64,000 nucleotides of DNA, taken from assembly GCF_024721305.1 (NCBI RefSeq), contig NZ_JAMXOD010000007.1, positions 61,880-125,879 of the forward strand, given 5' to 3'. This DNA comes from Aequitasia blattaphilus (GTDB lineage Bacteria > Bacillota > Clostridia > Lachnospirales > Lachnospiraceae). The position numbers were made by a program, and so were the translations under genes. Numbering within the stretch: the first letter of the stretch is position 1; every line of letters starts with the position of its first letter. Below, piece by piece: positions 1-64,000 of this stretch. The notes beneath the pieces were generated by a model. That model was not told where the DNA came from and searched no databases. It saw only the letters and a program-made list of their open reading frames with translations.

Positions 1-3000
1 AATCGTTTGCAAGATCCAGGGTATCCATAATATCATTCTCATCTGCACCATCAAATACAGGTGTGGCAATATTAAATCCAAGAGCCTTGGCAGCCAAAGA
101 TAAATGTATTTCCAAAACCTGTCCAATGTTCATACGTGACGGTACACCCAATGGATTCAGTACGATATCCAAAGGTCTTCCATTTGGCAGGAAAGGCATA
201 TCTTCTACCGGAAGAACTCTGGAAACAACACCCTTGTTTCCATGACGTCCAGCCATTTTGTCTCCAACAGATATTTTTCTCTTTTGGGCAATGTAAATAC
301 GAACCGCCTGATTCACTCCCGGAGACAGCTCATCGCCGTTTTCTCTTGTAAACACCTTAGCATCTACAACAATTCCATATTCACCATGAGGCACCTTCAA
401 AGAAGTATCTCGAACCTCTCTGGCTTTTTCACCAAAGATTGCACGGAGAAGACGTTCTTCTGCTGTCAACTCTGTCTCTCCCTTTGGTGTTACTTTACCT
501 ACCAAAATGTCTCCCGCCCGGACTTCTGCTCCGATGCGGATAATTCCACGATCATCCAGGTTTTTAAGAGCATCATCTCCAACTCCTGGAATATCTCTGG
601 TGATTTCTTCTGGTCCAAGCTTTGTATCTCTTGCTTCTGCTTCATACTCTTCAATATGAATCGATGTATACACATCATCCTGTACAAGACGTTCACTTAA
701 AAGTACAGCATCCTCATAGTTATAACCTTCCCAAGTCATAAATCCAATCAGAGGGTTCTTTCCAAGAGCCATCTCGCCTTTTGCAGTAGAAGGTCCATCT
801 GCAATTACATCTCCCGCTTTTACCCTGTCATCTTTAAAGACGATTGGTCTTTGGTTGTAGCAGTTACTTTGGTTACTTCTTAAAAACTTAGTTAATTTAT
901 ATCTTTCTAAACGGCCATCATCTTCACGAATGGTGATTTCTGTCGAAGTTACCCGCTCCACTACACCATCTTTTTTCGCAACAATACAAACACCGGAGTC
1001 AACCGCTGATTTTTCTTCCATACCAGTTCCTACAACAGGAGCCTCAGTCAGCATAAGAGGTACGGCTTGTCGTTGCATGTTTGATCCCATCAGCGCACGG
1101 TTCGCATCGTCATTTTCAAGGAAAGGAATCAATGCCGTCGCCACTGAGAATACCATCTTAGGAGATACATCCATGTAGTCAAACATGGTTTTTTCATATT
1201 CTTGTGTCTCCTCTTTATAACGGCCTGAAACATTGGCATGTTTGAAATGTCCCTCTTCATCCAATGGCTCATTCGCCTGTGCAACATGGTAGTTGTCCTC
1301 TTCATCAGCAGTCATATATACTACTTCATCCGTTACAACCGGATTTTCCGGATCATCATGATTAATGGTACGATACGGCGCCTCAATAAACCCATACTGA
1401 TTAATCCGTGCATAGGTTGCAAGGGAGTTAATCAGACCAATGTTTGGACCTTCCGGTGTTTCGATAGGACACATTCTTCCGTAATGGGAGTAGTGAACAT
1501 CTCGAACCTCAAATCCGGCACGGTCTCTTGACAGACCACCAGGACCTAATGCAGAGAGACGTCTTTTATGAGTCAACTCTCCAAGAGGGTTATTTTGATC
1601 CATGAACTGAGACAACTGAGAGGAACCGAAAAATTCCTTAACAGCCGCAGTAACAGGCTTAATATTAATCAATGACTGTGGTGAAATTCCATCTAAATCT
1701 TGTGTTGTCATTCTCTCACGAACAACTCTTTCTAATCTGGACAGACCAATTCTGTATTGATTCTGCAAAAGCTCACCAACTGCACGAATACGTCTGTTTC
1801 CTAAATGGTCAATGTCGTCATCATTTCCCATTCCGTACTCAATATGGATATTATAATTAATGGAAGCAAAAATATCTTCCTTTGTAATATGCTTTGGTAT
1901 TAAATCAGGGAGTTCTCTTTTTACAAGAGCCTTTAATTCGTCAATATCGCCTTCTGATTCCTCAATGATACCTGCAAGAACTGGATAATATACTAATTCC
2001 GTTACGCCTACTTCTTCTGGATCTATATCTACAATCGTTGCAAAGTCAACCATCATGTTTGATAAAATTTTGATTGGTCTGTCTTCTTCTGGTACATCAA
2101 CCATCACAAAAGGAGCCCCGCTATTTTGAATGTCATCTGCCAGTTCTCTTGTAATAAGACTTCCCTTTTGAGCAACAACTTCACCTGTTACCTTACTCAC
2201 CACATCCTCTGCCAAGGTGCGTCCGGTAATCCTATTTTTGAGAGCTAACTTTTTATTGAATTTATAACGTCCAACTTTAGCCAAATCATATCTCTTTGGA
2301 TCAAAGAACATACTGTTGATTAAACTTTCCGCACTATCAACTGCTAATGGTTCTCCTGGACGTATTTTTTTGTATAACTCTAATAGCCCCTCCTGATAAT
2401 TTGAAGCGGCATCTTTATCAAAGCTTGCTAATATTTTAGGTTCTTCCCCGAACATTTCAAGGATTTCCCCATTTGTTCCCACACCCAGGGCACGAATCAA
2501 TACAGTGATTGGTACTTTTCTGGTTCTATCTACTCTAACATAAAAAACGTCATTGGAATCTGTTTCATATTCTAACCATGCACCCCTATTTGGAATCACA
2601 GTAGATGAATAGAGTTTCTTTCCCACTTTATCATGAGAAATTGAATAGTAAATCCCTGGTGAACGTACCAGTTGACTTACGATAACACGTTCTGCTCCAT
2701 TAATCACAAATGTCCCGGTGCTGGTCATCAGTGGAAGATCACCCATGAAAATTTCATGTTCATTAATTTCTTCTGCTTCCCTGTTGTGAAGTCTTACTTT
2801 AACCTTTAATGGTGCAGCGTAAGTTGTATCTCTTTCTTTGCACTCTTCGATTGTATACTTGACATCATCTTCACACAAGGTAAAATCAATAAATTCCAGA
2901 CTCAACTGACCACTGTAATCAGCAATCGGCGAAATATCAGCAAATACTTCTTTTAGTCCATCTCTAAGAAACCATTGATAAGAATCTTTTTGGACCTCAA

Positions 3001-3094
3001 TCAAGTTAGGCATTTGCAGAACTTCTTTTTGTCTGGAATAGCTCATACGAGTACTTCTACCACTTTTAATGGGACGAATTCTGTTTTTCTCCAT
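1..3094 (-). CDS. rpoB: RNA polymerase subunit beta, partial (3' end outside window)
   Basis: Beta subunit of DNA-dependent RNA polymerase. About 1031 residues are visible from the start at 3094; the C-terminal part lies beyond base 1. Seen: the start [20 protein letters not shown]; the rifampicin-pocket segment at about 1545-1640, with [17 protein letters not shown] then [13 protein letters not shown], which is the drug-sensitive type; and the active-site segment [16 protein letters not shown] near 220-270. The ATG is preceded by an AGAGGAG-like site with somewhat long spacing. It is the last visible gene of the rpmG-secE-nusG-rplKAJL-rpoB cluster, separated from rplL by a hairpin followed by a T run. 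The reading frame is open throughout. Identity is certain; only the exact start is slightly open. Confidence 0.98.
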
Positions 3095-3149
3095 ATTGAC
3101 GTTTCACTCCTCTTTCATTATTTAAAAGGAACATACACTGTAAAAACGC

Positions 3150-3240
3150 AAAAAAAGAGCTTGTAGCTATAATCTTTTGCAGTATATAGAGGCATACATT
3201 CCCACAATAGCGCATTTTTAACTATAGCACAAAGCTCTTT
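3150..3240 (-). terminator. Attenuator-like hairpin between rplL and rpoB
   Basis: On the minus strand the arm AAAGAGCTT + TGT + GCTATA (3222-3240) pairs with TATAGC + TAC + AAGCTCTTT (3154-3171): 9 bp, a 3x3 internal loop, 6 bp, closing a loop of about 50 nt, followed by a run of seven T (3150-3156). It sits between rplL and rpoB in an otherwise continuous operon, so it would act as a partial terminator or processing site that lowers rpoB expression relative to rplJL. The structure is seen; partial termination is inferred, by analogy with the rplL-rpoB attenuator known in enterobacteria. Confidence 0.65.
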
Positions 3241-3279
3241 CCTTTGTCAATCATTATTTTATTTTGTTATGCTTTTCTC

Positions 3280-3654
3280 TTATTTAAGAGCTGCTTCTGC
3301 ACCTTCAGCTTCAAGCTTCGCTTTTAATTCTTCAGCTTCTGCCTTTGTCACACCTTCTTTTACTACCTTAGGAGCATTGTCAACTAATTCTTTTGCTTCC
3401 TTAAGTCCAAGTCCAGTGATTTCACGAACTACTTTGATAACCTTAACTTTAGAAGCACCTGCTGCTACTAATTCTACGTCAAACTCATCTTTTTCTTCTG
3501 CTCCGCCTGCTTCTCCACCTGCTGCTGCAACTACAACTCCTGCTGCTGCTGATACTCCGAATTCTTCTTCACAAGCTTTTACTAAATCATTTAATTCTAA
3601 TACAGATAATTCTTTGATTGCTTCAATAAATTCTGCTACTGTTAATTTTGCCAT
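3280..3654 (-). CDS. rplL: 50S ribosomal protein L7/L12
   Basis: Stalk protein L7/L12 (124 aa), present in multiple copies on L10 and recruiting translation GTPases. N-terminal dimerisation domain ([20 protein letters not shown]), an Ala/Gly-rich hinge at about residues 35-55, and the C-terminal factor-binding domain with [20 protein letters not shown] and [20 protein letters not shown]. Length is normal for the family. It follows rplJ by 26 nt with a GGAGG-like site and is co-transcribed from the rplJ promoter at 4468-4496. Confidence 0.98.
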
Positions 3655-3680
3655 TCTATTTTTCCTCCATTTTAATTTTT

Positions 3681-4280
3681 TTATTCTTCTGTTGCTGCTT
3701 CTTCTGCTTCTACTGCAGGAGCTGCTTCTGCCGCTGGTGCTTCTTCAACTGCTGGTGCTTCTTCTGCTGCTTCTTCAACTGCTGGTGCCGCTTCGCTTCC
3801 GCCTGCTTCAGCAATTTGATTAAGCACACGTGCAAGATTTGTAATTGGTGATTGGATACTTCCAAGTAATTTTGAAAGAAGTTCGTCTCTGGATGGGATG
3901 TTTGCAAGTTCTGCTAACTGTTCCTGTCCATATACATTTCCTTCCACTACTCCGGCTTTTAACTCCAATGCTTTTGCTGTTTTTGCAAACTTGCTTAAAA
4001 TACGCGCTGCTGCTGTTGCATCATCTTTTGAAATTGCAAGAGCACTTGGTCCTGCCAAATATTCATCTAATCCTGCAAATTCTGTTCCTTCAAAAGCTCT
4101 TTTCATCATTGTGTTTTTGTAAACTTTATACACAATACCTGCTTCTCTCAATTGTTGACGAAGTTCTGTATCTTCTGCTACTGAAAGTCCGCGGTAATCA
4201 ACAAGTACTATTGATGCTGCGCCTTTTACTTCTGCTGCAATACTGTCAACAATGGGTTGCTTTAATTCAACTTTTGCCAT
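3681..4280 (-). CDS. rplJ: 50S ribosomal protein L10 with long acidic C-terminal tail
   Basis: L10 anchors the L7/L12 stalk to 23S rRNA and represses its own operon by binding the leader RNA. Canonical core: [49 protein letters not shown], and the L12-binding helix near [12 protein letters not shown]. At 199 aa it is about 30 residues longer than the usual 165-172, because of an Ala/Glu/Pro/Val-rich acidic tail built from repeats such as APAVEEA. The DNA there (3690-3790) carries matching direct repeats. The start follows AAGGAGGT 9-10 nt upstream. It is preceded by the L10 leader. Confidence 0.97.
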
Positions 4281-4335
4281 GAATCGGTGTACCTCCTTAT
4301 ATTATTTTCACCGCCGTTTGTCTGAGTTTAACTAT

Positions 4336-4461
4336 AAAAAACCTCTATGCCCAGCAAGACACAGAGGTTTTGAAAATTCTAATTCAAATTCATCAAATCT
4401 CCTCGGTAGGCGTATCATACTTATGCTTTAAAAAGCACCTACTGTCTTCGGCAGTCAATTC
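4336..4461 (-). ncRNA. Ribosomal protein L10 leader with terminator
   Basis: The 5' UTR of rplJ carries the hallmark L10-leader core on the minus strand: GACTGCCGAAGACAGTAGG (about 4436-4456) and later CCTACCGAGGAG (4399-4411), which can pair around the kink-turn where L10(L12)4 binds. It is followed by an intrinsic terminator: the arm AACCTCTGTG pairs with CATAGAGGTT (about 4340-4370, one G-U) and then TTTTTT. Known role: when L10-L12 is in excess it binds the leader and favours the terminator, shutting down rplJL and partly rpoBC. Transcript start is inferred from the promoter just upstream. Confidence 0.88.
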
Positions 4462-4467
4462 TTTGGT

Positions 4468-4496
4468 AGTATATCATTATCTATTTTTGATGTCAA
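4468..4496 (-). promoter_or_regulatory. Promoter of rplJ-rplL
   Basis: On the minus strand a consensus -35 TTGACA (4491-4496), a 17-nt spacer and -10 TATACT (4468-4473) lie immediately before the L10 leader. rplJL can therefore be transcribed independently of the upstream rplKA genes. Confidence 0.85.
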
Positions 4497-4503
4497 TCGG
4501 AAA

Positions 4504-5196
4504 TTAAGCTAATTTCATTGGGTTAACTTTAACACCAGGTCCCATTGTTGCTGAAAGTGTAATACTCTTTAAGTATTGTCCTTTTACAGCAGATGGTTTT
4601 GCTTTATTTACCGCATCAATCAGCGTTTGGAAGTTGTCTACAAGTTGTTCTTCAGTAAAGGATGCTTTCCCTACTGGTACATGAATGATATTTGTTTTAT
4701 CAAGTCTGTACTCAATCTTACCTGCTTTGATTTCTTTGATTGCATTTGCAACATCCATTGTTACAGTTCCTGCTTTTGGATTTGGCATAAGTCCTTTTGG
4801 TCCAAGTACACGTCCAAGACGACCCACAACACCCATCATATCAGGAGTTGCTACAACAACATCAAATTCAAACCAGTTTTCATTCTGAATCTTAGGAATC
4901 AACTCATCTCCTCCAACAAAATCTGCTCCTGCCGCTTTCGCTTCTTCAGCTTTTGCATCTTTTGCAAATACAAGGATTCTTGTTGTTTTTCCTGTTCCGT
5001 GAGGTAATACTACCGCACCACGGATTTGTTGATCTGCGTGACGTCCGTCACATCCAGTTCTAATATGTAATTCGATGGTTTCATCAAATTTTGCTGCCGC
5101 TGTTTTCTTTACTAATGCAACTGCTTCGTTCGGGTCATAAACCGCAGTTTTATCGATTGCTTTTGCATTTTCTAAATATTTCTTTCCTCTTTTCAT
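4504..5196 (-). CDS. rplA: 50S ribosomal protein L1
   Basis: L1 (230 aa) forms the mobile stalk at the E site of the large subunit and in many bacteria binds its own mRNA. Seen: start [40 protein letters not shown], the L1 signature [20 protein letters not shown], and an end in [10 protein letters not shown]. The start at 5196 is chosen because AAGGAGG lies 8-10 nt upstream; the longer frame reaching 5238 merely reads through the leader. It follows rplK by 59 nt and shares with it a near-identical leader. Confidence 0.97.
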
Positions 5197-5234
5197 TTTA
5201 CAATAACCTCCTTGTGGTAATCGGGAAATCCCTC
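5197..5234 (-). promoter_or_regulatory. Leader element before rplA (copy of the rplK leader)
   Basis: On the minus strand GTGGGAGG, then a small hairpin-forming segment (GGGATTTCCC), then TACCACAAGGAGGTTATT directly before the rplA start. The same outer blocks precede rplK at 5682-5720 with a different inner hairpin. GTGG can pair with CCAC, placing the Shine-Dalgarno just outside a closed stem. A role in translational feedback by L1 is inferred. Confidence 0.5.
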
Positions 5235-5255
5235 CCACTTTCTATTTACACTTTA

Positions 5256-5681
5256 TTATTCTTCTACTACAACACCCATACTACGGCAAGTTCCTGCAAC
5301 CATGCTCATTGCAGCTTCTGTTGTTGCCGCATTTAAGTCTGGTTTCTTAAGCTCAGCGATTTCTTGCAATTGTGCTTTTGTAATCGTTGCTACTTTTGTT
5401 TTGTTTGGAACTCCTGAACCGGATTTAATATTACAAGCCTTCTTGATAAGAACAGCTGCCGGTGGAGTCTTTGTAATAAAACTAAAGCTTCTGTCATTGT
5501 AAACTGTAATAACGACAGGGATAATCATATCTCCCTGATCTGCTGTCTTTGCATTGAATTGTTTTGTAAATTCAACGATGTTTACACCATGCTGACCAAG
5601 TGCCGGTCCAACCGGTGGTGCTGGTGTTGCTTTCCCAGCAGGAATCTGCAATTTAATGTAACCTTCTACTTTTTTAGCCAT
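5256..5681 (-). CDS. rplK: 50S ribosomal protein L11
   Basis: L11 (141 aa) lies at the base of the GTPase-associated centre and is needed for RelA-type stringent signalling. N-terminal domain with [20 protein letters not shown], then [21 protein letters not shown]-terminal rRNA-binding domain with [20 protein letters not shown] and [11 protein letters not shown]. Length exact for the family. AAGGAGG sits 8 nt before the ATG. It is 54 nt downstream of nusG, with the leader motif described separately. Confidence 0.98.
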
Positions 5682-5720
5682 CTTAATAACCTCCTTGTGG
5701 TACTATCAGAACGGTTTCGT
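5682..5720 (-). promoter_or_regulatory. Leader element before rplK (pair of the rplA leader)
   Basis: Minus strand: GTGGGAGG, hairpin GAACG-aaac-CGTTC, then TACCACAAGGAGGTTATT just before the rplK start. The outer blocks are identical to those before rplA while the inner hairpin differs, suggesting conserved RNA structure rather than simple recent duplication. Function is inferred only. Confidence 0.5.
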
Positions 5721-5735
5721 TCCTCCCACTTCTCA

Positions 5736-6251
5736 CTACATTTTTTTTACTTCTGCGAAATCAATTTCTACCGGTGTTTCCCGGCCAAACAGCTCAACAT
5801 TAATTGTCAGACTTTGCTTTGGAATATTCATGCTCTGGATAACACCAATGGTATCTGCCCAAGCTCCTGCAATAACTTTTACAGTATCTCCTTCTCCAAA
5901 GTCCACTTCAATATTTTCTCTTCTTATTCCTAAAGGTGCCATCTCAGCATCTGATAATGGAACCGGCTTTGATCCGGGACCTACAAACCCTGTAACCCCT
6001 CTTGTATTACGAACAACGTACCATGTATCGTCATTCATAATCATGTGAATAAGCACATAACCTGGGAACATCTTCTTTTGGCTTGTCTTCTGCATGCCGT
6101 TTTTTAACTCAACAACGTCTTGCATCGGAACACGCACTTCCAAAATTTGCTCTTCCAGGTGTCTGTTTTCTATTGTCTTATCAATGTTTGCCTTAACTTT
6201 GTTTTCATACCCTGAATAGGTATGAACAACGTACCATTTTGCTTCTGACAT
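5736..6251 (-). CDS. nusG: Transcription termination/antitermination factor NusG
   Basis: NusG (171 aa) binds the RNA polymerase clamp and modulates pausing and Rho- or ribosome-coupling. NGN domain starts SEAKWYVVHTYSGYENKVKA; the loop TSQKKMFPGYVLIHMIMNDD and WYVVRNTRGVTGFVGPGSKP are typical. A C-terminal KOW domain is seen in EGDTVKVIAGAWADTIGVIQ. It lies 26 nt downstream of secE in the classic secE-nusG pair. Confidence 0.97.
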   Translation of the reverse strand: MSEAKWYVVHTYSGYENKVKANIDKTIENRHLEEQILEVRVPMQDVVELKNGMQKTSQKKMFPGYVLIHMIMNDDTWYVVRNTRGVTGFVGPGSKPVPLSDAEMAPLGIRRENIEVDFGEGDTVKVIAGAWADTIGVIQSMNIPKQSLTINVELFGRETPVEIDFAEVKKM

Positions 6252-6277
6252 ATAATCACCTTTCTTTATCGCACTTA

Positions 6278-6478
6278 TTAGCCAAAGTTTACTAACAAAT
6301 CAACTCCGTACTTCAGTACAAAGTCAACAATTGCGATAATCGCACCCAAAATAACTGATATGACAATTACGGCTGTCGTTTGCTTAAAAAGTGTCATCTT
6401 GTCCGGCCAAACTATCTTCTTAAATTCTCTTTTAAGTTCGGTTAGTTTGCTTACCTTTTGAGTCTTATCTTTACTCAT
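6278..6478 (-). CDS. secE: Preprotein translocase subunit SecE
   Basis: Small (66 aa) essential subunit of the SecYEG channel. After a basic cytoplasmic stretch (TELKREFKKIVWPDKMTLFK, the conserved SecE amphipathic helix) there is a single transmembrane helix of about 20 residues (TTAVIVISVILGAIIAIVDF). The start at 6478 is chosen because AGAAGGAGTG lies about 10 nt upstream; the longer frame to 6547 overlaps rpmG and is not expected. Position between rpmG and nusG fits. Confidence 0.95.
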   Translation of the reverse strand: MSKDKTQKVSKLTELKREFKKIVWPDKMTLFKQTTAVIVISVILGAIIAIVDFVLKYGVDLLVNFG

Positions 6479-6501
6479 AATAAGATCACTCCTTCTCTCA
6501 A

Positions 6502-6651
6502 TTATTTTGTTTCTTTGTGCATTGTGTGTGATTTGCAGAATTTGCAATACTTCTTTGTTTCCATACGTTCCGGATGAGCTTTCTTATCCTTCATCATATT
6601 GTAGTTACGTTGTTTACATTCTGTACACTCTAATGTGATTCTTGTACGCAC
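6502..6651 (-). CDS. rpmG: 50S ribosomal protein L33 (GTG start)
   Basis: A 49-aa frame beginning with GTG at 6651, preceded by GAGGTGG, encodes [12 protein letters not shown], then [20 protein letters not shown] and [12 protein letters not shown]. The two CxxC pairs (C9/C12 and C37/C40) form the zinc ribbon of the zinc-binding L33 form. It lies directly upstream of secE, the standard Firmicutes arrangement. Short size and GTG start make it easy to miss. Confidence 0.95.
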
Positions 6652-6699
6652 AACTTCCACCTCGCTTTATCATCTAATTCACGATCTATTTTTCTGTAC

Positions 6700-6763
6700 A
6701 AAAAAAAAGACCTGCTTCCATTCGCTCGGATATTGTATCACAGGGGCGAACAGAAAGCAAGCC
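6700..6763 (-). terminator. Intrinsic terminator after the GGDEF/EAL gene, with a promoter in its loop
   Basis: On the minus strand an arm at 6746-6763 pairs with an arm at 6709-6725 over about 17 bp (several G-U pairs, one bulge), followed by nine T (6700-6708). The stop of the upstream gene is at 6781. G-U pairs favour the minus-strand RNA. The 20-nt loop contains the -10 element of the rpmG promoter, so transcripts starting there would omit the 5' arm and escape termination. Confidence 0.75.
6732..6760 (-). promoter_or_regulatory. Promoter of rpmG-secE-nusG-rplKA
   Basis: Minus strand: -35 TTGCTT (6755-6760), 17-nt spacer, -10 TACAAT (6732-6737). It is the only good match upstream of rpmG in this gap and lies inside the terminator of the preceding gene. 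Confidence 0.7.
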
Positions 6764-6780
6764 TTTTCCAATAATCTGTG

Positions 6781-8976
6781 TTATTCTTTCATAAGCTCAA
6801 GAAGCTCTGTTTCCTTTATTACATTGTATAAATAAAAGCCTTGCAAATAATCCGCTTCGCTTTTCATGCAGAAGTCATACTCCTCTTTTGTCTCAACGCC
6901 GTTCACACACACCTTCTTATTCATCGAATGACATAGTTCAATAATAAGCTTTGCAAAGTCTTTTGCATAGACCTCCTGTAAATTCTGTATCAACGAAAGC
7001 GAAGTGGTTATTGTCTTTACTGGCAGTTCGTGCAATTGTAAAAAGGATGCACTTCCTCCACCAAACTGATCCATAATCACCTGTGTGCCTTCCTCCTTCA
7101 GTTGATTGCTAATCATTTGTACTTTTTCAAAATTTTCAAGAGCATTTTTTTCCGAATAAGAAATAAGAATGTTCCGATTCTCAATTCCCACCTCTTTGAC
7201 AATTTTTTCAAACTTTGCCAATATATTCTTTTCCTGAATCTGACGGTTTGTAAGATTCACAATCATTTTAAAATCCGAGTAGCCGCTGTCTACAATCTTT
7301 TTACATGTTTTCAACGCCTTCCGGAATACAAATTCACCAATGGGCAGAGTAAATCCCAGATATTCGGCTAAAGGTAAAAATTCTCCCGGGAGCACTGCTG
7401 CACCTTCATGTCTTATACGAAGAAGAGCCTCTGCCGCTCTCACACTTCCACTTTCCTTATCCACTACCGGCTGATACTTCACCTCGAAACCTTGAAAATC
7501 ATTTTCCATAGCATTGCTTAGAATGGTCTCCATATTCAAACGCTCTTTTGCCAAAGAGTCCAAGCCCGAGTCATATAGTTTATGGCGGTTTTTCCCCATG
7601 CGCTTTGCCTCATACATCGCAACATCTGCCTGCTTTACCACTCCTTTACTATCCACACCTTCCATTGGGTACTGTGCAATCCCTATGCTAAAGGTACAGG
7701 TGAATTCTTTGTCCTTCGCCTTCCATGGTTGAGACGCTTTTTCATGAAGCCTCCGAATCTCTTCTTTCAAATCAACATCTGCATCACCGTCAATCAACAC
7801 CACAAACTCATCTCCACCAAAGCGGAATGCGTGATTGGGCGTTTCATACTTCTCATTAAGCCAAGTAGCAATATTAATTAAAATTTCATCTCCATAGTCA
7901 TGACCGTAACAGTCATTTACGATTTTAAAATCATCCAAATCGATAAAAACCAAGTATCCAATCTTCTTACCTTGTTTTGCTCTTTCTATTGCTTCATTTA
8001 AGAGAATATCACATTTGGAACGATTGGATATTTTCGTCAAATAGTCTGTAAATGCCATCTCTTTTATCTGCTGCTGGCTTATCTTTAGCTTATCAGCCGT
8101 ATCAATTCTTGCAACTATGGTGGACACAAGACGGCTTATATTTAGTAAGAACTCTATTTCCTCTTCATTCCATTTCCTCTGTAAGGCCCTCTCATCAAAG
8201 GAGACAAACCCATGGTAACAACCGTTTCGATAAACCGCGAACATTGCGGCTGCCTGCACATTTTCCCTTTGAAACACCTCCTTATAGGCTTCTGGTATTT
8301 CTCCTGCGTTAACAACCACTTTCCCTTCTCGTATCAAGTCAATCGTTATATTGGTTTCTGCCAAAGTACCCGCTCCTGCATCTGTCAGTAATTCAGTCCC
8401 TTGATTAGCCCACTCATAACTAATTCGATAGTCCTTTGACTCCTCATTCCACTCACAAAATCGAGCCCGGCTGATATTCATGTATTCGCCAACCCGGTCA
8501 ATAATGATTTGAATTGCTTCTTCCAACTGGTTGTCGTGAAGTCTCTGGAAAATGTCATTAATCACTAATTGCTGCTGAATGTGACTCTCTACCAAATGCT
8601 GGCAAGCCATCGGCGTAGCTTGACTCACAATCACAATATCATGACTGCAAATCCCCCTTTGCTCTCTATTCGCCGTGATGTAGGAAACCACAGGTCTGCT
8701 TTTCTTCTCCTTCGTAATAATACGATATTCCAAATGAAAAACATCAATACTTGTCTTTTCATATGCATCAATCGTTCGCAGCACCACCACCAAATCATCT
8801 GGATGAATAATTGACTCCCAGGTAACTTCTTCATTAATCAGCTCTTCTTTATCGTATCCGTATTCTCTAATATTTTCTGTGATGTAATCGACTCTCCACT
8901 CCCCATTTTTGCGAATAAGCCTTCCCACAACAGCTGGCACGTGTTCCAAGATTTTTTCTATATCAGTATGTGTCAT
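6781..8976 (-). CDS. PAS-GAF-GGDEF-EAL protein: diguanylate cyclase with degenerate EAL
   Basis: Predicted cytoplasmic 731-aa signalling protein. Order: PAS-like (about 1-120), GAF-like (about 130-290), GGDEF (about 305-465), EAL (about 475-731). The cyclase domain keeps DYLTKISNR, FIDLDDFKIVNDCYGHDYGD and FRFGGDEF, so it should make cyclic-di-GMP; no RxxD inhibitory site lies upstream of GGDEF. The EAL domain keeps EALLR but its catalytic motifs are altered: ISYSE where LEITES is expected, IMDQFGGG where DDFGTG is expected, and KTITTS where the Lys-Val/Ile-Asp motif is expected. It is probably not a phosphodiesterase and may bind nucleotide. Divergent from a reciprocal protein at 9086. No membrane segments seen. 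Confidence 0.9.
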   Translation of the reverse strand: MTHTDIEKILEHVPAVVGRLIRKNGEWRVDYITENIREYGYDKEELINEEVTWESIIHPDDLVVVLRTIDAYEKTSIDVFHLEYRIITKEKKSRPVVSYITANREQRGICSHDIVIVSQATPMACQHLVESHIQQQLVINDIFQRLHDNQLEEAIQIIIDRVGEYMNISRARFCEWNEESKDYRISYEWANQGTELLTDAGAGTLAETNITIDLIREGKVVVNAGEIPEAYKEVFQRENVQAAAMFAVYRNGCYHGFVSFDERALQRKWNEEEIEFLLNISRLVSTIVARIDTADKLKISQQQIKEMAFTDYLTKISNRSKCDILLNEAIERAKQGKKIGYLVFIDLDDFKIVNDCYGHDYGDEILINIATWLNEKYETPNHAFRFGGDEFVVLIDGDADVDLKEEIRRLHEKASQPWKAKDKEFTCTFSIGIAQYPMEGVDSKGVVKQADVAMYEAKRMGKNRHKLYDSGLDSLAKERLNMETILSNAMENDFQGFEVKYQPVVDKESGSVRAAEALLRIRHEGAAVLPGEFLPLAEYLGFTLPIGEFVFRKALKTCKKIVDSGYSDFKMIVNLTNRQIQEKNILAKFEKIVKEVGIENRNILISYSEKNALENFEKVQMISNQLKEEGTQVIMDQFGGGSASFLQLHELPVKTITTSLSLIQNLQEVYAKDFAKLIIELCHSMNKKVCVNGVETKEEYDFCMKSEADYLQGFYLYNVIKETELLELMKE

Positions 8977-9023
8977 GTCCTTATACCTTCCTCTCAGTTA
9001 CAGATATTATAGACAGTCATTTC

Positions 9024-9051
9024 TTGAAAAGTCAAATTTCTATGGTAAAAT
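9024..9051 (+). promoter_or_regulatory. Putative promoter of the EAL phosphodiesterase gene
   Basis: -35 TTGAAA (9024-9029), 16-nt spacer, -10 TAAAAT (9046-9051), 35 nt before the start at 9086. It lies in the 109-nt divergent gap between the two cyclic-di-GMP genes. Confidence 0.5.
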
Positions 9052-9085
9052 ATAAGTGGATAAGGCAATCTGAAAAGAGGATTGT

Positions 9086-10729
9086 ATGAAAAACAGAAAT
9101 ACTATTATTGATGAGGCAGATGTTGCTCTCATCGTTATCGGATTAGAAGATGGAAAAATTCGCTATTCAAACCGGAAGGTTTTCAGAGATTTAGACCTTC
9201 AAGAAGGAGATATAATTAACCAAAAATACGATAAAGTATTTGGGCGTGACTTTACTCTCGTTTATAACGAATTGGTAATTTCTTCTCTTGACTGGAAGAC
9301 TCATACTTCTACTTTTTATTGGAAGGAAAAATCTATCTGGGAGCAACTAAGTGTCCATCTTTCTACGTGGAAGGACAACAGCATCGTTGTTTACCTAACC
9401 ATTACGAATGTAACTCCCTTGGCACAAGAGCTTTACAAACATGAGTGGCTGGCATATTTTGACGGTCTTCTTGAACTGCCCAATGGTCTAAAACTGGAAC
9501 AGGATGTACAGACCATTGAAAATTACGACACTGCATGGATTATCTACTGCCGTATCGACCGTCTCAGTGATATTAATAAGCTCTACGGATGGGAAACCGG
9601 TGATTTTCTTTTAAGAGCCATCAAAGACTGGTTTCTATCCACAGAAAGGGAAAATGTGAGCATCTACACTATGCCCAAAAGTTTTATTTTATTCTCAAAA
9701 AATAAAACCTTACAGGATGCAAAAGACCGCTCCGTAGAAATCATAAACCGCTTTAAAACTCCTTTTTCTGTTCCATTTTCCGACAATACAATTCCCCTTT
9801 ACTGTCCTGTCGAGGTTGGAATCGTACAAGGAAAATATATGAAATCGAAGCTGCGCAGTCTTTTGAGCCGCTCTCTTTTAGCTCCCAAAACGAAAGAAGG
9901 GTATTCAATTTATGACGAGAAGGTCGATATAATTGAAAAGGAAAAATTGAAGCTCAAAGAAATTTTTATTAATTGTGTTCAAAGCGGTATGCAGGGATTT
10001 GAGGTATATCATCAACCAATTGTAGATGCTAAAACAAAGTGCTGGACCGGCATTGAGTCACTGTGTCGTTTTACCACTCCAGACGGCACCTCCATTTCAC
10101 CTATGGTCTTTATCCCTATGGCGGAGCAATTAGGACTCATTCAGCAAATCGATGCCTGGGTTCGTAAAACTGCAATTCAGCATTGTATTCATCTGGGATT
10201 GACCAATAAGGAGTTTTTTCTTGATGTGAATTTTTCACCGAATCAGGTTATTAATGAGACGCTGATGACAGATCTCTTGGAAACCACCTCATCACTGGGC
10301 TTTCCGATTGAAAACCTGCAGCTGGAAATTACAGAAAGCGTACATATCAAACTGCAAGAACACGAGTATACCATCTTAAATTCTCTTCTTGGAATGGGTC
10401 TCAAACTGGGTATTGATGATTTTGGAACTGGCTATTCCTCTCTTGAGAATTTGTTGAATCTTCCTGCCAATACCATTAAAGTTGACAAGGTGTTTATAGA
10501 TGATATTGTAGATGATACTTTCAAACAGCTTCTTCTTCGCTCCATCACGCAGATTGCGAAGTTCCTGAACATGAAAATCATCGTAGAAGGTGTCGAAACA
10601 AAGGAGCAGTATCTCCTTCTTAAAGAAATGGATATTGACTATATTCAAGGCTATTTCTTTAGTAAGCCACTGTCCTTTGATACTTTAAAAGCAAAGCGTC
10701 ATAATTTTAGTCCTTCAAAAACACAATAG
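9086..10729 (+). CDS. PAS-(degenerate GGDEF)-EAL cyclic-di-GMP phosphodiesterase
   Basis: 547 aa. N-terminal PAS-like region (about 1-120), a GGDEF-fold region (about 130-290) where the GGDEF motif is replaced by YTMPKSFIL, and a C-terminal EAL domain (about 300-540) with intact residues: ESLCR (EAL variant), the Asn of FFLDVNFSPNQ, LEITES, GIDDFGTGYSSL, IKVDK, VEGVET and YIQGYFFSKP. It should hydrolyse cyclic-di-GMP to pGpG; the dead GGDEF may bind GTP as an activator, as known for such hybrids. RBS GAGG is 6 nt before the ATG. Divergent from the opposing cyclase, so the two probably set local cyclic-di-GMP together. Confidence 0.9.
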   Translation: MKNRNTIIDEADVALIVIGLEDGKIRYSNRKVFRDLDLQEGDIINQKYDKVFGRDFTLVYNELVISSLDWKTHTSTFYWKEKSIWEQLSVHLSTWKDNSIVVYLTITNVTPLAQELYKHEWLAYFDGLLELPNGLKLEQDVQTIENYDTAWIIYCRIDRLSDINKLYGWETGDFLLRAIKDWFLSTERENVSIYTMPKSFILFSKNKTLQDAKDRSVEIINRFKTPFSVPFSDNTIPLYCPVEVGIVQGKYMKSKLRSLLSRSLLAPKTKEGYSIYDEKVDIIEKEKLKLKEIFINCVQSGMQGFEVYHQPIVDAKTKCWTGIESLCRFTTPDGTSISPMVFIPMAEQLGLIQQIDAWVRKTAIQHCIHLGLTNKEFFLDVNFSPNQVINETLMTDLLETTSSLGFPIENLQLEITESVHIKLQEHEYTILNSLLGMGLKLGIDDFGTGYSSLENLLNLPANTIKVDKVFIDDIVDDTFKQLLLRSITQIAKFLNMKIIVEGVETKEQYLLLKEMDIDYIQGYFFSKPLSFDTLKAKRHNFSPSKTQ

Positions 10730-10730
10730 A

Positions 10731-10758
10731 AAAAAATGAGGCTGCCAAAGCAGCCTCA
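10731..10758 (-). terminator. Terminator of the double-cubane/alcohol dehydrogenase operon
   Basis: Perfect 9-bp stem TGAGGCTGC / GCAGCCTCA with a 4-nt loop (10737-10758), followed on the minus strand by six T (10731-10736). The plus-strand flank lacks a T run, so it mainly serves the minus-strand operon, though it also lies 2 nt after the EAL gene. Confidence 0.85.
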
Positions 10759-10771
10759 CATTATTATCTCA

Positions 10772-11836
10772 CTATTTGTCCCATTCAATGAATACCACTG
10801 GTTTAATTAAATCAGCCGGTTTCTCATCCATAAGTTTAAATGCATCTTCCATTGCATCAAATCCATAGAATCTATGGGTAATGAGTTTGGAAGGATCCAC
10901 TCTTCCATTCTTAATCATCTCAAGCATCTTTTTGATTCGTCTTGCACCACCTGGACAAAAGCCTCCGCGGATATCCTTATTCGACATGCCGAGTCCCCAA
11001 AGATATGCTGGCATGGAAAGGGTCTCTGAAACATCAAAAAAGTTCACGTTGGCAATAACTCCACACTCCCTTGTCATTGCAACAGCCTGGGCAAATGTTT
11101 TTTCATTTCCACCAGCAATAATTGTACGGTCTGAACCACCACCTGTCATGGCCACAATCTGCTCAACAATATCTCCATCTTTATAACTTACAATATCTGT
11201 AGCACCATACTCTTTTGCAATTTTAACACAATTTGGTCTGGTTCCTACTGCAATAATCCTTCCTGCTCCACGAAGCTTTGCGCCAGCTACAGCCATTAGA
11301 CCAACCGGCCCAATCCCAATTACTACAACCGTATCACCGAAGCCTATTTCTGCAAGCTCCACTCCGTGAAAGCCAGTAGACATCATATCCACGGTCATAA
11401 GAGCCGATTCAACCGGAATCTCATCTGGCAGATTTACCAGGTTTGCATCTGCATTGTTCACATGGAAAAACTCTGCCATCGTCCCATCCTTCTGGGATAA
11501 GAATTTAAAACTTCCCATCAAATGGGAATCATGAGCATTGGATCTGGAATTTTGTACCCCCAGCTGCTCCCAATCCGGTGTTACACAAGGTACAACCACT
11601 ACATCGCCCGGTTTAAATTTTGTCACCAAGCTTCCAACTTCAACAATTTCACCTACTGCTTCATGTCCCAAAATGGTATCAATTTTTTCTCCTGAACCAC
11701 CATGAAGAGCATGTGTATCCGACGAACACGGGGCAATTGCAATTGGCCTCACAATCGCATCCATTGGCCCTGCTACAGGTTTTTCCTTTTCCAGCCAAGC
11801 TGGTTGATTAACTGCTTTCATACCATAACCACGCAT
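10772..11836 (-). CDS. NADP(H)-dependent secondary (isopropanol-type) alcohol dehydrogenase
   Basis: Zinc medium-chain dehydrogenase (354 aa) resembling along its length the Thermoanaerobacter/Clostridium beijerinckii secondary alcohol dehydrogenases as I recall them: EKEKPVAGPMDAIVRP, APCSSDTHALHGG, ILGHEAVGEIVEVGS, PCVTPDWEQL, TVDMMSTGFHGVELAEIGFG, and PADLIKPVVF at the end. Catalytic zinc ligands Cys (APCSSD), His (GHE) and Asp (VDMMS) are present; there is no structural-zinc cysteine cluster, as in that subfamily. The Rossmann GIGPVG followed by VGTRP suggests NADP. Expected reaction: ketone/2-alcohol interconversion. Last gene of the minus operon, 69 nt after the activator; functional link to the reductase is unproven. 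Confidence 0.88.
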   Translation of the reverse strand: MRGYGMKAVNQPAWLEKEKPVAGPMDAIVRPIAIAPCSSDTHALHGGSGEKIDTILGHEAVGEIVEVGSLVTKFKPGDVVVVPCVTPDWEQLGVQNSRSNAHDSHLMGSFKFLSQKDGTMAEFFHVNNADANLVNLPDEIPVESALMTVDMMSTGFHGVELAEIGFGDTVVVIGIGPVGLMAVAGAKLRGAGRIIAVGTRPNCVKIAKEYGATDIVSYKDGDIVEQIVAMTGGGSDRTIIAGGNEKTFAQAVAMTRECGVIANVNFFDVSETLSMPAYLWGLGMSNKDIRGGFCPGGARRIKKMLEMIKNGRVDPSKLITHRFYGFDAMEDAFKLMDEKPADLIKPVVFIEWDK

Positions 11837-11905
11837 AATATCATCCTCCTTACAAACTTGTTCTTTTCTGAATATTATAGCATGTTATGTGAATTGTCAA
11901 TTAAT

Positions 11906-12670
11906 TTAATCTTTAACAAGCTCATTGGCAAACAACGCAGCGCCCAGAGCACCTGCAAATCTGCCCTCTTTGGTGCCTTTCACCTCTTTCCGGAGTTTCT
12001 TTGACAAAATTCCAGCAAAGTATTTATTATCACTGAGCCCTCCCGTTAAGATATTCGTTTCCGGCAATCCCATGCGGCGGCAAAGCTGGGCAACTTTTTC
12101 GGCGACAGAATCGATAATCCCTGCCGCCAAATCTTCTCGTTTCTTCCCTTCTCCTATATGACTGATAATCTCTGTCTCCGCAAACACAGTGCACAAAGAA
12201 CTAATAGAAACCTTTTCTCCGGTTTTTGCAAGCTCGAAAAGTTCCTCTAAATCTACTCCCAATCGATTTGCCATAACCTCGATAAATTTCCCGGTTCCTG
12301 CTGAACATTTATCATTCATCATAAAATCACGGACCATACCATTTTCCAGAATAATGACTTTCGTATCCTGTCCTCCAACATCGATAATTCCACACTCTCC
12401 ACCTACTAGCTCTCTTCCGCCTCTTCCGTGGCAAGTAATCTCTGTAATTATTTCATCTGCATATTCTACCGCAACCCTGCCGTATCCTGTAGCAACCACT
12501 TTTGTAGTTTCATCGTGTACATCAATACCTGCTTCTACAAGCTTATCTTTAATAAGCCTGCTGGTATCTTTGCTGCTCCATCCGGTGGGGAGAACAAAAC
12601 GAATTTCCTTTTCTCCTAAAACGACTACCTTTGAGGCCGTTGATCCAATATCAATCCCAACACAATTCAT
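11906..12670 (-). CDS. ATP-dependent activator of a double-cubane reductase (BadF/HgdC family)
   Basis: 254-aa ASKHA-fold ATPase that injects a low-potential electron from a [4Fe-4S] cluster at a homodimer interface into its partner. Seen: MNCVGIDIGSTASKVVVLGE (phosphate 1), CGIIDVGGQDTKVI (phosphate 2), the cluster cysteines in DKCSAGTGKF and SSLCTVFAE, and the adenosine loop ILTGGLSDN. Length matches HgdC/YjiL. Its partner is the reductase at 12947-14218, with the DUF3343 protein between them (gap 13 nt). Confidence 0.92.
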   Translation of the reverse strand: MNCVGIDIGSTASKVVVLGEKEIRFVLPTGWSSKDTSRLIKDKLVEAGIDVHDETTKVVATGYGRVAVEYADEIITEITCHGRGGRELVGGECGIIDVGGQDTKVIILENGMVRDFMMNDKCSAGTGKFIEVMANRLGVDLEELFELAKTGEKVSISSLCTVFAETEIISHIGEGKKREDLAAGIIDSVAEKVAQLCRRMGLPETNILTGGLSDNKYFAGILSKKLRKEVKGTKEGRFAGALGAALFANELVKD

Positions 12671-12683
12671 CTTTTATGCCTTT

Positions 12684-12944
12684 CTAACAATATCGATCCC
12701 GATTGGGATTAATATCTTTTTCTACTTCTGCAAACTCTAAAATTTCAATGCTGTGTTCCTGAATGCACTTTTGTATTGCTTCTATATCTTCCTTCTTTAT
12801 CAGCAAAGATATTCCGCAACATTTACTTAGAGATCTTGGTGTCGGTGCTATCGTTGTTTTGATTCCAATTGCCCCCAATTCCTTGTATAGGCGCATCCCG
12901 TTCTCATGGTTGGGAAATAAGATATAATGCCATATTTCTTTCAT
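12684..12944 (-). CDS. DUF3343 protein, putative sulfur/selenium carrier-like
   Basis: 86 aa, starting 2 nt after the reductase stop. DUF3343-type features: a short alpha/beta domain opening IWHYILFPNHENGMRLYKEL, a central Ser-Lys-Cys-Cys-Gly-Ile motif with adjacent cysteines, and a further Cys near the end. The family is small and of unproven role; it is commonly named Se/S-carrier-like because of its cysteine motif and neighbours. Being sandwiched between reductase and activator, with a cysteine desulfurase-like enzyme in the operon, suggests sulfur or persulfide handling. That is inference. Confidence 0.72.
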   Translation of the reverse strand: MKEIWHYILFPNHENGMRLYKELGAIGIKTTIAPTPRSLSKCCGISLLIKKEDIEAIQKCIQEHSIEILEFAEVEKDINPNRDRYC

Positions 12945-12946
12945 AA

Positions 12947-14218
12947 TTAACGCAACATCTCCATAAATGCTCCAATTCTTGTTCTTAGCTGAGAAGCATC
13001 ACTATCTGTGTAATCTGTTTCAATTCCCAGAACCGGTATATTTGCTTCTCTCATCCCACGTTCTACCAGATATCCTTCGGTATCGTAAAGATTACAGAAC
13101 TTCAGGTTTACATCGATAATTCCATCTACCTTATACTCTTTTGCCAATCGTAGAATATCTTCAATTCTTCCTTCATTTGGCGTGAAGCAAGCACAGTTAA
13201 TGTTCATGTAGCGCTCTGCCAATGCTTCCACCTGTCCCTCAAACGTATTACTGTTCTCATCTACCAAATGTTCAAAATATCTTGTTCCTGTACAAGTTTC
13301 CTCACAGACAACAATTCCACCGGTTGTTTCAATTATCTGATGAAGTTTCCAGTTTGGTACTGCCATTGGCGTACCTGTTATCATGATCCGCTTGTCACCA
13401 CTTTGACAGACACTTACTCCATCCTGTACGCGTTTTTCTAACTCGTCGCACAGCTTATTTGTCATCTGGGTAAAACGGCCCGGGTCATCATAAAAAGCAA
13501 TTTGAGAAATCAAAAGAACATCTCTTCCACTAATTGGAACATTTTCATTTTTTCTTAGGTTATAGAGTCTCTCAAGAGCTCTTCTCTTATTGTTGATCAG
13601 TTCAATACTATCTTTTAAAGATTCAAAAGTTACTGTATTTCCCGTCTCCTTTTCAACCACATCTTTTAATGTGAGAATCTCATCTTCCCATGCCTTTATG
13701 TCCTTCGCTCTCTTCATCTGAGGCAAATCCATTACATGAATCGGAACGTCTTCTCCTAAAATCTCCCACGCCTTCTTCTTTCCATCACAGGTGGTTTCCC
13801 CAATGTACATATCTGCAATTCGAAAGAAAGGACAAGTCGCATCCAGTCTTGCTCCCACAGAAGCTTTAATCAATGGACACGTATTCGTTGGCAATACCTT
13901 TTCTCCACCGGGAACCCAAAACTGTGAACCGCCGCATAATCCTGTTGCAATCGCTCCTGATGCAACGATTACTTCATCCGGCACATACACACAGAAGGTT
14001 CCAAAAACTTTCGTTCCTGTCTTTTGTGCCGCCACCAGCTCCGCCGGTCTGATTCCATGAATGTCTGCCACCACCATATTGTAATAATCCATTGATTCCG
14101 GACGATTTTCCTGGGAAAGATACACATCTCCAAAAGCTTGAGGCAATACCTCACAGAGTTGATCATGCGTTTCTAAGTCCATCCCCAGTTCTTCCCACAT
14201 TTTGCGATAATCAGCCAT
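12947..14218 (-). CDS. Double-cubane-cluster anaerobic reductase (2-hydroxyacyl-CoA dehydratase family)
   Basis: 423-aa member of the HgdB/FldB-like family, in single-subunit form as in YjiM-type double-cubane proteins. Cysteines at spacings expected for cluster ligands: GLCGGSQFW, NTCPLIKASVGA, ATCPFFRIADM, CEETCTGTRYF, NINCACF and KFCNLYDTEG. Two closely related subunits are typical of true dehydratases; only one is present here, which points to the double-cubane reductase branch. The known member reduces small molecules such as acetylene in vitro; its natural substrate is unknown. RBS GGAGG lies 7 nt upstream. Works with the activator at 11906-12670. Confidence 0.88.
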   Translation of the reverse strand: MADYRKMWEELGMDLETHDQLCEVLPQAFGDVYLSQENRPESMDYYNMVVADIHGIRPAELVAAQKTGTKVFGTFCVYVPDEVIVASGAIATGLCGGSQFWVPGGEKVLPTNTCPLIKASVGARLDATCPFFRIADMYIGETTCDGKKKAWEILGEDVPIHVMDLPQMKRAKDIKAWEDEILTLKDVVEKETGNTVTFESLKDSIELINNKRRALERLYNLRKNENVPISGRDVLLISQIAFYDDPGRFTQMTNKLCDELEKRVQDGVSVCQSGDKRIMITGTPMAVPNWKLHQIIETTGGIVVCEETCTGTRYFEHLVDENSNTFEGQVEALAERYMNINCACFTPNEGRIEDILRLAKEYKVDGIIDVNLKFCNLYDTEGYLVERGMREANIPVLGIETDYTDSDASQLRTRIGAFMEMLR

Positions 14219-14296
14219 TTCTTATCCTCCTAGTATAATAATTTTATACTATAAACTTATCACTAAAAACCGGCTTTGTCTTATCGTTTCTATGTA

Positions 14297-15424
14297 TCAT
14301 TTTGTCAAATTATAGATGATTTCTATGCACCGATTTATTTCTTCTATTGTATTGAAATTTCCAAAGGAAAAACGGATTGTTCCTTCCGGGAATGTATCCA
14401 AGGTTTTATGAGCAAGCGGCGCACAATGAAGTCCTACACGAGTCATGACTCCTCCTTCGGTTTCCAGACAAAAGGAGGCTTCTGCTTCGTCCATATTTTT
14501 CATTTGAACGGACACAACCGAAACACGTTTTTTAATATCCTTACTTCCGATAATCCGAACCTCCGGAATTTCCCCCAGCTTTTCAAGAAAATATTTTGTC
14601 AGTTCCATTTTCTTTCGGTGAAGCTCTTCCATTCCTTCTTTCTCCAAATAATCAAGAGCCACGGATAATCCAATAATTCCCGGGAGATTAAGCGTTCCGC
14701 TCTCCAACCCATCGGGAAGCGTTTCCGGCATAGCATAAGAATCAGACTTACTTCCGGTTCCACCTGCAATCAAAGGCCAAATGCTCTCTCTCCCCTTTTC
14801 CGACAAAAGAAAGCCACCAATCCCTTGTGGCCCTAGCAGCCCCTTATGACCAGTAAATGCAAGATAGTCAATACACATTGCCTGCATATCGATGGGAAGC
14901 GTCCCTGCACTCTGTGCTGCATCTACGGTGAAGAGGATTCCTCTTTCCTTACATATTTTCCCCACTTCTTCGATGGGGAGAATTTCACCGGAAACATTGG
15001 AAGCATGGGTCATTACAATCATTCTGGTATTTTCCTTTATTGTCCTTTCAAGCTCTTCAACATTACCGGCTATTGTGTGGGAAATTCCATTCTCCTCCAA
15101 CTGTTTCAAAGGGCGCATAACCGCGTTGTGCTCCAGGTTCGATGTAATTACATGATCTCCTTCTTTTAGAACGCCTTTTAAAATCTGGTTCAATGCGTAC
15201 GTTACATTCTGTGTGAAAATTACATTTTCCGAATTCACGCATCCAAAAAAACGTGCAAGCTTTTCTCTGGTCTCCAAAACTCTGCCTGCCACGTCGTAGG
15301 CTCCTCCATAGTTTCCTCTATTGATATTAAATCCTCTGTGGCTGATAAAATCAGCCATCTCTTCTCCTACTCCTGGTGCTTTTGGAAAAGAAGTACTGGC
15401 ATTATCGAAATAGATATTCTCCAT
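14297..15424 (-). CDS. Cysteine desulfurase-like PLP enzyme (class V aminotransferase fold)
   Basis: 375 aa. Starts directly with [20 protein letters not shown], short at the N terminus relative to IscS/SufS. PLP site: the Lys in [13 protein letters not shown], the Asp-Ala-Ala-Gln of [15 protein letters not shown], and SGTLNLPGI. The mobile-loop cysteine is in [14 protein letters not shown], consistent with a desulfurase or selenocysteine lyase. Expected to supply persulfide sulfur. It lies 78 nt upstream of the double-cubane reductase in the same direction; RBS GGAGGAG is 6-7 nt before the ATG. Confidence 0.87.
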
Positions 15425-15435
15425 TCAGTCTCCTC

Positions 15436-16494
15436 CTATTCAAAGCAGGATACCACCTCAAGAGATTCTTCCTGATTAGAAATCAATTCAAATTTCTCTC
15501 CTCCATCGTAGGGAAGGAAGAAGTAGTCTCCTTGCTTTACCTCTTTTTGATAGTCTTTACCCTTTAGTAAGCCTGTTCCCTTTACTATAACATAAACTCC
15601 TGGAGTCTTTGGCAATAATAAATTCTTTTTAATTCGATATCTTTTCACACCAAAGAGCGGAGTATCTTCTTTGTTAATCAAATCCTCTTCTTGATAGCTT
15701 TCTGATGCCATCACAATTCTTGGGATCTTTTTTGCTGGTGCGTAGCTCGCTTCTCCATAAGGAGTGAAATCAAAGCAAGATAAAGCGACCTCACGCTCTA
15801 GTCCACAAAAACGTTCTTCATCATTTAATTCATACTCTCCACAGAAATATTCCGGACTAATCGTAAAGTCTGTAGGCTCTTGCACCTCTAAAATCAAACA
15901 GCCCTTACCAATTGCATGAACCCGTTTCGCTGGAACAAGGTAGATATCTCCTTCCTTGACGGGAATCGCATTAAGATACCCCTCCATCAAATCCTTTTCT
16001 GTCTTGGATCGTTCAACAAGCTCCGAGAACTCTTCCTTTGTTAACTTCTCCTTAAAACCAAAATAAATACAAGCATCCTTTCTAGTGTTTAAAACAAGCC
16101 ACATTTCTGTTTTACCTTTTGTGGATGCAAAATGTTTCTTTGAAAACTCAGCGTCAGGATGAACCTGGATAGGAAGACGAATACCACTGTCAAGATATTT
16201 CACCAAAACATTAAAGTTCTTCTTTCCTCCCAGCATTTCATCTGGATAATTTTCAATCAACTCCTTTAAAGTAATTTTCGTATCTTTAATAATGCTTAAG
16301 CCTTCATTTTCAATTGTACTTCCTGGATTATTTGCCTGAACCGTTGATGCAACCCACTCCTCTGGCAAATAGCTGTCTTCCTTTTCATCTCCTAAAAAGT
16401 CATGAAATAAGAGTCCTCCTTTATACACTCTGCCGACTCTGTTTCTTTCTAAAAAAATGGGTTGTTTTGTTAATTCTTTTTCTAATGCATTCAT
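15436..16494 (-). CDS. manA: Mannose-6-phosphate isomerase (type I)
   Basis: Interconverts mannose-6-phosphate and fructose-6-phosphate (352 aa). Zinc-site motifs: IQVHPDAEFSKKHF (Gln, His), KGKTEMWLVL (Glu) and the later His in LVPAKRVHAIGKG; then LILEVQEPTDFTI and a C-terminal cupin-like region (QGDYFFLPYDGGEKFEL). The ATG at 16494 is chosen because AAAGGAG lies 11 nt upstream; the longer frame would start at a GTG inside that site. First gene of the minus operon that continues into the desulfurase, 11 nt away. Confidence 0.9.
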   Translation of the reverse strand: MNALEKELTKQPIFLERNRVGRVYKGGLLFHDFLGDEKEDSYLPEEWVASTVQANNPGSTIENEGLSIIKDTKITLKELIENYPDEMLGGKKNFNVLVKYLDSGIRLPIQVHPDAEFSKKHFASTKGKTEMWLVLNTRKDACIYFGFKEKLTKEEFSELVERSKTEKDLMEGYLNAIPVKEGDIYLVPAKRVHAIGKGCLILEVQEPTDFTISPEYFCGEYELNDEERFCGLEREVALSCFDFTPYGEASYAPAKKIPRIVMASESYQEEDLINKEDTPLFGVKRYRIKKNLLLPKTPGVYVIVKGTGLLKGKDYQKEVKQGDYFFLPYDGGEKFELISNQEESLEVVSCFE

Positions 16495-16536
16495 ACGATT
16501 AAATTCTCCTTTCACATCGTTCTATCTCTCATGCTC

Positions 16537-16565
16537 AAAATAGCATAGAGATTTCTATTTGTCAA
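16537..16565 (-). promoter_or_regulatory. Promoter of manA operon
   Basis: Minus strand: -35 TTGACA (16560-16565), 17-nt spacer, -10 TATTTT (16537-16542). Its -35 is one arm of the inverted repeat at 16560-16576. Confidence 0.7.
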
Positions 16566-16576
16566 TTGGTTTGACA
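16560..16576. promoter_or_regulatory. Inverted repeat between manA and ROK gene (putative operator)
   Basis: TGTCAA-ttggt-TTGACA, a 6-bp perfect inverted repeat with a 5-nt centre, overlapping the manA -35 and just upstream of the ROK -35. It is a reasonable site for the adjacent ROK repressor to control both directions; binding is inferred. Confidence 0.45.
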
Positions 16577-16584
16577 TATTAAGT

Positions 16585-16613
16585 TTGACATTTATTTTTC
16601 CACCAGTTAATAT
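16585..16613 (+). promoter_or_regulatory. Promoter of ROK regulator gene
   Basis: -35 TTGACA (16585-16590), 17-nt spacer, -10 TAATAT (16608-16613), followed by GAGGTG and the ATG at 16636. The untranslated leader would be short. Confidence 0.8.
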
Positions 16614-16635
16614 GGAATGAACGAGGTGAAAAGAA

Positions 16636-17787
16636 ATGGCAAGAAAAACCCTTAATGCTGCATCTATGAAGATGCGGAATCAAAAAAAGGTAATTGAGAA
16701 TTTAATTATGACTCCTTATTCCCGGGCGGAGCTTGCAAGAATTACCGGTCTTACAAGAGCCTCTATTAGTAATATTGCAGACGAATTACTGGCAGATGGA
16801 CTCATCAAAGAAGGAGAGCCTATTCTCGGTAAAGTAGGACGAAAGTCTCATGTTTTGGAATTAAATCCCAATCGCTACTATATGATTGGAATCGACATCG
16901 CAAGAGATGCATGCCACATAGGGTTTATGGATTTCAAAGGAACAGTTCTCTATTCCACCTGTATTACAATGGAGCAATCTGCCGCCGACACTTTGAATTT
17001 AATACTCACCATCTTAAAAAAGCAAATGTCAGTCCTTGACCTTCCTAAGGAGTTATTGGGTATTGGCATCACTGCACCTGGACCATTGAACACTCAGGAA
17101 GGAATCATCCTTACACCACCAAACTTCGAGAACTGGTTTCATGTAAATGTGGTTGGTTTCTTTAAGAAAGAATTTCATTGTCCAGTAATTCTGGAAAATA
17201 ACGCAAGCGCCAGAGCTTTAGCTGAGAAATATAAGGGAATTGGAAATCAATACACCAACTTCGTTGAGCTTCTAATTGACACCGGGCTAGGGAGTGGTAT
17301 TATTTTAGGCGGCTCCCTTTATCCCTTCTCTTCCGGCTTTGGCAATAACTTCGGACATATGTCCATAGACTTTGATGGTCCTCTCTGTAAATGTGGCAAC
17401 CTGGGATGTGCAGAACTCTATGCTTCCATTCCGAATATTTTAAACTACGGAAAGAAACTAGATCCTCACCTCATATCTTGGAATGTTGTTATCGACGAAG
17501 CCATAAAGGGAACGCCTGCTGCTCTTAATGTGGTGGAGAAGGAAAGCGAGTATTTAAGTGTATTGATTACAAATATTATGAATATTCTAGATGTAGAATG
17601 TATTATTCTATCTGGGACGATTGCTTACCGCTCCGAACTTCTTATCGGCATGTTGAAAAAGAAACTGAAGACTCGTTATCTGTCACGAGATTGTAAAAGT
17701 CTTGAAATCTTACCTTCTGCAATCAAAAAAGAAGCACCGGTAATCGCTGCTTCTTATCTTGTGATTGAAAAATTTATTCATATTTAA
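16636..17787 (+). CDS. ROK family transcriptional regulator
   Basis: 383 aa. N-terminal winged helix-turn-helix (about 15-75: SRAELARITGLTRASISNIA) followed by an ASKHA sugar-kinase-like domain with GIDIARDACHIGFMDFKG, GIGITAPGPLN, and the ROK zinc signature FGHMSIDFDGPLCKCGNLGC. NagC/XylR-type regulator probably sensing a sugar or sugar phosphate. Divergent from manA, so the manA operon is a candidate target; its stop overlaps the stop of the VOC gene. Confidence 0.88.
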   Translation: MARKTLNAASMKMRNQKKVIENLIMTPYSRAELARITGLTRASISNIADELLADGLIKEGEPILGKVGRKSHVLELNPNRYYMIGIDIARDACHIGFMDFKGTVLYSTCITMEQSAADTLNLILTILKKQMSVLDLPKELLGIGITAPGPLNTQEGIILTPPNFENWFHVNVVGFFKKEFHCPVILENNASARALAEKYKGIGNQYTNFVELLIDTGLGSGIILGGSLYPFSSGFGNNFGHMSIDFDGPLCKCGNLGCAELYASIPNILNYGKKLDPHLISWNVVIDEAIKGTPAALNVVEKESEYLSVLITNIMNILDVECIILSGTIAYRSELLIGMLKKKLKTRYLSRDCKSLEILPSAIKKEAPVIAASYLVIEKFIHI

Positions 17788-18170
17788 ACGTATTGATTAA
17801 ACTCTATTTTTTCTTTATTTGGGCCTTCGATTATAAAATAGCGTACGCCTTTTTCAAAGAAAGGAAGAAAATGAATTTCATCATTTAAATTATTCATCCC
17901 CATTTTGTTGATTTCTTCATAAACCTTTTCCACATCTGTTACATCAATGGATATGTGATCAATCGATCCCGTCGTCATGGTCACATCTGTTGACTCATAT
18001 ACTTCAAAGACTAAATCCTTTTGCTTAAAGAACTTCACTTTCGCACCGTTGCTTTCATCGATTGTTTCATACATCACATCAAATCCGATTGCCTCATAAA
18101 ATTTTGTGGATGCCTCCATGTCTTTTGTCGGGATTCCAACGTGTTGAAATCCAATCACATATTCCTTCAT
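17784..18170 (-). CDS. VOC (glyoxalase/bleomycin-resistance fold) protein
   Basis: 128 aa, two beta-alpha-beta-beta-beta modules typical of the vicinal oxygen chelate fold: QHVGIPTKDMEASTKFYEAI in the first, IDHISIDVTDVEKVYEEI in the second, RYFIIEGPNKEKIEFNQ at the end. Metal-ligand candidates are His in QHVG, Glu in FEVYES, His in IDHIS and Glu in KIEF. Substrate unknown; family includes glyoxalases, epimerases and dioxygenases. Overlaps the convergent ROK gene by 4 nt and precedes no terminator. RBS GGAGAAAGG. Confidence 0.8.
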   Translation of the reverse strand: MKEYVIGFQHVGIPTKDMEASTKFYEAIGFDVMYETIDESNGAKVKFFKQKDLVFEVYESTDVTMTTGSIDHISIDVTDVEKVYEEINKMGMNNLNDEIHFLPFFEKGVRYFIIEGPNKEKIEFNQYV

Positions 18171-18202
18171 TACCTTTCTCCTTCCACTATCCTTTTTATG
18201 GA

Positions 18203-19888
18203 TTATAGCACAGTCTGGAAGGTGAGGACAATTGCTTCATAAGGTCTTAATATCATTTCTTCCTTCCATTCATTTACTCGGTAATTCGAAATCAATACTT
18301 CCCCCTTCTCCGGCGTGAATTCTTCTGGTACTTTAAACGCCGTCTCTTCCTTTGAATAATTGCAAAGTACTAAGAGCTTTTTCTCGTCTAATTCTCTCTT
18401 AAAAGCAAATATCTTTTCGTCTTCCCGGTTAATTGCTGTGAAGCTGCCGTATACAATAACCTCATTTTCTTTTCTTAATTGGATGAGCTCTTTATAATAT
18501 TGAAAGATGGAATCCTTTTCTTTTATTTGATGCTCTACATTTATCCTGCTGTAGTTTGAGTTCACATTGATCCATGGTGTTCCTTCTGTGAATCCTCCAT
18601 TTACCGTATCATCCCACTGCATTGGTGTTCGTGCATTATCCCTGCTGCGGAGCTTTAGACATTCCATCATTTCTTCCGGTTCCATCAGTCCTGCTCCCGT
18701 CAGCTCCTCGTAATACTGTAGGCTTTCTATGTCTTTGTACATGGAGATATCTTCAAAATAAGCATTGGTCATACCGATTTCTTCTCCTTGGTATACGTAA
18801 GGTGTCCCTTGCATCATATGAATACAGGTTGCCAACATTTTTGCCGAGATTTCTCTGTACTCCTCACTGTCATCTCCAAACCTTGAGACACTTCTTGGCT
18901 GGTCATGGTTCCCCAGATAAAGGCTATTCCACGCCTTCCCCTGAAGTTCTTCCTGCCATTTAATCATGATTTTTTTATATTCCATGAAATCATATCGGTT
19001 GGTGGTCCATTTACCGTAAGGGCCGTCGCCAATGCTCACATGTTCAAACTGAAATACCATGTTTAGTTCATCTGCATCTTCCCCGGCATACATTTTCGCC
19101 TCTTCAATGGTAACACCTGCCGTTTCACCCACCGTCATAATGTCGTGTTTTGCCAGTACTTCCCTGTTCATTTCCCGCAGAAACTCATGGATACGATGGC
19201 CGTTCATATAGTAGGGTGCTCCATCTCCATAAAGCCCTCCATATACTTTTCCATCAGGGAAGCTTTGATCTTTTGAAATCATGCTGATTACATCCATGCG
19301 GAACCCGTCGATTCCTTTTTCACACCACCAGTTCATCATATCATATACATCATTTCGAACTGCTTCATTCTCCCAGTTCAGATCCGGCTGCTTTTTTGAA
19401 AAGCAATGAAGATAATACATACCGGTTTCGTTGTCATATTCCCATGCTGACCCTCCAAATGTAGCGCCCCAGTTATTTGGCTCTTTCCCATCTTTTGGGT
19501 ATTTCCATATGTAGTAATCCCGATAGGGATTCTCTTTTGATTTTCTACTTTCAATAAACCACGGATGTTCATCCGATGTATGGTTTACCACCAAATCCAT
19601 GAGAATCTTGAGTCCTCTCTCATGTGCTTTCGCGATTAATTCCTCATAATCCTCCATTGTTCCATAGTCATTAAGGATTTTACGGTAATCCGAAATATCA
19701 TATCCATTATCATCTAGGGGAGATTCGAAAACCGGTGAAAGCCACAACACATTTACGCCCAATTCTTTTAGATAATCTAGTTTTTCTATGATACCTTTAA
19801 TATCTCCAATACCATCTCCGTTGCTGTCTTTAAAGCTTCTGGGATATATTTGATATACGACACTTTCTTTCCACCAATTTCTTTTCAT
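18203..19888 (-). CDS. GH13 alpha-glucosidase / oligo-1,6-glucosidase
   Basis: 561 aa, cytoplasmic (no signal peptide), hydrolysing imported alpha-glucosides such as isomaltose, maltose or trehalulose. GH13 signs: WWKESVVYQIYPRSFKDSNG, DLVVNHTSDEHPWF, catalytic nucleophile Asp in GFRMDVIS, acid/base Glu in TVGETAGV, and SLYLGNHDQPR. C-terminal beta domain ends in YEAIVLTF. The start at 19888 has GGAGG 6 nt upstream; the frame to 19900 is a read-through. Last gene of the ABC operon, 26 nt after the inner-membrane protein gene. Confidence 0.92.
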   Translation of the reverse strand: MKRNWWKESVVYQIYPRSFKDSNGDGIGDIKGIIEKLDYLKELGVNVLWLSPVFESPLDDNGYDISDYRKILNDYGTMEDYEELIAKAHERGLKILMDLVVNHTSDEHPWFIESRKSKENPYRDYYIWKYPKDGKEPNNWGATFGGSAWEYDNETGMYYLHCFSKKQPDLNWENEAVRNDVYDMMNWWCEKGIDGFRMDVISMISKDQSFPDGKVYGGLYGDGAPYYMNGHRIHEFLREMNREVLAKHDIMTVGETAGVTIEEAKMYAGEDADELNMVFQFEHVSIGDGPYGKWTTNRYDFMEYKKIMIKWQEELQGKAWNSLYLGNHDQPRSVSRFGDDSEEYREISAKMLATCIHMMQGTPYVYQGEEIGMTNAYFEDISMYKDIESLQYYEELTGAGLMEPEEMMECLKLRSRDNARTPMQWDDTVNGGFTEGTPWINVNSNYSRINVEHQIKEKDSIFQYYKELIQLRKENEVIVYGSFTAINREDEKIFAFKRELDEKKLLVLCNYSKEETAFKVPEEFTPEKGEVLISNYRVNEWKEEMILRPYEAIVLTFQTVL

Positions 19889-19914
19889 TTTGACCTCCAA
19901 GTCATTTCATATAT

Positions 19915-20745
19915 TTATTTTACTGCTCCTGCTACTACCCCATTCATAATCCATCTTTGACAGAAAATATAAATGACTAATACCGGTGCCAACACAAGTA
20001 AGTAAGATGCAAAAGCATGATTATAGTCCACCGAGAACTGTGTCTTAAATACGTATTGCGCTAGCTGTAACGTCTGTTGATTTGGCTCACTTAGTAATAC
20101 CAACGGCATTGTAAAATCATTCCAGGTCCACATAAAAGACAAAATTGCCACTGTCGCTGTCGTTGGCTTTAAGATTGGGAAGATAATATGCCAGAAAGTC
20201 TGAATCGGATTTGCCCCATCAATCTTCGCCGCCTCATCCAGCGCTTCCGGTATATTTCGAATCGCACCACTGTATAGAAATGTATTCATCGGCATCCCAA
20301 AAACAACGTATAAGAAGGTGATTCCAACCACATTGTCTAAATGAAAGGTATTTGCTTGAACTACCAATGGAAGCATTAATACACTGAACGGAATAAACAT
20401 CGCGCTTACAAAATAGTAATAAACCATTGTAAAGAACTTGCTTTTCTTTCGATTTCTTGTAATCGCGTACGCAACAAATGAATTCGTCACCAATGTAAAT
20501 ACCAGATTTACAACTGTAATAAATGCTGTATTGCGGAATTTAATAGGGAAATCTGTCATCTCCCATGCTTCCACAAAATTTCTAAGACGTAACATCTTCG
20601 GAAGAGCCAGTACATTGTTCATATCTCCCGGATCACGAATTGCAATCATAACAGTCATGTATAAAGGCAGTAATATCACAAATACAATCCCTATAATAAG
20701 CAATATCGTTACAATCCAATTGTATTTTTCTTTCACTTTTTTCAT
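19915..20745 (-). CDS. ABC sugar importer permease, MalG type
   Basis: 276 aa with six predicted membrane helices. The EAA loop that docks the ATPase is present: EALDEAAKIDGANPIQTFWH followed by IIFPILKP. Starts 4 nt inside the previous permease (overlapping ATGA), so expression is coupled. No ATPase gene is in the operon; a shared MsmK/UgpC-type ATPase elsewhere is expected, as usual for this family. Confidence 0.92.
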   Translation of the reverse strand: MKKVKEKYNWIVTILLIIGIVFVILLPLYMTVMIAIRDPGDMNNVLALPKMLRLRNFVEAWEMTDFPIKFRNTAFITVVNLVFTLVTNSFVAYAITRNRKKSKFFTMVYYYFVSAMFIPFSVLMLPLVVQANTFHLDNVVGITFLYVVFGMPMNTFLYSGAIRNIPEALDEAAKIDGANPIQTFWHIIFPILKPTTATVAILSFMWTWNDFTMPLVLLSEPNQQTLQLAQYVFKTQFSVDYNHAFASYLLVLAPVLVIYIFCQRWIMNGVVAGAVK

Positions 20746-21629
20746 CGGAGCTTATCCTCCCTTTTTTCAAGAAATTTCAACTGGAAGAAAGCAATTAATA
20801 CCACAATAATAAATAGAACAACGGCATTTGCGGACTGGTATGCAAACTGTCCGCCTCCAAAGCCCTTCTTGTAAATCAGTACCGCAATGGATGTCGTGGT
20901 GCTCCCTGGTCCTCCATTTGTCATAGCCATAATCTGGTCATAAACCATCAAGTAATTTCTTGCTGATAACACCATATTTATCGTAAAAGATGGGGCAAGC
21001 AGTGGGAACGTAATTTTCATAAACCGTTTTATCCCTGCCGCTCCATCGAGACTTGCCGCCTCATAGACATCGGTATCAATGGATTGAAGTCCCGCCAGAT
21101 AAATCAGTGTATTAAATGCACACCCAATCCAGACAGATACCACAATAATTCCCCACATTGCCTGATTTGTTCCCAGTATATTTACCGATAATGCCTTGAT
21201 TCCAAGAGCCTTACCGGCTCCGGGAACTAAGTTGGCAAAAATATAGTTGAAGATAAAACCTACAATTAATGTTCCAAGCATATAGGGTAGAAAGTAAAAT
21301 GCTTTAATTGTATTTTTGAACTTAATCTTCGCATTTAAGGCACATGCCAGAACTAAACTAATTATATTTACCAGAATTGTAGTAATCACCGAAAATTGAA
21401 TCGTAAAACGATAGGCATTTACAATGTCTTTATCCGTAAACAAATGTGCATAGTTTCGAAGGCCTACGAAGTTCCACTCTCCATATCCTCTCCAATCTGT
21501 GAAGCTATAAAACACACCTCTTAGAAATGGAATGGTATGAAACAGGAAAAACAATATTCCCATCGCGCAAACTGCGATATAACACGCCGGATGTACTTTG
21601 GTACTTTTTCTGAATTTATTTTTCTTCAT
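20742..21629 (-). CDS. ABC sugar importer permease, MalF type
   Basis: 295 aa, six or more membrane helices (for example ACYIAVCAMGILFFLFHTIP). EAA loop: DVYEAASLDGAAGIKRFMKI then TFPLLAPS. The ATG at 21629 is chosen because GAAGGG lies 9 nt upstream; an in-frame ATG at 21644 would overlap that site. Paired with the MalG-type protein and with the lipoprotein gene 22 nt upstream. Confidence 0.92.
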   Translation of the reverse strand: MKKNKFRKSTKVHPACYIAVCAMGILFFLFHTIPFLRGVFYSFTDWRGYGEWNFVGLRNYAHLFTDKDIVNAYRFTIQFSVITTILVNIISLVLACALNAKIKFKNTIKAFYFLPYMLGTLIVGFIFNYIFANLVPGAGKALGIKALSVNILGTNQAMWGIIVVSVWIGCAFNTLIYLAGLQSIDTDVYEAASLDGAAGIKRFMKITFPLLAPSFTINMVLSARNYLMVYDQIMAMTNGGPGSTTTSIAVLIYKKGFGGGQFAYQSANAVVLFIIVVLIAFFQLKFLEKREDKLR

Positions 21630-21651
21630 CTCTTTTCCCTTCATGAATGTA

Positions 21652-22905
21652 CTAATCTACATTTGCCACATCATATTTCTCATCACACTGTTCTAAAAAT
21701 GTATGAACGTTTTCCTTATTATCCACGCCATTCACATAATTCAGAGAAAACTCTGATAGCAGGGATGCAAGATCAAATCCTGATGGGTAGTAATGATCCG
21801 GGAAGTTTGCTACTTTTTCATTTGCCAAATCTTCTAAAATACTACTTACCGATACATTTTGCTGTTCCACACCCTCGATTGGAGAAAATGCAAACTGATC
21901 GTCAATGTATCTCTGGGCATTTTCCGGCTTTAGCATAAATTCAATGAAGGCTTCTGCCACCTCTTTGTTCTTGCTGGTAGAAGACACGGCTAACAGAACA
22001 TCTACTCCGGAGGTGACATAGTTCTTTGCCTCATCATTGGACGCCGGGAATGCAAACATATCCACGTTGAAATCCTGGTTTGCGTTATGGAACTGATTAA
22101 TCGCCCAGTTTCCATTTATCATCATGACCCCGCGTCCATTTGCAAATGCTTTATTGCCATCATCATATGTCATTCCCATAAAATCATCCTGTGCGTAATC
22201 TAACACGGTCAAATACTTTTCGGCAATTTCCTGATGGGTATCTGCAAATGTTGTTTTTCCCACTTTACGGTCATCTGTAAATCCTTCCGGCTGAAGATCC
22301 GGTGCCATACTATTCCAAGAGGGAAGAACTGTCCATGCATCTTTGTACGTTAATAATAGTGGCTCTTCTCCTGCTTCTTTAATCTGATCCATCGTTTTTA
22401 GAAACTCATCCCATGTAACCGGAATCTCTAATCCTAATTCCTCAAATTTATCTACGTTGTAAAGTATTCCGGATGCGTTTGTCGCATAAGGTACTCCGTA
22501 CGCCTTTTCTTCTTTCTCTTTATTAATATCGTAAACCATTTGCATATATGCTTCCTGAATCGTATTCAAATATTCCTTGTCCGATAAATCCTCTAAAAGC
22601 CCGGCACTTTGTAGCTCTGTATACATACTATTTCCGCCAATTGCCAAAAGGTCCGGCATATCGTTTTTCGCCATACGTGTTTTTAACACGGTCTCAGCCT
22701 CAGCCGGTGCAACAACTTTAATCTTAGCTTCCTCTTGCGTTTCATTGAATTCATCTACTAAAGTCTGCATAATCGCATTATTTTCAGCTTTATTTAAAAA
22801 TAATTCCAACTCATTTCCTTTTGCTTTACTGCTTCCACCACAACCTGTTAACATACCTAACATCATAGAACCAACTAATAGTAAACTGACAATCTTCTTT
22901 TTCAT
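21652..22905 (-). CDS. Extracellular sugar-binding lipoprotein (ABC family 1)
   Basis: 417 aa. Lipoprotein signal: KK at the start, a hydrophobic run, then lipobox L-T-G-C at residues 19-22. MalE-like body: LELFLNKAENNAIMQTLVDE, VDKFEELGLEIPVTWDEFLK, AFANGRGVMMINGNWAINQF, EAFIEFMLKPENAQRYIDDQ. First gene of the uptake operon with the two permeases and the GH13 enzyme, so the ligand is probably an alpha-glucoside. RBS AAGGAGA precedes the ATG. Confidence 0.92.
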   Translation of the reverse strand: MKKKIVSLLLVGSMMLGMLTGCGGSSKAKGNELELFLNKAENNAIMQTLVDEFNETQEEAKIKVVAPAEAETVLKTRMAKNDMPDLLAIGGNSMYTELQSAGLLEDLSDKEYLNTIQEAYMQMVYDINKEKEEKAYGVPYATNASGILYNVDKFEELGLEIPVTWDEFLKTMDQIKEAGEEPLLLTYKDAWTVLPSWNSMAPDLQPEGFTDDRKVGKTTFADTHQEIAEKYLTVLDYAQDDFMGMTYDDGNKAFANGRGVMMINGNWAINQFHNANQDFNVDMFAFPASNDEAKNYVTSGVDVLLAVSSTSKNKEVAEAFIEFMLKPENAQRYIDDQFAFSPIEGVEQQNVSVSSILEDLANEKVANFPDHYYPSGFDLASLLSEFSLNYVNGVDNKENVHTFLEQCDEKYDVANVD

Positions 22906-23004
22906 ACTTGCTCTCCTTATCTATCTTGACTCTTGCATTTATGTAGTGCGGCCAACACTTCTTCATGTCATAATCATACGTCCAAAACTCCTTGTTTTAC
23001 AATA

Positions 23005-23020
23005 GGTTTCATGAGAAACT
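23005..23020. promoter_or_regulatory. Inverted repeat upstream of the sugar-binding protein gene
   Basis: GTTTC-ATGA-GAAAC (within 23006-23019), centred about 110 nt before the lipoprotein start, in the gap that follows the LacI gene. A LacI-family site would be an imperfect palindrome of this size, but the centre is not the usual CG step. Tentative. Confidence 0.3.
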
Positions 23021-23083
23021 ACTTTTTCTCACAAAAAACTTCTTGCTAATTTGTTGAAAATATACAAAATAGAAGAACACCTC

Positions 23084-24103
23084 CTAAAAGGTGCCCTTCA
23101 TTTCTTTTACCGACTCTCTTTTTATCAATTTTACTTCATGCCGGATATTCATCTCGGTAAGTTCTTCTCCTTTAATCATGCGGAGAAGTCGTTCAAATGC
23201 TGTGCTTGCTTTCTTGGAAACATCCTGATGCACCGTTGTAAGTCTTGGACGTACCAAGGTTGCACTTATGCTGTTGTCAAAACCCGCTACTGAAATCTGT
23301 TCCGGTACTTTAATTCCACAATCATGAAAGTAATTCATCGCCTCAATCGCTGTATAGTCTGAGGTGAAAGCAACTGCCTTTACCTCCAAAAACTGTGGAA
23401 TTAGCTTTTCATAAAGATCCAATCTTTCCTTTTTATTGGTACTCCCTACAATAAATCTCGCCTTACTGCAGTACGATCCTTCTTCTTCCATTGCCTTTTT
23501 AAAGCCAAGCCATCGGTAATAATCACTCGCCTCATCCGACTCCCCGAACATAACAGCCTTCTTGTATCCGCACCCTCTTAGATACTCTCCAATCTGATAC
23601 CCGCCCGAATAATCATCGACTCCCACATTTTGAAATGTATATTCCTCTGAGGCGTAAGCATCTACTAATACCATTTTTTTATTCAGCTTCTTTCTTAGAA
23701 TGTCATGCTCTTTCTCCGAATATCCTAATATGATAAGACCATCCATATTCCAGGCTGAGGCAACTGAGATTACATTATTGTAATCTTCTCCTCCAATTAG
23801 CATAATGTAGTAGCCTCTTTCTTCTGCTTCACGTGCAATCGTTCCGATGAATTCTCCTACGAAAGAGTCCATTGTAGCATGCATACCATGAATCCACGAG
23901 TAAGTAACAATCCCTATAATCTTGGATACATTCCCAGTTAAACTCATAGACGCCATATTGGGTACATATCCTTGCTCATCGATGATTTGTGTGATTTTAT
24001 CAATTGTATTTTGCGACACTCTTTTTGTCCTACCCTGAATCACATTTGACACTGTTGTACGGCTAACACCTGCCATTTCTGCAATATCTTGTAAACGAAT
24101 CAT
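23084..24103 (-). CDS. LacI family transcriptional regulator
   Basis: 339 aa. N-terminal LacI helix-turn-helix IRLQDIAEMAGVSRTTVSNV with hinge NTIDKITQIIDEQGYVPNMA; periplasmic-binding-like effector domain with DGLIILGYSE, VGVDDYSGGYQIGEYLRGCG and SVAGFDNSISATLVRPRLTT. Probably represses the downstream alpha-glucoside operon in the same direction. Its ATG overlaps the TetR stop by 4 nt. Confidence 0.92.
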   Translation of the reverse strand: MIRLQDIAEMAGVSRTTVSNVIQGRTKRVSQNTIDKITQIIDEQGYVPNMASMSLTGNVSKIIGIVTYSWIHGMHATMDSFVGEFIGTIAREAEERGYYIMLIGGEDYNNVISVASAWNMDGLIILGYSEKEHDILRKKLNKKMVLVDAYASEEYTFQNVGVDDYSGGYQIGEYLRGCGYKKAVMFGESDEASDYYRWLGFKKAMEEEGSYCSKARFIVGSTNKKERLDLYEKLIPQFLEVKAVAFTSDYTAIEAMNYFHDCGIKVPEQISVAGFDNSISATLVRPRLTTVHQDVSKKASTAFERLLRMIKGEELTEMNIRHEVKLIKRESVKEMKGTF

Positions 24104-24693
24104 AGCATTCCCTTCCTCGTATCCTCGGTTTGCATCGAAGCAAAATTGTGAACTGAGGATTTTATATTCCCTTCCATCGTCGTACTAATATAGTGCACCA
24201 TCTCCTCACAGGATTCTTTCATCCCTCCCCGAATCCACTCCAGCAAGGTTCCTCCAAAAGCATATCCATAAAAGCGGACAACAAAAGCTTTCTGTTCCGA
24301 AGAGATATTGGTATCCTGTGCAATTTCATCCACGACTCCACCTAAAAGCTCATAGAGCACTTCATTTAAAAAAACTTCCAAATGCTCTCTTCCAAGAGAG
24401 CGGTACGTATTAACACACATGGTCTTATTTTCTTCTACGTATTCCAAAATATCGTGAAGCCCCTGCTGCCACGTAGCATAACTTCGCTTACTCTTTATTG
24501 CGTCCACCGCCTCTTTTCTATAAATCCAACCGAGAAGATCGTAAATATCCTGAAAATGATAGTAAAAAGTTTGTCGGTTTATATTGCAGATTTCCACCAG
24601 TTCTATTACCGTAATTTTATCTAAAGGTTTTGTTTTTAATAACTCTTTTAAGGTTTGCGCTAAAACTTGTTTTGTATAAGTTGTCATAGCCAT
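24100..24693 (-). CDS. TetR family transcriptional regulator
   Basis: About 197 aa. N-terminal helix-turn-helix KITVIELVEICNINRQTFYY followed by HFQDIYDLLGWIYRKE; C-terminal ligand domain (FYGYAFGGTLLEWIRGGMKE) of the DhaS-like type. Start: a TTG at 24717 would include the RBS; ATG at 24693 or 24687 follow AGAAAGG by 4 and 10 nt. Divergent from oleate hydratase, and an inverted repeat overlaps its 5' end, so control of fatty-acid hydration is likely. Overlaps LacI by ATGA, an unexpected coupling with a sugar regulator. Confidence 0.87.
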   Translation of the reverse strand: MAMTTYTKQVLAQTLKELLKTKPLDKITVIELVEICNINRQTFYYHFQDIYDLLGWIYRKEAVDAIKSKRSYATWQQGLHDILEYVEENKTMCVNTYRSLGREHLEVFLNEVLYELLGGVVDEIAQDTNISSEQKAFVVRFYGYAFGGTLLEWIRGGMKESCEEMVHYISTTMEGNIKSSVHNFASMQTEDTRKGML

Positions 24694-24711
24694 ACGACCT
24701 TTCTTCTTTTT

Positions 24712-24735
24712 AGACAATTATAGCAAAGTGTCTAG
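24712..24735. promoter_or_regulatory. Inverted repeat, putative TetR operator
   Basis: TAGACA (24712-24717), 12 nt, TGTCTA (24730-24735) lies between the TetR gene and oleate hydratase. Half-sites match exactly. Placement in the divergent gap fits a TetR site; a second weaker pair GTGTC/GACAT follows. Confidence 0.45.
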
Positions 24736-24824
24736 ATTTTGGACATACCCAATAATCTGTCTATAGATAATCCACATTTCCAGGACTATTCTATATACAT
24801 AAACAAACGATTGGAGGAATTAAA

Positions 24825-26594
24825 ATGTATTATAGTAATGGTAATTACGAAGCTTTCGCAAAACCGAAAAAACCTGAAAATGTTGATAAAAAATCCGCCT
24901 ATTTAGTAGGTGGTGGCTTAGCCTCACTTGCTGCTGCCGCTTTTCTTCTTCGAGATGGACAACTGAAAGGGGAAAACATCCATATTTTCGAACAGTTAGA
25001 TATTCCTGGAGGCGGTTTGGATGGACTCTACGATGATGGAAGAGGTTTTATCATACGTGGCGGCAGAGAAATGGAGAATCATTTCGAATGCCTATGGGAT
25101 TTGTTCCGCTCTATTCCTTCTCTTGAGGTGGAAAATGCTTCTGTTTTAGATGAATTTTACTGGCTTAATAAGGAAGATCCAAACTTCTCTTTAGAGCGTG
25201 CCATTCAAAACCGCGGGGAGAGTGCCCATACCGATGGCAAGTTTACTCTTAGCGACACAGCATCTATGGAGATTATGAAGTTATTCTTCACTCCGGAAGA
25301 ATCTCTTGCCAATATGAAAATCACGGATGTATTTTCAGAGGACTTTTTTCAGTCAAACTTCTGGCTTTATTGGCAGACCATGTTTGCTTTTGAACCTTGG
25401 CACAGTGCGATGGAGATGAGAAGATACATCGCAAGATTTATTCATCATATCGGAGGATTACCTGATTTTTCTGCTTTGAAATTTACGAAGTATAATCAGT
25501 ATGAATCTCTGACTCTTCCTTTAATTGAGTATCTCCAGTCAAAGGGAGTGGATGTTCAGTATGGCATCACTGTAGACAATGTTCTATTTGATATTTCAAC
25601 GGATAAAAAAGTGGCCAAGAAGATTTTATATACAAAGAATAAAGAAGCCGATACCATCGACCTTTCCGAAAATGACCTCGTTTTCATCACCAATGGAAGT
25701 AACACCGAAAGTTCTTCTTTAGGTGACCAAAATACAAAAGCCGAACTTAGTACAGACCTTGGGGGCAGCTGGAATCTTTGGAAAAATATCGCTCCACAAG
25801 ATCCCGCTTTCGGCAATCCTGATGTATTCTGTGGAGATATCCCTAAGAGTAACTGGGAATCTGCTACGATTACCACTTTAGACATGCGCATCCCACCTTA
25901 CATCGAGAAAATCTGTAAAAGAGATCCCTTTAGCGGAAAGGTTGTGACTGGTGGAATCGTAACAATCAAAGACTCCAAGTGGCTTATGAGTTTTACCCTG
26001 AATCGCCAGCCACACTTTAAAAAGCAACCGAAAGACCAACTCACCGTTTGGATATATTCTCTCTATTGTGATGTCCCAGGGGATTATATTAAGAAACCTA
26101 TGAAAGACTGTACCGGTGTGGAAATTACCGAAGAATGGCTGTATCACCTTGGTGTTCCGGAAAATGAAATTGAGGATATGGCAAAGAATAGTGCCAACAG
26201 CGTCCCTTGCATGATGCCCTTTGTTACCTCTTACTTTATGCCAAGAAAACCTGGGGATCGCCCACTCGTTGTACCAAAAGGCAGTGTCAATGCCGCTTTT
26301 ATCGGTAACTTCGCGGAGACCCCTCGCGATACAGTATTCACAACGGAATATTCTGTTCGTACTGCTATGGAAGCGGTCTATACCTTACTCGATATTGACC
26401 GCGGCGTGCCGGAGGTCTTTGGTTCTGCTTATGATGTGCGGGTACTTCTGGACTCTACCCATAAAATGATGGATGGCAAGAAACTTACCGATATTAAGCT
26501 GCCTCTCGGTGCTAAGATGGTTGAGCATGAAGCGCTTAAGAAAATGAATGGAACGATGATTATGAAGATGTTGCAAGAAAATGGATTGATTTAA
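24825..26594 (+). CDS. ohyA: Oleate hydratase (FAD-dependent, MCRA family)
   Basis: 589 aa, adds water across the cis-9 double bond of oleate or linoleate to give 10-hydroxy fatty acids; detoxifies free unsaturated fatty acids. Seen: FAD-binding [20 protein letters not shown] (about 24-43), [14 protein letters not shown], the conserved active-site stretch [50 protein letters not shown] and [20 protein letters not shown]. Length is as expected for the family. RBS GGAGG 8 nt upstream. Divergent TetR repressor candidate. Confidence 0.95.
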
Positions 26595-26598
26595 TTTG

Positions 26599-26645
26599 AA
26601 AATATAGAGGGTACTCTTACAAAACAGGAGTACCCTCTATATTTT
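26599..26645. terminator. Bidirectional terminator
   Basis: Perfect 16-bp inverted repeat, arms 26601-26616 and 26628-26643 with an 11-nt loop, with A runs on one side and TTTT on the other; closes oleate hydratase on the plus strand and the AAA ATPase gene on the minus strand. Confidence 0.88.
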
Positions 26646-26656
26646 ATATCATCCAT

Positions 26657-27817
26657 TTATTCTCCTCCCAAATGATTTATAAAATATTTTCTTAAACCCA
26701 TATAGGCCTCATATGATGGTGCAGTTCCTTGTAGAAAGTCACTTTGGTATGCATCGCTTTTTTTGATATCATTACGCTTTAGGACATCGGATAAATTTTC
26801 AACTGTAACTCCTCCTCTATTTCGTACGATATAAATACCATCATTCCGGTTAAACTCATCTAGTAATTCAGCATAATGTGTCGAAAACAACAGAGTTGCT
26901 CCATTTTTATTAACTTTCCGATTGTTAAAAAAACGTATAAGAGTAAAAACGATTTCTGTATTAAAGTGGTTTTCTAATTCATCAATAATCAAATATCCTC
27001 CCTCTCTCAATATATCGGCCACATTCATAAATACGCTGATTCCCTTAATTGTTCCAGAAGACAAATAGTCATTGAGTTTCAGTGGACTATCTAATACTAT
27101 CTCTTCTTTTTTATGAAATTTTAGCTTAATATCAAAATTCTTTTTGTCTCGAATCTCAAATCTTATATATTCTACACTGGGGTCAAGATATGTGATTAGT
27201 TCTTCTGGAAAATCCCCCGTTCTACTTATCAAATTCAGATTTGTCATCTGTAGCATATCTCTTGTATACACTTTGGTACTATATTTTTTATTAAAAGCAA
27301 CAATAGTACTAACGTCATCCAATAAAAACTCCTCATTATTGTTGCGTTTCATAATAGTATCCATATTTTCAAAATCAAGTATTTTTTCTTTCGTTCTCAC
27401 TTTACTTATATTTTTCGACCATATTGTTTCTTCTTCAATTTTATAATATGTTTTCTCTTCTCTTTGTTCAGACTTTATAATAGTCTTAAGTTTATAAATT
27501 TGCTCATTACAATAAAAGAATGTTTCAATCTCCGCTCCATCCTCTTCGATTCCCTCTAATATATGTTTTGAACTTATCCTGTTGATTGGCTCATTTCGAA
27601 TCATTTCCAACACAAATGTAATTACTTTTAACACTGTTGTTTTTCCCGCTGCATTTACACCTATAAACGCAAGTGCATTGTTAATATATATATTCGAAAA
27701 CAGATTGTACATATCATCTTTTTGTTCCGTTTCTACACGACGCTTTGCAAAAAAATCTATTTCCAAATCTTTTCCAAACAGAGGCAGCCCGCTTGCTTTT
27801 ATCTTAAGTATTTTCAT
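26657..27817 (-). CDS. AAA15/RloA-AbiLi-type ATPase, stand-alone
   Basis: 386-aa SMC/ABC-like ATPase. Walker A GVNAAGKT at about 53-60, signature-like NDYLSSGTIKGISVF (about 255), Walker B GGYLIIDELENHFN (about 290), and H-switch LLFSTHYAEL. The closest architecture is the AAA_15/AAA_21 family found in abortive-infection and retron-linked defence, but no effector, RloB-like or reverse transcriptase partner lies next to it. RBS AAAGGAG; A+T-rich upstream. It sits alone between oleate hydratase and an AraC gene, which is consistent with transfer. Function not assigned. Confidence 0.8.
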   Translation of the reverse strand: MKILKIKASGLPLFGKDLEIDFFAKRRVETEQKDDMYNLFSNIYINNALAFIGVNAAGKTTVLKVITFVLEMIRNEPINRISSKHILEGIEEDGAEIETFFYCNEQIYKLKTIIKSEQREEKTYYKIEEETIWSKNISKVRTKEKILDFENMDTIMKRNNNEEFLLDDVSTIVAFNKKYSTKVYTRDMLQMTNLNLISRTGDFPEELITYLDPSVEYIRFEIRDKKNFDIKLKFHKKEEIVLDSPLKLNDYLSSGTIKGISVFMNVADILREGGYLIIDELENHFNTEIVFTLIRFFNNRKVNKNGATLLFSTHYAELLDEFNRNDGIYIVRNRGGVTVENLSDVLKRNDIKKSDAYQSDFLQGTAPSYEAYMGLRKYFINHLGGE

Positions 27818-28022
27818 GTTCTTTTCTCCTTTATTTTCGCCATATTCGTTAATATATTATATATTATAACCCATTATTGTTTTTTCTGCGATTTATTTAC
27901 ACGTCTTTCGTGTTTATTTTCCAATCGCAATTGATTCGATTCTTGTGTCTGTAATATAAAAAGTTGCTTTTGCATTCACCAAATAGTATACTAGTCGCAA
28001 TTAAAACGATGGGAGAACTTGT

Positions 28023-28886
28023 ATGAGTAAATACTTAGAAATTCCTGAATTCGATCAAGACATTTCTTTTCGCACATTTTTACACGACGGTATGGCAATC
28101 ACCTACCCGCATGTTCATAAAGAAATTGAGATTATATATATCTTAAAAGGGCGATTAAATATTGGTGTAAGGGATGAAATCATCGAACTACAAAAAGGCG
28201 AAGTTTACTTTTTTTCAAGTGGTGAACCGCACTTTTTTCTCGCATCTCCCGGAAGCGAGCGCTACGTATGGCAATTCGATTTAAAAATCTTTAACGAAAC
28301 TCTTTTAGGGGGAAATTTGGAGAGCCTTTTTGAGCTCTTTGAAAAGAGTGAACCTTGTAGCCGCAGCTGGCCTAAAGACTTTACCGAAAAGTTCATTCAT
28401 TTGCTAATGGATGCCTATTACACTTTAGAAGAGAAAAAGAAAGGTTATAACTATTACCTCACCGGTCTTCTCAATCAAGTAGTTGGCTTGATGTATCAGC
28501 AGATACCAGAAAGAGTAACAAAGATTGGGCAGAAAAACTCAAGTGAAATGAAATACAAAGAAACCTTAGATCAACTCAACGTTATCTTCGATTTTGTCGA
28601 GAAGCACTACGATGAGCCTCTAACTCTTGATGAGGTTTCTTCCAAAATCGGGTTTAACCCCCATTATTTCACGCGTTTTTTTAAGAAGAATACCGGACAA
28701 ACCTTTATGCAATTTCTCACCGAATATCGAATTATTCAATCCAAGTTTATCTTGGCAAACGAGAAACTACCCATGGTTGATGTGGCCGAAAGAGCCGGCT
28801 TTTCCAGTGTGAAAACTTTCCATCACGTCTTTAAAAATCACGTAGGTATCTCTCCCTTAAAATACAGTAAAAAAATGAAAAAGTAA
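28023..28886 (+). CDS. AraC family transcriptional regulator
   Basis: 287 aa. N-terminal cupin sensor (HVHKEIEIIYILKGRLNIGV, GEVYFFSSGEPHFF) and C-terminal double helix-turn-helix (about 185-285): LTLDEVSSKIGFNPHYFTRF, FKKNTGQTFMQFLTEYR, VDVAERAGFSSVKTFHHVFK, VGISPLKY. Same strand as, and just upstream of, the Gfo/Idh operon, from which a terminator separates it; probably the activator of that operon. Confidence 0.9.
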   Translation: MSKYLEIPEFDQDISFRTFLHDGMAITYPHVHKEIEIIYILKGRLNIGVRDEIIELQKGEVYFFSSGEPHFFLASPGSERYVWQFDLKIFNETLLGGNLESLFELFEKSEPCSRSWPKDFTEKFIHLLMDAYYTLEEKKKGYNYYLTGLLNQVVGLMYQQIPERVTKIGQKNSSEMKYKETLDQLNVIFDFVEKHYDEPLTLDEVSSKIGFNPHYFTRFFKKNTGQTFMQFLTEYRIIQSKFILANEKLPMVDVAERAGFSSVKTFHHVFKNHVGISPLKYSKKMKK

Positions 28887-28918
28887 GAGTAGATTCGTAA
28901 TGAGTCTACTCTTTTTTT
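28885..28918 (+). terminator. Terminator of the AraC gene
   Basis: AAGAGTAGA / TCTACTCTT stem (28885-28893 with 28905-28913) followed by a T run to 28918. Confidence 0.85.
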
Positions 28919-28978
28919 GCATGTCAATATCCGGGAATATTAGATGCTGAAATGGGAAGAAATCCTTCTATCTACAAG

Positions 28979-28984
28979 ATATAA
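28979..28984 (+). promoter_or_regulatory. -10 element upstream of the Gfo/Idh operon
   Basis: TATAAT at 28979-28984, 41 nt before the start at 29026, with no recognisable -35. A weak -35 is common in AraC-activated promoters. Confidence 0.45.
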
Positions 28985-29025
28985 TGTGCTCATAACAAGG
29001 AAAATGAATTTTAGGAGGATATAAA

Positions 29026-30108
29026 ATGACGTTAAAAATTGGGATAATTGGCTGTGGCGGAATTGCCAATGGAAAACACATGCCTGCACTAAAAGAAGTA
29101 GCAGAAGCAAAGATGATATCGTTTTGTGACACAATTCCCGAAAGGGCTCAGAAAGCAAAAGAAGAATTTGGAGCGGAGGACGCGACTGTATACACAGATT
29201 TCAAAGAAATGCTCGAACAGGAAGATTTGGATTTGGTACACGTATGTACCCCCAATGACTCCCACAGCTTTATCTCTGTATCTGCGATGGAATCCGGTTG
29301 CCACGTTATGTGTGAAAAACCCATGGCAAAAACCTCCGCGCAGGCTCTAAAAATGATAGAAGCAAGCAAACGCACCGGTATGAAACTAACCATTGGTTAT
29401 CAAAATCGTTTTCGTACCGATTCCCGCTACCTTCATCAAGTGTGTGAAGAAGGTGCTTTGGGAGATATTTATTTTGCAAAGGCTCATGCAATACGTCGCA
29501 GAGCTGTTCCAACGTGGGGTGTATTTTTAAACGAAGAGGCACAAGGTGGCGGTCCCCTTATTGATATCGGTACCCATGCTCTTGATTTGACTTTATGGAT
29601 GATGAATAATTACAAGCCCAAATACGTCGTCGGAAATACGTACCACGAGCTTTCGAAAACCCCAAACGCCGCCAACGCCTGGGGTCCATGGGATCCTGAG
29701 AAATTTACCGTTGAGGACTCTGCTTTTGGTTATATCGTTATGGAAAACGGCGCAAGCATTTTCCTCGAATCCAGCTGGGCATTAAATAGCTTGGGTGTAA
29801 AAGAGGCCAAAACAACTCTTATGGGAAATAAAGGTGGCGCCGATATGAATAACGGTCTCACCATAAACGGCGAAGATCACAGCCTTTTATATGAAAAGCA
29901 AATCGAACTTCAAACCGGAGGTGTTGACTTCTATGATGGGGAAGGAGATAAACCAGAGGTATTGGAGGCTCAGTCCTTTATCAATGCCATCTTAAATGAC
30001 ACCGAACCCGTCGTAAAGCCGGAAGAGGCTTACGTTGTAACACGAATCTTAGAAGCAATTTACGAATCATCAAAAACTGGAAAACCAGTACAATTTGAGC
30101 ACAAATAA
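29026..30108 (+). CDS. Gfo/Idh/MocA family oxidoreductase (first of two)
   Basis: 360 aa. NAD(P)-binding Rossmann domain IGIIGCGGIANGKHMPALKE (about 5-24), conserved MCEKPMAKT (about 95-103), and substrate-domain motif GGGPLIDIGTHALDLTLWM with the catalytic Asp and His. Such enzymes oxidise sugar or cyclitol hydroxyls, often at C3. RBS AGGAGG. First gene of a three-gene operon (spacing 13 nt, then 1 nt) with a TIM-barrel isomerase and a second Gfo/Idh enzyme. Exact substrate not determinable. Confidence 0.9.
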   Translation: MTLKIGIIGCGGIANGKHMPALKEVAEAKMISFCDTIPERAQKAKEEFGAEDATVYTDFKEMLEQEDLDLVHVCTPNDSHSFISVSAMESGCHVMCEKPMAKTSAQALKMIEASKRTGMKLTIGYQNRFRTDSRYLHQVCEEGALGDIYFAKAHAIRRRAVPTWGVFLNEEAQGGGPLIDIGTHALDLTLWMMNNYKPKYVVGNTYHELSKTPNAANAWGPWDPEKFTVEDSAFGYIVMENGASIFLESSWALNSLGVKEAKTTLMGNKGGADMNNGLTINGEDHSLLYEKQIELQTGGVDFYDGEGDKPEVLEAQSFINAILNDTEPVVKPEEAYVVTRILEAIYESSKTGKPVQFEHK

Positions 30109-30121
30109 GGAGGAAAGAAAA

Positions 30122-31090
30122 ATGAAATTAGGCGTATTTACACCACTATTTAACAACTTGTCTTTTGAAGAAATGATTGATACGGTTGCAAAAAAAGGAT
30201 TGGAAATGGTTGAAATCGGAACCGGTGGCTCTCCGGGAAATGCCCACCTAGACATCGACAAGCTCTTGGCATCTGGAGATGCCAGAAAAGAGTATTTAGC
30301 AAAATTGGCAGACAAAGGCTTAGAAATCTCAGCTTTAAGCTGTCACAATAATCCGATCTCCCCGAATAAAAATGTAGCCGGCGAGGCAGACCAGCTCCTT
30401 CGAAAAACCATTAAACTGGCAAGCCTTATGAATATTCCTGTGGTAAATGGATTCTCCGGTGTTGCAGGTGGAAATGCTACCGATACACAAGTGAACTGGC
30501 CTATCCTTCCATGGCCTACCGAGTATACCGATAGCTATGAATATCAGTGGGAGAAAAAGCTCATTCCATACTGGAAAAACATCCATAAAGAAGCTGAATC
30601 TGCCGGCGTTAAAATCGGAATCGAATTACATGGTGGGTTCCTTGCACATACCCCCTATACCATGCTTCGTTTACGGGAAGCAACTGGAAATACAATTGGA
30701 TGCAACCTGGACCCAAGCCACTTGTGGTGGCAGGGAATCGATCCTGTTGCCGCTGTAAAAATCCTCGGAGAAGCAGGTGCCATACATCATTTCCATGCAA
30801 AAGACACCTACCTGAATCAAGACAATATCAACCTATACGGTCTTACGGATATGCAGCCGTATAACAATGTAAAAACACGGGCATGGACCTTCCGTTCTGT
30901 TGGATGCGGTCATGACTTAAAGGCATGGTCCGATATAATCTCTGCCCTTCGTATTTACGGATATGACTACGTACTTAGCATCGAACACGAAGACCCTATT
31001 ATGTCCATTGATGAAGGTTTAAACCGAGCGATTACGAATCTTCGTTCCATTATGATTAACGATTTACCAACGGAAATGTGGTGGGCTTAA
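30122..31090 (+). CDS. Xylose-isomerase-like TIM barrel (sugar phosphate isomerase/epimerase)
   Basis: 322 aa. AP-endonuclease-2-like barrel: MKLGVFTPLFNNLSFEEMID, EMVEIGTGGSPGNAHLDI, and the metal-ligand set Glu in IGIELHGGF, Asp/His in NLDPSHLWWQG, His in HHFHAKDTY and Glu in LSIEHEDP. The ATG at 30122 follows AAGGAGG; the longer frame from a TTG at 30095 is not needed. Between two Gfo/Idh oxidoreductases this suggests isomerisation, epimerisation or bond cleavage of an oxidised (keto) sugar or glycoside. Inference. Confidence 0.87.
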   Translation: MKLGVFTPLFNNLSFEEMIDTVAKKGLEMVEIGTGGSPGNAHLDIDKLLASGDARKEYLAKLADKGLEISALSCHNNPISPNKNVAGEADQLLRKTIKLASLMNIPVVNGFSGVAGGNATDTQVNWPILPWPTEYTDSYEYQWEKKLIPYWKNIHKEAESAGVKIGIELHGGFLAHTPYTMLRLREATGNTIGCNLDPSHLWWQGIDPVAAVKILGEAGAIHHFHAKDTYLNQDNINLYGLTDMQPYNNVKTRAWTFRSVGCGHDLKAWSDIISALRIYGYDYVLSIEHEDPIMSIDEGLNRAITNLRSIMINDLPTEMWWA

Positions 31091-31091
31091 G

Positions 31092-32117
31092 ATGACGAAA
31101 CTAAAGATCGCCGTAATTGGATATGGTGGTATGGGTTCTTACCATGCAAATACGATTTTAGCCAAAGAGAAAGATTTGTTTGAAGTGGTTGGCATCTATG
31201 ATATTGATAGCAACAGGCAAGCTCATGCTATCCAAGATGGTCTGCCCGTTTATGAAAACCTGGAAGAGGTATTGAAGGATTCCAATGTAGATGCCCTGTT
31301 AATCGCCACTCCAAATGATTCTCATAAGGAACTGGCAATTAGAGGGATGGAAGCCGGAAAACACATTGTTTGCGAGAAGCCTGCTGTAATGAATCCGCAA
31401 GAGTTTCATGAAATTCAAAAGGTGATAGAGCGTACCGGCAGGACCTTTATGGTGCATCAGAACCGCCGCTGGGATCCGGACTTCCTAATTCTAAAAGAAC
31501 TGTACGAGAATAAAGAAATTGGTGAGATCTTTCAAATCGAATCCCGGGTTCACGGAGCGAATGGCATCCCCGGAGATTGGCGTCATAAAAAGGAGCATGG
31601 CGGTGGTATGCTGTTAGACTGGGGTGTCCATCTCTTTGATCAGCTCCTCTGGATGATTGATTCTCCCATCAAAAAGATAGAGACAGACCTTAGTTTTGTT
31701 CTTGGAAACGAGGTCGACGACGGATTTTTTTCTTACATTACTTTTGAAAATAATATGAAAGTTCTCGTGGAAGTGGGTACGACAAATTATACCAAGCTGG
31801 ATCGCTGGTACATAAAAGGTACCAAAGGAACAGCAAAAATTTCAGACTGGGATCTTACCGGTGAAATGGTAGTTTCAAAAGAAACTCAAAGTGTTGTTCA
31901 TCCCACACCGATAAAAGCAGGAGTCGGACTTACAAAAACCATGGCTCCACCCTCTGAGGAAGCTACCACCAAAAAGAAACTCCCCAAAGGTCACGAAATG
32001 AATCAAAGCTTCTATCAGAACTTCTACCATGTGGTGAAAAACGAGGAAGAACCTCTTGTCAAAAACGAAGAAGTGTTACACGTACTAACGCTAATGGACA
32101 ATATCTTAACACGATAA
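31092..32117 (+). CDS. Gfo/Idh/MocA family oxidoreductase (second)
   Basis: 341 aa, starts 1 nt after the previous stop. Rossmann motif IAVIGYGGMGSYHANTILAK, IVCEKPAVMNPQEFHE, and GGGMLLDWGVHLFDQLLWMI with the catalytic Asp/His. Differs in length and sequence from the first copy, so the two probably act on different intermediates, for example oxidation then re-reduction of the same ring. The operon ends in a strong hairpin at 32120-32155. Confidence 0.9.
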   Translation: MTKLKIAVIGYGGMGSYHANTILAKEKDLFEVVGIYDIDSNRQAHAIQDGLPVYENLEEVLKDSNVDALLIATPNDSHKELAIRGMEAGKHIVCEKPAVMNPQEFHEIQKVIERTGRTFMVHQNRRWDPDFLILKELYENKEIGEIFQIESRVHGANGIPGDWRHKKEHGGGMLLDWGVHLFDQLLWMIDSPIKKIETDLSFVLGNEVDDGFFSYITFENNMKVLVEVGTTNYTKLDRWYIKGTKGTAKISDWDLTGEMVVSKETQSVVHPTPIKAGVGLTKTMAPPSEEATTKKKLPKGHEMNQSFYQNFYHVVKNEEEPLVKNEEVLHVLTLMDNILTR

Positions 32118-32119
32118 AT

Positions 32120-32155
32120 AATAGCCTATACATGCTCTTATATGTATAGGCTATT
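32120..32155. terminator. Bidirectional hairpin terminator
   Basis: Perfect 13-bp inverted repeat, arms AATAGCCTATACA (32120-32132) and TGTATAGGCTATT (32143-32155). It abuts the stop of the radical SAM gene at 32156 on the other strand. T runs are short on both sides. Confidence 0.7.
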
Positions 32156-34117
32156 TCAAACCCCTTCCTTTTCTGCCACCAAGAGGTAATATCCCGGCTT
32201 TTCCACCTTCATAAATTCACATAAACTGCATTTCTTACACTCCTTACATTCCTTTGCAGCAAACTCTTCCAAGGAACCATATTTTAGAATCAACTTGATT
32301 GTTAGGTCTCTCAGCAGCGCCGTATGATCCTCAAATTCCTGTATGCAAAATCCGGCACTTTTAATCTGATCTTGTATGGGAGAATTTATTCTACTGTAAA
32401 CATCCGTTAATACAAGTTTCCCCTTTTCTTTCAACAGGGCATTCACACTTTTTAACACTTCCTTAGTATCCTCCATATGAGATAATGTACATTCCATAAA
32501 AATCACATCATACTTCTTCTCTTTTACAAGGATGGATTCCAGACTTCCTACTTCAATCGGCAAATCCGGAGTACGTTTTTTTCCAGATACTATCATTTCT
32601 ACCGCTGTATCAATCCCTTCTGCCAGGGCTCCATAGCTTTTCCTTAGAAACTCCACGCTCTCTCCACTTCCACATCCAATATCAAGTATCCTCATCCCCT
32701 CTTTTATTCCACAAATTTGAGCGCCTCTGTCGGTAAGCTCCAATCCCCCAATCCGAATCGGTCCTCCGGTTATAGATTTCAGCGCCTTACACGGTGTCTC
32801 TTTTCCTCTATAAAGGGAAGTTCCATTTTGTGCCGTTAAATTATAGGCACAAAAAGGTACCAACTTCCCCTCCTCACTGACAATATTAATGTAGCACCGC
32901 TCTAATCTTTCCAAATCTACCGTCCACACATCCTGAAAGGCCATAGCTGAAATTGCCAGTGTGTGATTTTGCCGCTCTTCCAAAAATTGATCCAGTGCAT
33001 CCAAATCAAAGGATTTCCCCAGCTCCTTTTTTACATCCTCTTCTATGCTCCACTTATTTGCTACTGCTTCCCTTGCCACATCACTACTGCAGCAACAGGA
33101 CTGATCTGCCTTTCTCACAACCTCCCACACATCATTTTTAATGATATAATCTGCGTTTATGGAGCAAAGAGGATGCTCTGCCCTTCCAAATGAAAAGTCC
33201 TCTGCCTTTGCCTTCCCTCCTGTCTGCTCCTGGATTCGGTTCAACAGTTCCGGCAAACTAATATGTGCTCTTGCATCCGGTTCTTCCTCATAGCGTCCAA
33301 AGTAACTCATAGGCTGAAAGTGAACCCCTTTGACCGTGGGCATATTAGTTACCGCAAAGTCTAAGACCTCTCCAATATGCTCTTCATTACAATCTCTCAT
33401 CAAAGTGGGAACAAGAACCACCGATAGTCCTACCTCCTTACAATTTCTTATTGCCCCCTCTTTTTCTTTTATAACATCCCTTCCCCTTAGCTTTACCACG
33501 GCTTGGCTGTGGGGTGAATCATATTGCAAAAAAACAGTATTAAGACCTGCTGCCTTTAGCCTTCTCAGATATTCTCTGTCTGTTCCAATGCGAATACCGT
33601 TTGTGTTCAATTGAAAAAAAGTAAATCCCATCCTTTTTCCCATACGGATGATTTCATCCAAATCATCCCGCGTAGTCGGTTCTCCCCCAGAAAGCTGTAT
33701 ATTAAAGGGGCCACCCCTTTCCATCAGCATCTCATACCAGGATTTTATTTTTTCCATAGAAATAGGATTTTCATCCTCTTTTGCTGAAGCAAAGCAGATT
33801 GGACACCCTAAGTCACACGCACTGGTTACTTCAAAAAGAACACAACAAGTAGCCTGCTTATGATTCTTACACAGGCCACAATCGTAAGGACAGCCTTGAT
33901 TGGCATCCATCATTGGTTTTTTCGGAGGTTGTGGTGCATGGAGGTTTCGTTTTTCTTGGAAATTCTCTACGCCCTTCCAAAACAAAACCTCATAAAATCC
34001 ATGCTCCTTACATTCTTTTCGAAACCAAACCTCATCCCCCTTGCTTTCATAGGATGCATCAATTCTTTTTAAACATATCGGACATAAGCTCTTCGTTTTA
34101 TGTAGGATCAATCCCAT
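32156..34117 (-). CDS. Radical SAM protein fused to a SAM methyltransferase (TrsS-TrsM-like)
   Basis: 653 aa. N-terminal Cys region with SLCPICLKRIDA and CKEHGFYEVLFW; an extra cluster GCPYDCGLCKNHKQATCC; radical SAM CX3CX2C in SACDLGCPICFAS (about 100); the GGEP motif QLSGGEPTTRDD; late cysteines in SCCCSSD and VPFCAYNL. Residues about 430-650 are a class I methyltransferase: MRILDIGCGSGESVEFL, FMECTLSHM, LVLTDVYSR, with a Cys-rich end (ECKECKKCSLCEF). The N-terminal half resembles the tetraether-synthase-like branch. GGAGG 5 nt before the ATG at 34117 fixes the start, so it overlaps the preceding gene by 20 nt. Product unknown; tied to the aldehyde oxidoreductase by context. Confidence 0.85.
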   Translation of the reverse strand: MGLILHKTKSLCPICLKRIDASYESKGDEVWFRKECKEHGFYEVLFWKGVENFQEKRNLHAPQPPKKPMMDANQGCPYDCGLCKNHKQATCCVLFEVTSACDLGCPICFASAKEDENPISMEKIKSWYEMLMERGGPFNIQLSGGEPTTRDDLDEIIRMGKRMGFTFFQLNTNGIRIGTDREYLRRLKAAGLNTVFLQYDSPHSQAVVKLRGRDVIKEKEGAIRNCKEVGLSVVLVPTLMRDCNEEHIGEVLDFAVTNMPTVKGVHFQPMSYFGRYEEEPDARAHISLPELLNRIQEQTGGKAKAEDFSFGRAEHPLCSINADYIIKNDVWEVVRKADQSCCCSSDVAREAVANKWSIEEDVKKELGKSFDLDALDQFLEERQNHTLAISAMAFQDVWTVDLERLERCYINIVSEEGKLVPFCAYNLTAQNGTSLYRGKETPCKALKSITGGPIRIGGLELTDRGAQICGIKEGMRILDIGCGSGESVEFLRKSYGALAEGIDTAVEMIVSGKKRTPDLPIEVGSLESILVKEKKYDVIFMECTLSHMEDTKEVLKSVNALLKEKGKLVLTDVYSRINSPIQDQIKSAGFCIQEFEDHTALLRDLTIKLILKYGSLEEFAAKECKECKKCSLCEFMKVEKPGYYLLVAEKEGV

Positions 34118-34511
34118 GTTCCTCCAATATCTCAAGACATTTCATGAAGGTTCTCTCAAGCAGTCCCGGACAGACCTTCATGATTTCTACCGAGTCAAAG
34201 CATACAATGTCTCTGCATTCTATACTTCCTTGTTCCATCTCAAACCATTCCACAAGCTCTTTTGCACATTGCTTATATTCAACCGGTTCCATCTCCCCAT
34301 CTGCTCTTTCAAAATAAGATGACAGCATACACACTCCCCCGGTTAATGTTCCACAAGTTCTCTGTACAAACATGCCCCCGCCAAGAGCACCAAGAGCCCG
34401 TATCGTAAAGGGCTCCTCTTTCTCCCGTAAATCCAGGGAAAGCTGCATCATAATCTGGCTGCAATGATAACCCTTTTGAATTAATTCCATAATACGCTCG
34501 CTTAACTCCAT
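34098..34511 (-). CDS. C-GCAxxG-C-C family redox protein (DVU_1555-like)
   Basis: 137 aa. Family features: Cys in KGYHCSQIMMQL, Gly-rich ALGGGMFVQRTCGTLTGGVC, and later single cysteines at EYKQCAKEL, IECRDIV, MKVCPGL and MKCLEI. Family members are small Fe-S or thiol redox proteins, some with selenocysteine; this frame is uninterrupted, so it is a cysteine form. RBS AGGAGGGG. It overlaps the radical SAM gene by 20 nt and lies 13 nt after the small CxxC protein gene, so it is co-translated with the aldehyde oxidoreductase operon. Confidence 0.8.
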   Translation of the reverse strand: MELSERIMELIQKGYHCSQIMMQLSLDLREKEEPFTIRALGALGGGMFVQRTCGTLTGGVCMLSSYFERADGEMEPVEYKQCAKELVEWFEMEQGSIECRDIVCFDSVEIMKVCPGLLERTFMKCLEILEEHGIDPT

Positions 34512-34524
34512 TCGTCACCCCTCC

Positions 34525-34734
34525 TTACTTATCTTCTAAGGATTTCTCAACGTGAAGCATACGACCTCTTGCCAAGGCTTCTGGAATATAAACCATTCCA
34601 CATTTTGGACAGGCAGGTAAGCCAACCGGAAATGCCGAATCCATATAGCTAAGGGTTACCGATCTTGTTTCCAAGGGAAGATCACATTTTCCACAAAGAA
34701 GCTTTACTTCTTCATCGTATTGATAATCTGCCAT
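34525..34734 (-). CDS. Small two-CxxC redox/zinc-ribbon protein (DVU_1557-like)
   Basis: 69 aa with VKLLCGKCDLPLETRSVTLS and LPACPKCGMVYIPEALARGR: two CxxC knuckles about 30 residues apart, as in rubredoxin-like or zinc-ribbon folds. Likely electron shuttle or metal-site adaptor for the neighbouring oxidoreductases. Starts 2 nt after the large flavoprotein stop with the RBS in that gene. Confidence 0.75.
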   Translation of the reverse strand: MADYQYDEEVKLLCGKCDLPLETRSVTLSYMDSAFPVGLPACPKCGMVYIPEALARGRMLHVEKSLEDK

Positions 34735-34736
34735 TT

Positions 34737-36998
34737 CTACCTTCCTTTCGTAATGGAATCGTCTAAAATAAAATCCATCCTGTGACTGTATGCATTATAG
34801 ATATGATAGCCGCCTGATTCTACTAAATACTCTACCCAAAAGGTGACATTTCCCGGTCTATGGTATGCTGTGAAATGTCCATTCTCCGGGTCGATTAACC
34901 GCTCTTTCGTCTTTTCTGCATGTTTAATGACTGCAACAATATCACTATGAAGAATATGCGTTTTCTCTAATTTTCTCTCCAGCTCTTCGTCTATAATCAG
35001 ATTATATTTCTCTTGCTCCTTTACCTCAACCTCCCATAACTCCCTTAAAATCTCTCTCTTTAAAGTCTCCCGATTCTCCCGTCTTTCACTCCAGGTAGGA
35101 GAACAATGACGTATTTTATCTGTCTTTCCATAAAACACCTCCAATATATGCCATGATTCCCTTCCCTTTTTCAAGAATCGGTCTCTGCAATTGACACAGT
35201 AGGTAAGAATGGGCAGCTCTTCCTCTCCGCTAAGTTGTTCTAAAGAGACTTCTGTAATATGATCTGCCACATCCTCGTCTGCAATTGACGCCAAACCTCC
35301 ATAGCCACAACACGGACTCTCTTCTTGCAAGTCATCTCTTCCCGTAATCTCCAATTGGCAATTGTTCGCTAATTGAAGAACGCTTTCCTTCATCTCTCCA
35401 TCATAACGGGCTCCACAGGCATGATGCAAGACCATTCTTTTCTTCTCTTGCTCCTTTGACTGACACTCTTTTAGTATTTCAAAAAGACTTTCTACTTCCA
35501 TTCCATATTCTTTTTTAAATGTTTCATTACAAGTTGGACAAGCCGTAAGAATTTTCGGTTTTCCAAGCTCTTCCCATCCCCTCACCACTTGGCTTTTTAC
35601 CTTTTCAAACACCTCTTTATCTCCAGCCCACTTTCCCAAAATCCCACAGCATGAAAGAAATAAACCCACCCCTTCTGGAATCCTTCCACATAAGTCTTGA
35701 TAGATTGCTTTCACCAAATCCGGTTCCGATGCGGTAAGCTGGCATCCCGGAAAAAACAGAACTTTTGAAGAATCAAATCCTGCCTGATGCTTCACCAAAA
35801 AATGGGACTCTGACATACTGTGCTCCATGTCTAAAAGCCCAAATTCAAAAGCCGATGGCGGCATTTTCTTCGTCTCCACCATCTTCTCTCTGGCTGCCAG
35901 AAAAACCTTACTCATATCCAGTCCATTGGGACAAATAGCCTCACATTGTCTGCAAAGTGCACAGGTATTAATCATTTTATTTGCATGATGTGTCCCCATA
36001 GCAATTGACAGATTGTTATATACCTCTCTAACGTACTGCCTGGGATTCTTGCCATACTCCTGTAAAAATCCGCATTTTTCTACGCACATCTCGCATTTGC
36101 ATTGAATACATCTTTGCGCTTCTTCTATCACCTCGTCTTTTGGATGTTCCACGGAAAGATTCTTTTGATTGGTCAAAAGAGAGGTTCTATAACTGCCCTC
36201 TTTTTCTCTTCCCACCTCAAGATTCACCCCTTGAAACAATCGATCCAAAGTAGCCCCACTGTATCTTCCATCAAACATCTCATAGACGATTCCATTCCTG
36301 GGCCGCAGCCCTATTTTACATTCTCTTGGAACAATCATTTTATAATCTTCAAATAGTCCTTTTATAGAAGAGGTGGCAATATAGACTCCATCAACCTCCT
36401 CTAATAGCGCTGGAACATTCTTGATCTCCGCACCGTATTCTATTTTTACTTTTAAATCCCTTAGAATTGTTTGATCCCTTTCGAATACTTCCAAGGGTAG
36501 TTGTTCTGGAATCAGCTCCCACAGCTTTCCACCTAGTACATTGGATTTTTCATAGATGATTACCGAATACCCTTTTCGTGCTAAATCGTGGGCAGCGCTC
36601 ATCCCTCGAACCCCACCTCCGATAATTGCAACTTTTTTATTCTTTCTTTGAAGAAAGACCGGAGCCTTTCTTGGTTTTCCAACTGTTTCTGCCAGTTTCC
36701 GCTCTAATTTATCCACATCAACTGCCCCTCCATAATCCTTTCTGATACAGGATTTTTTGCAGGGGGCATTACAAGTGTAAGCAAGTATAAGAGGAAACGG
36801 TACTTGCTTTTGATAAATCTTAAAAGCACTTTGAAAATCTCCCTCTCCCATTAACCGGCACATCCCCCTTGCATCAACATGCAAGGGGCACATTGCCGTA
36901 CAGGCTGCAGGCTCTTCCGCGGTACAAAGTGCTTCCAGCTGATGTAGTACTTCCTGACTGGTTATGTTTTCAGAATGAATCGAGTCAAATTTCGTCAT
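34737..36998 (-). CDS. Multi-cluster Fe-S flavoprotein with CCG (HdrB-like) domain
   Basis: 753 aa, no membrane segments. Order: N-terminal GltD-like cluster region (ACTAMCPLHVDARG, NAPCKKSC, about 30-90); FAD Rossmann KKVAIIGGGVRGMSAAHDLA (about 120); two ferredoxin-like sets (CIQCKCEMCVEKCG and CALCRQCEAICPNG, about 315-380); heterodisulfide-reductase-like CCG domain (FFPGCQL, LSCCGILGKWAGD, HHACGAR, ESPCCGYGG, YCVNCRDRF, about 435-600); a C-terminal alpha/beta domain (about 640-753). Probably links electrons from the aldehyde oxidoreductase to NAD(P)H, ferredoxin or a disulfide. Stop-to-start gap to the oxidoreductase is 14 nt. No selenocysteine codon interrupts it. Confidence 0.83.
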   Translation of the reverse strand: MTKFDSIHSENITSQEVLHQLEALCTAEEPAACTAMCPLHVDARGMCRLMGEGDFQSAFKIYQKQVPFPLILAYTCNAPCKKSCIRKDYGGAVDVDKLERKLAETVGKPRKAPVFLQRKNKKVAIIGGGVRGMSAAHDLARKGYSVIIYEKSNVLGGKLWELIPEQLPLEVFERDQTILRDLKVKIEYGAEIKNVPALLEEVDGVYIATSSIKGLFEDYKMIVPRECKIGLRPRNGIVYEMFDGRYSGATLDRLFQGVNLEVGREKEGSYRTSLLTNQKNLSVEHPKDEVIEEAQRCIQCKCEMCVEKCGFLQEYGKNPRQYVREVYNNLSIAMGTHHANKMINTCALCRQCEAICPNGLDMSKVFLAAREKMVETKKMPPSAFEFGLLDMEHSMSESHFLVKHQAGFDSSKVLFFPGCQLTASEPDLVKAIYQDLCGRIPEGVGLFLSCCGILGKWAGDKEVFEKVKSQVVRGWEELGKPKILTACPTCNETFKKEYGMEVESLFEILKECQSKEQEKKRMVLHHACGARYDGEMKESVLQLANNCQLEITGRDDLQEESPCCGYGGLASIADEDVADHITEVSLEQLSGEEELPILTYCVNCRDRFLKKGRESWHILEVFYGKTDKIRHCSPTWSERRENRETLKREILRELWEVEVKEQEKYNLIIDEELERKLEKTHILHSDIVAVIKHAEKTKERLIDPENGHFTAYHRPGNVTFWVEYLVESGGYHIYNAYSHRMDFILDDSITKGR

Positions 36999-37012
36999 AG
37001 GTATACCACCTT

Positions 37013-39751
37013 TTATCGATCTGCTAAAGCCTCCAGTACTTTCTCCGGTCTTGCAGGAACCGCTGTTATTCTTGCTCCGCAGGCATTATAAATTGCATTA
37101 AGAATTGCCGGATGAGGTGCTGATAATGGTGCTTCTCCAACTCCTGATGCACCGTATGGTCCACTTTCTCTTGGAGTCTCCACATATTCAATCGTGAAAT
37201 TATCCGGTACATCTTTGATATATGGGAGTCCACATCCTGCTAATGTTGTATGTTTTTCCAGATCTTCGAAATCCTCTGTCAAAGCAAGTCCAATCCCTTG
37301 TGCTATACCTCCATATATTTGACCATCCGTCGTTGCTCTGTTAATAACCGTTCCAATATCTGCCACTGTATGGAAACTGATTACTCGTACCTTGCCGGTC
37401 TTCGTATCTACTTCTACCTCCGGCAGGAATAGTTCGTACATATAGTTTGAAAACGGTGCACCTTGAGCTGTTTCCATATCGCAATTGCTGCACATACTTG
37501 CTGCCCACTTTCCATCATAGTGGGTTGGAATTCCCTTTTCTGTCATTTCTTCGTATGTATAATATCCTCCATCTCCTTTATCCATTGCTTTTAGAAGAAG
37601 CTCTGCCCCTACACGAATGGCATTTCCCGTCACAACGTTGGAACGGCTTCCTCCAGCCGGACCTGAATTTGGAGTCTTTGCCATGTCATTCATAATCAAC
37701 TGAATATCCTCTGGCTTAATCCCTGCCTTTCGCAGCGTTTCATGAGCCATTGTCAAAGCCCCTAAATCGGCTCCTTGTCCATGGTCTTCCCAACTAGATC
37801 CAACTAGAATCTTATTATTCGGTAACAGCTCTACAAACGCTTCAGATGAATCTACACCATCTAAGCCACATCCATAAATACCTAAACTCAAGCCAACTCC
37901 ATATTTTAAGTCTGTACTTTCTTCATTCTTTTTCTTACAACGCTCTACTGCTTCATAGTATTTTGGCTTAATCTTATCCATCATCTCCGGCAGACTAAAT
38001 ACCTCTGGAACCTGCCCTGTAATATTCGTACATCCCGGACGATACACGTTCTTGTAACGGAATTCAAATGGATCCATACCACAGGCTTCTGCCGCAATGT
38101 CAATCAAAACCTCACTGGATGTAGAAATCTCAGGTGCTCCATATCCACGGAAGGCCGAACCCCATGCATGGTTCGTGCATACCGTAAGATTTTCCGTGTG
38201 AATACTCGGAATATCATAACCTGCACAATGGTATTGAGCCAGCCTTAAGGTTAGTAAATCACCAAACTCTGAGTACGCACCGTGATCTAAGATATTTTTC
38301 CCTCGGAGACCGAGAATCTTTCCACTTTCATCCATTGCCAGCTCCATATGTGCAAAGGTAGGGCTTCTCTTTCCAGTATACGTAATCATCTGATACATAT
38401 CATAGACCAAGCTTACCGGACGATTGTCACAGGCAAGACAGGCAACTCCGAGTAATCCTTCCATTGTAGGACTGAACTTGTATCCAAAGGTTCCACCTGC
38501 AGGATTCTGAATAATCCGAAGCTTCTCCATTGGAACTCCAATCCCTTCGGCAACCATTGCCGCATGGAGATGGATTCCAATTGATTTTGAGTGAATTGCA
38601 AGACGCCCTTCCTCATCAATATAAGCTTGTCCACAGTCTGGTTCTAATGGAAGATGGGGCTGACGACTGCTGTAACCATCCACTTCTGCGACCGTTGCTG
38701 CATTCTCAAAAATAGCATCGATTTTTTGGAACTCTCCCTTTTTATTATCAATCTGGAAATACACGTTTGGCGTGCCCGGATGAATCTCTATTGCATCATC
38801 TGCCATGGCATCAAGAGCATTCATGTACGCTGGTAATGGTTCAATGTCTACTACAACTGTTGCTGCCGCTGCCCTTGCCTGCTCCGGTGTATCGGCCGCA
38901 ACCATGGCAATAACATCACCAAATTGAAATACCTTTTCATCACATAAAATAGGACGATCCCATCCATCACCTTTGTTTGATGGGTATGTGATTAATCCAT
39001 TGATACGATTTTTCCCTTTTACATCCTTATGGGTAATGACCTTATAAACTCCTGGCATTTTTTCTGCTTCACTAAAATCAATTCCCTTAATGAGTCCATG
39101 GGAGACTTTTGCCTGAACCAATCCCAGATGCAGACTGCCTGGAGGCATTCCTAAGGCAATATCGCCACCGAAGTTCCAGGTTCCCGTTACTTTCGCCACC
39201 CCTGATGGACGATGATAGTAAGTTCCCGTTATCTTATTGTCTGTTGGTTTAAAGAGCAAATCCTCTTTTTTCATTTCTCCACGCATCACTTTTGCAGCAT
39301 CCATAACAGCATTTACAAGTGGTTTATATCCTGTACAACGACAGGCATTGCGATTCTTTTGGAACCATTCTCTAACTTCTTCTCTTGTAGGAGAATCATT
39401 CTCTCTTAATAGCTGCAAAGAACTCATAATAAAGCCAGGGCTGCAAAATCCACACTGAGCACAGCCATGAGCCATCCATGCAACCTGAAGAGGGTGAAGA
39501 TCCTCTGGTGTACCGATTCCTTCAATTGTTTCAACCCGGGTGTTATCTGGTATGTTTTTCATCTTTCTTGTACAGGCCCGAACCACTTTTCCGTCCATAA
39601 TAATCGAGCAAGCACCACATTGCCCATTTCCACATCCAACCTTACATCCTGTGAGATGCATCTGAGCCCTGAGAACATCCGAAAGAACGCTTTCTCCATC
39701 TGCAATAACCGTCTGAGCTATTCCATTAACAATTAGTACCCGTTTGTCCAT
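37013..39751 (-). CDS. Molybdenum aldehyde oxidoreductase (two-domain, MOP type)
   Basis: 912 aa, no FAD domain: Fe-S part then molybdenum part in one chain, closely matching Desulfovibrio gigas MOP (about 907 aa) as recalled. Plant-type [2Fe-2S]: CKVGCGNGQCGACSIIMDG (about 37-55); second [2Fe-2S]: CAQCGFCSPGF and NACRCTGYKPL (about 100-145). Mo domain: QPHLPLEPDC, GGTFGYKFSPTMEGLL, WGSAFRGYGAPEISTSSE, HGQGADLGA, TPNSGPAGGSR, and the catalytic Glu in GASGVGEAPLSAPHPA. The Mo cofactor is expected as the cytosine dinucleotide. Oxidises aldehydes to acids with water. Start: AGGAGG 8 nt before 39751. Heads the operon. Confidence 0.95.
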   Translation of the reverse strand: MDKRVLIVNGIAQTVIADGESVLSDVLRAQMHLTGCKVGCGNGQCGACSIIMDGKVVRACTRKMKNIPDNTRVETIEGIGTPEDLHPLQVAWMAHGCAQCGFCSPGFIMSSLQLLRENDSPTREEVREWFQKNRNACRCTGYKPLVNAVMDAAKVMRGEMKKEDLLFKPTDNKITGTYYHRPSGVAKVTGTWNFGGDIALGMPPGSLHLGLVQAKVSHGLIKGIDFSEAEKMPGVYKVITHKDVKGKNRINGLITYPSNKGDGWDRPILCDEKVFQFGDVIAMVAADTPEQARAAAATVVVDIEPLPAYMNALDAMADDAIEIHPGTPNVYFQIDNKKGEFQKIDAIFENAATVAEVDGYSSRQPHLPLEPDCGQAYIDEEGRLAIHSKSIGIHLHAAMVAEGIGVPMEKLRIIQNPAGGTFGYKFSPTMEGLLGVACLACDNRPVSLVYDMYQMITYTGKRSPTFAHMELAMDESGKILGLRGKNILDHGAYSEFGDLLTLRLAQYHCAGYDIPSIHTENLTVCTNHAWGSAFRGYGAPEISTSSEVLIDIAAEACGMDPFEFRYKNVYRPGCTNITGQVPEVFSLPEMMDKIKPKYYEAVERCKKKNEESTDLKYGVGLSLGIYGCGLDGVDSSEAFVELLPNNKILVGSSWEDHGQGADLGALTMAHETLRKAGIKPEDIQLIMNDMAKTPNSGPAGGSRSNVVTGNAIRVGAELLLKAMDKGDGGYYTYEEMTEKGIPTHYDGKWAASMCSNCDMETAQGAPFSNYMYELFLPEVEVDTKTGKVRVISFHTVADIGTVINRATTDGQIYGGIAQGIGLALTEDFEDLEKHTTLAGCGLPYIKDVPDNFTIEYVETPRESGPYGASGVGEAPLSAPHPAILNAIYNACGARITAVPARPEKVLEALADR

Positions 39752-39776
39752 ACTTAACCTCCTTTTAATCAATTTT

Positions 39777-39814
39777 ATGTTATACTAAAACAATAACTAC
39801 GAAAGAGATAACAT
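39777..39814. promoter_or_regulatory. Inverted repeat between the aldehyde oxidoreductase and the 126-aa gene
   Basis: ATGTTAT (39777-39783) and ATAACAT (39808-39814) are perfect 7-bp inverted half-sites 24 nt apart in a 78-nt divergent gap. A minus-strand promoter element is not obvious. It could be an operator or looping site for the ModE-like protein encoded at 40318; inferred. Confidence 0.35.
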
Positions 39815-39829
39815 GTCGAGGTGAATATC

Positions 39830-40210
39830 ATGAACGAAAAACAATTCATAAAAAACCTGGCAGAAAACATCGTGGAAAAACTCAAGACTTCTGCCACAAA
39901 TACAGAGGAACAAGGGAAACTTACCCGGGAATTATTTGATGAGGTTACAAACATACTTCTAAAAGATCAACCAGATGTTACCCATCTTTCTGCCCCCAAC
40001 GGAGTCATTGAAATCATTGATACTAAAAATAAGCATCTTTATCGCCGCTATCTTGAACTGGCTTACGACGAAACCGGTAATGGTCTTCGGCTGCTGGGAG
40101 ACGATATCGGAGGCAACCCTGTTCAAATTGTATTTCTAAGCAACTCTGCCCTTGAGCAGTTGAATGATTTACATGGCGCTGGACCGGATAATCCCAGGTG
40201 TGACCACTAG
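39830..40210 (+). CDS. Conserved-looking hypothetical protein beside the aldehyde oxidoreductase
   Basis: 126 aa, not recognised. Helical N terminus (KQFIKNLAENIVEKLKTSAT), then an alpha/beta region (GVIEIIDTKNKHLYRRYLEL, NGLRLLGDDIGGNPVQIVFL), ending in HGAGPDNPRCDH with Cys and two His suited to metal binding. The ATG at 39830 follows GAGGTG by 6 nt; the upstream GTG at 39821 lies in the RBS. It is divergent from the aldehyde oxidoreductase and precedes the nucleotidyltransferase gene, so it may belong to the same system. Confidence 0.7.
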   Translation: MNEKQFIKNLAENIVEKLKTSATNTEEQGKLTRELFDEVTNILLKDQPDVTHLSAPNGVIEIIDTKNKHLYRRYLELAYDETGNGLRLLGDDIGGNPVQIVFLSNSALEQLNDLHGAGPDNPRCDH

Positions 40211-40222
40211 TTCCTTGTTAAT

Positions 40223-40266
40223 TGTCTGAAATCTCTTTAGTTATTTTTAGTATATCAGACAGTTTT
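40223..40266 (+). terminator. Weak hairpin after the 126-aa gene
   Basis: TGTCTGA (40223-40229) pairs with TCAGACA (40255-40261), long loop, followed by GTTTTG. Too weak to be sure it stops transcription into the nucleotidyltransferase gene. Confidence 0.35.
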
Positions 40267-40317
40267 GTTGTTTGCGATTTGTTTTCATAAAACAATCCCT
40301 TGCTTTGGAGGAATATT

Positions 40318-41253
40318 ATGCACGGTGCTTTTATTATTTCCATCGATACAAACACAAGAAAAAACGGCTATCATCCAACGACGGAAGTGGAGGGAATTTC
40401 CTCTTTAAAACGTCTTGTTATTACCTTGCAGGAGCAGAATCTCTCTCCTATCATTGTTTTGACAAAAGAAAAAGCTGCCATAGAAAACCATCTTGCAAAG
40501 ATGGGAGTTCTTTGCCTTGGTCCAGACTTTCAGGATACTCCTGCAAAGGATTATTTCCTGGAAGCCGTTTCTCTTTTAAGTGTCTCTTGTGACTCTGTAT
40601 TTTTAACGACAACCGACTACCCGCTATTTCATAGTGATACCCTCCAGCGGCTCTCCTTAGAAAAAAAATTGCCTGTGCTTCCGGTTTTTGAGAATCAATC
40701 TGGTTTTCCTATACTTTTAACCTCAAAAAGCTTACAAAACATTTATGATCAAGGGAAGCATGGTACCGTTGACTCCCTTTTCAATGAAATCACAAAAAAT
40801 GCTGCCACCATACCGGTCACGGATTCCGGTGTAATCGCAAATCTCGGCTTCCTCTCGGAGTGGAAAGAGTATTTAAAGGCTCATAAAATCAATACTCTTC
40901 GTCCAATATCAAAGCTTATGATTGCAAGAGAACATGTTTTCTTAGGTCCTGGCACCTATCAGCTTTTATTGGCCATTAAGCGTTGTCATTCTGTTCGAAA
41001 TGCCTGTACACTCACCGGCATTTCTTATAGTAAAGGCTGGCGTATGATAAAGCTGCTAGAAGAACAAAGCAGGATACAAGTGGTCAAGCGCCACAAAGGT
41101 GGCGAAAAAGGTGGCTCTACCACCTTGACACCCAAAGGAGAGCTTTTAATCGAAACGTATCAGTCCTACGTCAAAAGTTGTAATGCTGCCATTCACCAAT
41201 TATTTGAAGAACATTTTTCCAAGCTGCAGGAGGATTTAAACAACGATGACTAA
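40318..41253 (+). CDS. Degenerate NTP-transferase domain with ModE-like winged helix (DVU_1551-like)
   Basis: 311 aa. N-terminal 190 residues resemble the MobA/MocA nucleotidyltransferase fold (LKRLVITLQEQNLSPIIVLT, VFLTTTDYPLFHSDTLQRLS, QSGFPILLTSKS), but the nucleotide loop LAAGxSxRMG at the N terminus is replaced by IISIDTNTRKNGYHP. C-terminal about 210-300 is a ModE-type winged helix (LAIKRCHSVRNACTLTGISY, SKGWRMIKLLEEQ, STTLTPKGELLIETYQSY). It could insert a nucleotide in the Mo cofactor, or act as a regulator that senses it. GGAGG fixes the ATG at 40318. Overlaps the ligase gene by 8 nt. Confidence 0.78.
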   Translation: MHGAFIISIDTNTRKNGYHPTTEVEGISSLKRLVITLQEQNLSPIIVLTKEKAAIENHLAKMGVLCLGPDFQDTPAKDYFLEAVSLLSVSCDSVFLTTTDYPLFHSDTLQRLSLEKKLPVLPVFENQSGFPILLTSKSLQNIYDQGKHGTVDSLFNEITKNAATIPVTDSGVIANLGFLSEWKEYLKAHKINTLRPISKLMIAREHVFLGPGTYQLLLAIKRCHSVRNACTLTGISYSKGWRMIKLLEEQSRIQVVKRHKGGEKGGSTTLTPKGELLIETYQSYVKSCNAAIHQLFEEHFSKLQEDLNNDD

Positions 41254-42397
41254 GATTCAGAAAAAAATGGCTTTTGAAATTGTCTCTTATGCAAAAGAAA
41301 ACAGTGCTTTTTACAAAAGACATTTTCAACAATTAAGCTTTCCAGACTTTGAAGATCTCCCTTTTACAAATGGAGACCTCTTAAGCAAGCATGGGGAAGA
41401 AATGCTTTGTACAAGTCTTGGTGAAATATCCCGCATTCGAACTTTCTCCACTTCTGGAAGTAGTGGCACCCCAAAAAGATTCTTTTTTGGCACAGAAGAT
41501 CAGGAAAGAACGATCCGCTTCTTTGCTCAAGGAATGGCATCTATTGCACCGAAGGATCATCCTGTTCTTATTTTAATGTCTGATGATAAACCCGGGAGCA
41601 TTGGAAGTCTTTTAAAAGAAGGCTTAAGACGCATCAACAGAAAAGGAATTATTTACGGTCGTCCGAAAGATTTGACAACCATACTGAAGGAAATAAAGGA
41701 TGTAGGATGCATTGTTGGCATGCCTTCTGATGTATATTATCTTTGTAAGAAAGCGCCCCAAAACAATATCCCTTCGGTTCTTCTTAGTGCAGATTACGTA
41801 TCTCCTGCTATCATTCAGGCCATCGAATCTCTTTGGGGCTCACAAGTTTTTACCCATTATGGCCTTACCGAAACTTGTTACGGCCTTGCAGTTCAATGCA
41901 GCAAGGGCAAAGATCTTCACTTGCGAAACAATGATTTCTATACGGAAATCATCGATCCCGACACCGAAGAAGTATTGCTTCCCGGTCAAAAAGGAGAGAT
42001 TGTGCTCACAAGTCTTCATCCAAGTCCACTTCCTCTGATTCGTTACCGAACAGGAGATATTGGCTCACTCTCAGCCACTCCCTGCTTATGTGGAGATCAC
42101 GCTTTAAAACTCCATCGTGTATACGGTCGGTTGCAGAATTTAAAAACCCCCATAAACATCCACTTCTTAGATGATACCATCTATGCTCTAAAAGAAGTTT
42201 ATGCTTATGAGGCTACCTTAACACGCTCTGAATTGCATTTAATCATTGATGGTAAAATTCCATCTATTTCCGAGCTGTCCAAATGTATTGGAATCCCTTT
42301 AAATATTACGTATCAGTCCTTGTTGCCCTGGACAAATTCTGGAAAAAGAAGGCTTACTCTTGCCCACGAATCTGAATCATTTGAGCCACAATACTAA
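41246..42397 (+). CDS. PaaK-like AMP-dependent ligase (DVU_1553-like)
   Basis: 383 aa, adenylate-forming fold. Phosphate loop FSTSGSSGTPKRFFFG (about 68-83), VFTHYGLTETCYGLAV (Tyr-Gly-x-Thr-Glu type), PLIRYRTGDIG, and a Cys pair in PCLCGDHAL. The C-terminal lid is short. Expected to adenylate a carboxylate and perhaps form a CoA thioester; the substrate is not known, though an acid made by the aldehyde oxidoreductase or a cofactor carboxylate are options. Its 3' end overlaps the convergent xdhC gene by 44 nt. Confidence 0.8.
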   Translation: MTKIQKKMAFEIVSYAKENSAFYKRHFQQLSFPDFEDLPFTNGDLLSKHGEEMLCTSLGEISRIRTFSTSGSSGTPKRFFFGTEDQERTIRFFAQGMASIAPKDHPVLILMSDDKPGSIGSLLKEGLRRINRKGIIYGRPKDLTTILKEIKDVGCIVGMPSDVYYLCKKAPQNNIPSVLLSADYVSPAIIQAIESLWGSQVFTHYGLTETCYGLAVQCSKGKDLHLRNNDFYTEIIDPDTEEVLLPGQKGEIVLTSLHPSPLPLIRYRTGDIGSLSATPCLCGDHALKLHRVYGRLQNLKTPINIHFLDDTIYALKEVYAYEATLTRSELHLIIDGKIPSISELSKCIGIPLNITYQSLLPWTNSGKRRLTLAHESESFEPQY

Positions 42398-43301
42398 TCG
42401 CTATCTCTGCTGGAGTTTTTGCTCCAATTGCCAGTCCAATGGGGGTTGTAATTCTTTCAAAATCCTGTTCTGTAAATCCCTTCTTCTTCAGCCTTTCAAA
42501 TACCCCTGCCTTTTTCTTTCTGCTGCCAATTACTCCTATATACTTCGCCGGAGTTTTTAATATCTGCTCCATAATCCTTTCATCATCCTTATGGCCTCTT
42601 GTCATGATGACAACATAATCCTCTTGTTGAATTGTAACACCACCTAAAATCTGATGATTATCCGTTCGGATTGTCTGACAAACACCAGGGAATAGTTCCC
42701 TTTTCGTAAACTCTTCCCGATCCTCCAATACAATACACTGAAACTCTACAGAGGCCAGCACCGGCACCAATGCCTGAGACACGTGGCCGCCTCCAAAAAT
42801 ATAAACCTTTTCTGGCGCTTTAATCTCTTCAATATAATGATTTGAATACTGTTTTAAATCTTCTGTATCAGGAACCAGCTTCCATTCCCCTTTTGAGCTT
42901 TCTGCCGTTTCTGCAACCAACCATGCTTTTTTATTTTTCTCATAGACTTCGTCAATTCCCTTACACAGTTCCAGAAAATCCTGATTTCCTCCAGGAATGT
43001 ACTTCAAATATATTGTAACATCTCCACCACAAATCATTCCTAAATCCTGAATTTCATTTTTCTTAAGCTGATAGGACAAAAGCTGGGATTCTTTTCTAAG
43101 CAGTGCTTTTTTTGCTTCCTCTTCACTCATAAGCTCTACCATTCCACCCCCTATCGTACCTAGGGAGCGCCCCTCTTTTGTAACCAGCATTTTGGCACCT
43201 GTACCTCTTGGTGTGGAACCGCTGCTGCTTACAATCGTAACCACAACAATATCTTCCTTTTTCTCTATATACTCTTTTGCTTTTTGAAATAATTCTCTCA
43301 T
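42354..43301 (-). CDS. xdhC: XdhC/CoxI family Mo-cofactor sulfuration/insertion protein
   Basis: 315 aa. N-terminal XdhC domain: VVVTIVSSSGSTPRGTGAKM, GTIGGGMVELM and the Cys in DLGMICGGDVTIYL; C-terminal Rossmann domain: KVYIFGGGHVSQALVPVLAS, YVVIMTRGHKDD, KYIGVIGSRKKKAGVFERLK and ITTPIGLAIGAKTPAEIAIS. Delivers sulfurated molybdenum cofactor to xanthine-dehydrogenase-family enzymes, here probably the aldehyde oxidoreductase. Starts 4 nt inside modC (ATGA); the longer frame to 43451 is a modC shadow. Last gene of the Mo-supply operon. Confidence 0.9.
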   Translation of the reverse strand: MRELFQKAKEYIEKKEDIVVVTIVSSSGSTPRGTGAKMLVTKEGRSLGTIGGGMVELMSEEEAKKALLRKESQLLSYQLKKNEIQDLGMICGGDVTIYLKYIPGGNQDFLELCKGIDEVYEKNKKAWLVAETAESSKGEWKLVPDTEDLKQYSNHYIEEIKAPEKVYIFGGGHVSQALVPVLASVEFQCIVLEDREEFTKRELFPGVCQTIRTDNHQILGGVTIQQEDYVVIMTRGHKDDERIMEQILKTPAKYIGVIGSRKKKAGVFERLKKKGFTEQDFERITTPIGLAIGAKTPAEIAISIVAQMIQIRGQE

Positions 43302-44350
43302 TTGTTTTTCTCCGGATACAAGCAAAGCACATTGACTGGAGAAATGCCAAGTTCTTCTGGCATTTCTCCAGGGAATCGATCCTTTGGTATTCTCCACCAT
43401 AAATCCTTTGATTCCTGAGCTTGTTTCTTGTATCGAAATTGAATAATCCACTCAAATGGTTCTTCCATCATTCCCGTCTTTACCACCTCGTGTCGATTAG
43501 ACTTCACCTTTGCTCCAAAGTAATGTGCACGAATTCCAATTGCTTCTAAATGATCCTTTACCGGTTCCTTTGTCTCAAGCCGAATTCCCCATTTCGGAAC
43601 CTCTACTTCGTACTCCCCTGTCTTTTTTGCTTCAATCACATTTTTACATCCTGTGATTTCTGCCCCTAATATTGTTTCCGGGTTTGCAAAGATGGCTTTT
43701 GTTTTCTTAGTGGTAAATATCCGTCCATCTCCCATTAGTGAAATATTTTCACACATATGGTATGCTTCATTTCGGTTATGGGTTACCATCAAAACCGGTC
43801 TTCCATAGAGTGCTAGAAGTTCTTTGATTTCAATTTGAAGCTTGCTGCGTAAATGGGTATCCAGAGCAGAGAAAGGTTCGTCCAGCATCAGAAGCTTCGG
43901 TTGATTCACCAAGATTCTTGCAAGAGCAACTCTTTGCTGCTGCCCTCCCGACAATTGATGAATTCCATGCCTCTCCATTCCTCTTAGCTGAAGTAAATCA
44001 ATCACCTCACGAAAACGTTTCTTTTTCTCTGCCGAATTCTTTACAAAATGAAGACCACATAGGATGTTTTTTTCCACATTCATATTGGGAAACAATGCAT
44101 AGTTTTGAAAAAGATACCCTACCCTTCGTTTTTGTGGCGGGAGATTAATCTTTTTCTCACTGTCAAACAAAGTGACCCCATCCAGAACAATTCTTCCCCT
44201 GTCCGGTGTCTCGATCCCTGCAATACAGCGAAGCGTCATGCTTTTTCCGCAACCTGAAGGGCCTAAAATCCCCATCGTACCCTTCTGTGTATTCAAGGTG
44301 ATTTGCAAATGAAAGTGGCCGATTTTTTTTTCAATGTCTACTTGAAGCAT
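43298..44350 (-). CDS. modC: Molybdate ABC transporter ATP-binding protein
   Basis: 350 aa. Walker A GILGPSGCGKSMTLRCIAG, Q-loop YLFQNYALFPNMNVEKNI, signature HQLSGGQQQRVALARILVNQ, Walker B LLMLDEPFSALD, H-loop MVTHNRNEA; the C-terminal 110 residues form a TOBE/Mop-like molybdate-binding domain. ATG at 44350 overlaps the modB stop (TAATG) and follows GGAGG. Drives high-affinity molybdate import. Confidence 0.92.
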   Translation of the reverse strand: MLQVDIEKKIGHFHLQITLNTQKGTMGILGPSGCGKSMTLRCIAGIETPDRGRIVLDGVTLFDSEKKINLPPQKRRVGYLFQNYALFPNMNVEKNILCGLHFVKNSAEKKKRFREVIDLLQLRGMERHGIHQLSGGQQQRVALARILVNQPKLLMLDEPFSALDTHLRSKLQIEIKELLALYGRPVLMVTHNRNEAYHMCENISLMGDGRIFTTKKTKAIFANPETILGAEITGCKNVIEAKKTGEYEVEVPKWGIRLETKEPVKDHLEAIGIRAHYFGAKVKSNRHEVVKTGMMEEPFEWIIQFRYKKQAQESKDLWWRIPKDRFPGEMPEELGISPVNVLCLYPEKNK

Positions 44351-45018
44351 TATCCCTGCCTCCAATCATTCTGTCTTTTTTCCATGGTATTCACAATCAG
44401 TAATACCACTGCTGATATCGCCAGATTCAGAAGCACCCATTTTGTCGCACCGGCATTATCTCCGGTGCGCCAAAGCTGATAGACTGTTGTAGATATGGTT
44501 GCCGTTTTCCCCGGAGTATAGCCCACCATCATACTGGTTGCTCCATATTCGCCTAAGGCTCTGGCAAAGGCAAGAACACTCCCTGCTATAATTCCCTGCT
44601 TACAATAAGGCATACGGATGCACCAAAAAATATACGTATTGGAGAGTCCCAGAGTCTGCCCGGAATAGGAAAGTGTTTCATCAAAGCTTTCAAAAGCCCC
44701 TCTTGCTGTTCGATACATAAGAGGAAAAGCAACCACGGATGCAGTAATAATTCCTCCATACCAGGTCATTACAAACTGAATTCCATGCTCCTTTAGAAAC
44801 TGCCCTACGGGTCTGTTCACGCCAAATAATATTAATAGAAAATACCCCACAACTGTAGGGGGCAGTACAAGGGGAAGTGTGAGTACCACATCCAAAATTC
44901 CCTTGGCTGCTTTGGGAAGCTTCGCAATATAGTAAGCCGCAAAGATTCCCAGAAAAAACACGATTACACTGCTTAGTATCGCAATGCGTATGGAATTCCA
45001 TAATGGAAACCAATCCAT
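44350..45018 (-). CDS. modB: Molybdate ABC transporter permease
   Basis: 222 aa, about five membrane helices (SIRIAILSSVIVFFLGIFAA at the start). EAA-type loop: SFDETLSYSGQTLGLSNTYI followed by FWCIRMP; the typical LPLVLPPTVVGYFLLILFG and RALGEYGATSMMVG are present. Lies between modA (18 nt) and modC (overlap). Confidence 0.93.
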   Translation of the reverse strand: MDWFPLWNSIRIAILSSVIVFFLGIFAAYYIAKLPKAAKGILDVVLTLPLVLPPTVVGYFLLILFGVNRPVGQFLKEHGIQFVMTWYGGIITASVVAFPLMYRTARGAFESFDETLSYSGQTLGLSNTYIFWCIRMPYCKQGIIAGSVLAFARALGEYGATSMMVGYTPGKTATISTTVYQLWRTGDNAGATKWVLLNLAISAVVLLIVNTMEKRQNDWRQG

Positions 45019-45036
45019 ATTATTCCCTCACTTTTT

Positions 45037-45864
45037 CTAGAAAGCTTTTGTGAATCCAACTTTCTCAAAAATTTCTACTGCTTGATCACTCTGTAGAAAC
45101 TCTAAATAAGCCTTTGCTTCCTCTTCGTTCTCAGTTGCTTTAACCACTGCTGCCGGATATAATACTTTTCCGCACATCTCTTCTGTTGCTTCATCCACAA
45201 TTTCAAGCCCTGCACTAAAGGCATCCGTGCAATAAACAACTCCTGCATCTACGCTTCCTTCACTGACCCATGTGGTAACCTCTTTTACGTTGCTTCCGTA
45301 ACTGATTTTTCCACTTTCTGCAAGTACTGCTTCGTCTAGCTGAAAGTGTTCGAAAATTTTCTGGGTATACTGTCCTACCGGTACATCACTGTTACCCATT
45401 GCAAAAAGCATCTCTTCACTTGGAAGTTTACTTACTAAATCCTCGAAGCTGTTAATTTCCTTTGGATTATCCGTGGGTACACATAGAGTAACCTTGTTTA
45501 AAAGCAAATCAAATCTTGAATCCTTCACAAGATACTCCCCTTCTTCCAATTCGTTCACCTGCTTTTCACCGGCAGAAATAAACACATCACAATCTGCACC
45601 TTCTTCAATCTGTGTTTGAAGTGTTCCGGAAGAATCAAAGTTAAAAGACAAGCTTACATGAGGTGCTTCATCCTTGTAAAGCTCTGCAATATCCTGCAGG
45701 GTCTCTGTCATAGACGCTGCTGCAAATACAGTGAGCGCAACCTCCTCTTTTGTCTCCACTACCGTTTCCTCCTTTGGTTCTTCTGCTGGAGTCTTTTTTG
45801 CACAGGCAATTAAGCTTGCTCCTAACACCAACATCATGAATACTGCTAATACTCTTTTCTTCAT
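45037..45864 (-). CDS. modA: Molybdate-binding lipoprotein
   Basis: 275 aa. Lipoprotein signal peptide with lipobox L-I-A-C about residue 20. ModA features: LTVFAAASMTETLQDIAELY, SFNFDSSGTLQTQIEEGADC, DVFISAGEKQVNELEEG, and a C-terminal LEFLQSDQAVEIFEKVGFTK. ATG at 45864 follows AAGGAGG by 9 nt. Captures molybdate (or tungstate) outside the membrane. Confidence 0.93.
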   Translation of the reverse strand: MKKRVLAVFMMLVLGASLIACAKKTPAEEPKEETVVETKEEVALTVFAAASMTETLQDIAELYKDEAPHVSLSFNFDSSGTLQTQIEEGADCDVFISAGEKQVNELEEGEYLVKDSRFDLLLNKVTLCVPTDNPKEINSFEDLVSKLPSEEMLFAMGNSDVPVGQYTQKIFEHFQLDEAVLAESGKISYGSNVKEVTTWVSEGSVDAGVVYCTDAFSAGLEIVDEATEEMCGKVLYPAAVVKATENEEEAKAYLEFLQSDQAVEIFEKVGFTKAF

Positions 45865-45931
45865 AAATCGTTCCTCCTTTGCTATTCGCAAAAATATTTA
45901 ACAAACGTGACTTTACACGTATTGCCCGATT

Positions 45932-46867
45932 TCAGACAGAGGCACATTCGCCTCCTTTTCCCTGCAGTAATTCTAATCCATGTTCAATGGTATCCAAAAA
46001 GGCATCCATACTCTCCATACAAGCTTTTGGACTGCCCGGTAAATTTACAATAAGGGTTTCCTTCCGAATTACAGCTCTTCCTCTTGAGAGCATTCCTCGC
46101 TTTGTAATCTGCATAGATGCATACCGTATCGCTTCTGCCACACCTTGAGCCTCTTTATCTCCAACCAAAAGGGTGGCTTCCGGTGTAATATCCCTTGGTG
46201 AAAAGCCTGTTCCGCCTGTGGTTAAAATGAGCTGTGGTCTTCTTTGATCACATAAACGGATCAACTCTCTTTTTAATTCTTCTTCATCGTCTGGAATTAA
46301 AATTTCTTCAATCACTTCATATCCAGATTCTCGTAAACGGTTGGCAATGGCTGGGCCACTTTTATCTTCTCTCTCCCCTCGTGCACCTTTGTCACTCAGA
46401 GTAATGACCGCTGCTCTTAAGGGTTGTTTTTCTTTTGGTTCCTCGATTTCCATGGTGTCACCAACAGATATGATTCCTGAATGCAACACTCGCGCAAATA
46501 CTCCCTCTCTTGGCATAATACAGTCTCCTACCTTATGGTAAATTTGACAGTGAGTATGGCATTCCTTTCCAATTTGTGTCATTTCTAACAGGACTTCATT
46601 GCATCTTAAGTGAGTCCCCACTGGAAGTTCTTTAAAATCGATTCCTTCTACGATTAAATTTTCTCCAAAAGCTCCTGGAACTACGTCGACCCCTTTTTTC
46701 TTAAAAGCTTCTATCTTTTCTCCACTAATTAAACTAACCTGACGATGCCAGGATCCTCCATGGGCATCCTGCTCTAATCCAAACCCTTCTTTGAAGAATC
46801 CAGAGCCTATATTCATTTTTTGCGTTCCCTTTTTCTCACTCCTACAGACTGCTAATACCTTCCCCAT
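45932..46867 (-). CDS. MOSC domain fused to MogA/MoaB molybdopterin adenylyltransferase
   Basis: 311 aa. Residues 1-145 are a MOSC domain (GLEQDAHGGSWHRQVSLISG, VPGAFGENLIVEGIDF, GKECHTHCQIYHKVGDC), a sulfur-carrier fold of Mo-cofactor handling. Residues 150-311 are MogA/MoaB: RAAVITLSDKGARGEREDKS, LILTTGGTGFSPRDITPEAT, SRGRAVIRKETLIVNLPGSP. The fusion would combine adenylylation of molybdopterin with cofactor sulfuration or transfer. The ATG at 46867 follows GGAGG that overlaps the moaA stop. Confidence 0.9.
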   Translation of the reverse strand: MGKVLAVCRSEKKGTQKMNIGSGFFKEGFGLEQDAHGGSWHRQVSLISGEKIEAFKKKGVDVVPGAFGENLIVEGIDFKELPVGTHLRCNEVLLEMTQIGKECHTHCQIYHKVGDCIMPREGVFARVLHSGIISVGDTMEIEEPKEKQPLRAAVITLSDKGARGEREDKSGPAIANRLRESGYEVIEEILIPDDEEELKRELIRLCDQRRPQLILTTGGTGFSPRDITPEATLLVGDKEAQGVAEAIRYASMQITKRGMLSRGRAVIRKETLIVNLPGSPKACMESMDAFLDTIEHGLELLQGKGGECASV

Positions 46868-46868
46868 T

Positions 46869-47840
46869 CTATCCTCCAATTTCATTCATACTTTTATATT
46901 CTGTCACTTGACTTTTATCCAAAAAACTATGAGCTCTCGGTTTTCGATAAATACATTTTTCCATCTCTTGTTTTATCTTTTCAAAAGGTGCACCTTCTCT
47001 TAAAAGAGCTTTAAAATCCATTCCCTTTTCATAACAAAGACAGGGTTTTAATATGCCCAAGGATGTAAGGCGTACTCGGTTGCATTCATCACAAAATCTA
47101 TGGCTAATTGCATCAATAAAACCAATTTTTCCTTTGAGCTGCTTTGAAGTGTAATAATGAGCTGGTCCGTTGCCTCGCCTTTCTTTGGTTGGATTTAAGT
47201 CTGAATATTTTTCCTTTAGAAGCTTTAACGCCATCTCCATCTCTAACCCCTTTAGATGGGCTCCTTCACCAATTGGCATCAGCTCAATATAGCGTATGTC
47301 TACCGGGTATTTTTCAGCGATTTCAGCCAGTCTGTAAATTTCCTCTTTTGTCTCCTTTAAAAGAACAGAGTTGATTTTCATAGGAATCCCTAAATTGCAC
47401 CCTCTTTTTAACACTTCCAGAATCTCTTTCACAGAACCCTCTTCACAGCCTGTTACTCTACGATACATGTCTTCATCTAAGGAATCGATGCTAATATTGA
47501 TTCCATCAATGGAGCAGGCCTTTAATTCCTCTATATACTCTTCTAAAAGCACACCGTTTGTCGTTAATGTAACCTGTTCTACCCCGTCTAATTCCTTAAG
47601 TTTGCGAATAAAATCCAGACAGCCTTTTCGTACAAGGGGCTCTCCACCAGTCACCTTGTATTTTGTGATTCCAAGTGTAACTGCGACTTTGCAAAGCTGT
47701 AAAATATCCTCATACGTTAATATTTCTTCATGGGTTTGTTTGATTACCCCCTTTGGCATGCAGTACATACAACGCATATTACAGCGATCGGTGATGGAGA
47801 TTCTCATGTATTCAATTGGTCTGTTATACTGATCTTTCAT
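46869..47840 (-). CDS. moaA: GTP 3',8-cyclase MoaA
   Basis: 323 aa radical SAM enzyme for the first step of molybdopterin synthesis. Radical SAM cluster in [31 protein letters not shown]-terminal cluster [20 protein letters not shown]. The usual C-terminal GG is present in EIGG. The ATG at 47840 lies inside the end of moaC (overlap 17 nt), so translation is coupled; the longer frame to 47924 is not likely. Confidence 0.94.
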
Positions 47841-48300
47841 AACGCCCACTCTTTCCACCTTCTTTTTCCAAAAGAAAAATCTCTTCCATATGCATGGATT
47901 TATCCACTCCTTTGCACATATCATACACTGTCAAAAGGGCAATACTGACTCCTGTCAGGGCCTCCATTTCAACACCGGTTTTTCCTTCACAAGTCACTTC
48001 ACATCTTCCAAGAATCCCATGCTCATCTTCCAAAAGGGTAAAAGTCACCTTACTTTTAGTCAATGCCAAACTATGACAAAGCGGGATTAAATCCCCCGTT
48101 CTTTTGGTTCCCATAATCCCGGCTATTTGAGCTACTCCCAGTACGTCTCCCTTTTTCATTGCTCCTTTGGCTACTATTTGAAAGCATTCTTCACTCATGT
48201 ATATTTTTCCACATGCAACTGCTCTTCTCTTTGTATTTTCTTTCTCTCCAACATCTACCATGCGGGCATTTCCGTCTTTGTCTATATGTGAGAGTCCCAT
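47824..48300 (-). CDS. moaC: Cyclic pyranopterin monophosphate synthase MoaC
   Basis: 158 aa. [71 protein letters not shown] and CKGVDKSM are diagnostic. Acts with MoaA to convert GTP to cPMP. ATG at 48300 is preceded by AAAGGGG in the end of the upstream gene; the longer frame is a shadow of that gene. Confidence 0.95.
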
Positions 48301-48304
48301 CCGC

Positions 48305-49330
48305 TTACACCCCTTTCCAAAATCCACAATTGGGAAAATGACAGACTTCACAGTTTCTACAAAGTCCTCCATTTCCAAGGTCTGCAATCCATTCTTTTGT
48401 TACTGGAATTTCTGCCAGCAACAGCGGTAGGACTAAGTCAAATATTGTTCTTTTGGCATACATAACACACCCTGGAAGTCCCAAGATGGGAGTCCTTGTT
48501 TTCGTATATGCAAGCAGGAACATAGCTCCTGGCAATACCGGTGCTCCATAGCTCACGATTTGAGCCCCTGTATTTTTAATGGCCAGAGGGGTTTTGTCGT
48601 CAGGATCCACGCTCATTCCTCCTGTACAAAGAATCATCTCTGCTCCATTTTTTAACATTTCTTGAATGGTGGTGGTAATCTCCTGATGATTATCATCTAA
48701 TATCTTATGTTCCATTAACTCACATCCATATTCACTCATTTTATCAATGAGTACCGGGGTAAAGGTATCCTGAATCCGTCCTTTGAAAACTTCACTCCCT
48801 GTGGTAATCACGCTATATTTAACTTGTTTGAGAGGGAGCAGCTCTAAAAGTGGCTCCTCTCCTATCATGCTTCTTGCATGATCCATCTTTTCTTTTTCAA
48901 TAACAAGAGGAATGACTCTTGTGCCACAAAGCTTATCTCCTTTTTTTACCACAAGTCCAGAGGGTAGAGTGGCAACCATCATTTCTCCCAGTCCATTAAT
49001 CTGATTCAGCCGCTCTGTGTCCACCTTTAACAGCCCGTCTCTCTCTGCTATTAGCTCAATCTTCCCTTCCTTTGGCTTTGTTGCTGTCATAAACTTTCCT
49101 TGTGCAATCTCACGCAGTATATCCGCCGCCTCATTCTCATGGAGCATCCCTTCTTCCTGCTCCCACACATATAAATGTTCTTTCCCTAAACTTAACAGAA
49201 CCGGAATATCTTCTTCCCGGACAATATGACCTTTCCGGAAAACAGCATCCTTTGTTTTTCCCCGAACTATTTGTGTAATATCATGGCACAATACATGCCC
49301 TACTGCTTCTTTCGTATCTACCAGCTCCAT
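48305..49330 (-). CDS. MoeA-like molybdopterin-binding protein with Cys-rich end
   Basis: 341 aa. N-terminal part resembles a MoeA leader region ([40 protein letters not shown]), then a MoCF/MogA-like domain ([68 protein letters not shown]). It is some 60 residues shorter than MoeA; the C-terminal domain is replaced by [15 protein letters not shown], four Cys and one His likely to bind metal. Probably inserts Mo or hands over cofactor. First gene of the supply operon. Confidence 0.85.
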
Positions 49331-49387
49331 ACCTTTATCCTCCCGCTGTTTTCTCTAATGAATCCTCTATAGAGCTATTATCTCTCA

Positions 49388-49419
49388 TTATATGTTTTTT
49401 GACAAATATTTTCTGTCAA
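49388..49419. promoter_or_regulatory. Palindromic operator between the Mo-supply operon and the thioesterase gene
   Basis: TTGACA (49399-49404), 9 nt, TGTCAA (49414-49419). The TTGACA is also a -35 for the thioesterase (with TACACT 17 nt on, 49422-49427), and on the minus strand TTGTCA (49400-49405) with GATAAT 17 nt downstream (49377-49382) forms a promoter for the moeA-like operon. One regulator bound here would cover both -35 regions. Confidence 0.45.
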
Positions 49420-49495
49420 TTTACACTTTGTTTTCGTCACCTCTCTGTTGTATAATAATATTTCAATTGAAATTATAAGGAAGAGGCGAATTTAT

Positions 49496-50200
49496 ATGTA
49501 TACCATTACTGGAAGAGTTGGAACAAGTCAAACAGATAAACACGGAGATATGAAACTCATCTCGGCAATGGATGCCATACAGGACTGCTCCATATTCTGG
49601 ATGGAATCAGAACCTACATTTTTAAAATATTTTCAGGAAAATCATTTGGGAATGTTTTTAGCATTTCGACAGATTGATGTCTTAAAGCTTCCAAAGTACA
49701 GTGAAAGCATTACTGTTTCCACTGGAATCTATGATTGTAAAGGACCTTATGGCTATCGAAATACAGTTCTTTATGACGAAAACCAGACTCCTTGTATCCT
49801 TTCGTGGGAAATTGGAGCTTTTGTTCGATTAGAAACAGGACGTATGGAAAAAATCCCTGGTGATGTGATAAAATCTTTGATTATTGACCCCAAAGTTCCT
49901 ATGGAATATTTAAGCCGGAAAATAATATTACCTAAAGAGGGCTTTGAAGGCATGCCTGCTTTTTCGGTTCGGCGAAATGATATTGATTTTAACGGACATA
50001 TGAACAATGTTCGCTATCTTGAAGCAGCTTTCGAATTCCTTCCGGATGATTTTAATGTCACTCGAATTTCCACAGAATACAAGAATCCCGCTTTATATGG
50101 CAACTCCTTGTATCCAAAGCTCTGTAAAGAAGACGCTTGTATTTATTTGTTATTAGAAGATCAGAATTCCAGGCCATATACGATTATGAAAATTGAATAA
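49496..50200 (+). CDS. Acyl-ACP thioesterase
   Basis: 234 aa, double hot-dog fold of the FatA/FatB-like bacterial family. Seen: YTITGRVGTSQTDKHGDMKL, AMDAIQDCSIFWMESEPTFL, RQIDVLKLPKYSESITVSTG, VRRNDIDFNGHMNNVRYLEA (the second hot-dog with the Asp-x-Asn-x-His-x-Asn catalytic set). Releases free fatty acids from ACP. The ATG at 49496 follows AGGAAGAGG; the frame from 49448 begins with TTG in the promoter. Monocistronic, with a terminator behind. Confidence 0.9.
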   Translation: MYTITGRVGTSQTDKHGDMKLISAMDAIQDCSIFWMESEPTFLKYFQENHLGMFLAFRQIDVLKLPKYSESITVSTGIYDCKGPYGYRNTVLYDENQTPCILSWEIGAFVRLETGRMEKIPGDVIKSLIIDPKVPMEYLSRKIILPKEGFEGMPAFSVRRNDIDFNGHMNNVRYLEAAFEFLPDDFNVTRISTEYKNPALYGNSLYPKLCKEDACIYLLLEDQNSRPYTIMKIE

Positions 50201-50240
50201 ATCCTTGCAAGGAGAATCTTCTCTTCGCAAGGATTTTGTT
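50200..50240. terminator. Terminator between thioesterase and rpiB
   Basis: Stem AATCCTTGC (50200-50208) / GCAAGGATT (50227-50235), followed by TTTGTT on the plus strand; on the minus strand A-rich on the far side. Probably bidirectional. Confidence 0.7.
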
Positions 50241-50265
50241 CTGCCAAAATTGGCACTGTAGTTAT

Positions 50266-50724
50266 TTATTTAGCATTTTTTATATGCTCTTGTTCTAATT
50301 CATTAATGCGGTCTACCTTTGGTGCTGAACCACCACCAGCAAACTCACAGTCAAGCCATACATCAACTAAGTATTTCGCCAGCTCAACTCCTATTACTCT
50401 CTCTCCCATACACATAATCTGTGCATTATTGCTCTTTCTTGAACGCTCTGTAGAGAAAGGATCATGACATACCGCAGCCCTGATTCCCGGAACCTTATTG
50501 GCACAAATTGCCATTCCAATTCCTGTTCCGCATACAAGAATTCCTCTTTCAAATTCTCCTGCTGCCACTGCATCAGCTACTGCATATGCTACGTCTGGAT
50601 AAAGAACTACCTCACCTTTTGCTGCACCAAAATCCTTAAACTCAATTCCTTTTGCTTCCAGGTGATTCATAATCTCAACCTTTAACGCATATGCTGCCTC
50701 ATCACAACCGATTGCTAATTTCAT
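50266..50724 (-). CDS. rpiB: Ribose-5-phosphate isomerase B
   Basis: 152 aa, RpiB/LacAB family. MKLAIGCDEAAYALKVEIMN, the catalytic Cys in GILVCGTGIGMAICANK, GIRAAVCHDPFSTERSRKSN and NAQIMCMGERVIGVELAKYL. Interconverts ribose-5-P and ribulose-5-P (or a related phosphosugar). Not in the pentitol operon but close to it and metabolically linked. Starts with AGGAGG. Confidence 0.92.
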   Translation of the reverse strand: MKLAIGCDEAAYALKVEIMNHLEAKGIEFKDFGAAKGEVVLYPDVAYAVADAVAAGEFERGILVCGTGIGMAICANKVPGIRAAVCHDPFSTERSRKSNNAQIMCMGERVIGVELAKYLVDVWLDCEFAGGGSAPKVDRINELEQEHIKNAK

Positions 50725-50766
50725 TTTCCTACCTCCTAATTTATATCTATTTTTAATGTTAGCACT

Positions 50767-50795
50767 ATTCTATCTTGAATTATTACTTTTGTCTA
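50767..50795 (-). promoter_or_regulatory. Promoter of rpiB
   Basis: Minus strand: -35 TAGACA (50790-50795), 17-nt spacer, -10 TAGAAT (50767-50772), about 43 nt before the start. Confidence 0.65.
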
Positions 50796-50815
50796 TATGG
50801 TTTAAAATATTCCTC

Positions 50816-50848
50816 TTGACTTAATGATATCAAAATGATATCATTAAG
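50816..50848 (+). promoter_or_regulatory. Promoter and perfect palindromic operator of the SPFH-Arc pair
   Basis: -35 TTGACT (50816-50821), 17-nt spacer and -10 TATCAT (50839-50844). The promoter is covered by a perfect inverted repeat: CTTAATGATATCA (50820-50832), three A, then the exact reverse complement (50836-50848). Each arm holds the palindrome TGATATCA, so there are two 8-bp sites 11 nt apart centre to centre, a good layout for a ribbon-helix-helix tetramer. Confidence 0.75.
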
Positions 50849-50891
50849 ATACAAAAAATCACCTCTTAAAAGAGGTAAAGGAGGCTTATTT

Positions 50892-51911
50892 ATGAATGAG
50901 AAAATATTAAATACGAAAAAGAATGGCTTATTTGTTCTAATTCTTACCACTTTGCTCTATGCAGCAGCGATTGGTGGCTGTATTATGGGAGGAATAATTC
51001 TTTCTAATGGCGGACTTCCTGTTTTACTAATCATCAGCATCATTTGGCTCATTATTGGCTGGATTCCTTTCTGCGGATTAAAGGTTGTAAAACCTCAGGA
51101 AGCAGTGGTGCTTACCCTTTTTGGAAACTATTTTGGTACTCTTAAAAGCGAAGGTTTTTATTTTGTAAATCCATTTTGTATCAGTGTAAACCCAGCTGCA
51201 AAGACGAAACTCAGCCAAAGTGGAGATGTAGACAGCAATTCAACCAAATCTATTTCATTTACAATGAAAAATGAGTTGGCAGCTACCGAATTATTCAGCA
51301 AGAAAATTTCCTTAAAAATCATGACACTTAATAACAGCAGACAAAAAATCAATGACTGTCTGGGGAATCCTATCGAAATTGGAATCGCAGTTATGTGGCG
51401 GGTAACCGACACTGCAAAGGCCGTTTTTAATGTTGATAACTACAAGGAATACTTGTCTCTTCAATGTGACAGCGCTCTTCGCAATATTGTACGTATCTAT
51501 CCTTATGATGTAGCAGCAAATATTGATACTACTGGTGATGGCGTTGCAGATGAGGGCAGTCTTCGCGGATCCAGCGAGATTGTTGTTTCCAGAATTCGGG
51601 ATGAGATTCAAGAAAAGGTAAAAGATGCCGGAATGGAAATCATTGAGGCTCGTATCACTTATCTTGCTTATGCACCGGAAATTGCCGCTGCGATGCTTCA
51701 AAGACAACAGGCTTCGGCTATTATCGATGCCCGTAAGATGATTGTAGATGGCGCCGTTGGAATGGTTGAGATGGCTTTAGATCAACTGAACGAAAAGCAG
51801 GTTGTAGAACTGGATGAAGAAAGAAAAGCAGCTATGGTTTCTAACTTATTGGTAGTACTTTGCGGCAATCACGATACACAACCAATTGTAAATACGGGAA
51901 GCCTCTATTAA
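50892..51911 (+). CDS. SPFH/Band 7 domain membrane protein
   Basis: 339 aa. Two N-terminal membrane helices (about 12-35 and 43-62: [39 protein letters not shown]), then an SPFH domain ([60 protein letters not shown]) and a helical end ([20 protein letters not shown]). Flotillin/stomatin-like scaffold in the cytoplasmic membrane; function unknown. RBS AAAGGAGG, so the ATG at 50892 not 50835. Translation continues into the Arc-like gene 1 nt downstream. Confidence 0.9.
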
Positions 51912-51912
51912 G

Positions 51913-52116
51913 ATGGCTGATTCAAAGAAAAAGCAGGTTCCACTCAGACTTTCTGCAAACTTATACAATGCCCTTGCCGCATGGGCTGAGGATGATTTCC
52001 GTTCGGTCAATGGACAGATTGAATATTTGCTTACCGAGTGTGTCCGTCAAAGGAAAAAAGATGGAAAATATGTTTCAGAACATCTTGATGAACCTCCGGA
52101 ATTGGATATTAAATAA
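51913..52116 (+). CDS. Arc-like ribbon-helix-helix DNA-binding protein
   Basis: 67 aa. A beta strand ([20 protein letters not shown]) then two helices ([19 protein letters not shown]) typical of Arc/MetJ repressors; the tail is acidic. Begins 1 nt after the SPFH stop, a pairing common in Clostridia. Probably represses its own operon by binding the palindrome at 50820-50848. Not a toxin-antitoxin in the usual sense, as the partner is a membrane scaffold. Confidence 0.83.
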
Positions 52117-52127
52117 CAAAAATAAAG

Positions 52128-52168
52128 AATGCAGTAATATCTCGTAAAAGAGTATTGCTGCATTTTTA
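52128..52168. terminator. Terminator between the Arc-like gene and ROK gene
   Basis: Stem AATGCAGTAATA (52128-52139) / TATTGCTGCATT (52153-52164), one G-U pair, followed by TTTT to 52167. Convergent genes end on both sides. Confidence 0.8.
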
Positions 52169-52174
52169 TATGCG

Positions 52175-53296
52175 TTATATGCTGCTAATAAATTTTTCAA
52201 TAAATACATCCGCAACTCCAATAGCAGAAGCCTCATATTTTAGTGCTGCCGGTATAATAAATGATAAATCTTCTATAAAGGGATCGAGCTTCTTTACTCT
52301 TTCCCTAAGCTCCTCCATGTATAAACCAATATACTGTCCTAAATAACCACCTATAATAACTTCACTGTCAAATGCCATATTCAGATCGTGAATTGCCAGC
52401 GCTAAATCATCTAAATATTGGTTCCAGGCTTTTATATACTTCTCATTCTTTTGCTCTAATCCCTCAAAAAAGAGATTTAAGTCGTCATTTGTCATATCTG
52501 ATAAAACCTTTGTCGCACAGTATGCATTGATACAACCTTTTCTTCCACAAAAACAAGGCTTTCCTCCCGGATATAGGGTTATATGGCCGAACTCTCCGCC
52601 TCTTCTCATTTTTCCATAAAAAACGTTTCCGTCAATAATAATTGCTCCACCTACTGTTTGGCTTACAAATAAATAAACAGACTCTCTCTTGGTTCCCCTA
52701 AAATTCATCTCTGCTTTTCCTGCACTGTTCGCATCATTTTCCAAAATAATTGGAAACGAAAACCACTTTTTAACAATGTCATACAGTCGATATGATATCT
52801 CCATTTGTTCATGAAGCGCATGCATTTTTGTCCCGGTTTCGTCGATGATAGCTGGCAGCGAAATACCCAGCCCCAAAATTTTCTTTTCGGGAATCCTACT
52901 TTCCTTTATAAACTCTTCAATTGTCGCTTTGAGCTTTTCATAGGACTCGGCTTTATCGTGTATTCTCATACGAACTCTTCTTGAATACATGATTTCCCTT
53001 GCCAAATTAATCATAACAATATTAATATGGTTTCTCGTAATATCTAGTCCCAGCGCAACTTTTGCATCCTTGACACAGCGATAGCTCATCGCCTTTCTTC
53101 CTCCAATTGACTTTAGTGTTCCTTCTTCCTTTATCAAGCCAATCTCTTCCAGATCTTTTAACCCCTGTGTAACCGTAGGAAAGCTAAGTCGTATGTCTTC
53201 TGCAATTGTATTTTTCTGTACTGCATCTGCCTTAAGCATATATTGCAGTATACTATTTCGATTCATTTTTTTAACTTCAATATTACTCAATCTCAT
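52175..53296 (-). CDS. ROK family regulator of the pentitol operon
   Basis: 373 aa. N-terminal winged helix (NRNSILQYMLKADAVQKNTI, PTVTQGLKDLEEIGLIKEEG), then the ROK domain: GLDITRNHINIVMINLAREI, LGLGISLPAIID, ENDANSAGKAEMNF, and the zinc motif GHITLYPGGKPCFCGRKGC. ATG at 53296 is used; a TTG at 53329 overlapping the kinase stop is the alternative, and neither has a strong RBS. Last gene of the operon, so probably autoregulated. Confidence 0.87.
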   Translation of the reverse strand: MRLSNIEVKKMNRNSILQYMLKADAVQKNTIAEDIRLSFPTVTQGLKDLEEIGLIKEEGTLKSIGGRKAMSYRCVKDAKVALGLDITRNHINIVMINLAREIMYSRRVRMRIHDKAESYEKLKATIEEFIKESRIPEKKILGLGISLPAIIDETGTKMHALHEQMEISYRLYDIVKKWFSFPIILENDANSAGKAEMNFRGTKRESVYLFVSQTVGGAIIIDGNVFYGKMRRGGEFGHITLYPGGKPCFCGRKGCINAYCATKVLSDMTNDDLNLFFEGLEQKNEKYIKAWNQYLDDLALAIHDLNMAFDSEVIIGGYLGQYIGLYMEELRERVKKLDPFIEDLSFIIPAALKYEASAIGVADVFIEKFISSI

Positions 53297-53325
53297 ATTT
53301 ATCAATTTGGCTGCATGCCATCCTC

Positions 53326-54990
53326 TCAAAATTTTTTCAACATGTGTAATTCATGTAAGATTTTCTTGCCTTCTTGTCCTATCAAACTACTATATTTTTG
53401 ATAAACCTTATAAAGCTTATCATATTTTGTCTTATTTTCTAAATTAAAGTGGTAAATCTGGCTTTTCACTTCGCTCATACACATAACAGCCTCTTGATAA
53501 TCGTCATATCCGCCTCTTTTACTCCCTGCTGCCAATGTTGCATAGATAGCAGACCCCAGAGCGGCTGCCTGGCTGCTCTTTGCTAGTTTTAAATCAATCC
53601 CTAACACATCTGCATAAACTTGCATTAGCGTAGGATTTTTTAATGCGATACCTCCGCTCACGACAATTTCATCAATCTTTACACCCGCCCCCTTGTATAA
53701 ATCAAGAATCACCTTTGTACCAAATGCAGTTGACTCAATAAGTGCTAAGTATATTTCTTCCGGCTTTGTGTTCAAGGTTAAACCAATGATAGCACCTGCT
53801 AAATTCCCATCCACATATGGCGTTTTATTTCCATTCCACCAATCCAATACCAAAAGCCCTGTTCCACCTCGTTCTAAGCATTCTGCTTTTTCATTCAACA
53901 AATCGAAAACATCAACATTCTTTTTCTGGGCTTCGTCATAATAATTTGCAGGAATACAATTATTTGCAAACCATCCAAAAAGATCTCCTACCGCAGCAAG
54001 ACCGGATTCCAAAGCATAGTAACCTGGAACAATAGCATCTTTTACCGCTCCATAGATCCCTTTGTGAGAAAATGGGTTTCTACTAAGACCCACTATCACA
54101 CTGGATGTTCCCAACACAAGCATCGCTTGCGTCTCTCTCCTTACGCCGCTTCCCGGTACTCCTGCATGAGAATCTATGATGGCTGGTGCCACCGGAATCC
54201 CTTCCACAAGTCCCAGCTTCGCTGCCCATTCCTTTGACAGCGTTCCAATTTCTTCCCCGATACCACAGATATCTTCTGTAAGCTTCTCTTGAACTATATT
54301 TTCAATTCTTGGATTTATACTTTTATATAGCTCTGTATCAGGATAACCATCTTCTTGATTCCACCATGCCTTATAGGCCGCCATGGAGCAGCTTCTCTTG
54401 TGTGAGCCTGTGATAATCCTTGTAATCCAATCCCCTGCCTCCAGTATTTCTGCTGACTTCTCGTAGATTTCTATATCCTCTTCTATGGTTTCAAGAACCT
54501 TTGGAATCAACACCTCTGGCGATACGCTTCCGCCAAACCTTGCCGAGTGTGACAGATTCAGCTTTTCCAATACTTGATTAATATAATCTGCCTGCTTTTG
54601 CGCTCCATGATGTTTCCATAACTTAACATAAGCATTTCTCTTTCCGCTAAATTCCTTCTTCATACATAATGGTAGTCCGTCTTCATCTATTGGCAAAACT
54701 GTACAGGCCGTAAAATCAACACCAATCGCTATAATGTCTTCCTTATCTACATTACTCTTTTGTATTAGTCTGACAATCACATCTTCTAAAACATCCAGAT
54801 AATCTTTGGGATGCTCAAGACACCATTCGGAAGGTAATATCTCATCTCCGTTGGGAAGCTTTTCTGTCATTACTCCATGAGGATATTCTTTCGCTTCACA
54901 ACCTATCACTTCTCCATCACTGCATCGAACTAATATCCCACGCCCTGACAATGTGCCGTAATCTAACCCAATCGTATATTTATCTTTCAT
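53326..54990 (-). CDS. FGGY carbohydrate kinase, ribulokinase type
   Basis: 554 aa. FGGY N domain: YTIGLDYGTLSGRGILVRCS, GVDFTACTVLPIDEDG, KLWKHHGAQ, EAGDWITRIITG; C domain: IIDSHAGVPGSG, VLGTSSVIVGLSRNP, LIESTAFGTKVILDLYKGAG and DEIVVSGGIALKNPTLMQVY. Closest to AraB-type L-ribulokinase in length and motifs, but a different ketopentose (for example D-ribulose) is possible. Phosphorylates the sugar formed by the two polyol dehydrogenases. Confidence 0.88.
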   Translation of the reverse strand: MKDKYTIGLDYGTLSGRGILVRCSDGEVIGCEAKEYPHGVMTEKLPNGDEILPSEWCLEHPKDYLDVLEDVIVRLIQKSNVDKEDIIAIGVDFTACTVLPIDEDGLPLCMKKEFSGKRNAYVKLWKHHGAQKQADYINQVLEKLNLSHSARFGGSVSPEVLIPKVLETIEEDIEIYEKSAEILEAGDWITRIITGSHKRSCSMAAYKAWWNQEDGYPDTELYKSINPRIENIVQEKLTEDICGIGEEIGTLSKEWAAKLGLVEGIPVAPAIIDSHAGVPGSGVRRETQAMLVLGTSSVIVGLSRNPFSHKGIYGAVKDAIVPGYYALESGLAAVGDLFGWFANNCIPANYYDEAQKKNVDVFDLLNEKAECLERGGTGLLVLDWWNGNKTPYVDGNLAGAIIGLTLNTKPEEIYLALIESTAFGTKVILDLYKGAGVKIDEIVVSGGIALKNPTLMQVYADVLGIDLKLAKSSQAAALGSAIYATLAAGSKRGGYDDYQEAVMCMSEVKSQIYHFNLENKTKYDKLYKVYQKYSSLIGQEGKKILHELHMLKKF

Positions 54991-55052
54991 TTTTCATCCT
55001 TCACATTCATTAAGTATAACTAACGTTTTCTTTACCGTCAAGGATTGAAGCC

Positions 55053-55979
55053 CTAGATAAACTCCATGATGCTTGCATAAATTCCTTCATCATCCAGCTT
55101 ATATTTTTGAAGTAATTCTCTTGCAGACCCCGACTCTCCATAGACGTCATTCATACCTAGTTTTTTTATTTTAGTTGGAAGCTTCTCTGACAACAAATCA
55201 CATACTGCACTTCCTAGCCCACCAATCGTTGAATGTTCTTCTACCGTTACAACTTTTCCTGTTTTTTCTGCCGACCTAAGAATTGTTTCTTCATCAATTG
55301 GCTTGATTGTGTGAATATTTATAACTTCTGCACTTATATTTTGTGACTCTAACTTTTTTGCAGCCTCCAGGCATTCTGGGACTGATCCGCCTGTAGCCAC
55401 AATTGTCACATCTGTTCCCTTTTTTAAAATGACACCTTTCCCTAACTGAAATTTATAGTCCGGTTGATTAATAATTGGCACTTCTCCTCGGCCAAAGCGT
55501 AAGTATACCGGTCCCTTATGATGGACTGCTGCCTCCATGGCTTGTCTAGCCTCAATATCATCTGCCGGTACAATAACGGTCATCCCTGGAATCGTTCTCA
55601 TTAGAGCAATATCCTCATTGCACTGGTGTGTGGCGCCATCCTCACCTACCGTAATTCCAGCATGTGTTGCACCAATTTTCACATTCAAGTGAGGATAGCC
55701 AATTGAATTTCTGATTTGTTCAAAATTACGCCCTGCAACAAACATTGCAAAAGAGCTGATAAAAGGGATTTTCCCACAGGTTGCAAGCCCCGCAGCAATT
55801 CCAGTCATATTACATTCCGCAATCCCACAATCAATATGTCTCTCCGGATATTGTTCTTTGAAAATTCCTGTCTTTGTTGCGCATGCTAAATCTGAATCCA
55901 AAACAACCAGCTCTTTATATTTTCCGCCTAATTCGACAAGTGATTTACCATAGCTTTCTCTCGTTGCAATTTTTTTCAT
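55053..55979 (-). CDS. Transketolase, C-terminal subunit
   Basis: 308 aa: Pyr-binding and C-terminal domains of transketolase (ATRESYGKSLVELGGKYKEL, ERHIDCGIAECNMTGIAAGL, GATHQCNEDIALMRTIPGMT, VYLRFGRGEVPI, GKVVTVEEHSTIGGLGSAVC). Works with the adjacent N-terminal subunit (gap 2 nt) as an alpha2beta2 enzyme. Links pentose phosphates to glycolysis. Split form is common in Firmicutes and archaea. Confidence 0.93.
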   Translation of the reverse strand: MKKIATRESYGKSLVELGGKYKELVVLDSDLACATKTGIFKEQYPERHIDCGIAECNMTGIAAGLATCGKIPFISSFAMFVAGRNFEQIRNSIGYPHLNVKIGATHAGITVGEDGATHQCNEDIALMRTIPGMTVIVPADDIEARQAMEAAVHHKGPVYLRFGRGEVPIINQPDYKFQLGKGVILKKGTDVTIVATGGSVPECLEAAKKLESQNISAEVINIHTIKPIDEETILRSAEKTGKVVTVEEHSTIGGLGSAVCDLLSEKLPTKIKKLGMNDVYGESGSARELLQKYKLDDEGIYASIMEFI

Positions 55980-55981
55980 AT

Positions 55982-56815
55982 TTAGCTTATCCTTTCCAAT
56001 TCTTTCATAGCCTGCTTATATTCCTCTTCATTCGGAGCTTTTCCATGCCATCCTGGAATATTCTCCATAAAGGACACACCTTTCCCCTTAACCGTCCTCA
56101 TTATGATAGCCGTGGGTTGCCCTTTTGTTTCTTTCGCCTTCTTCATTGCGAAAGAAATTTCACTCATATCATTTCCATTAATAGTGATTACATGAAACTG
56201 AAATGCTTTCAACTTCTCGTCAATAGGATATGGTGAGCAGACTTCGTCTAGCTTTCCGTCAATTTGCAAATCATTATTGTCAACAATTAAAACCAAATTA
56301 TCCAGTTTGCGATGTCCTGCAAACATAGCCGCCTCCCAGATTTGACCTTCCTGCAATTCTCCATCACCGCACAGGCAATATGTTCTATAGCTCTTATTGT
56401 CCATTTTTGCGGCAAGAGCCATACCAACTGCAATAGAAAATCCTTGACCCAGAGACCCTGTAGAAATATCAACTCCTTTTGTCTCTTGCATGCAAGGATG
56501 TCCTTGAAGGCAAGAACCCAGTTTCCTGAGATTTTTCAGTTCATCAACTGGAAAATATCCTCGATGAGCCAACGCAGAATACAGCCCTGGTGCTGTATGT
56601 CCTTTTGATAATACAAAACGATCTCTGTCCTCCATCTTCGGATTGGCCGGATCAATATTCATCTCTTCAAAATAAAGGAAAGTAAATAAATCTGCTGCCG
56701 AAAGTGAACCACCTGGATGACCACTTTTCCCATTATATACTGCTGTCAAAATACTCTTTCTAATTTCATTTGCCTGCTTTTCAATCTCATGTAGTGTCAT
56801 CTTTCCCTCCATCAT
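55982..56815 (-). CDS. Transketolase, N-terminal (TPP-binding) subunit
   Basis: 277 aa: PP domain with SGHPGGSLSAADLFTFLYFE, FVLSKGHTAPGLYSALAHRG, TGSLGQGFSIAVGMALAAKM, the TPP motif CLCGDGELQEGQIWEAAMFA to NLVLIVDNNDLQIDG, and TVKGKGVSFMENIPGWHGKA. Starts 1 nt after the dehydrogenase stop with a GGAGG-like site. Confidence 0.93.
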   Translation of the reverse strand: MMEGKMTLHEIEKQANEIRKSILTAVYNGKSGHPGGSLSAADLFTFLYFEEMNIDPANPKMEDRDRFVLSKGHTAPGLYSALAHRGYFPVDELKNLRKLGSCLQGHPCMQETKGVDISTGSLGQGFSIAVGMALAAKMDNKSYRTYCLCGDGELQEGQIWEAAMFAGHRKLDNLVLIVDNNDLQIDGKLDEVCSPYPIDEKLKAFQFHVITINGNDMSEISFAMKKAKETKGQPTAIIMRTVKGKGVSFMENIPGWHGKAPNEEEYKQAMKELERIS

Positions 56816-56816
56816 C

Positions 56817-57872
56817 TTATCTGTCAGACGCTATTTTTATGACTGCCTTAATTACATCCTGCTTATTTTTTATGCTTTGATCCATTCCTTCCTGAATATC
56901 ATCCAGGGAAAATGTATTGGTTACAATTCCTTTTAGGTTAACTCTTCCTGATGAAACTGCTTCAATTGCTAATGGATAGATATGGCGATAACGGAAAACT
57001 GTCTTAAAGGTAAGCTCTTTATCTATCGCAAGTCCCATATACAATGTTTCTTCTCCTGATGGTGAGTAGCCAACCAATACAATTGTTGAGCCAGGTTTTG
57101 CAAAGTGTATTGCCTGATTCGTTGTAATTTCAGAACCTGCAGTTTCAATCACTAAATCTGCACCTTTGCCTTCGGTCAGCTTCAGAACTTCTTCTACAAC
57201 ATCTTTTTCTTTCCCATTTACAACGGCTGTTGCACCCAGTTCAATGGCCTTTTCCAGTCTCTTCTCCAGCACATCGACAACTATAACCTTGGTTACGCCC
57301 ATGGCCTTTAGTGCCATCAAAGAAACGTAACCAATACAGCCTGCTCCTGTTACCACCGCTGTTTGTCCCATTTGTGCTCCACCTTGTCTCGCTGCATGAA
57401 ACCCAACTGCTAAAGGTTCAATCAAAGCCGCTTCAATGGTATCCATATTATCAGGTATTTTAAAGCACAGATCTGCTGGATGTGTTACATACTCCTGAAA
57501 CACTCCATCAATCGGAGGAGTAGCAAAAAAGATAACATCTGGACACAGATTATATTTCCCGGATTTACAAAATTCACATTTCCCACAGGTTTTTCCTGGC
57601 TCAAGTGCAACCTTATCTCCTACCTTCAGACTTGTTACGTTTGCTCCTACCTCTGTTACAATACCTCCTGCCTCATGACCCAATACAAAAGGTGGTTTTA
57701 CAATATTTCTCCCAATACCTCCAGCTTCAAAGTAATGCATATCTGAACCACACACTCCAACGTGCTCTACTTTTACCAGAACCTCATCCTTGGTTGGTCT
57801 TGGAATTTCCCTTTCTGTCAACTCCATCTTGCCAACATCCGTCATAATTGCAACTTTCATTTTGTTATTCAT
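56817..57872 (-). CDS. Zinc polyol (sorbitol/xylitol-type) dehydrogenase
   Basis: 351 aa MDR enzyme. Catalytic zinc: Cys in HVGVCGSDMHYFEAG and His in VLGHEAGGIVTEVG; structural zinc: PGKTCGKCEFCKSGKYNLC (four Cys). Rossmann VTGAGCIGYVSLMALKAMG followed by IVVDVLEKRL, with Asp favouring NAD. Polyol motif: YRHIYPLAIEAVSSGRVNLK. Oxidises a pentitol or hexitol to the ketose; in this operon a pentitol is likely. A second start-codon (two residues in) is possible. Confidence 0.88.
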   Translation of the reverse strand: MNNKMKVAIMTDVGKMELTEREIPRPTKDEVLVKVEHVGVCGSDMHYFEAGGIGRNIVKPPFVLGHEAGGIVTEVGANVTSLKVGDKVALEPGKTCGKCEFCKSGKYNLCPDVIFFATPPIDGVFQEYVTHPADLCFKIPDNMDTIEAALIEPLAVGFHAARQGGAQMGQTAVVTGAGCIGYVSLMALKAMGVTKVIVVDVLEKRLEKAIELGATAVVNGKEKDVVEEVLKLTEGKGADLVIETAGSEITTNQAIHFAKPGSTIVLVGYSPSGEETLYMGLAIDKELTFKTVFRYRHIYPLAIEAVSSGRVNLKGIVTNTFSLDDIQEGMDQSIKNKQDVIKAVIKIASDR

Positions 57873-57906
57873 ACTTATATACCCCTTTCAATCCAATAAT
57901 TAGCTG

Positions 57907-58869
57907 TTAAGCTGTTGCCGTCTTCGTCTTTAAGAGTTTTGCTTGCTGAATACAATCTGACCCTACTGCCAATAACAAGATAAGCCCTTTTATAACCATC
58001 TGGGTATATGAACTAATATCCATTAGGATCATGCCGTTACTAAGAACACCTATAATTAGCACTCCAGCAATTACATTCGAGATTTTCCCCGAACCTCCAT
58101 TTACACTCACTCCGCCTAATACAACACAAGTAATAACATCAAATTCATACCCTAGTCCCGCATTTGGCTGACCTGTATTTGCTCTTGATAACATAACAAT
58201 TCCTGCAATCCCTGCAAAGAATCCAGACAGAGTATACACAAGGTATTTCACTCTTTTTACATTAATCCCTGAAAGCTCTGCCGCTTCTTCATTTCCTCCT
58301 AATGCATAGAAATACCGCCCAAAAAACGTCTTTATCAAAATAAAAGCGCCAACTGCAAAACAGACAATCATAATTAAAATTGGAATCGGAATTGGTCCTA
58401 CATATCCTTGCCCTATCTTAAGAAAAGCATCATCAAATCTGGAAATTGGACGACCATTACAAAGCATATAGGCCAAACCACCAAAAATAGTTTGAGAAGC
58501 AAAGGTTACAATAAGAGGAGGCATTTTAATTTCTGCTATAATCCATCCGTTTGCAAAACCTACCAAAGAACTTATAACCAAGGATAATAAAATAGTAATC
58601 CATGGGTTTAAATTCATATTTACCATAAAATAAGCTGCCACAATGTTAACAAATGATATTAACGAACCTGTAGACAAATCAATACCGCCTGTGAGAATTA
58701 CATAGGTCATTCCCACTGATGCAATTCCAAAAATGGAGACTTGTTTTGCAACGTTCAAAATATTGTTTGCGGTTAAAAAATTGTTATTCATTATTGAAAA
58801 GAAAATAATCATTACAAGTAGAAATACGTAAATCGCTCTATTTCTAACTACATCTATTACTTTTTTCAT
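57907..58869 (-). CDS. Ribose-type ABC transporter permease
   Basis: 320 aa, RbsC family with eight or more membrane helices. VFLLVMIIFFSIMNNNFLTA, the cytoplasmic helix GGIDLSTGSLISFVNIVAAY, GSGKISNVIAGVLIIGVLSN. Part of the operon's importer, adjacent (4 nt) to the ATPase. Confidence 0.93.
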   Translation of the reverse strand: MKKVIDVVRNRAIYVFLLVMIIFFSIMNNNFLTANNILNVAKQVSIFGIASVGMTYVILTGGIDLSTGSLISFVNIVAAYFMVNMNLNPWITILLSLVISSLVGFANGWIIAEIKMPPLIVTFASQTIFGGLAYMLCNGRPISRFDDAFLKIGQGYVGPIPIPILIMIVCFAVGAFILIKTFFGRYFYALGGNEEAAELSGINVKRVKYLVYTLSGFFAGIAGIVMLSRANTGQPNAGLGYEFDVITCVVLGGVSVNGGSGKISNVIAGVLIIGVLSNGMILMDISSYTQMVIKGLILLLAVGSDCIQQAKLLKTKTATA

Positions 58870-58873
58870 AAAA

Positions 58874-60376
58874 CTATCCCTTCCTCTCTACTGATGCCAT
58901 GCGCATAATGGTTTCCTGATTGTACTCATCTTTATTTAGTTCTCCTGTAATGCATCCCTCTGAAAGAATAATAATTCGATCAGACATTCCCATTAGTTCT
59001 TCCATCTCTGAAGAAATCATCAAAACTGCTTTTCCTTGTTCAACCAGCGAATTAATGAGCATATAGATTTCCTGTTTTGCTCCAACATCTATTCCTCTTG
59101 TGGGCTCATCGAATATCAATAAATCCACATCTGCTGCGAGCCATTTCGCAAGAATAACCTTTTGTTGATTTCCTCCGCTTAGATTTTTCACAAGCTGACT
59201 TAAATTGGGAGTTTTAATGGAAATCTCATTTTTATACTTATCTGCAGTTTCATATTCCTTTTTTGTATCGATAACAGTACCCTTAGAAATTCTTGGATAG
59301 ATTGGCATATTAATATTTTCTTTAATACTAAGTCCTAATAATGCACCTTTTGTTTTCCGATCTTCCGGTACAAGACCAATTCCGTGATTGATAGCCGCCT
59401 TTGGGTTTTTCGGTGCTATCTCCTTTCCATTCAGTATAAACTTCCCATCCTGTTTGGGCTCCATACCAAAAATCAATTCTGCAAGCTCTGTTCTACCTGC
59501 CCCTACTAAACCACCGAAACCTAGCACTTCACCCTTATGTAGTTGGAAGGAAATGTTTTTGTCTCCATTCCCACTGACATTTACTGCTTCAAAAATGACT
59601 TCGTCTTTTATACAGGTTTCACTTCTTTCCGGATATATTTCTGTCAGTTCACGTCCTACCATATAACGTACTAGCTCATCCTTATCGGTCTCCCGAGTAT
59701 TAAGGGTTGTCACATACTGTCCATCTCTTAATATCGTCACCCGATCTGATAACCGAAAGATTTCATCCAGTCTATGAGATATATAAATTATCGTCACACC
59801 ATTTTTCTTTAATTGATCTACAATTGCAAACATGCTTTCAACTTCTGCATTTGTCAATGGCGCTGACGGTTCGTCCATAATCAAAATTTGGGCATTCTGG
59901 GAAACGGCTTTTGCAATTTCTACCATTTGCTGGTACCCAACACTTAATTTCTTTACCAATGTACGTGGATCTATATCAATATTTAATGACCCCAATATTC
60001 TTTTTGCTTCTTTCTCCATAGCCTTCTGGTCGATTACAATTCCACTTCGAATGGCTCTTCCAAGAAAGATGTTCTCAGCTACTGATAAGTCACCTACTAA
60101 ATTAAACTCTTGATAGATAACCCCTATTCCTTTTTTCTCAGAAAGTTTTGGTGTCATACATTCAAAACTTTCACCATTTACAACAATTTTTCCTTCTGAT
60201 GGTGAGATTGCACCACTACAAGTTTTGATGAGCGTAGATTTTCCTGCTCCGTTCTCTCCTATCAGCGCATGAACTTCTCCTCTTCGCACATCAAAGGAAA
60301 CTTCTTTTAATGCTGTGACGCCTGGATAAAATTTCGATATACTTTTTATCTCTAATATATTGTCAATCGCAGTCAT
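58874..60376 (-). CDS. Ribose-type ABC transporter ATPase (two ABC domains)
   Basis: 500 aa, RbsA family. First domain: VHALIGENGAGKSTLIKTCS, KKLSVGYQQMVEIAKAVSQN, LIMDEPSAPLTNAEVESMFA. Second: VLGFGGLVGAGRTELAELIF, VKNLSGGNQQKVILAKWLAA, LLIFDEPTRGIDVGAKQEIY. The second Walker A is the degenerate GLVGAGRTE normal in this family. ATG preceded by AAGGAG. Confidence 0.94.
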   Translation of the reverse strand: MTAIDNILEIKSISKFYPGVTALKEVSFDVRRGEVHALIGENGAGKSTLIKTCSGAISPSEGKIVVNGESFECMTPKLSEKKGIGVIYQEFNLVGDLSVAENIFLGRAIRSGIVIDQKAMEKEAKRILGSLNIDIDPRTLVKKLSVGYQQMVEIAKAVSQNAQILIMDEPSAPLTNAEVESMFAIVDQLKKNGVTIIYISHRLDEIFRLSDRVTILRDGQYVTTLNTRETDKDELVRYMVGRELTEIYPERSETCIKDEVIFEAVNVSGNGDKNISFQLHKGEVLGFGGLVGAGRTELAELIFGMEPKQDGKFILNGKEIAPKNPKAAINHGIGLVPEDRKTKGALLGLSIKENINMPIYPRISKGTVIDTKKEYETADKYKNEISIKTPNLSQLVKNLSGGNQQKVILAKWLAADVDLLIFDEPTRGIDVGAKQEIYMLINSLVEQGKAVLMISSEMEELMGMSDRIIILSEGCITGELNKDEYNQETIMRMASVERKG

Positions 60377-60398
60377 ATTCTATCCTTTCTCCTTAATC

Positions 60399-60442
60399 GA
60401 ATAAAGTGCGCAGCTATAATAGAGTAGTGCGCAACTTTATTC
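60399..60442 (-). repeat. Intercistronic hairpin between binding protein and ATPase genes
   Basis: Minus strand: GAATAAAGT (60434-60442) + T + GCGC pairs with GCGC + ACTTTATTC (60399-60411): 13 bp with one bulge and a short loop, no T run. Typical of a 3' stabiliser that raises the binding-protein mRNA over the rest. Inferred. Confidence 0.6.
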
Positions 60443-60463
60443 TAAATTTCTCTGGTAAAGTTC

Positions 60464-61465
60464 TTATTCAGCTATCATATCTTTTAAGTTGTCGATTGTA
60501 ACCGGGATAAGATCTCTATACACGTTTTGTTCCATTTCTTCACCGTCAGCTAGCTTTACTGCCAAGTCATAAACTACTTCTCCGCATACATATGGATTTC
60601 CTGTAATTGCTACACACATACGATTAAACTCACCGTTTTCCATAGAAGCTACTGTTTCATCGGTTAAATCTGTTGAGAAGATACCAACATCTTCTGGTAC
60701 ATCACTTCCATAAGCACCTTTGAAAGCTTCATTGGCACCAGCCGCACCACCGCCACCAATACAGCACACAACTTTAACATCTGGATTTGCCTGAAGAATT
60801 GTCTCCATTGCATTCAGACCTTCCGTTGGATTGATTGCCGGTTGATTTGCAACTACTTTTGCATTTGGCGCATTTTCTTTTAATGCATCTAAAATACCAT
60901 TTTCTCTTTCGAGAAGAATTGGTGTTTGAGGATATCCCAATACAGCTACTTCACATTCCTTATCACCAAATTTTTCCTTAATAAACTCTGCTGCACCTTC
61001 ACCGATTGAAAATCCTAAATCATAATTTTTAATAATCCAGTTTATGTCTGTATTTTCCATTTCTTCATCCCATGCAAGCACTTTGATTCCAGCTTCACGA
61101 GCCTTCTTACATGCATCTTCAATTGCATCTGGATCAACTGGGTTAACCACGATTACGTCACATCCCGATGTGATAAAATTTTCAATCTGGCTAATCTGAG
61201 TATTTGCATTTTCATTACTTTCTACTACAGTTACGGAGTTTCCATCATCTTCTGCAGCCTTTTGAATTGCATCCATTTGTTGCGCCCATACTTGATTTCC
61301 CAGTGTTTGAATTGCAAGACCTATTTTGATTCCATCACCTGCATCCTTTGTTTCTGTTTTTTCGGATGTCGTATCAACGCTATCCCCTTCCTTTGCTCCA
61401 CATCCTACCATCATAGTGAACACCATCATGACTGTAAGTAATGCCGCTAACACTTTCCTTTTCAT
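60464..61465 (-). CDS. Sugar-binding lipoprotein, ribose/LacI-like type
   Basis: 333 aa. Lipoprotein signal with lipobox M-V-G-C about residue 22. RbsB fold: IKIGLAIQTLGNQVWAQQMD, ENANTQISQIENFITSGCDV, IVVNPVDPDAIEDACKKARE, NPTEGLNAMETILQANPDVK. Binds the substrate of the operon outside the membrane. Confidence 0.93.
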   Translation of the reverse strand: MKRKVLAALLTVMMVFTMMVGCGAKEGDSVDTTSEKTETKDAGDGIKIGLAIQTLGNQVWAQQMDAIQKAAEDDGNSVTVVESNENANTQISQIENFITSGCDVIVVNPVDPDAIEDACKKAREAGIKVLAWDEEMENTDINWIIKNYDLGFSIGEGAAEFIKEKFGDKECEVAVLGYPQTPILLERENGILDALKENAPNAKVVANQPAINPTEGLNAMETILQANPDVKVVCCIGGGGAAGANEAFKGAYGSDVPEDVGIFSTDLTDETVASMENGEFNRMCVAITGNPYVCGEVVYDLAVKLADGEEMEQNVYRDLIPVTIDNLKDMIAE

Positions 61466-61521
61466 ACTTTACCTCCTAGGTTTTTATTTTTTATATTTAC
61501 AGCTCTGCTGTAATTATTGAT

Positions 61522-62553
61522 TTACTCCTGTCCATTTGGCAGAATAATTACTTTTCCTTTCGCTCTTCTTTCTGCATTTCCCAATACATCTGAAAGCTCC
61601 TCCATCGGTAATGTAGCACCTATCATTGGCATTAAATCCAATCGATGTGCGTTTATCAACTCTACCGCCCTTGCCATTGTGTAGGGACTGCAGAACGAAC
61701 CTGTAACTGTAACTTCCTTTTGAAATATTTGATAGGTTGCTAAGTCAATAGATGCGTCCAGGGCTGTTACTGCAAACAGAACTACAATCCCTTGTTTATC
61801 CACAATTTGTATTGCTTCCTCCGATGTACTTTTCAACCCACAACATTCGATTACAACACGAATATGATTTAATTTATGATCCGCTAAAGCTTCCTTCACA
61901 CTACACTCCATCGGATTAATCACCACATCTGCTCCAAGTTTTATTGCTGTTTCCCTACGTTCCTTAACAGGTTCTACTAAAGCAACTCTACTAGCTCCTC
62001 TAAGTTTTGCAAGCTGTAGCATCAAGAGTCCTATGGTTCCTCCACCATAAATCACTACATTATCTCCCGCTTTTATATCACTGCGGTCAATTCCATTGAT
62101 GCAGCAGGCTAAAGGCTCTGCCATTGCACCTTCTATATAGGTCGTGTCATCTTCCAGTCTGTGTAAAAGTCTGCTTTTGACTTTACAATATTCCGAAAAC
62201 CCACCATTGATATTTGTTCCAATTGCTCCCATATGATCGCAATGGCTCATCATTCCTGATACACAGTAGAAACATTCTCCACAATTGTCTGCCGGATCTG
62301 CACAGACTCTGTCACCAACTTTATAATTGGATACCTTGCTTCCTATCTCTGTTATGATTCCCGCAAATTCATGTCCTTGAATCAGTGGTGGAACCGTAGT
62401 GGTTGATCCTTGATCTCCTTCAAAAATATGCAAATCAGATCCACAAACTCCACAGGCCATTACCTTAATTAATACTTCATCCGGATTTAACTTTGGGGTT
62501 TCCCATTCCGATACACGGATATCTCGTTTCCCGTAAAATACTGCACTTTTCAT
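61522..62553 (-). CDS. Zinc-dependent alcohol/polyol dehydrogenase
   Basis: 343 aa MDR enzyme. Catalytic zinc: Cys in ACGVCGSDLHIFEGD and His in IQGHEFAGIITEIG; structural zinc DNCGECFYCVSGMMSHC. Rossmann VIYGGGTIGLLMLQLAKLRG. The coenzyme residue is Glu in ALVEPVKERR, pointing to NAD. First gene of the operon. Only about a third identical by eye to the dehydrogenase at 56817, so the two probably act on different epimers or steps. Confidence 0.87.
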   Translation of the reverse strand: MKSAVFYGKRDIRVSEWETPKLNPDEVLIKVMACGVCGSDLHIFEGDQGSTTTVPPLIQGHEFAGIITEIGSKVSNYKVGDRVCADPADNCGECFYCVSGMMSHCDHMGAIGTNINGGFSEYCKVKSRLLHRLEDDTTYIEGAMAEPLACCINGIDRSDIKAGDNVVIYGGGTIGLLMLQLAKLRGASRVALVEPVKERRETAIKLGADVVINPMECSVKEALADHKLNHIRVVIECCGLKSTSEEAIQIVDKQGIVVLFAVTALDASIDLATYQIFQKEVTVTGSFCSPYTMARAVELINAHRLDLMPMIGATLPMEELSDVLGNAERRAKGKVIILPNGQE

Positions 62554-62626
62554 AATCTCTCCTTGTAAATGATTTTAAAGGTCGTTGTTGCAATCACTTT
62601 TTAAATGTGTTTTAAAAACTGTCTAT

Positions 62627-62656
62627 ATTATAGTCTTCACAATAGTATTTAGTCAA
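62627..62656 (-). promoter_or_regulatory. Promoter of the pentitol operon
   Basis: Minus strand: -35 TTGACT (62651-62656), 18-nt spacer, -10 TATAAT (62627-62632), about 70 nt before the first gene. Confidence 0.75.
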
Positions 62657-62663
62657 TCGGTAC

Positions 62664-62699
62664 TATTCCATAAATATTTTATAAAATTTTTATGGAATA
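62664..62699. promoter_or_regulatory. Long inverted repeat upstream of the pentitol promoter (putative operator)
   Basis: TATTCCATAAA (62664-62674) and TTTATGGAATA (62689-62699): perfect 11-bp half-sites with a 14-nt A+T centre, just upstream of the -35. Candidate site for the ROK regulator or an activator; no T run suited to a terminator. Confidence 0.6.
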
Positions 62700-62714
62700 T
62701 GCCCAAGTAGCCCC

Positions 62715-62750
62715 ATAAAAAAATCCTCAACTCTATCGAATCGAGGATTT
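62715..62750 (-). terminator. Terminator after the NADH-oxidase-like gene
   Basis: Stem AAATCCTC (minus reading of 62743-62750) / GAGGATTT (62721-62728) followed by a T run reaching 62715. Confidence 0.85.
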
Positions 62751-62757
62751 AAACAAT

Positions 62758-63889
62758 CTATATTTTACTCTCCAAAATCTGACCCGTATATGCCACTGGA
62801 TCTTTGACTGTTGAATAAGGTGGAGAATATGCTAAATCAAGGTGAAACAAATCATCTACCTTTCCACCAAAGGTAATAGCTGTTACAAAAACATCAATTC
62901 GCTTATCCACTCCCTCTTCTCCAAAAATCTGAACCCCCAAAAGACGCCTTGTCTTACGGTCTGCCACCCCTTTAATTACCATTTCCTTCCCTTCCATAAA
63001 ATCCGGCTTATTCAGCTTAATATTGTGACAAACCTCTATCTCATATCCTTCGTCAATGGCAGCTTTTTCTGATAAACCTGTTAAAGCAATGGTCTTTTCA
63101 AAAAGACGAAATATCCCGGTACCCAAAATACCCCTCAGCTCCAACATACCTCCTGTTACTGCATCTCCAGTGATTCTTCCTGTTTTATTTGCCGTCGTCC
63201 CAAGAGGTCGGTAAACCGATTTACCCGTTATTAAGTGGGGCACTTCTATACAATCTCCGCAGGCATAAATGTCTGGGACACTTGTCTGCATACGGCTGTT
63301 TACCGTAATTGCTTTGGTCTTTCCTAAGTCCACACCTATCGAAGCTGCAATTTCTGTATTCGGTCTTACTCCCGTAGACAAAAGAACAAAACCTGCTGGA
63401 ATTTTCTTGCCATTGTCCAGTACCACTGCATCTGGGGTAATCTTCGTTGCCGATACTCCTTTGTAAACTTGAATGTCTTGTTCCTTCAAATATGCTTCAA
63501 CATACGCTGCCATATCGGTATCTAATCCCGGTGTCACAGACGAAAGCCTTTCCACCAATGTCACCTTCATTCCCAAGGCTCTTAAACTCTCACACATCTC
63601 AAGTCCAATAAATCCACTGCCGACAATGACTCCTTCCTTCGGCTCTTCTTTATTCAGATACGCTTTTATTTGATACATATCTGTAATGTTACGAAGAGTA
63701 AAAACCTGTTCGAGGTTTGCACCTTCCACAGGAGGAAGAATCGATCTCGCACCTGTGGCAAAAATAAGCTTGTCGTAAGAATCTTCAAATTCATTCCCAC
63801 TAATTAGATCTTTAATTTTGAGTACTTTTTTCTCCTTATCTACTTCTAATACCTCATGCCTGATTTTCACAGTCACATTATACTTCTCT
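62758..63889 (-). pseudogene. CoA-disulfide reductase / NADH oxidase family, 5' end removed by an insertion
   Basis: About 377 residues of a class III pyridine nucleotide-disulfide reductase: TVKIRHEVLEVDKEKKVLKI, KLIFATGARSILPPVEGANL, NAD-binding EGVIVGSGFIGLEMCESLRA, STGVRPNTEIAASIG, YACGDCIEVPH, FHLDLAYSPPYSTVKDPVAY. The N-terminal 60-70 residues with the FAD GxGxxG and the redox Cys are missing. The open frame runs to an ATG at 63921, but those 10 residues (MIAFKWWEHV) lie in the inserted sequence. So the frame cannot encode an active flavoenzyme as it stands. Upstream part would be past the window edge. Confidence 0.78.
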
Positions 63890-64000
63890 GTGACATGCTC
63901 CCACCACTTGAATGCTATCATTCTGAAGTGGGGGCTTCCTGTTCAATATTCCCAATGGAATAAGTATCTGCAGGCTATCCCCGTATGCCCTACGGTTTGT
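63890..64000 (-). mobile_element. Right end of an IS200/IS605-type element (partial)
   Basis: Minus strand: after a likely TnpB 3' end (frame with GHTGIACRYLFHWEY then stop), GGAAGCCCCCACTTC, then a hairpin CCACTT-cag-AATG / CATT-c-AAGTGG, and the terminal GGTGGGAGCATGTCAC. Such CCCCCACTTC...AAGTGGTGGG right ends are typical of IS200/IS605 elements in Clostridia, where a subterminal hairpin is recognised by TnpA and overlaps the omega RNA of TnpB. The junction to the flavoenzyme gene is placed at about 63890. The transposase genes are beyond the edge. Confidence 0.65.

Follow-up and report, generated by a model that had tools for sequence, protein, structure and literature searches.

In Aequitasia blattaphilus, the gene for a predicted MOP-type molybdenum aldehyde oxidoreductase adjoins the six helper families of the DVU_1551-1559 cassette, and across the anaerobic bacteria searched the link between these helpers and the MOP clade appears nearly obligate. 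Our leading, though tentative, reading is that the cassette encodes a trans-acting auxiliary system tied to this clade, which would make and handle a separate redox group, perhaps on the tail of a small two-CxxC protein of the DVU_1557 family (R1557).

Gene content of the locus

By HMM search against NCBIfam and Pfam, every gene named in the original prediction was recovered in the window (the whole 64,000-nucleotide stretch analysed), and the reading frames were open, without internal stops. Seven core families, MOP and its six helpers, each scored above the curated NCBIfam cut-off, bearing out the proposed kinship to Desulfovibrio DVU_1551-1559. The features are as follows.

37013..39772, minus strand: predicted MOP-type molybdopterin-dependent aldehyde oxidoreductase (NF045668, 1549 bits, cut-off 1100)
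34737..36998, minus strand: diclust, a flavo-Fe-S protein (NF045663, 830.6 bits, cut-off 530; Pfam Fer4_20, Fer4_17 and CCG)
34525..34734, minus strand: R1557, DVU_1557 family, two CxxC (NF045645, 95.4 bits, cut-off 60)
34098..34511, minus strand: DVU_1555-family C-GCAxxG-C-C protein (NF045669, 124.7 bits, cut-off 103; PF09719)
32156..34135, minus strand: fusion of TrsS and a DVU_1556-family methyltransferase (NF045646, 586.7 bits, cut-off 490; NF045667, 164.1 bits, cut-off 155)
39821..40210, plus strand: S129, a small protein without family match
40300..41253, plus strand: decayed MocA-like nucleotidyltransferase with a ModE-type DNA-binding domain (NCBIfam matches below cut-off)
41246..42397, plus strand: DVU_1553-family PaaK-like AMP-forming ligase (NF045666, 328.5 bits, cut-off 300; PaaK-type chains in PDB)
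42354..43451, minus strand: XdhC-type maturation chaperone (TIGR02964, 166 bits, cut-off 161.6)
43298-44365, 44350-45018 and 45037-45891, minus strand: modC, modB and modA-like molybdate transport (open reading frames, labelled by recognition from sequence)
45932-46885, minus strand: MOSC-MoaB fusion, Mo-cofactor synthesis gene
46869-47924, minus strand: MoaA, Mo-cofactor synthesis gene
47824-48387, minus strand: MoaC, Mo-cofactor synthesis gene
48305-49330, minus strand: MoeA-like, Mo-cofactor synthesis gene

The XdhC, molybdate-transport-like and moa genes extend the set beyond 32156..42397, up to 49330, and the TrsS-methyltransferase gene overlaps that of the C-GCAxxG-C-C protein. S129, previously described as an unknown small protein, matched neither NCBIfam nor Pfam, yet it belongs to a conserved family with relatives in 28/80 related loci, all 28 of which also carry MOP. 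Its relatives share a GxG...C close to the C-terminus, and its translation may begin at the ATG at 39830.

Related genes had been said to occur sometimes as selenoproteins, a form that we did not see among ten families over 86 loci. The sole in-domain TGAs were at the last TrsS residue in 12 loci and, in one further locus (L039), a pair three residues before the TrsS end; we read these as natural stops rather than selenocysteine codons. With no TGA readable as selenocysteine in these families and loci, a selenoprotein function in the cassette was rejected. One review, in its excerpted text, lists TrsS as a selenoprotein.

Association of the helper families with MOP

Among Desulfobacterota, TrsS scored above cut-off in 14/14 genomes with MOP and in 0/45 without. 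Within one family of 288 genomes, 178 held both MOP and TrsS, 11 MOP only, 9 TrsS only and 90 neither; the exceptions were 11/189 MOP-positive genomes without a TrsS match, three of these 11 having been inspected, and 9/187 TrsS-positive genomes without a MOP match. The phylogenetic profile of MOP against TrsS came out as the original prediction expected. The helpers also accompany MOP in loci from several phyla: all 39 loci longer than 21 kb with MOP carry diclust, R1557, the C-GCAxxG-C-C protein and TrsS, while the methyltransferase and the ligase occur in 38 each. Seven genes stand in identical order in 41/85 loci, many of the remaining loci being cut by contig ends. In three genomes TrsS has relocated and the other six genes are still in one row; where TrsS is isolated, two of ten such genomes show no MOP. 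Taken with the genome counts, these locus counts point to a helper set dedicated to this MOP clade and co-occurring with it almost perfectly, as had been proposed. A chance grouping of neighbours, for which nothing was found beyond adjacency, has a negligible probability and was rejected on the two sets of genome counts, the locus counts, the shared gene order and the retention of TrsS after relocation.

Where a genome encodes two to four MOPs, the helper set is mostly present once, with a single R1557 in 18/22 genomes holding at least two MOPs and a single TrsS in 20/21. This bears on a catabolic pathway, in which MOP would oxidise a particular aldehyde, the ligase would activate the acid product, and TrsS and the methyltransferase would act upstream on the substrate. 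Such a pathway would account for aldehyde-oxidising and acid-activating enzymes in one row, and a sigma-54 regulator in 6/80 loci (in the single case tested, a relative of PrdR and DhaR) is in keeping with it; however, the helpers are mostly single in multi-MOP genomes, no enzyme family outside the core other than phosphatase and cysteine desulfurase was found in at least 6 of 80 loci, and the Desulfovibrio gigas MOP accepts many aldehydes (PMC3877041). We consider this pathway unlikely.

Fusions were found between TrsS and the methyltransferase, between the methyltransferase and the ligase, and between the ligase and a phosphatase; the phosphatase in turn is tied to an HD part resembling the one in the MocA-like enzyme. 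The overall chain runs from TrsS through the methyltransferase, the ligase and the phosphatase to the MocA-like enzyme, and its MocA-like branch would also be compatible with an effect on the Mo cofactor. In the mirror-tree analysis MOP at first gave low values, and the run was repeated without the 14 loci whose MOP was partial or scored low. Distance correlations, which ignore common descent, were 0.86 for MOP and diclust, 0.88 for diclust and the ligase, and 0.80 for diclust and TrsS; those of XdhC with the other families were 0.42-0.56.

The MOP enzyme and its molybdenum cofactor

The window MOP comprises two [2Fe-2S] and two Mo-cofactor domains. Its NF045668 match spans residues 10-916 of 919, and it aligns end to end with 1dgj_A (residues 8-916) and 1sij_A (residues 10-916). 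Against the selenium-dependent xanthine dehydrogenase model TIGR03311 it reached only 397.9 bits, with a cut-off of 830.45. For decades, the D. gigas aldehyde oxidoreductase has served as a model for the xanthine oxidase family. The enzyme isolated from D. gigas cells is described with an ordinary pterin cytosine dinucleotide and an oxo ligand in crystals, without a sulfido ligand, and with active and inactive forms equal in mass; flavodoxin has been proposed as its electron acceptor (PMC3877041, excerpted text). All six helpers are present in the genome taken to be that of D. gigas. A plain cofactor alongside the whole cassette argues against a lasting cofactor modification, and a lasting change to the MOP active site, one form that the predicted chemistry could have taken, finds no support here.

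Residues were called clade-specific when conserved in at least 97% of 63 MOPs, the window's included, and in none of eight sister-clade proteins. There were 25 such residues and no cysteine among them, so a MOP-specific cysteine was rejected as a modification site.

These results weigh on the possibility that the cassette matures MOP: TrsS, the methyltransferase and the ligase, together with the MocA-like enzyme and XdhC, would have as their target the Mo cofactor, one of the Mo ligands or an amino acid of the protein. Maturation would agree with the tight helper-MOP link in genomes and loci, with mostly one helper set per several MOPs, with the fusions that lead from the ligase through the phosphatase to the HD part, and with a cysteine desulfurase in 11/61 MOP loci, but it sits poorly with the ordinary D. 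gigas cofactor, the absence of a cysteine specific to the clade relative to its sister clade, and the fact that XdhC is less in step with the other families. On balance we find it possible but doubtful.

In D. gigas MOP the active and inactive forms differ in the oxidation state of a dithiolene sulfur, and reductants reactivate the enzyme (PMC3877041). A role in repair or activation, in which redox proteins keep the MOP dithiolene reduced with the help of a thiol produced by the other enzymes, would build on that behaviour and on helpers that are thiol-rich and carry HdrB-type motifs; by itself, however, it needs neither a radical SAM enzyme nor a ligase, and we regard it as quite unlikely.

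Probable supply of the molybdenum cofactor

The protein encoded at 40300-41253 falls below every cut-off, with 57.9 bits for TIGR00637, the ModE-like match (cut-off 98.5), 56.5 for NF045665, the DVU_1551 family (315), and 28.6 for TIGR03310, MocA (186.45). It has lost the nucleotide-binding MocA motif AAGxSSRMGxxK and ends in a ModE-like domain, features that match the degenerate, nucleotidyltransferase-like regulator of the original prediction and make it a probable regulator. Another MocA candidate (G000:C2:68841-69389) scored 165.6 bits, also below the cut-off of 186.45. None of 14 cassette genomes has a match above the MocA cut-off. Because the cassette MocA-like enzyme is the only MocA-like match of at least 85 bits in 11 of these 14, and lies near TrsS in 8, it probably makes the cytosine dinucleotide; the same count led us to reject the view that the nucleotidyltransferase points to a novel nucleotide cofactor. 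The window XdhC scored 323.5 bits with NF045664, below the cut-off of 350, as did a D. gigas-like XdhC (338.9). XdhC is a usual chaperone, and together with the MocA-like enzyme it needs no novel chemistry.

The TrsS-methyltransferase fusion

The fusion protein has its TrsS radical SAM domain at about residues 13-443 and its methyltransferase at about 460-655. Two stretches of TrsS, spanning both halves, are homologous to the tetraether synthase 7tol (E 6e-112). By pattern search, with Tes motif definitions taken from the excerpted text of PMC9433317, the rubredoxin-type motif CX2CX18-24CX2H is kept in 86/86 TrsS proteins (X20 in the window protein), the N-terminal cluster motif CX3CX2CX2H in 85 of 86, and the radical SAM motif in 86/86. 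All three motifs are shared with Tes (GDGT-MAS, 7tol). Unlike Tes, TrsS reaches 339.4 bits, below the NF045702 cut-off of 450, has no alignment to 7tol in the mid part of its C-terminal half, and carries further invariant cysteines (C97, C324, C347 and C348) as well as the attached methyltransferase.

The redox proteins and the R1557 tail

The diclust protein is built from a GltD-like N-terminal part, a dicluster ferredoxin domain, two HdrB-type CCG motifs and a C-terminal domain. The window protein matches CCG (PF02754), and a pattern search found at least two CCG motifs in 67/68 relatives. Diclust is likely a redox partner.

R1557 has 69 residues and ends in LEDK in the window protein. All 71 relatives (71/71) end in (L/M)E(D/N)K at the same alignment column, the final lysine always being kept, while chain ends in the other nine cassette families are spread over 9-23 alignment columns. 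This invariant tail is a new observation of the present analysis. A ribosome-binding-like motif lies within the tail codons in 49/71 loci. In the other 22/71, GGAGG and AGGAG are absent from the last five codons and the tail is kept, the window locus being of this kind; a mere embedded ribosome-binding site was rejected on these grounds. The tail could alternatively be a docking element. Structure prediction for R1557 gave a weak model (mean pLDDT 67.3, pTM 0.45), with residues 60-66 below 50 and a low-confidence tail.

A model for the auxiliary system

In the trans-acting system that we favour, MOP, which is without the FAD domain of xanthine oxidase, would pass electrons to diclust. Because of its two HdrB-type motifs, diclust may act on a partner that carries a disulfide or a thiol. 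An organic group for the redox proteins would be made or attached by TrsS, the methyltransferase and the AMP ligase, and R1557, with a free (L/M)E(D/N)K end in every relative, is the best candidate for its carrier; the ligase would activate a carboxylate that is then joined to the tail. PaaK-like ligases are known to take small acids and CoA as substrates and are not known to take proteins, which counts against attachment to R1557. The product would not be left on MOP, and the MocA-like, XdhC, mod and moa genes would supply ordinary molybdopterin cytosine dinucleotide.

A bolder proposal, which we hold as a long shot, is a new protein-tethered organic redox cofactor. The ligase would join a carboxylic acid to the R1557 terminal lysine, at its side chain or carboxylate; TrsS would insert or join at an unactivated carbon by Tes-type cluster-bound-carbon chemistry; the methyltransferase would finish the group; and diclust, through its HdrB-type clusters, would oxidise and reduce this group and would itself be the acceptor to which MOP really passes its electrons. 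The original prediction of a novel cofactor or active-site modification pathway is retained in part, in a dedicated helper set whose enzymes are joined by fusions, and set aside where it implied lasting modification of MOP, given the D. gigas enzyme.

Should MOP need six more proteins to work in the cell, the textbook picture would lack either the acceptor that naturally takes its electrons or a hidden cofactor.

Comparison with known systems

No function for TrsS, DVU_1551, DVU_1553 or DVU_1555-1559, and no role for the genes accompanying D. gigas-type MOP, was found in the literature searched, as excerpted. The earlier statement that these genes have no settled function holds to that extent, although curated NCBI models already exist for the families. 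For xanthine-oxidase-family enzymes dependent on molybdopterin cytosine dinucleotide (MCD), the described helpers are MocA, XdhC/PaoD and a NifS-like protein (PMC2997495). MocA- and XdhC/PaoD-type helpers are common to the window and to E. coli PaoABCD and similar operons, but the excerpted text describes no radical SAM enzyme, methyltransferase, AMP ligase or such redox proteins for these operons, in agreement with the view that the window has more helpers than other enzymes of this family are described to need (PMC2997495).

Clostridium ljungdahlii has tandem four-gene sets of MOP, an FAD/CCG protein, a four-cysteine protein and a C_GCAxxG_C_C protein, which were noted as redox proteins with no reaction assigned, the first set being raised on syngas and/or H2/CO2 (PMC5640608). 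These are the same four protein kinds as in the window; TrsS, the methyltransferase and the ligase are not mentioned in the excerpted text (PMC5640608).

A close counterpart is the Desulfovibrio DVU_1551-1559 set, catalogued in NCBIfam as NF045668, NF045663, NF045645, NF045667, NF045669, NF045646, NF045666, NF045665 and NF045664. The window differs from it in the fusion of TrsS with the methyltransferase, in a MocA-like part that is decayed and fused to ModE, and in a ligase placed on the other strand beside the extra small protein S129; neither a histidine phosphatase nor an HD part turned up in the window. Beyond molybdenum enzymes, radical SAM and adenylating steps are combined in the assembly of the FeGP cofactor (hcg) and of lipoate, and hcg also involves methyl and nucleotidyl transfer. 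The likeness is one of analogy only, the window enzymes belonging to other families.

Gene layout of the window

The original prediction placed a set of accessory genes around the molybdenum aldehyde oxidoreductase (MOP), and all of them were found in the window. MOP shows end-to-end homology with the crystallised D. desulfuricans (1dgj) and D. gigas (1sij) enzymes, and the minus-strand transcription order is MOP, diclust, R1557, C-GCAxxG-C-C protein, TrsS-methyltransferase.

37013-39772, minus: MOP
34737-36998, minus: diclust, flavo-Fe-S protein with HdrB-type CCG motifs
34525-34734, minus: R1557, two-CxxC protein
34098-34511, minus: C-GCAxxG-C-C protein
32156-34135, minus: radical SAM enzyme TrsS and DVU_1556-family methyltransferase, single fused protein
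39821-40210, plus: S129, small protein
40300-41253, plus: decayed MocA-like domain fused to ModE-like domain
41246-42397, plus: PaaK-like AMP ligase
42354-43451, minus: XdhC
beyond XdhC: molybdate-transport-like genes, labelled by eye
up to 49330: MOSC-MoaB, MoaA, MoaC and MoeA-like genes

MOP and six helpers (diclust, R1557, methyltransferase, C-GCAxxG-C-C protein, TrsS and ligase) constitute the cassette, of which the window carries a variant: TrsS and methyltransferase are fused, the MocA-ModE protein is decayed, the ligase lies on the opposite strand and no histidine phosphatase was found within the window. Among the loci compared, 16 segments bear ModE; the nucleotide motif beside it is kept in 10 and lost in five (L043, L044, L082 twice, L117), and L046 lacks that part. 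Of 14 cassette genomes, 11 have the cassette MocA-like protein as their sole MocA-like match of at least 85 bits, with TrsS close by in 8 of these 11, and none of the 14 passes the MocA cut-off; the highest-scoring alternative in the window's genome reaches 165.6 bits against a cut-off of 186.45.

Near their C-termini, S129 proteins conserve a GxG and a Cys, and several add a His-rich tail after these, a pattern that hints at metal binding; none of the 29 S129-bearing loci is of Desulfobacterota type. Elsewhere, the window encodes a double-cubane-cluster reductase (11906-14218, minus; NF040772, 503 bits, cut-off 350), paired with a TIGR00241 activase of the acyl-CoA dehydratase type (243 bits) and adjoined by an EF2568-family cysteine desulfurase (14297-15424) whose family also occurs in 11 of 61 MOP loci. 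Also present are a ribosomal protein L10 leader (4327-4469, minus; Rfam RF00557, 81 bits), an oleate hydratase (24825-26594, plus; PRK13977, 929 bits) and a NagC/ROK-type regulator with ribulokinase (52175-54990, minus).

Co-occurrence of MOP and its helpers

Scanning a TrsS alignment over named genomes confirmed at least 569 stretches, the best 80 of which were kept as loci; judged by record title, they span Bacillota-type, Spirochaetia, Fusobacteria, Chloroflexi/Anaerolineae, Desulfobulbus-type and Proteobacteria records. Scored with HMMs built in this analysis, 61 of these best 80 held MOP in the fetched stretch. R1557, the C-GCAxxG protein and TrsS accompanied it in all 61, diclust in 60, the ligase in 57 and the methyltransferase in 56. 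Among the 39 MOP loci longer than 21 kb, diclust, R1557, C-GCAxxG and TrsS were present in every one and methyltransferase and ligase in 38 each; MocA-like protein occurred in 26, XdhC in 25, histidine phosphatase in 23, S129 in 20 and cysteine desulfurase in 11.

The reverse direction, from MOP to TrsS, matters because the 80 loci were selected via TrsS. Among 198 sampled Desulfobacterota genomes, MOP exceeded its cut-off in 13, one (G310) held an 890-bit fragment and five held only a sister clade (740-810 bits). TrsS was sought in 59 of these genomes and exceeded its cut-off in 14 of 14 with MOP, G310 counted, versus 0 of 45 without, among them the five sister-clade genomes; weaker TrsS/Tes-like matches (289.7, 376.8 and 432.7 bits) came from three of these 45. 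Across 288 genomes of the family of genome G371 (MOP, 206-residue D. gigas query, E <=1e-70; TrsS, E <=1e-60), 178 had both, 11 MOP only, 9 TrsS only and 90 neither; 183 of the 187 TrsS-positive genomes were above the TrsS cut-off. These counts show an association of MOP and TrsS beyond chance. Two of the 11 MOP-only genomes were read: one contig (G428) stops within diclust, and G670 lacks any helper in 15.5 kb. All seven cassette genes are present in G433 and G434, where TrsS scores low because the match splits into three pieces inside one long frame. TrsS is rare in the window's own order: three of 196 genomes, that of the window among them, exceed the cut-off, and two more score 486.6 and 338.4 bits.

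TrsS stood without MOP, diclust, R1557, C-GCAxxG and ligase in 9 of the 80 loci, two with a methyltransferase match. MOP was sought in these nine genomes and G114, plus two positive controls: six of the ten carried it elsewhere over cut-off, one at 1099.7 bits (cut-off 1100), one as contig-end fragments only and two not at all. TrsS is retained even where it has moved: G196, G199 and G200 hold the row MOP-diclust-R1557-methyltransferase-C-GCAxxG-ligase elsewhere, TrsS absent from it. The fetched MOP stretches of G198, G201 and G203 held none of the six helpers, and that of G114 just partial diclust and methyltransferase matches.

Divergent MOPs (1100-1180 bits, NF045668) at L250, L254 and L255 have none of the six helpers nearby in the sequence read, with TrsS elsewhere in the genomes; a cysteine desulfurase adjoins that of L250. 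Sister-clade MOPs (740-810 bits) occur at L156-L160, L162-L164, L223 and L224. In the two stretches read (L223, L224) no core helper lay beside them save a weak diclust match (57 bits, L224), and a cysteine desulfurase adjoins that of L223.

Two or more MOPs over cut-off were found in 22 of 25 genomes searched. Among these 22, R1557 was single in 18, double in 2, triple in 1 and absent in 1 (G670); TrsS was single in 20 of 21 (G205 left out) and not found in G670. As helpers are mostly single-copy despite several MOPs, one set probably acts in trans for several MOPs in most such genomes.

Fusions and the R1557 tail

Uninterrupted fusions join TrsS to methyltransferase (window, L043, L044), methyltransferase to ligase (L046, L048), ligase to histidine phosphatase (L063) and MocA-like protein to phosphatase (L082). 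Nine segments combine histidine phosphatase with the HD-type portion of the MocA-like model (HD confirmed by Pfam in L038), and in L037 the DVU_1551-type protein consists of MocA-like and HD parts. Pairwise distances, uncorrected for common descent, correlate at 0.86 (MOP-diclust), 0.88 (diclust-ligase) and 0.82 (ligase-TrsS) once 14 loci whose MOP was partial or poor had been removed; before that, MOP gave 0.36-0.51 against these families. XdhC, the sole rough comparison, gave 0.42-0.56 with the others. Fusions and in-step distances argue that the cassette enzymes form one pathway.

All 71 R1557 relatives end in a lysine in one shared alignment column (LEDK 67, MEDK 3, LENK 1); members of each of the nine other families stop at 9 to 23 different columns. 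A possible ribosome-binding site of the downstream gene (GGAGG or AGGAG) lies within the last five codons in 49 of 71. The tail is unchanged in the 22 relatives without either motif and in the window, whose gene ends tta gaa gat aag taa and likewise has no such motif at this place, so selection acts on the protein end and a mere ribosome-binding site is ruled out. An AlphaFold model was weak, with low confidence at the tail. Such a fixed free C-terminus would fit a carrier or a docking tail.

Cofactor of the D. gigas enzyme

The main rival reading is that the cassette matures MOP directly, and the original prediction envisaged a novel cofactor or active-site modification. We take genome G615 to be D. 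gigas because its MOP N-terminus is 100% identical to the D. gigas protein across 206 residues; its MOP contig carries a nitroreductase-like gene, diclust, R1557, methyltransferase, C-GCAxxG, TrsS, ligase, XdhC and histidine phosphatase. The nitroreductase-family protein (L215:13918-14571) lies between MOP and diclust, and a relative occurs in one of the 80 named loci. In the portions of PMC3877041 consulted, the cofactor of MOP purified from D. gigas itself is a pyranopterin cytidine dinucleotide with an equatorial oxo replacing the sulfido, the enzyme's active and inactive forms have equal mass and differ in dithiolene sulfur oxidation, and flavodoxin is the proposed electron acceptor. Such a plain cofactor despite a full cassette makes a lasting modification unlikely, and that part of the prediction loses ground; loss of a labile group is conceivable.

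Proposed role and comparison with known systems

Most likely, diclust would take up the electrons from MOP, with disulfide chemistry indicated by its two HdrB-type motifs, and TrsS, methyltransferase and ligase would make or attach a group that R1557, C-GCAxxG and diclust use; we infer the steps beyond co-occurrence and fusion. Curated NCBI models already cover the core families, so the gene list itself is not novel, and no function for the cassette was found in the literature searched.

TrsS is homologous to tetraether synthase (Tes) in two stretches covering both halves. Its rubredoxin-type (86/86), N-terminal cluster (85/86) and radical SAM (86/86) motifs are kept, with additional invariant cysteines C97, C324, C347 and C348. 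According to the excerpts of PMC9433317, Tes joins saturated carbons through a bond of substrate carbon to cluster sulfur, and the paper points out bacterial homologues for which no synthesis of such lipids is known. According to the sections seen of PMC5640608, C. ljungdahlii encodes MOP, CCG, four-cysteine and C_GCAxxG proteins in two tandem sets, and the first of these is raised on syngas and/or H2/CO2, which fits a role in electron transfer.
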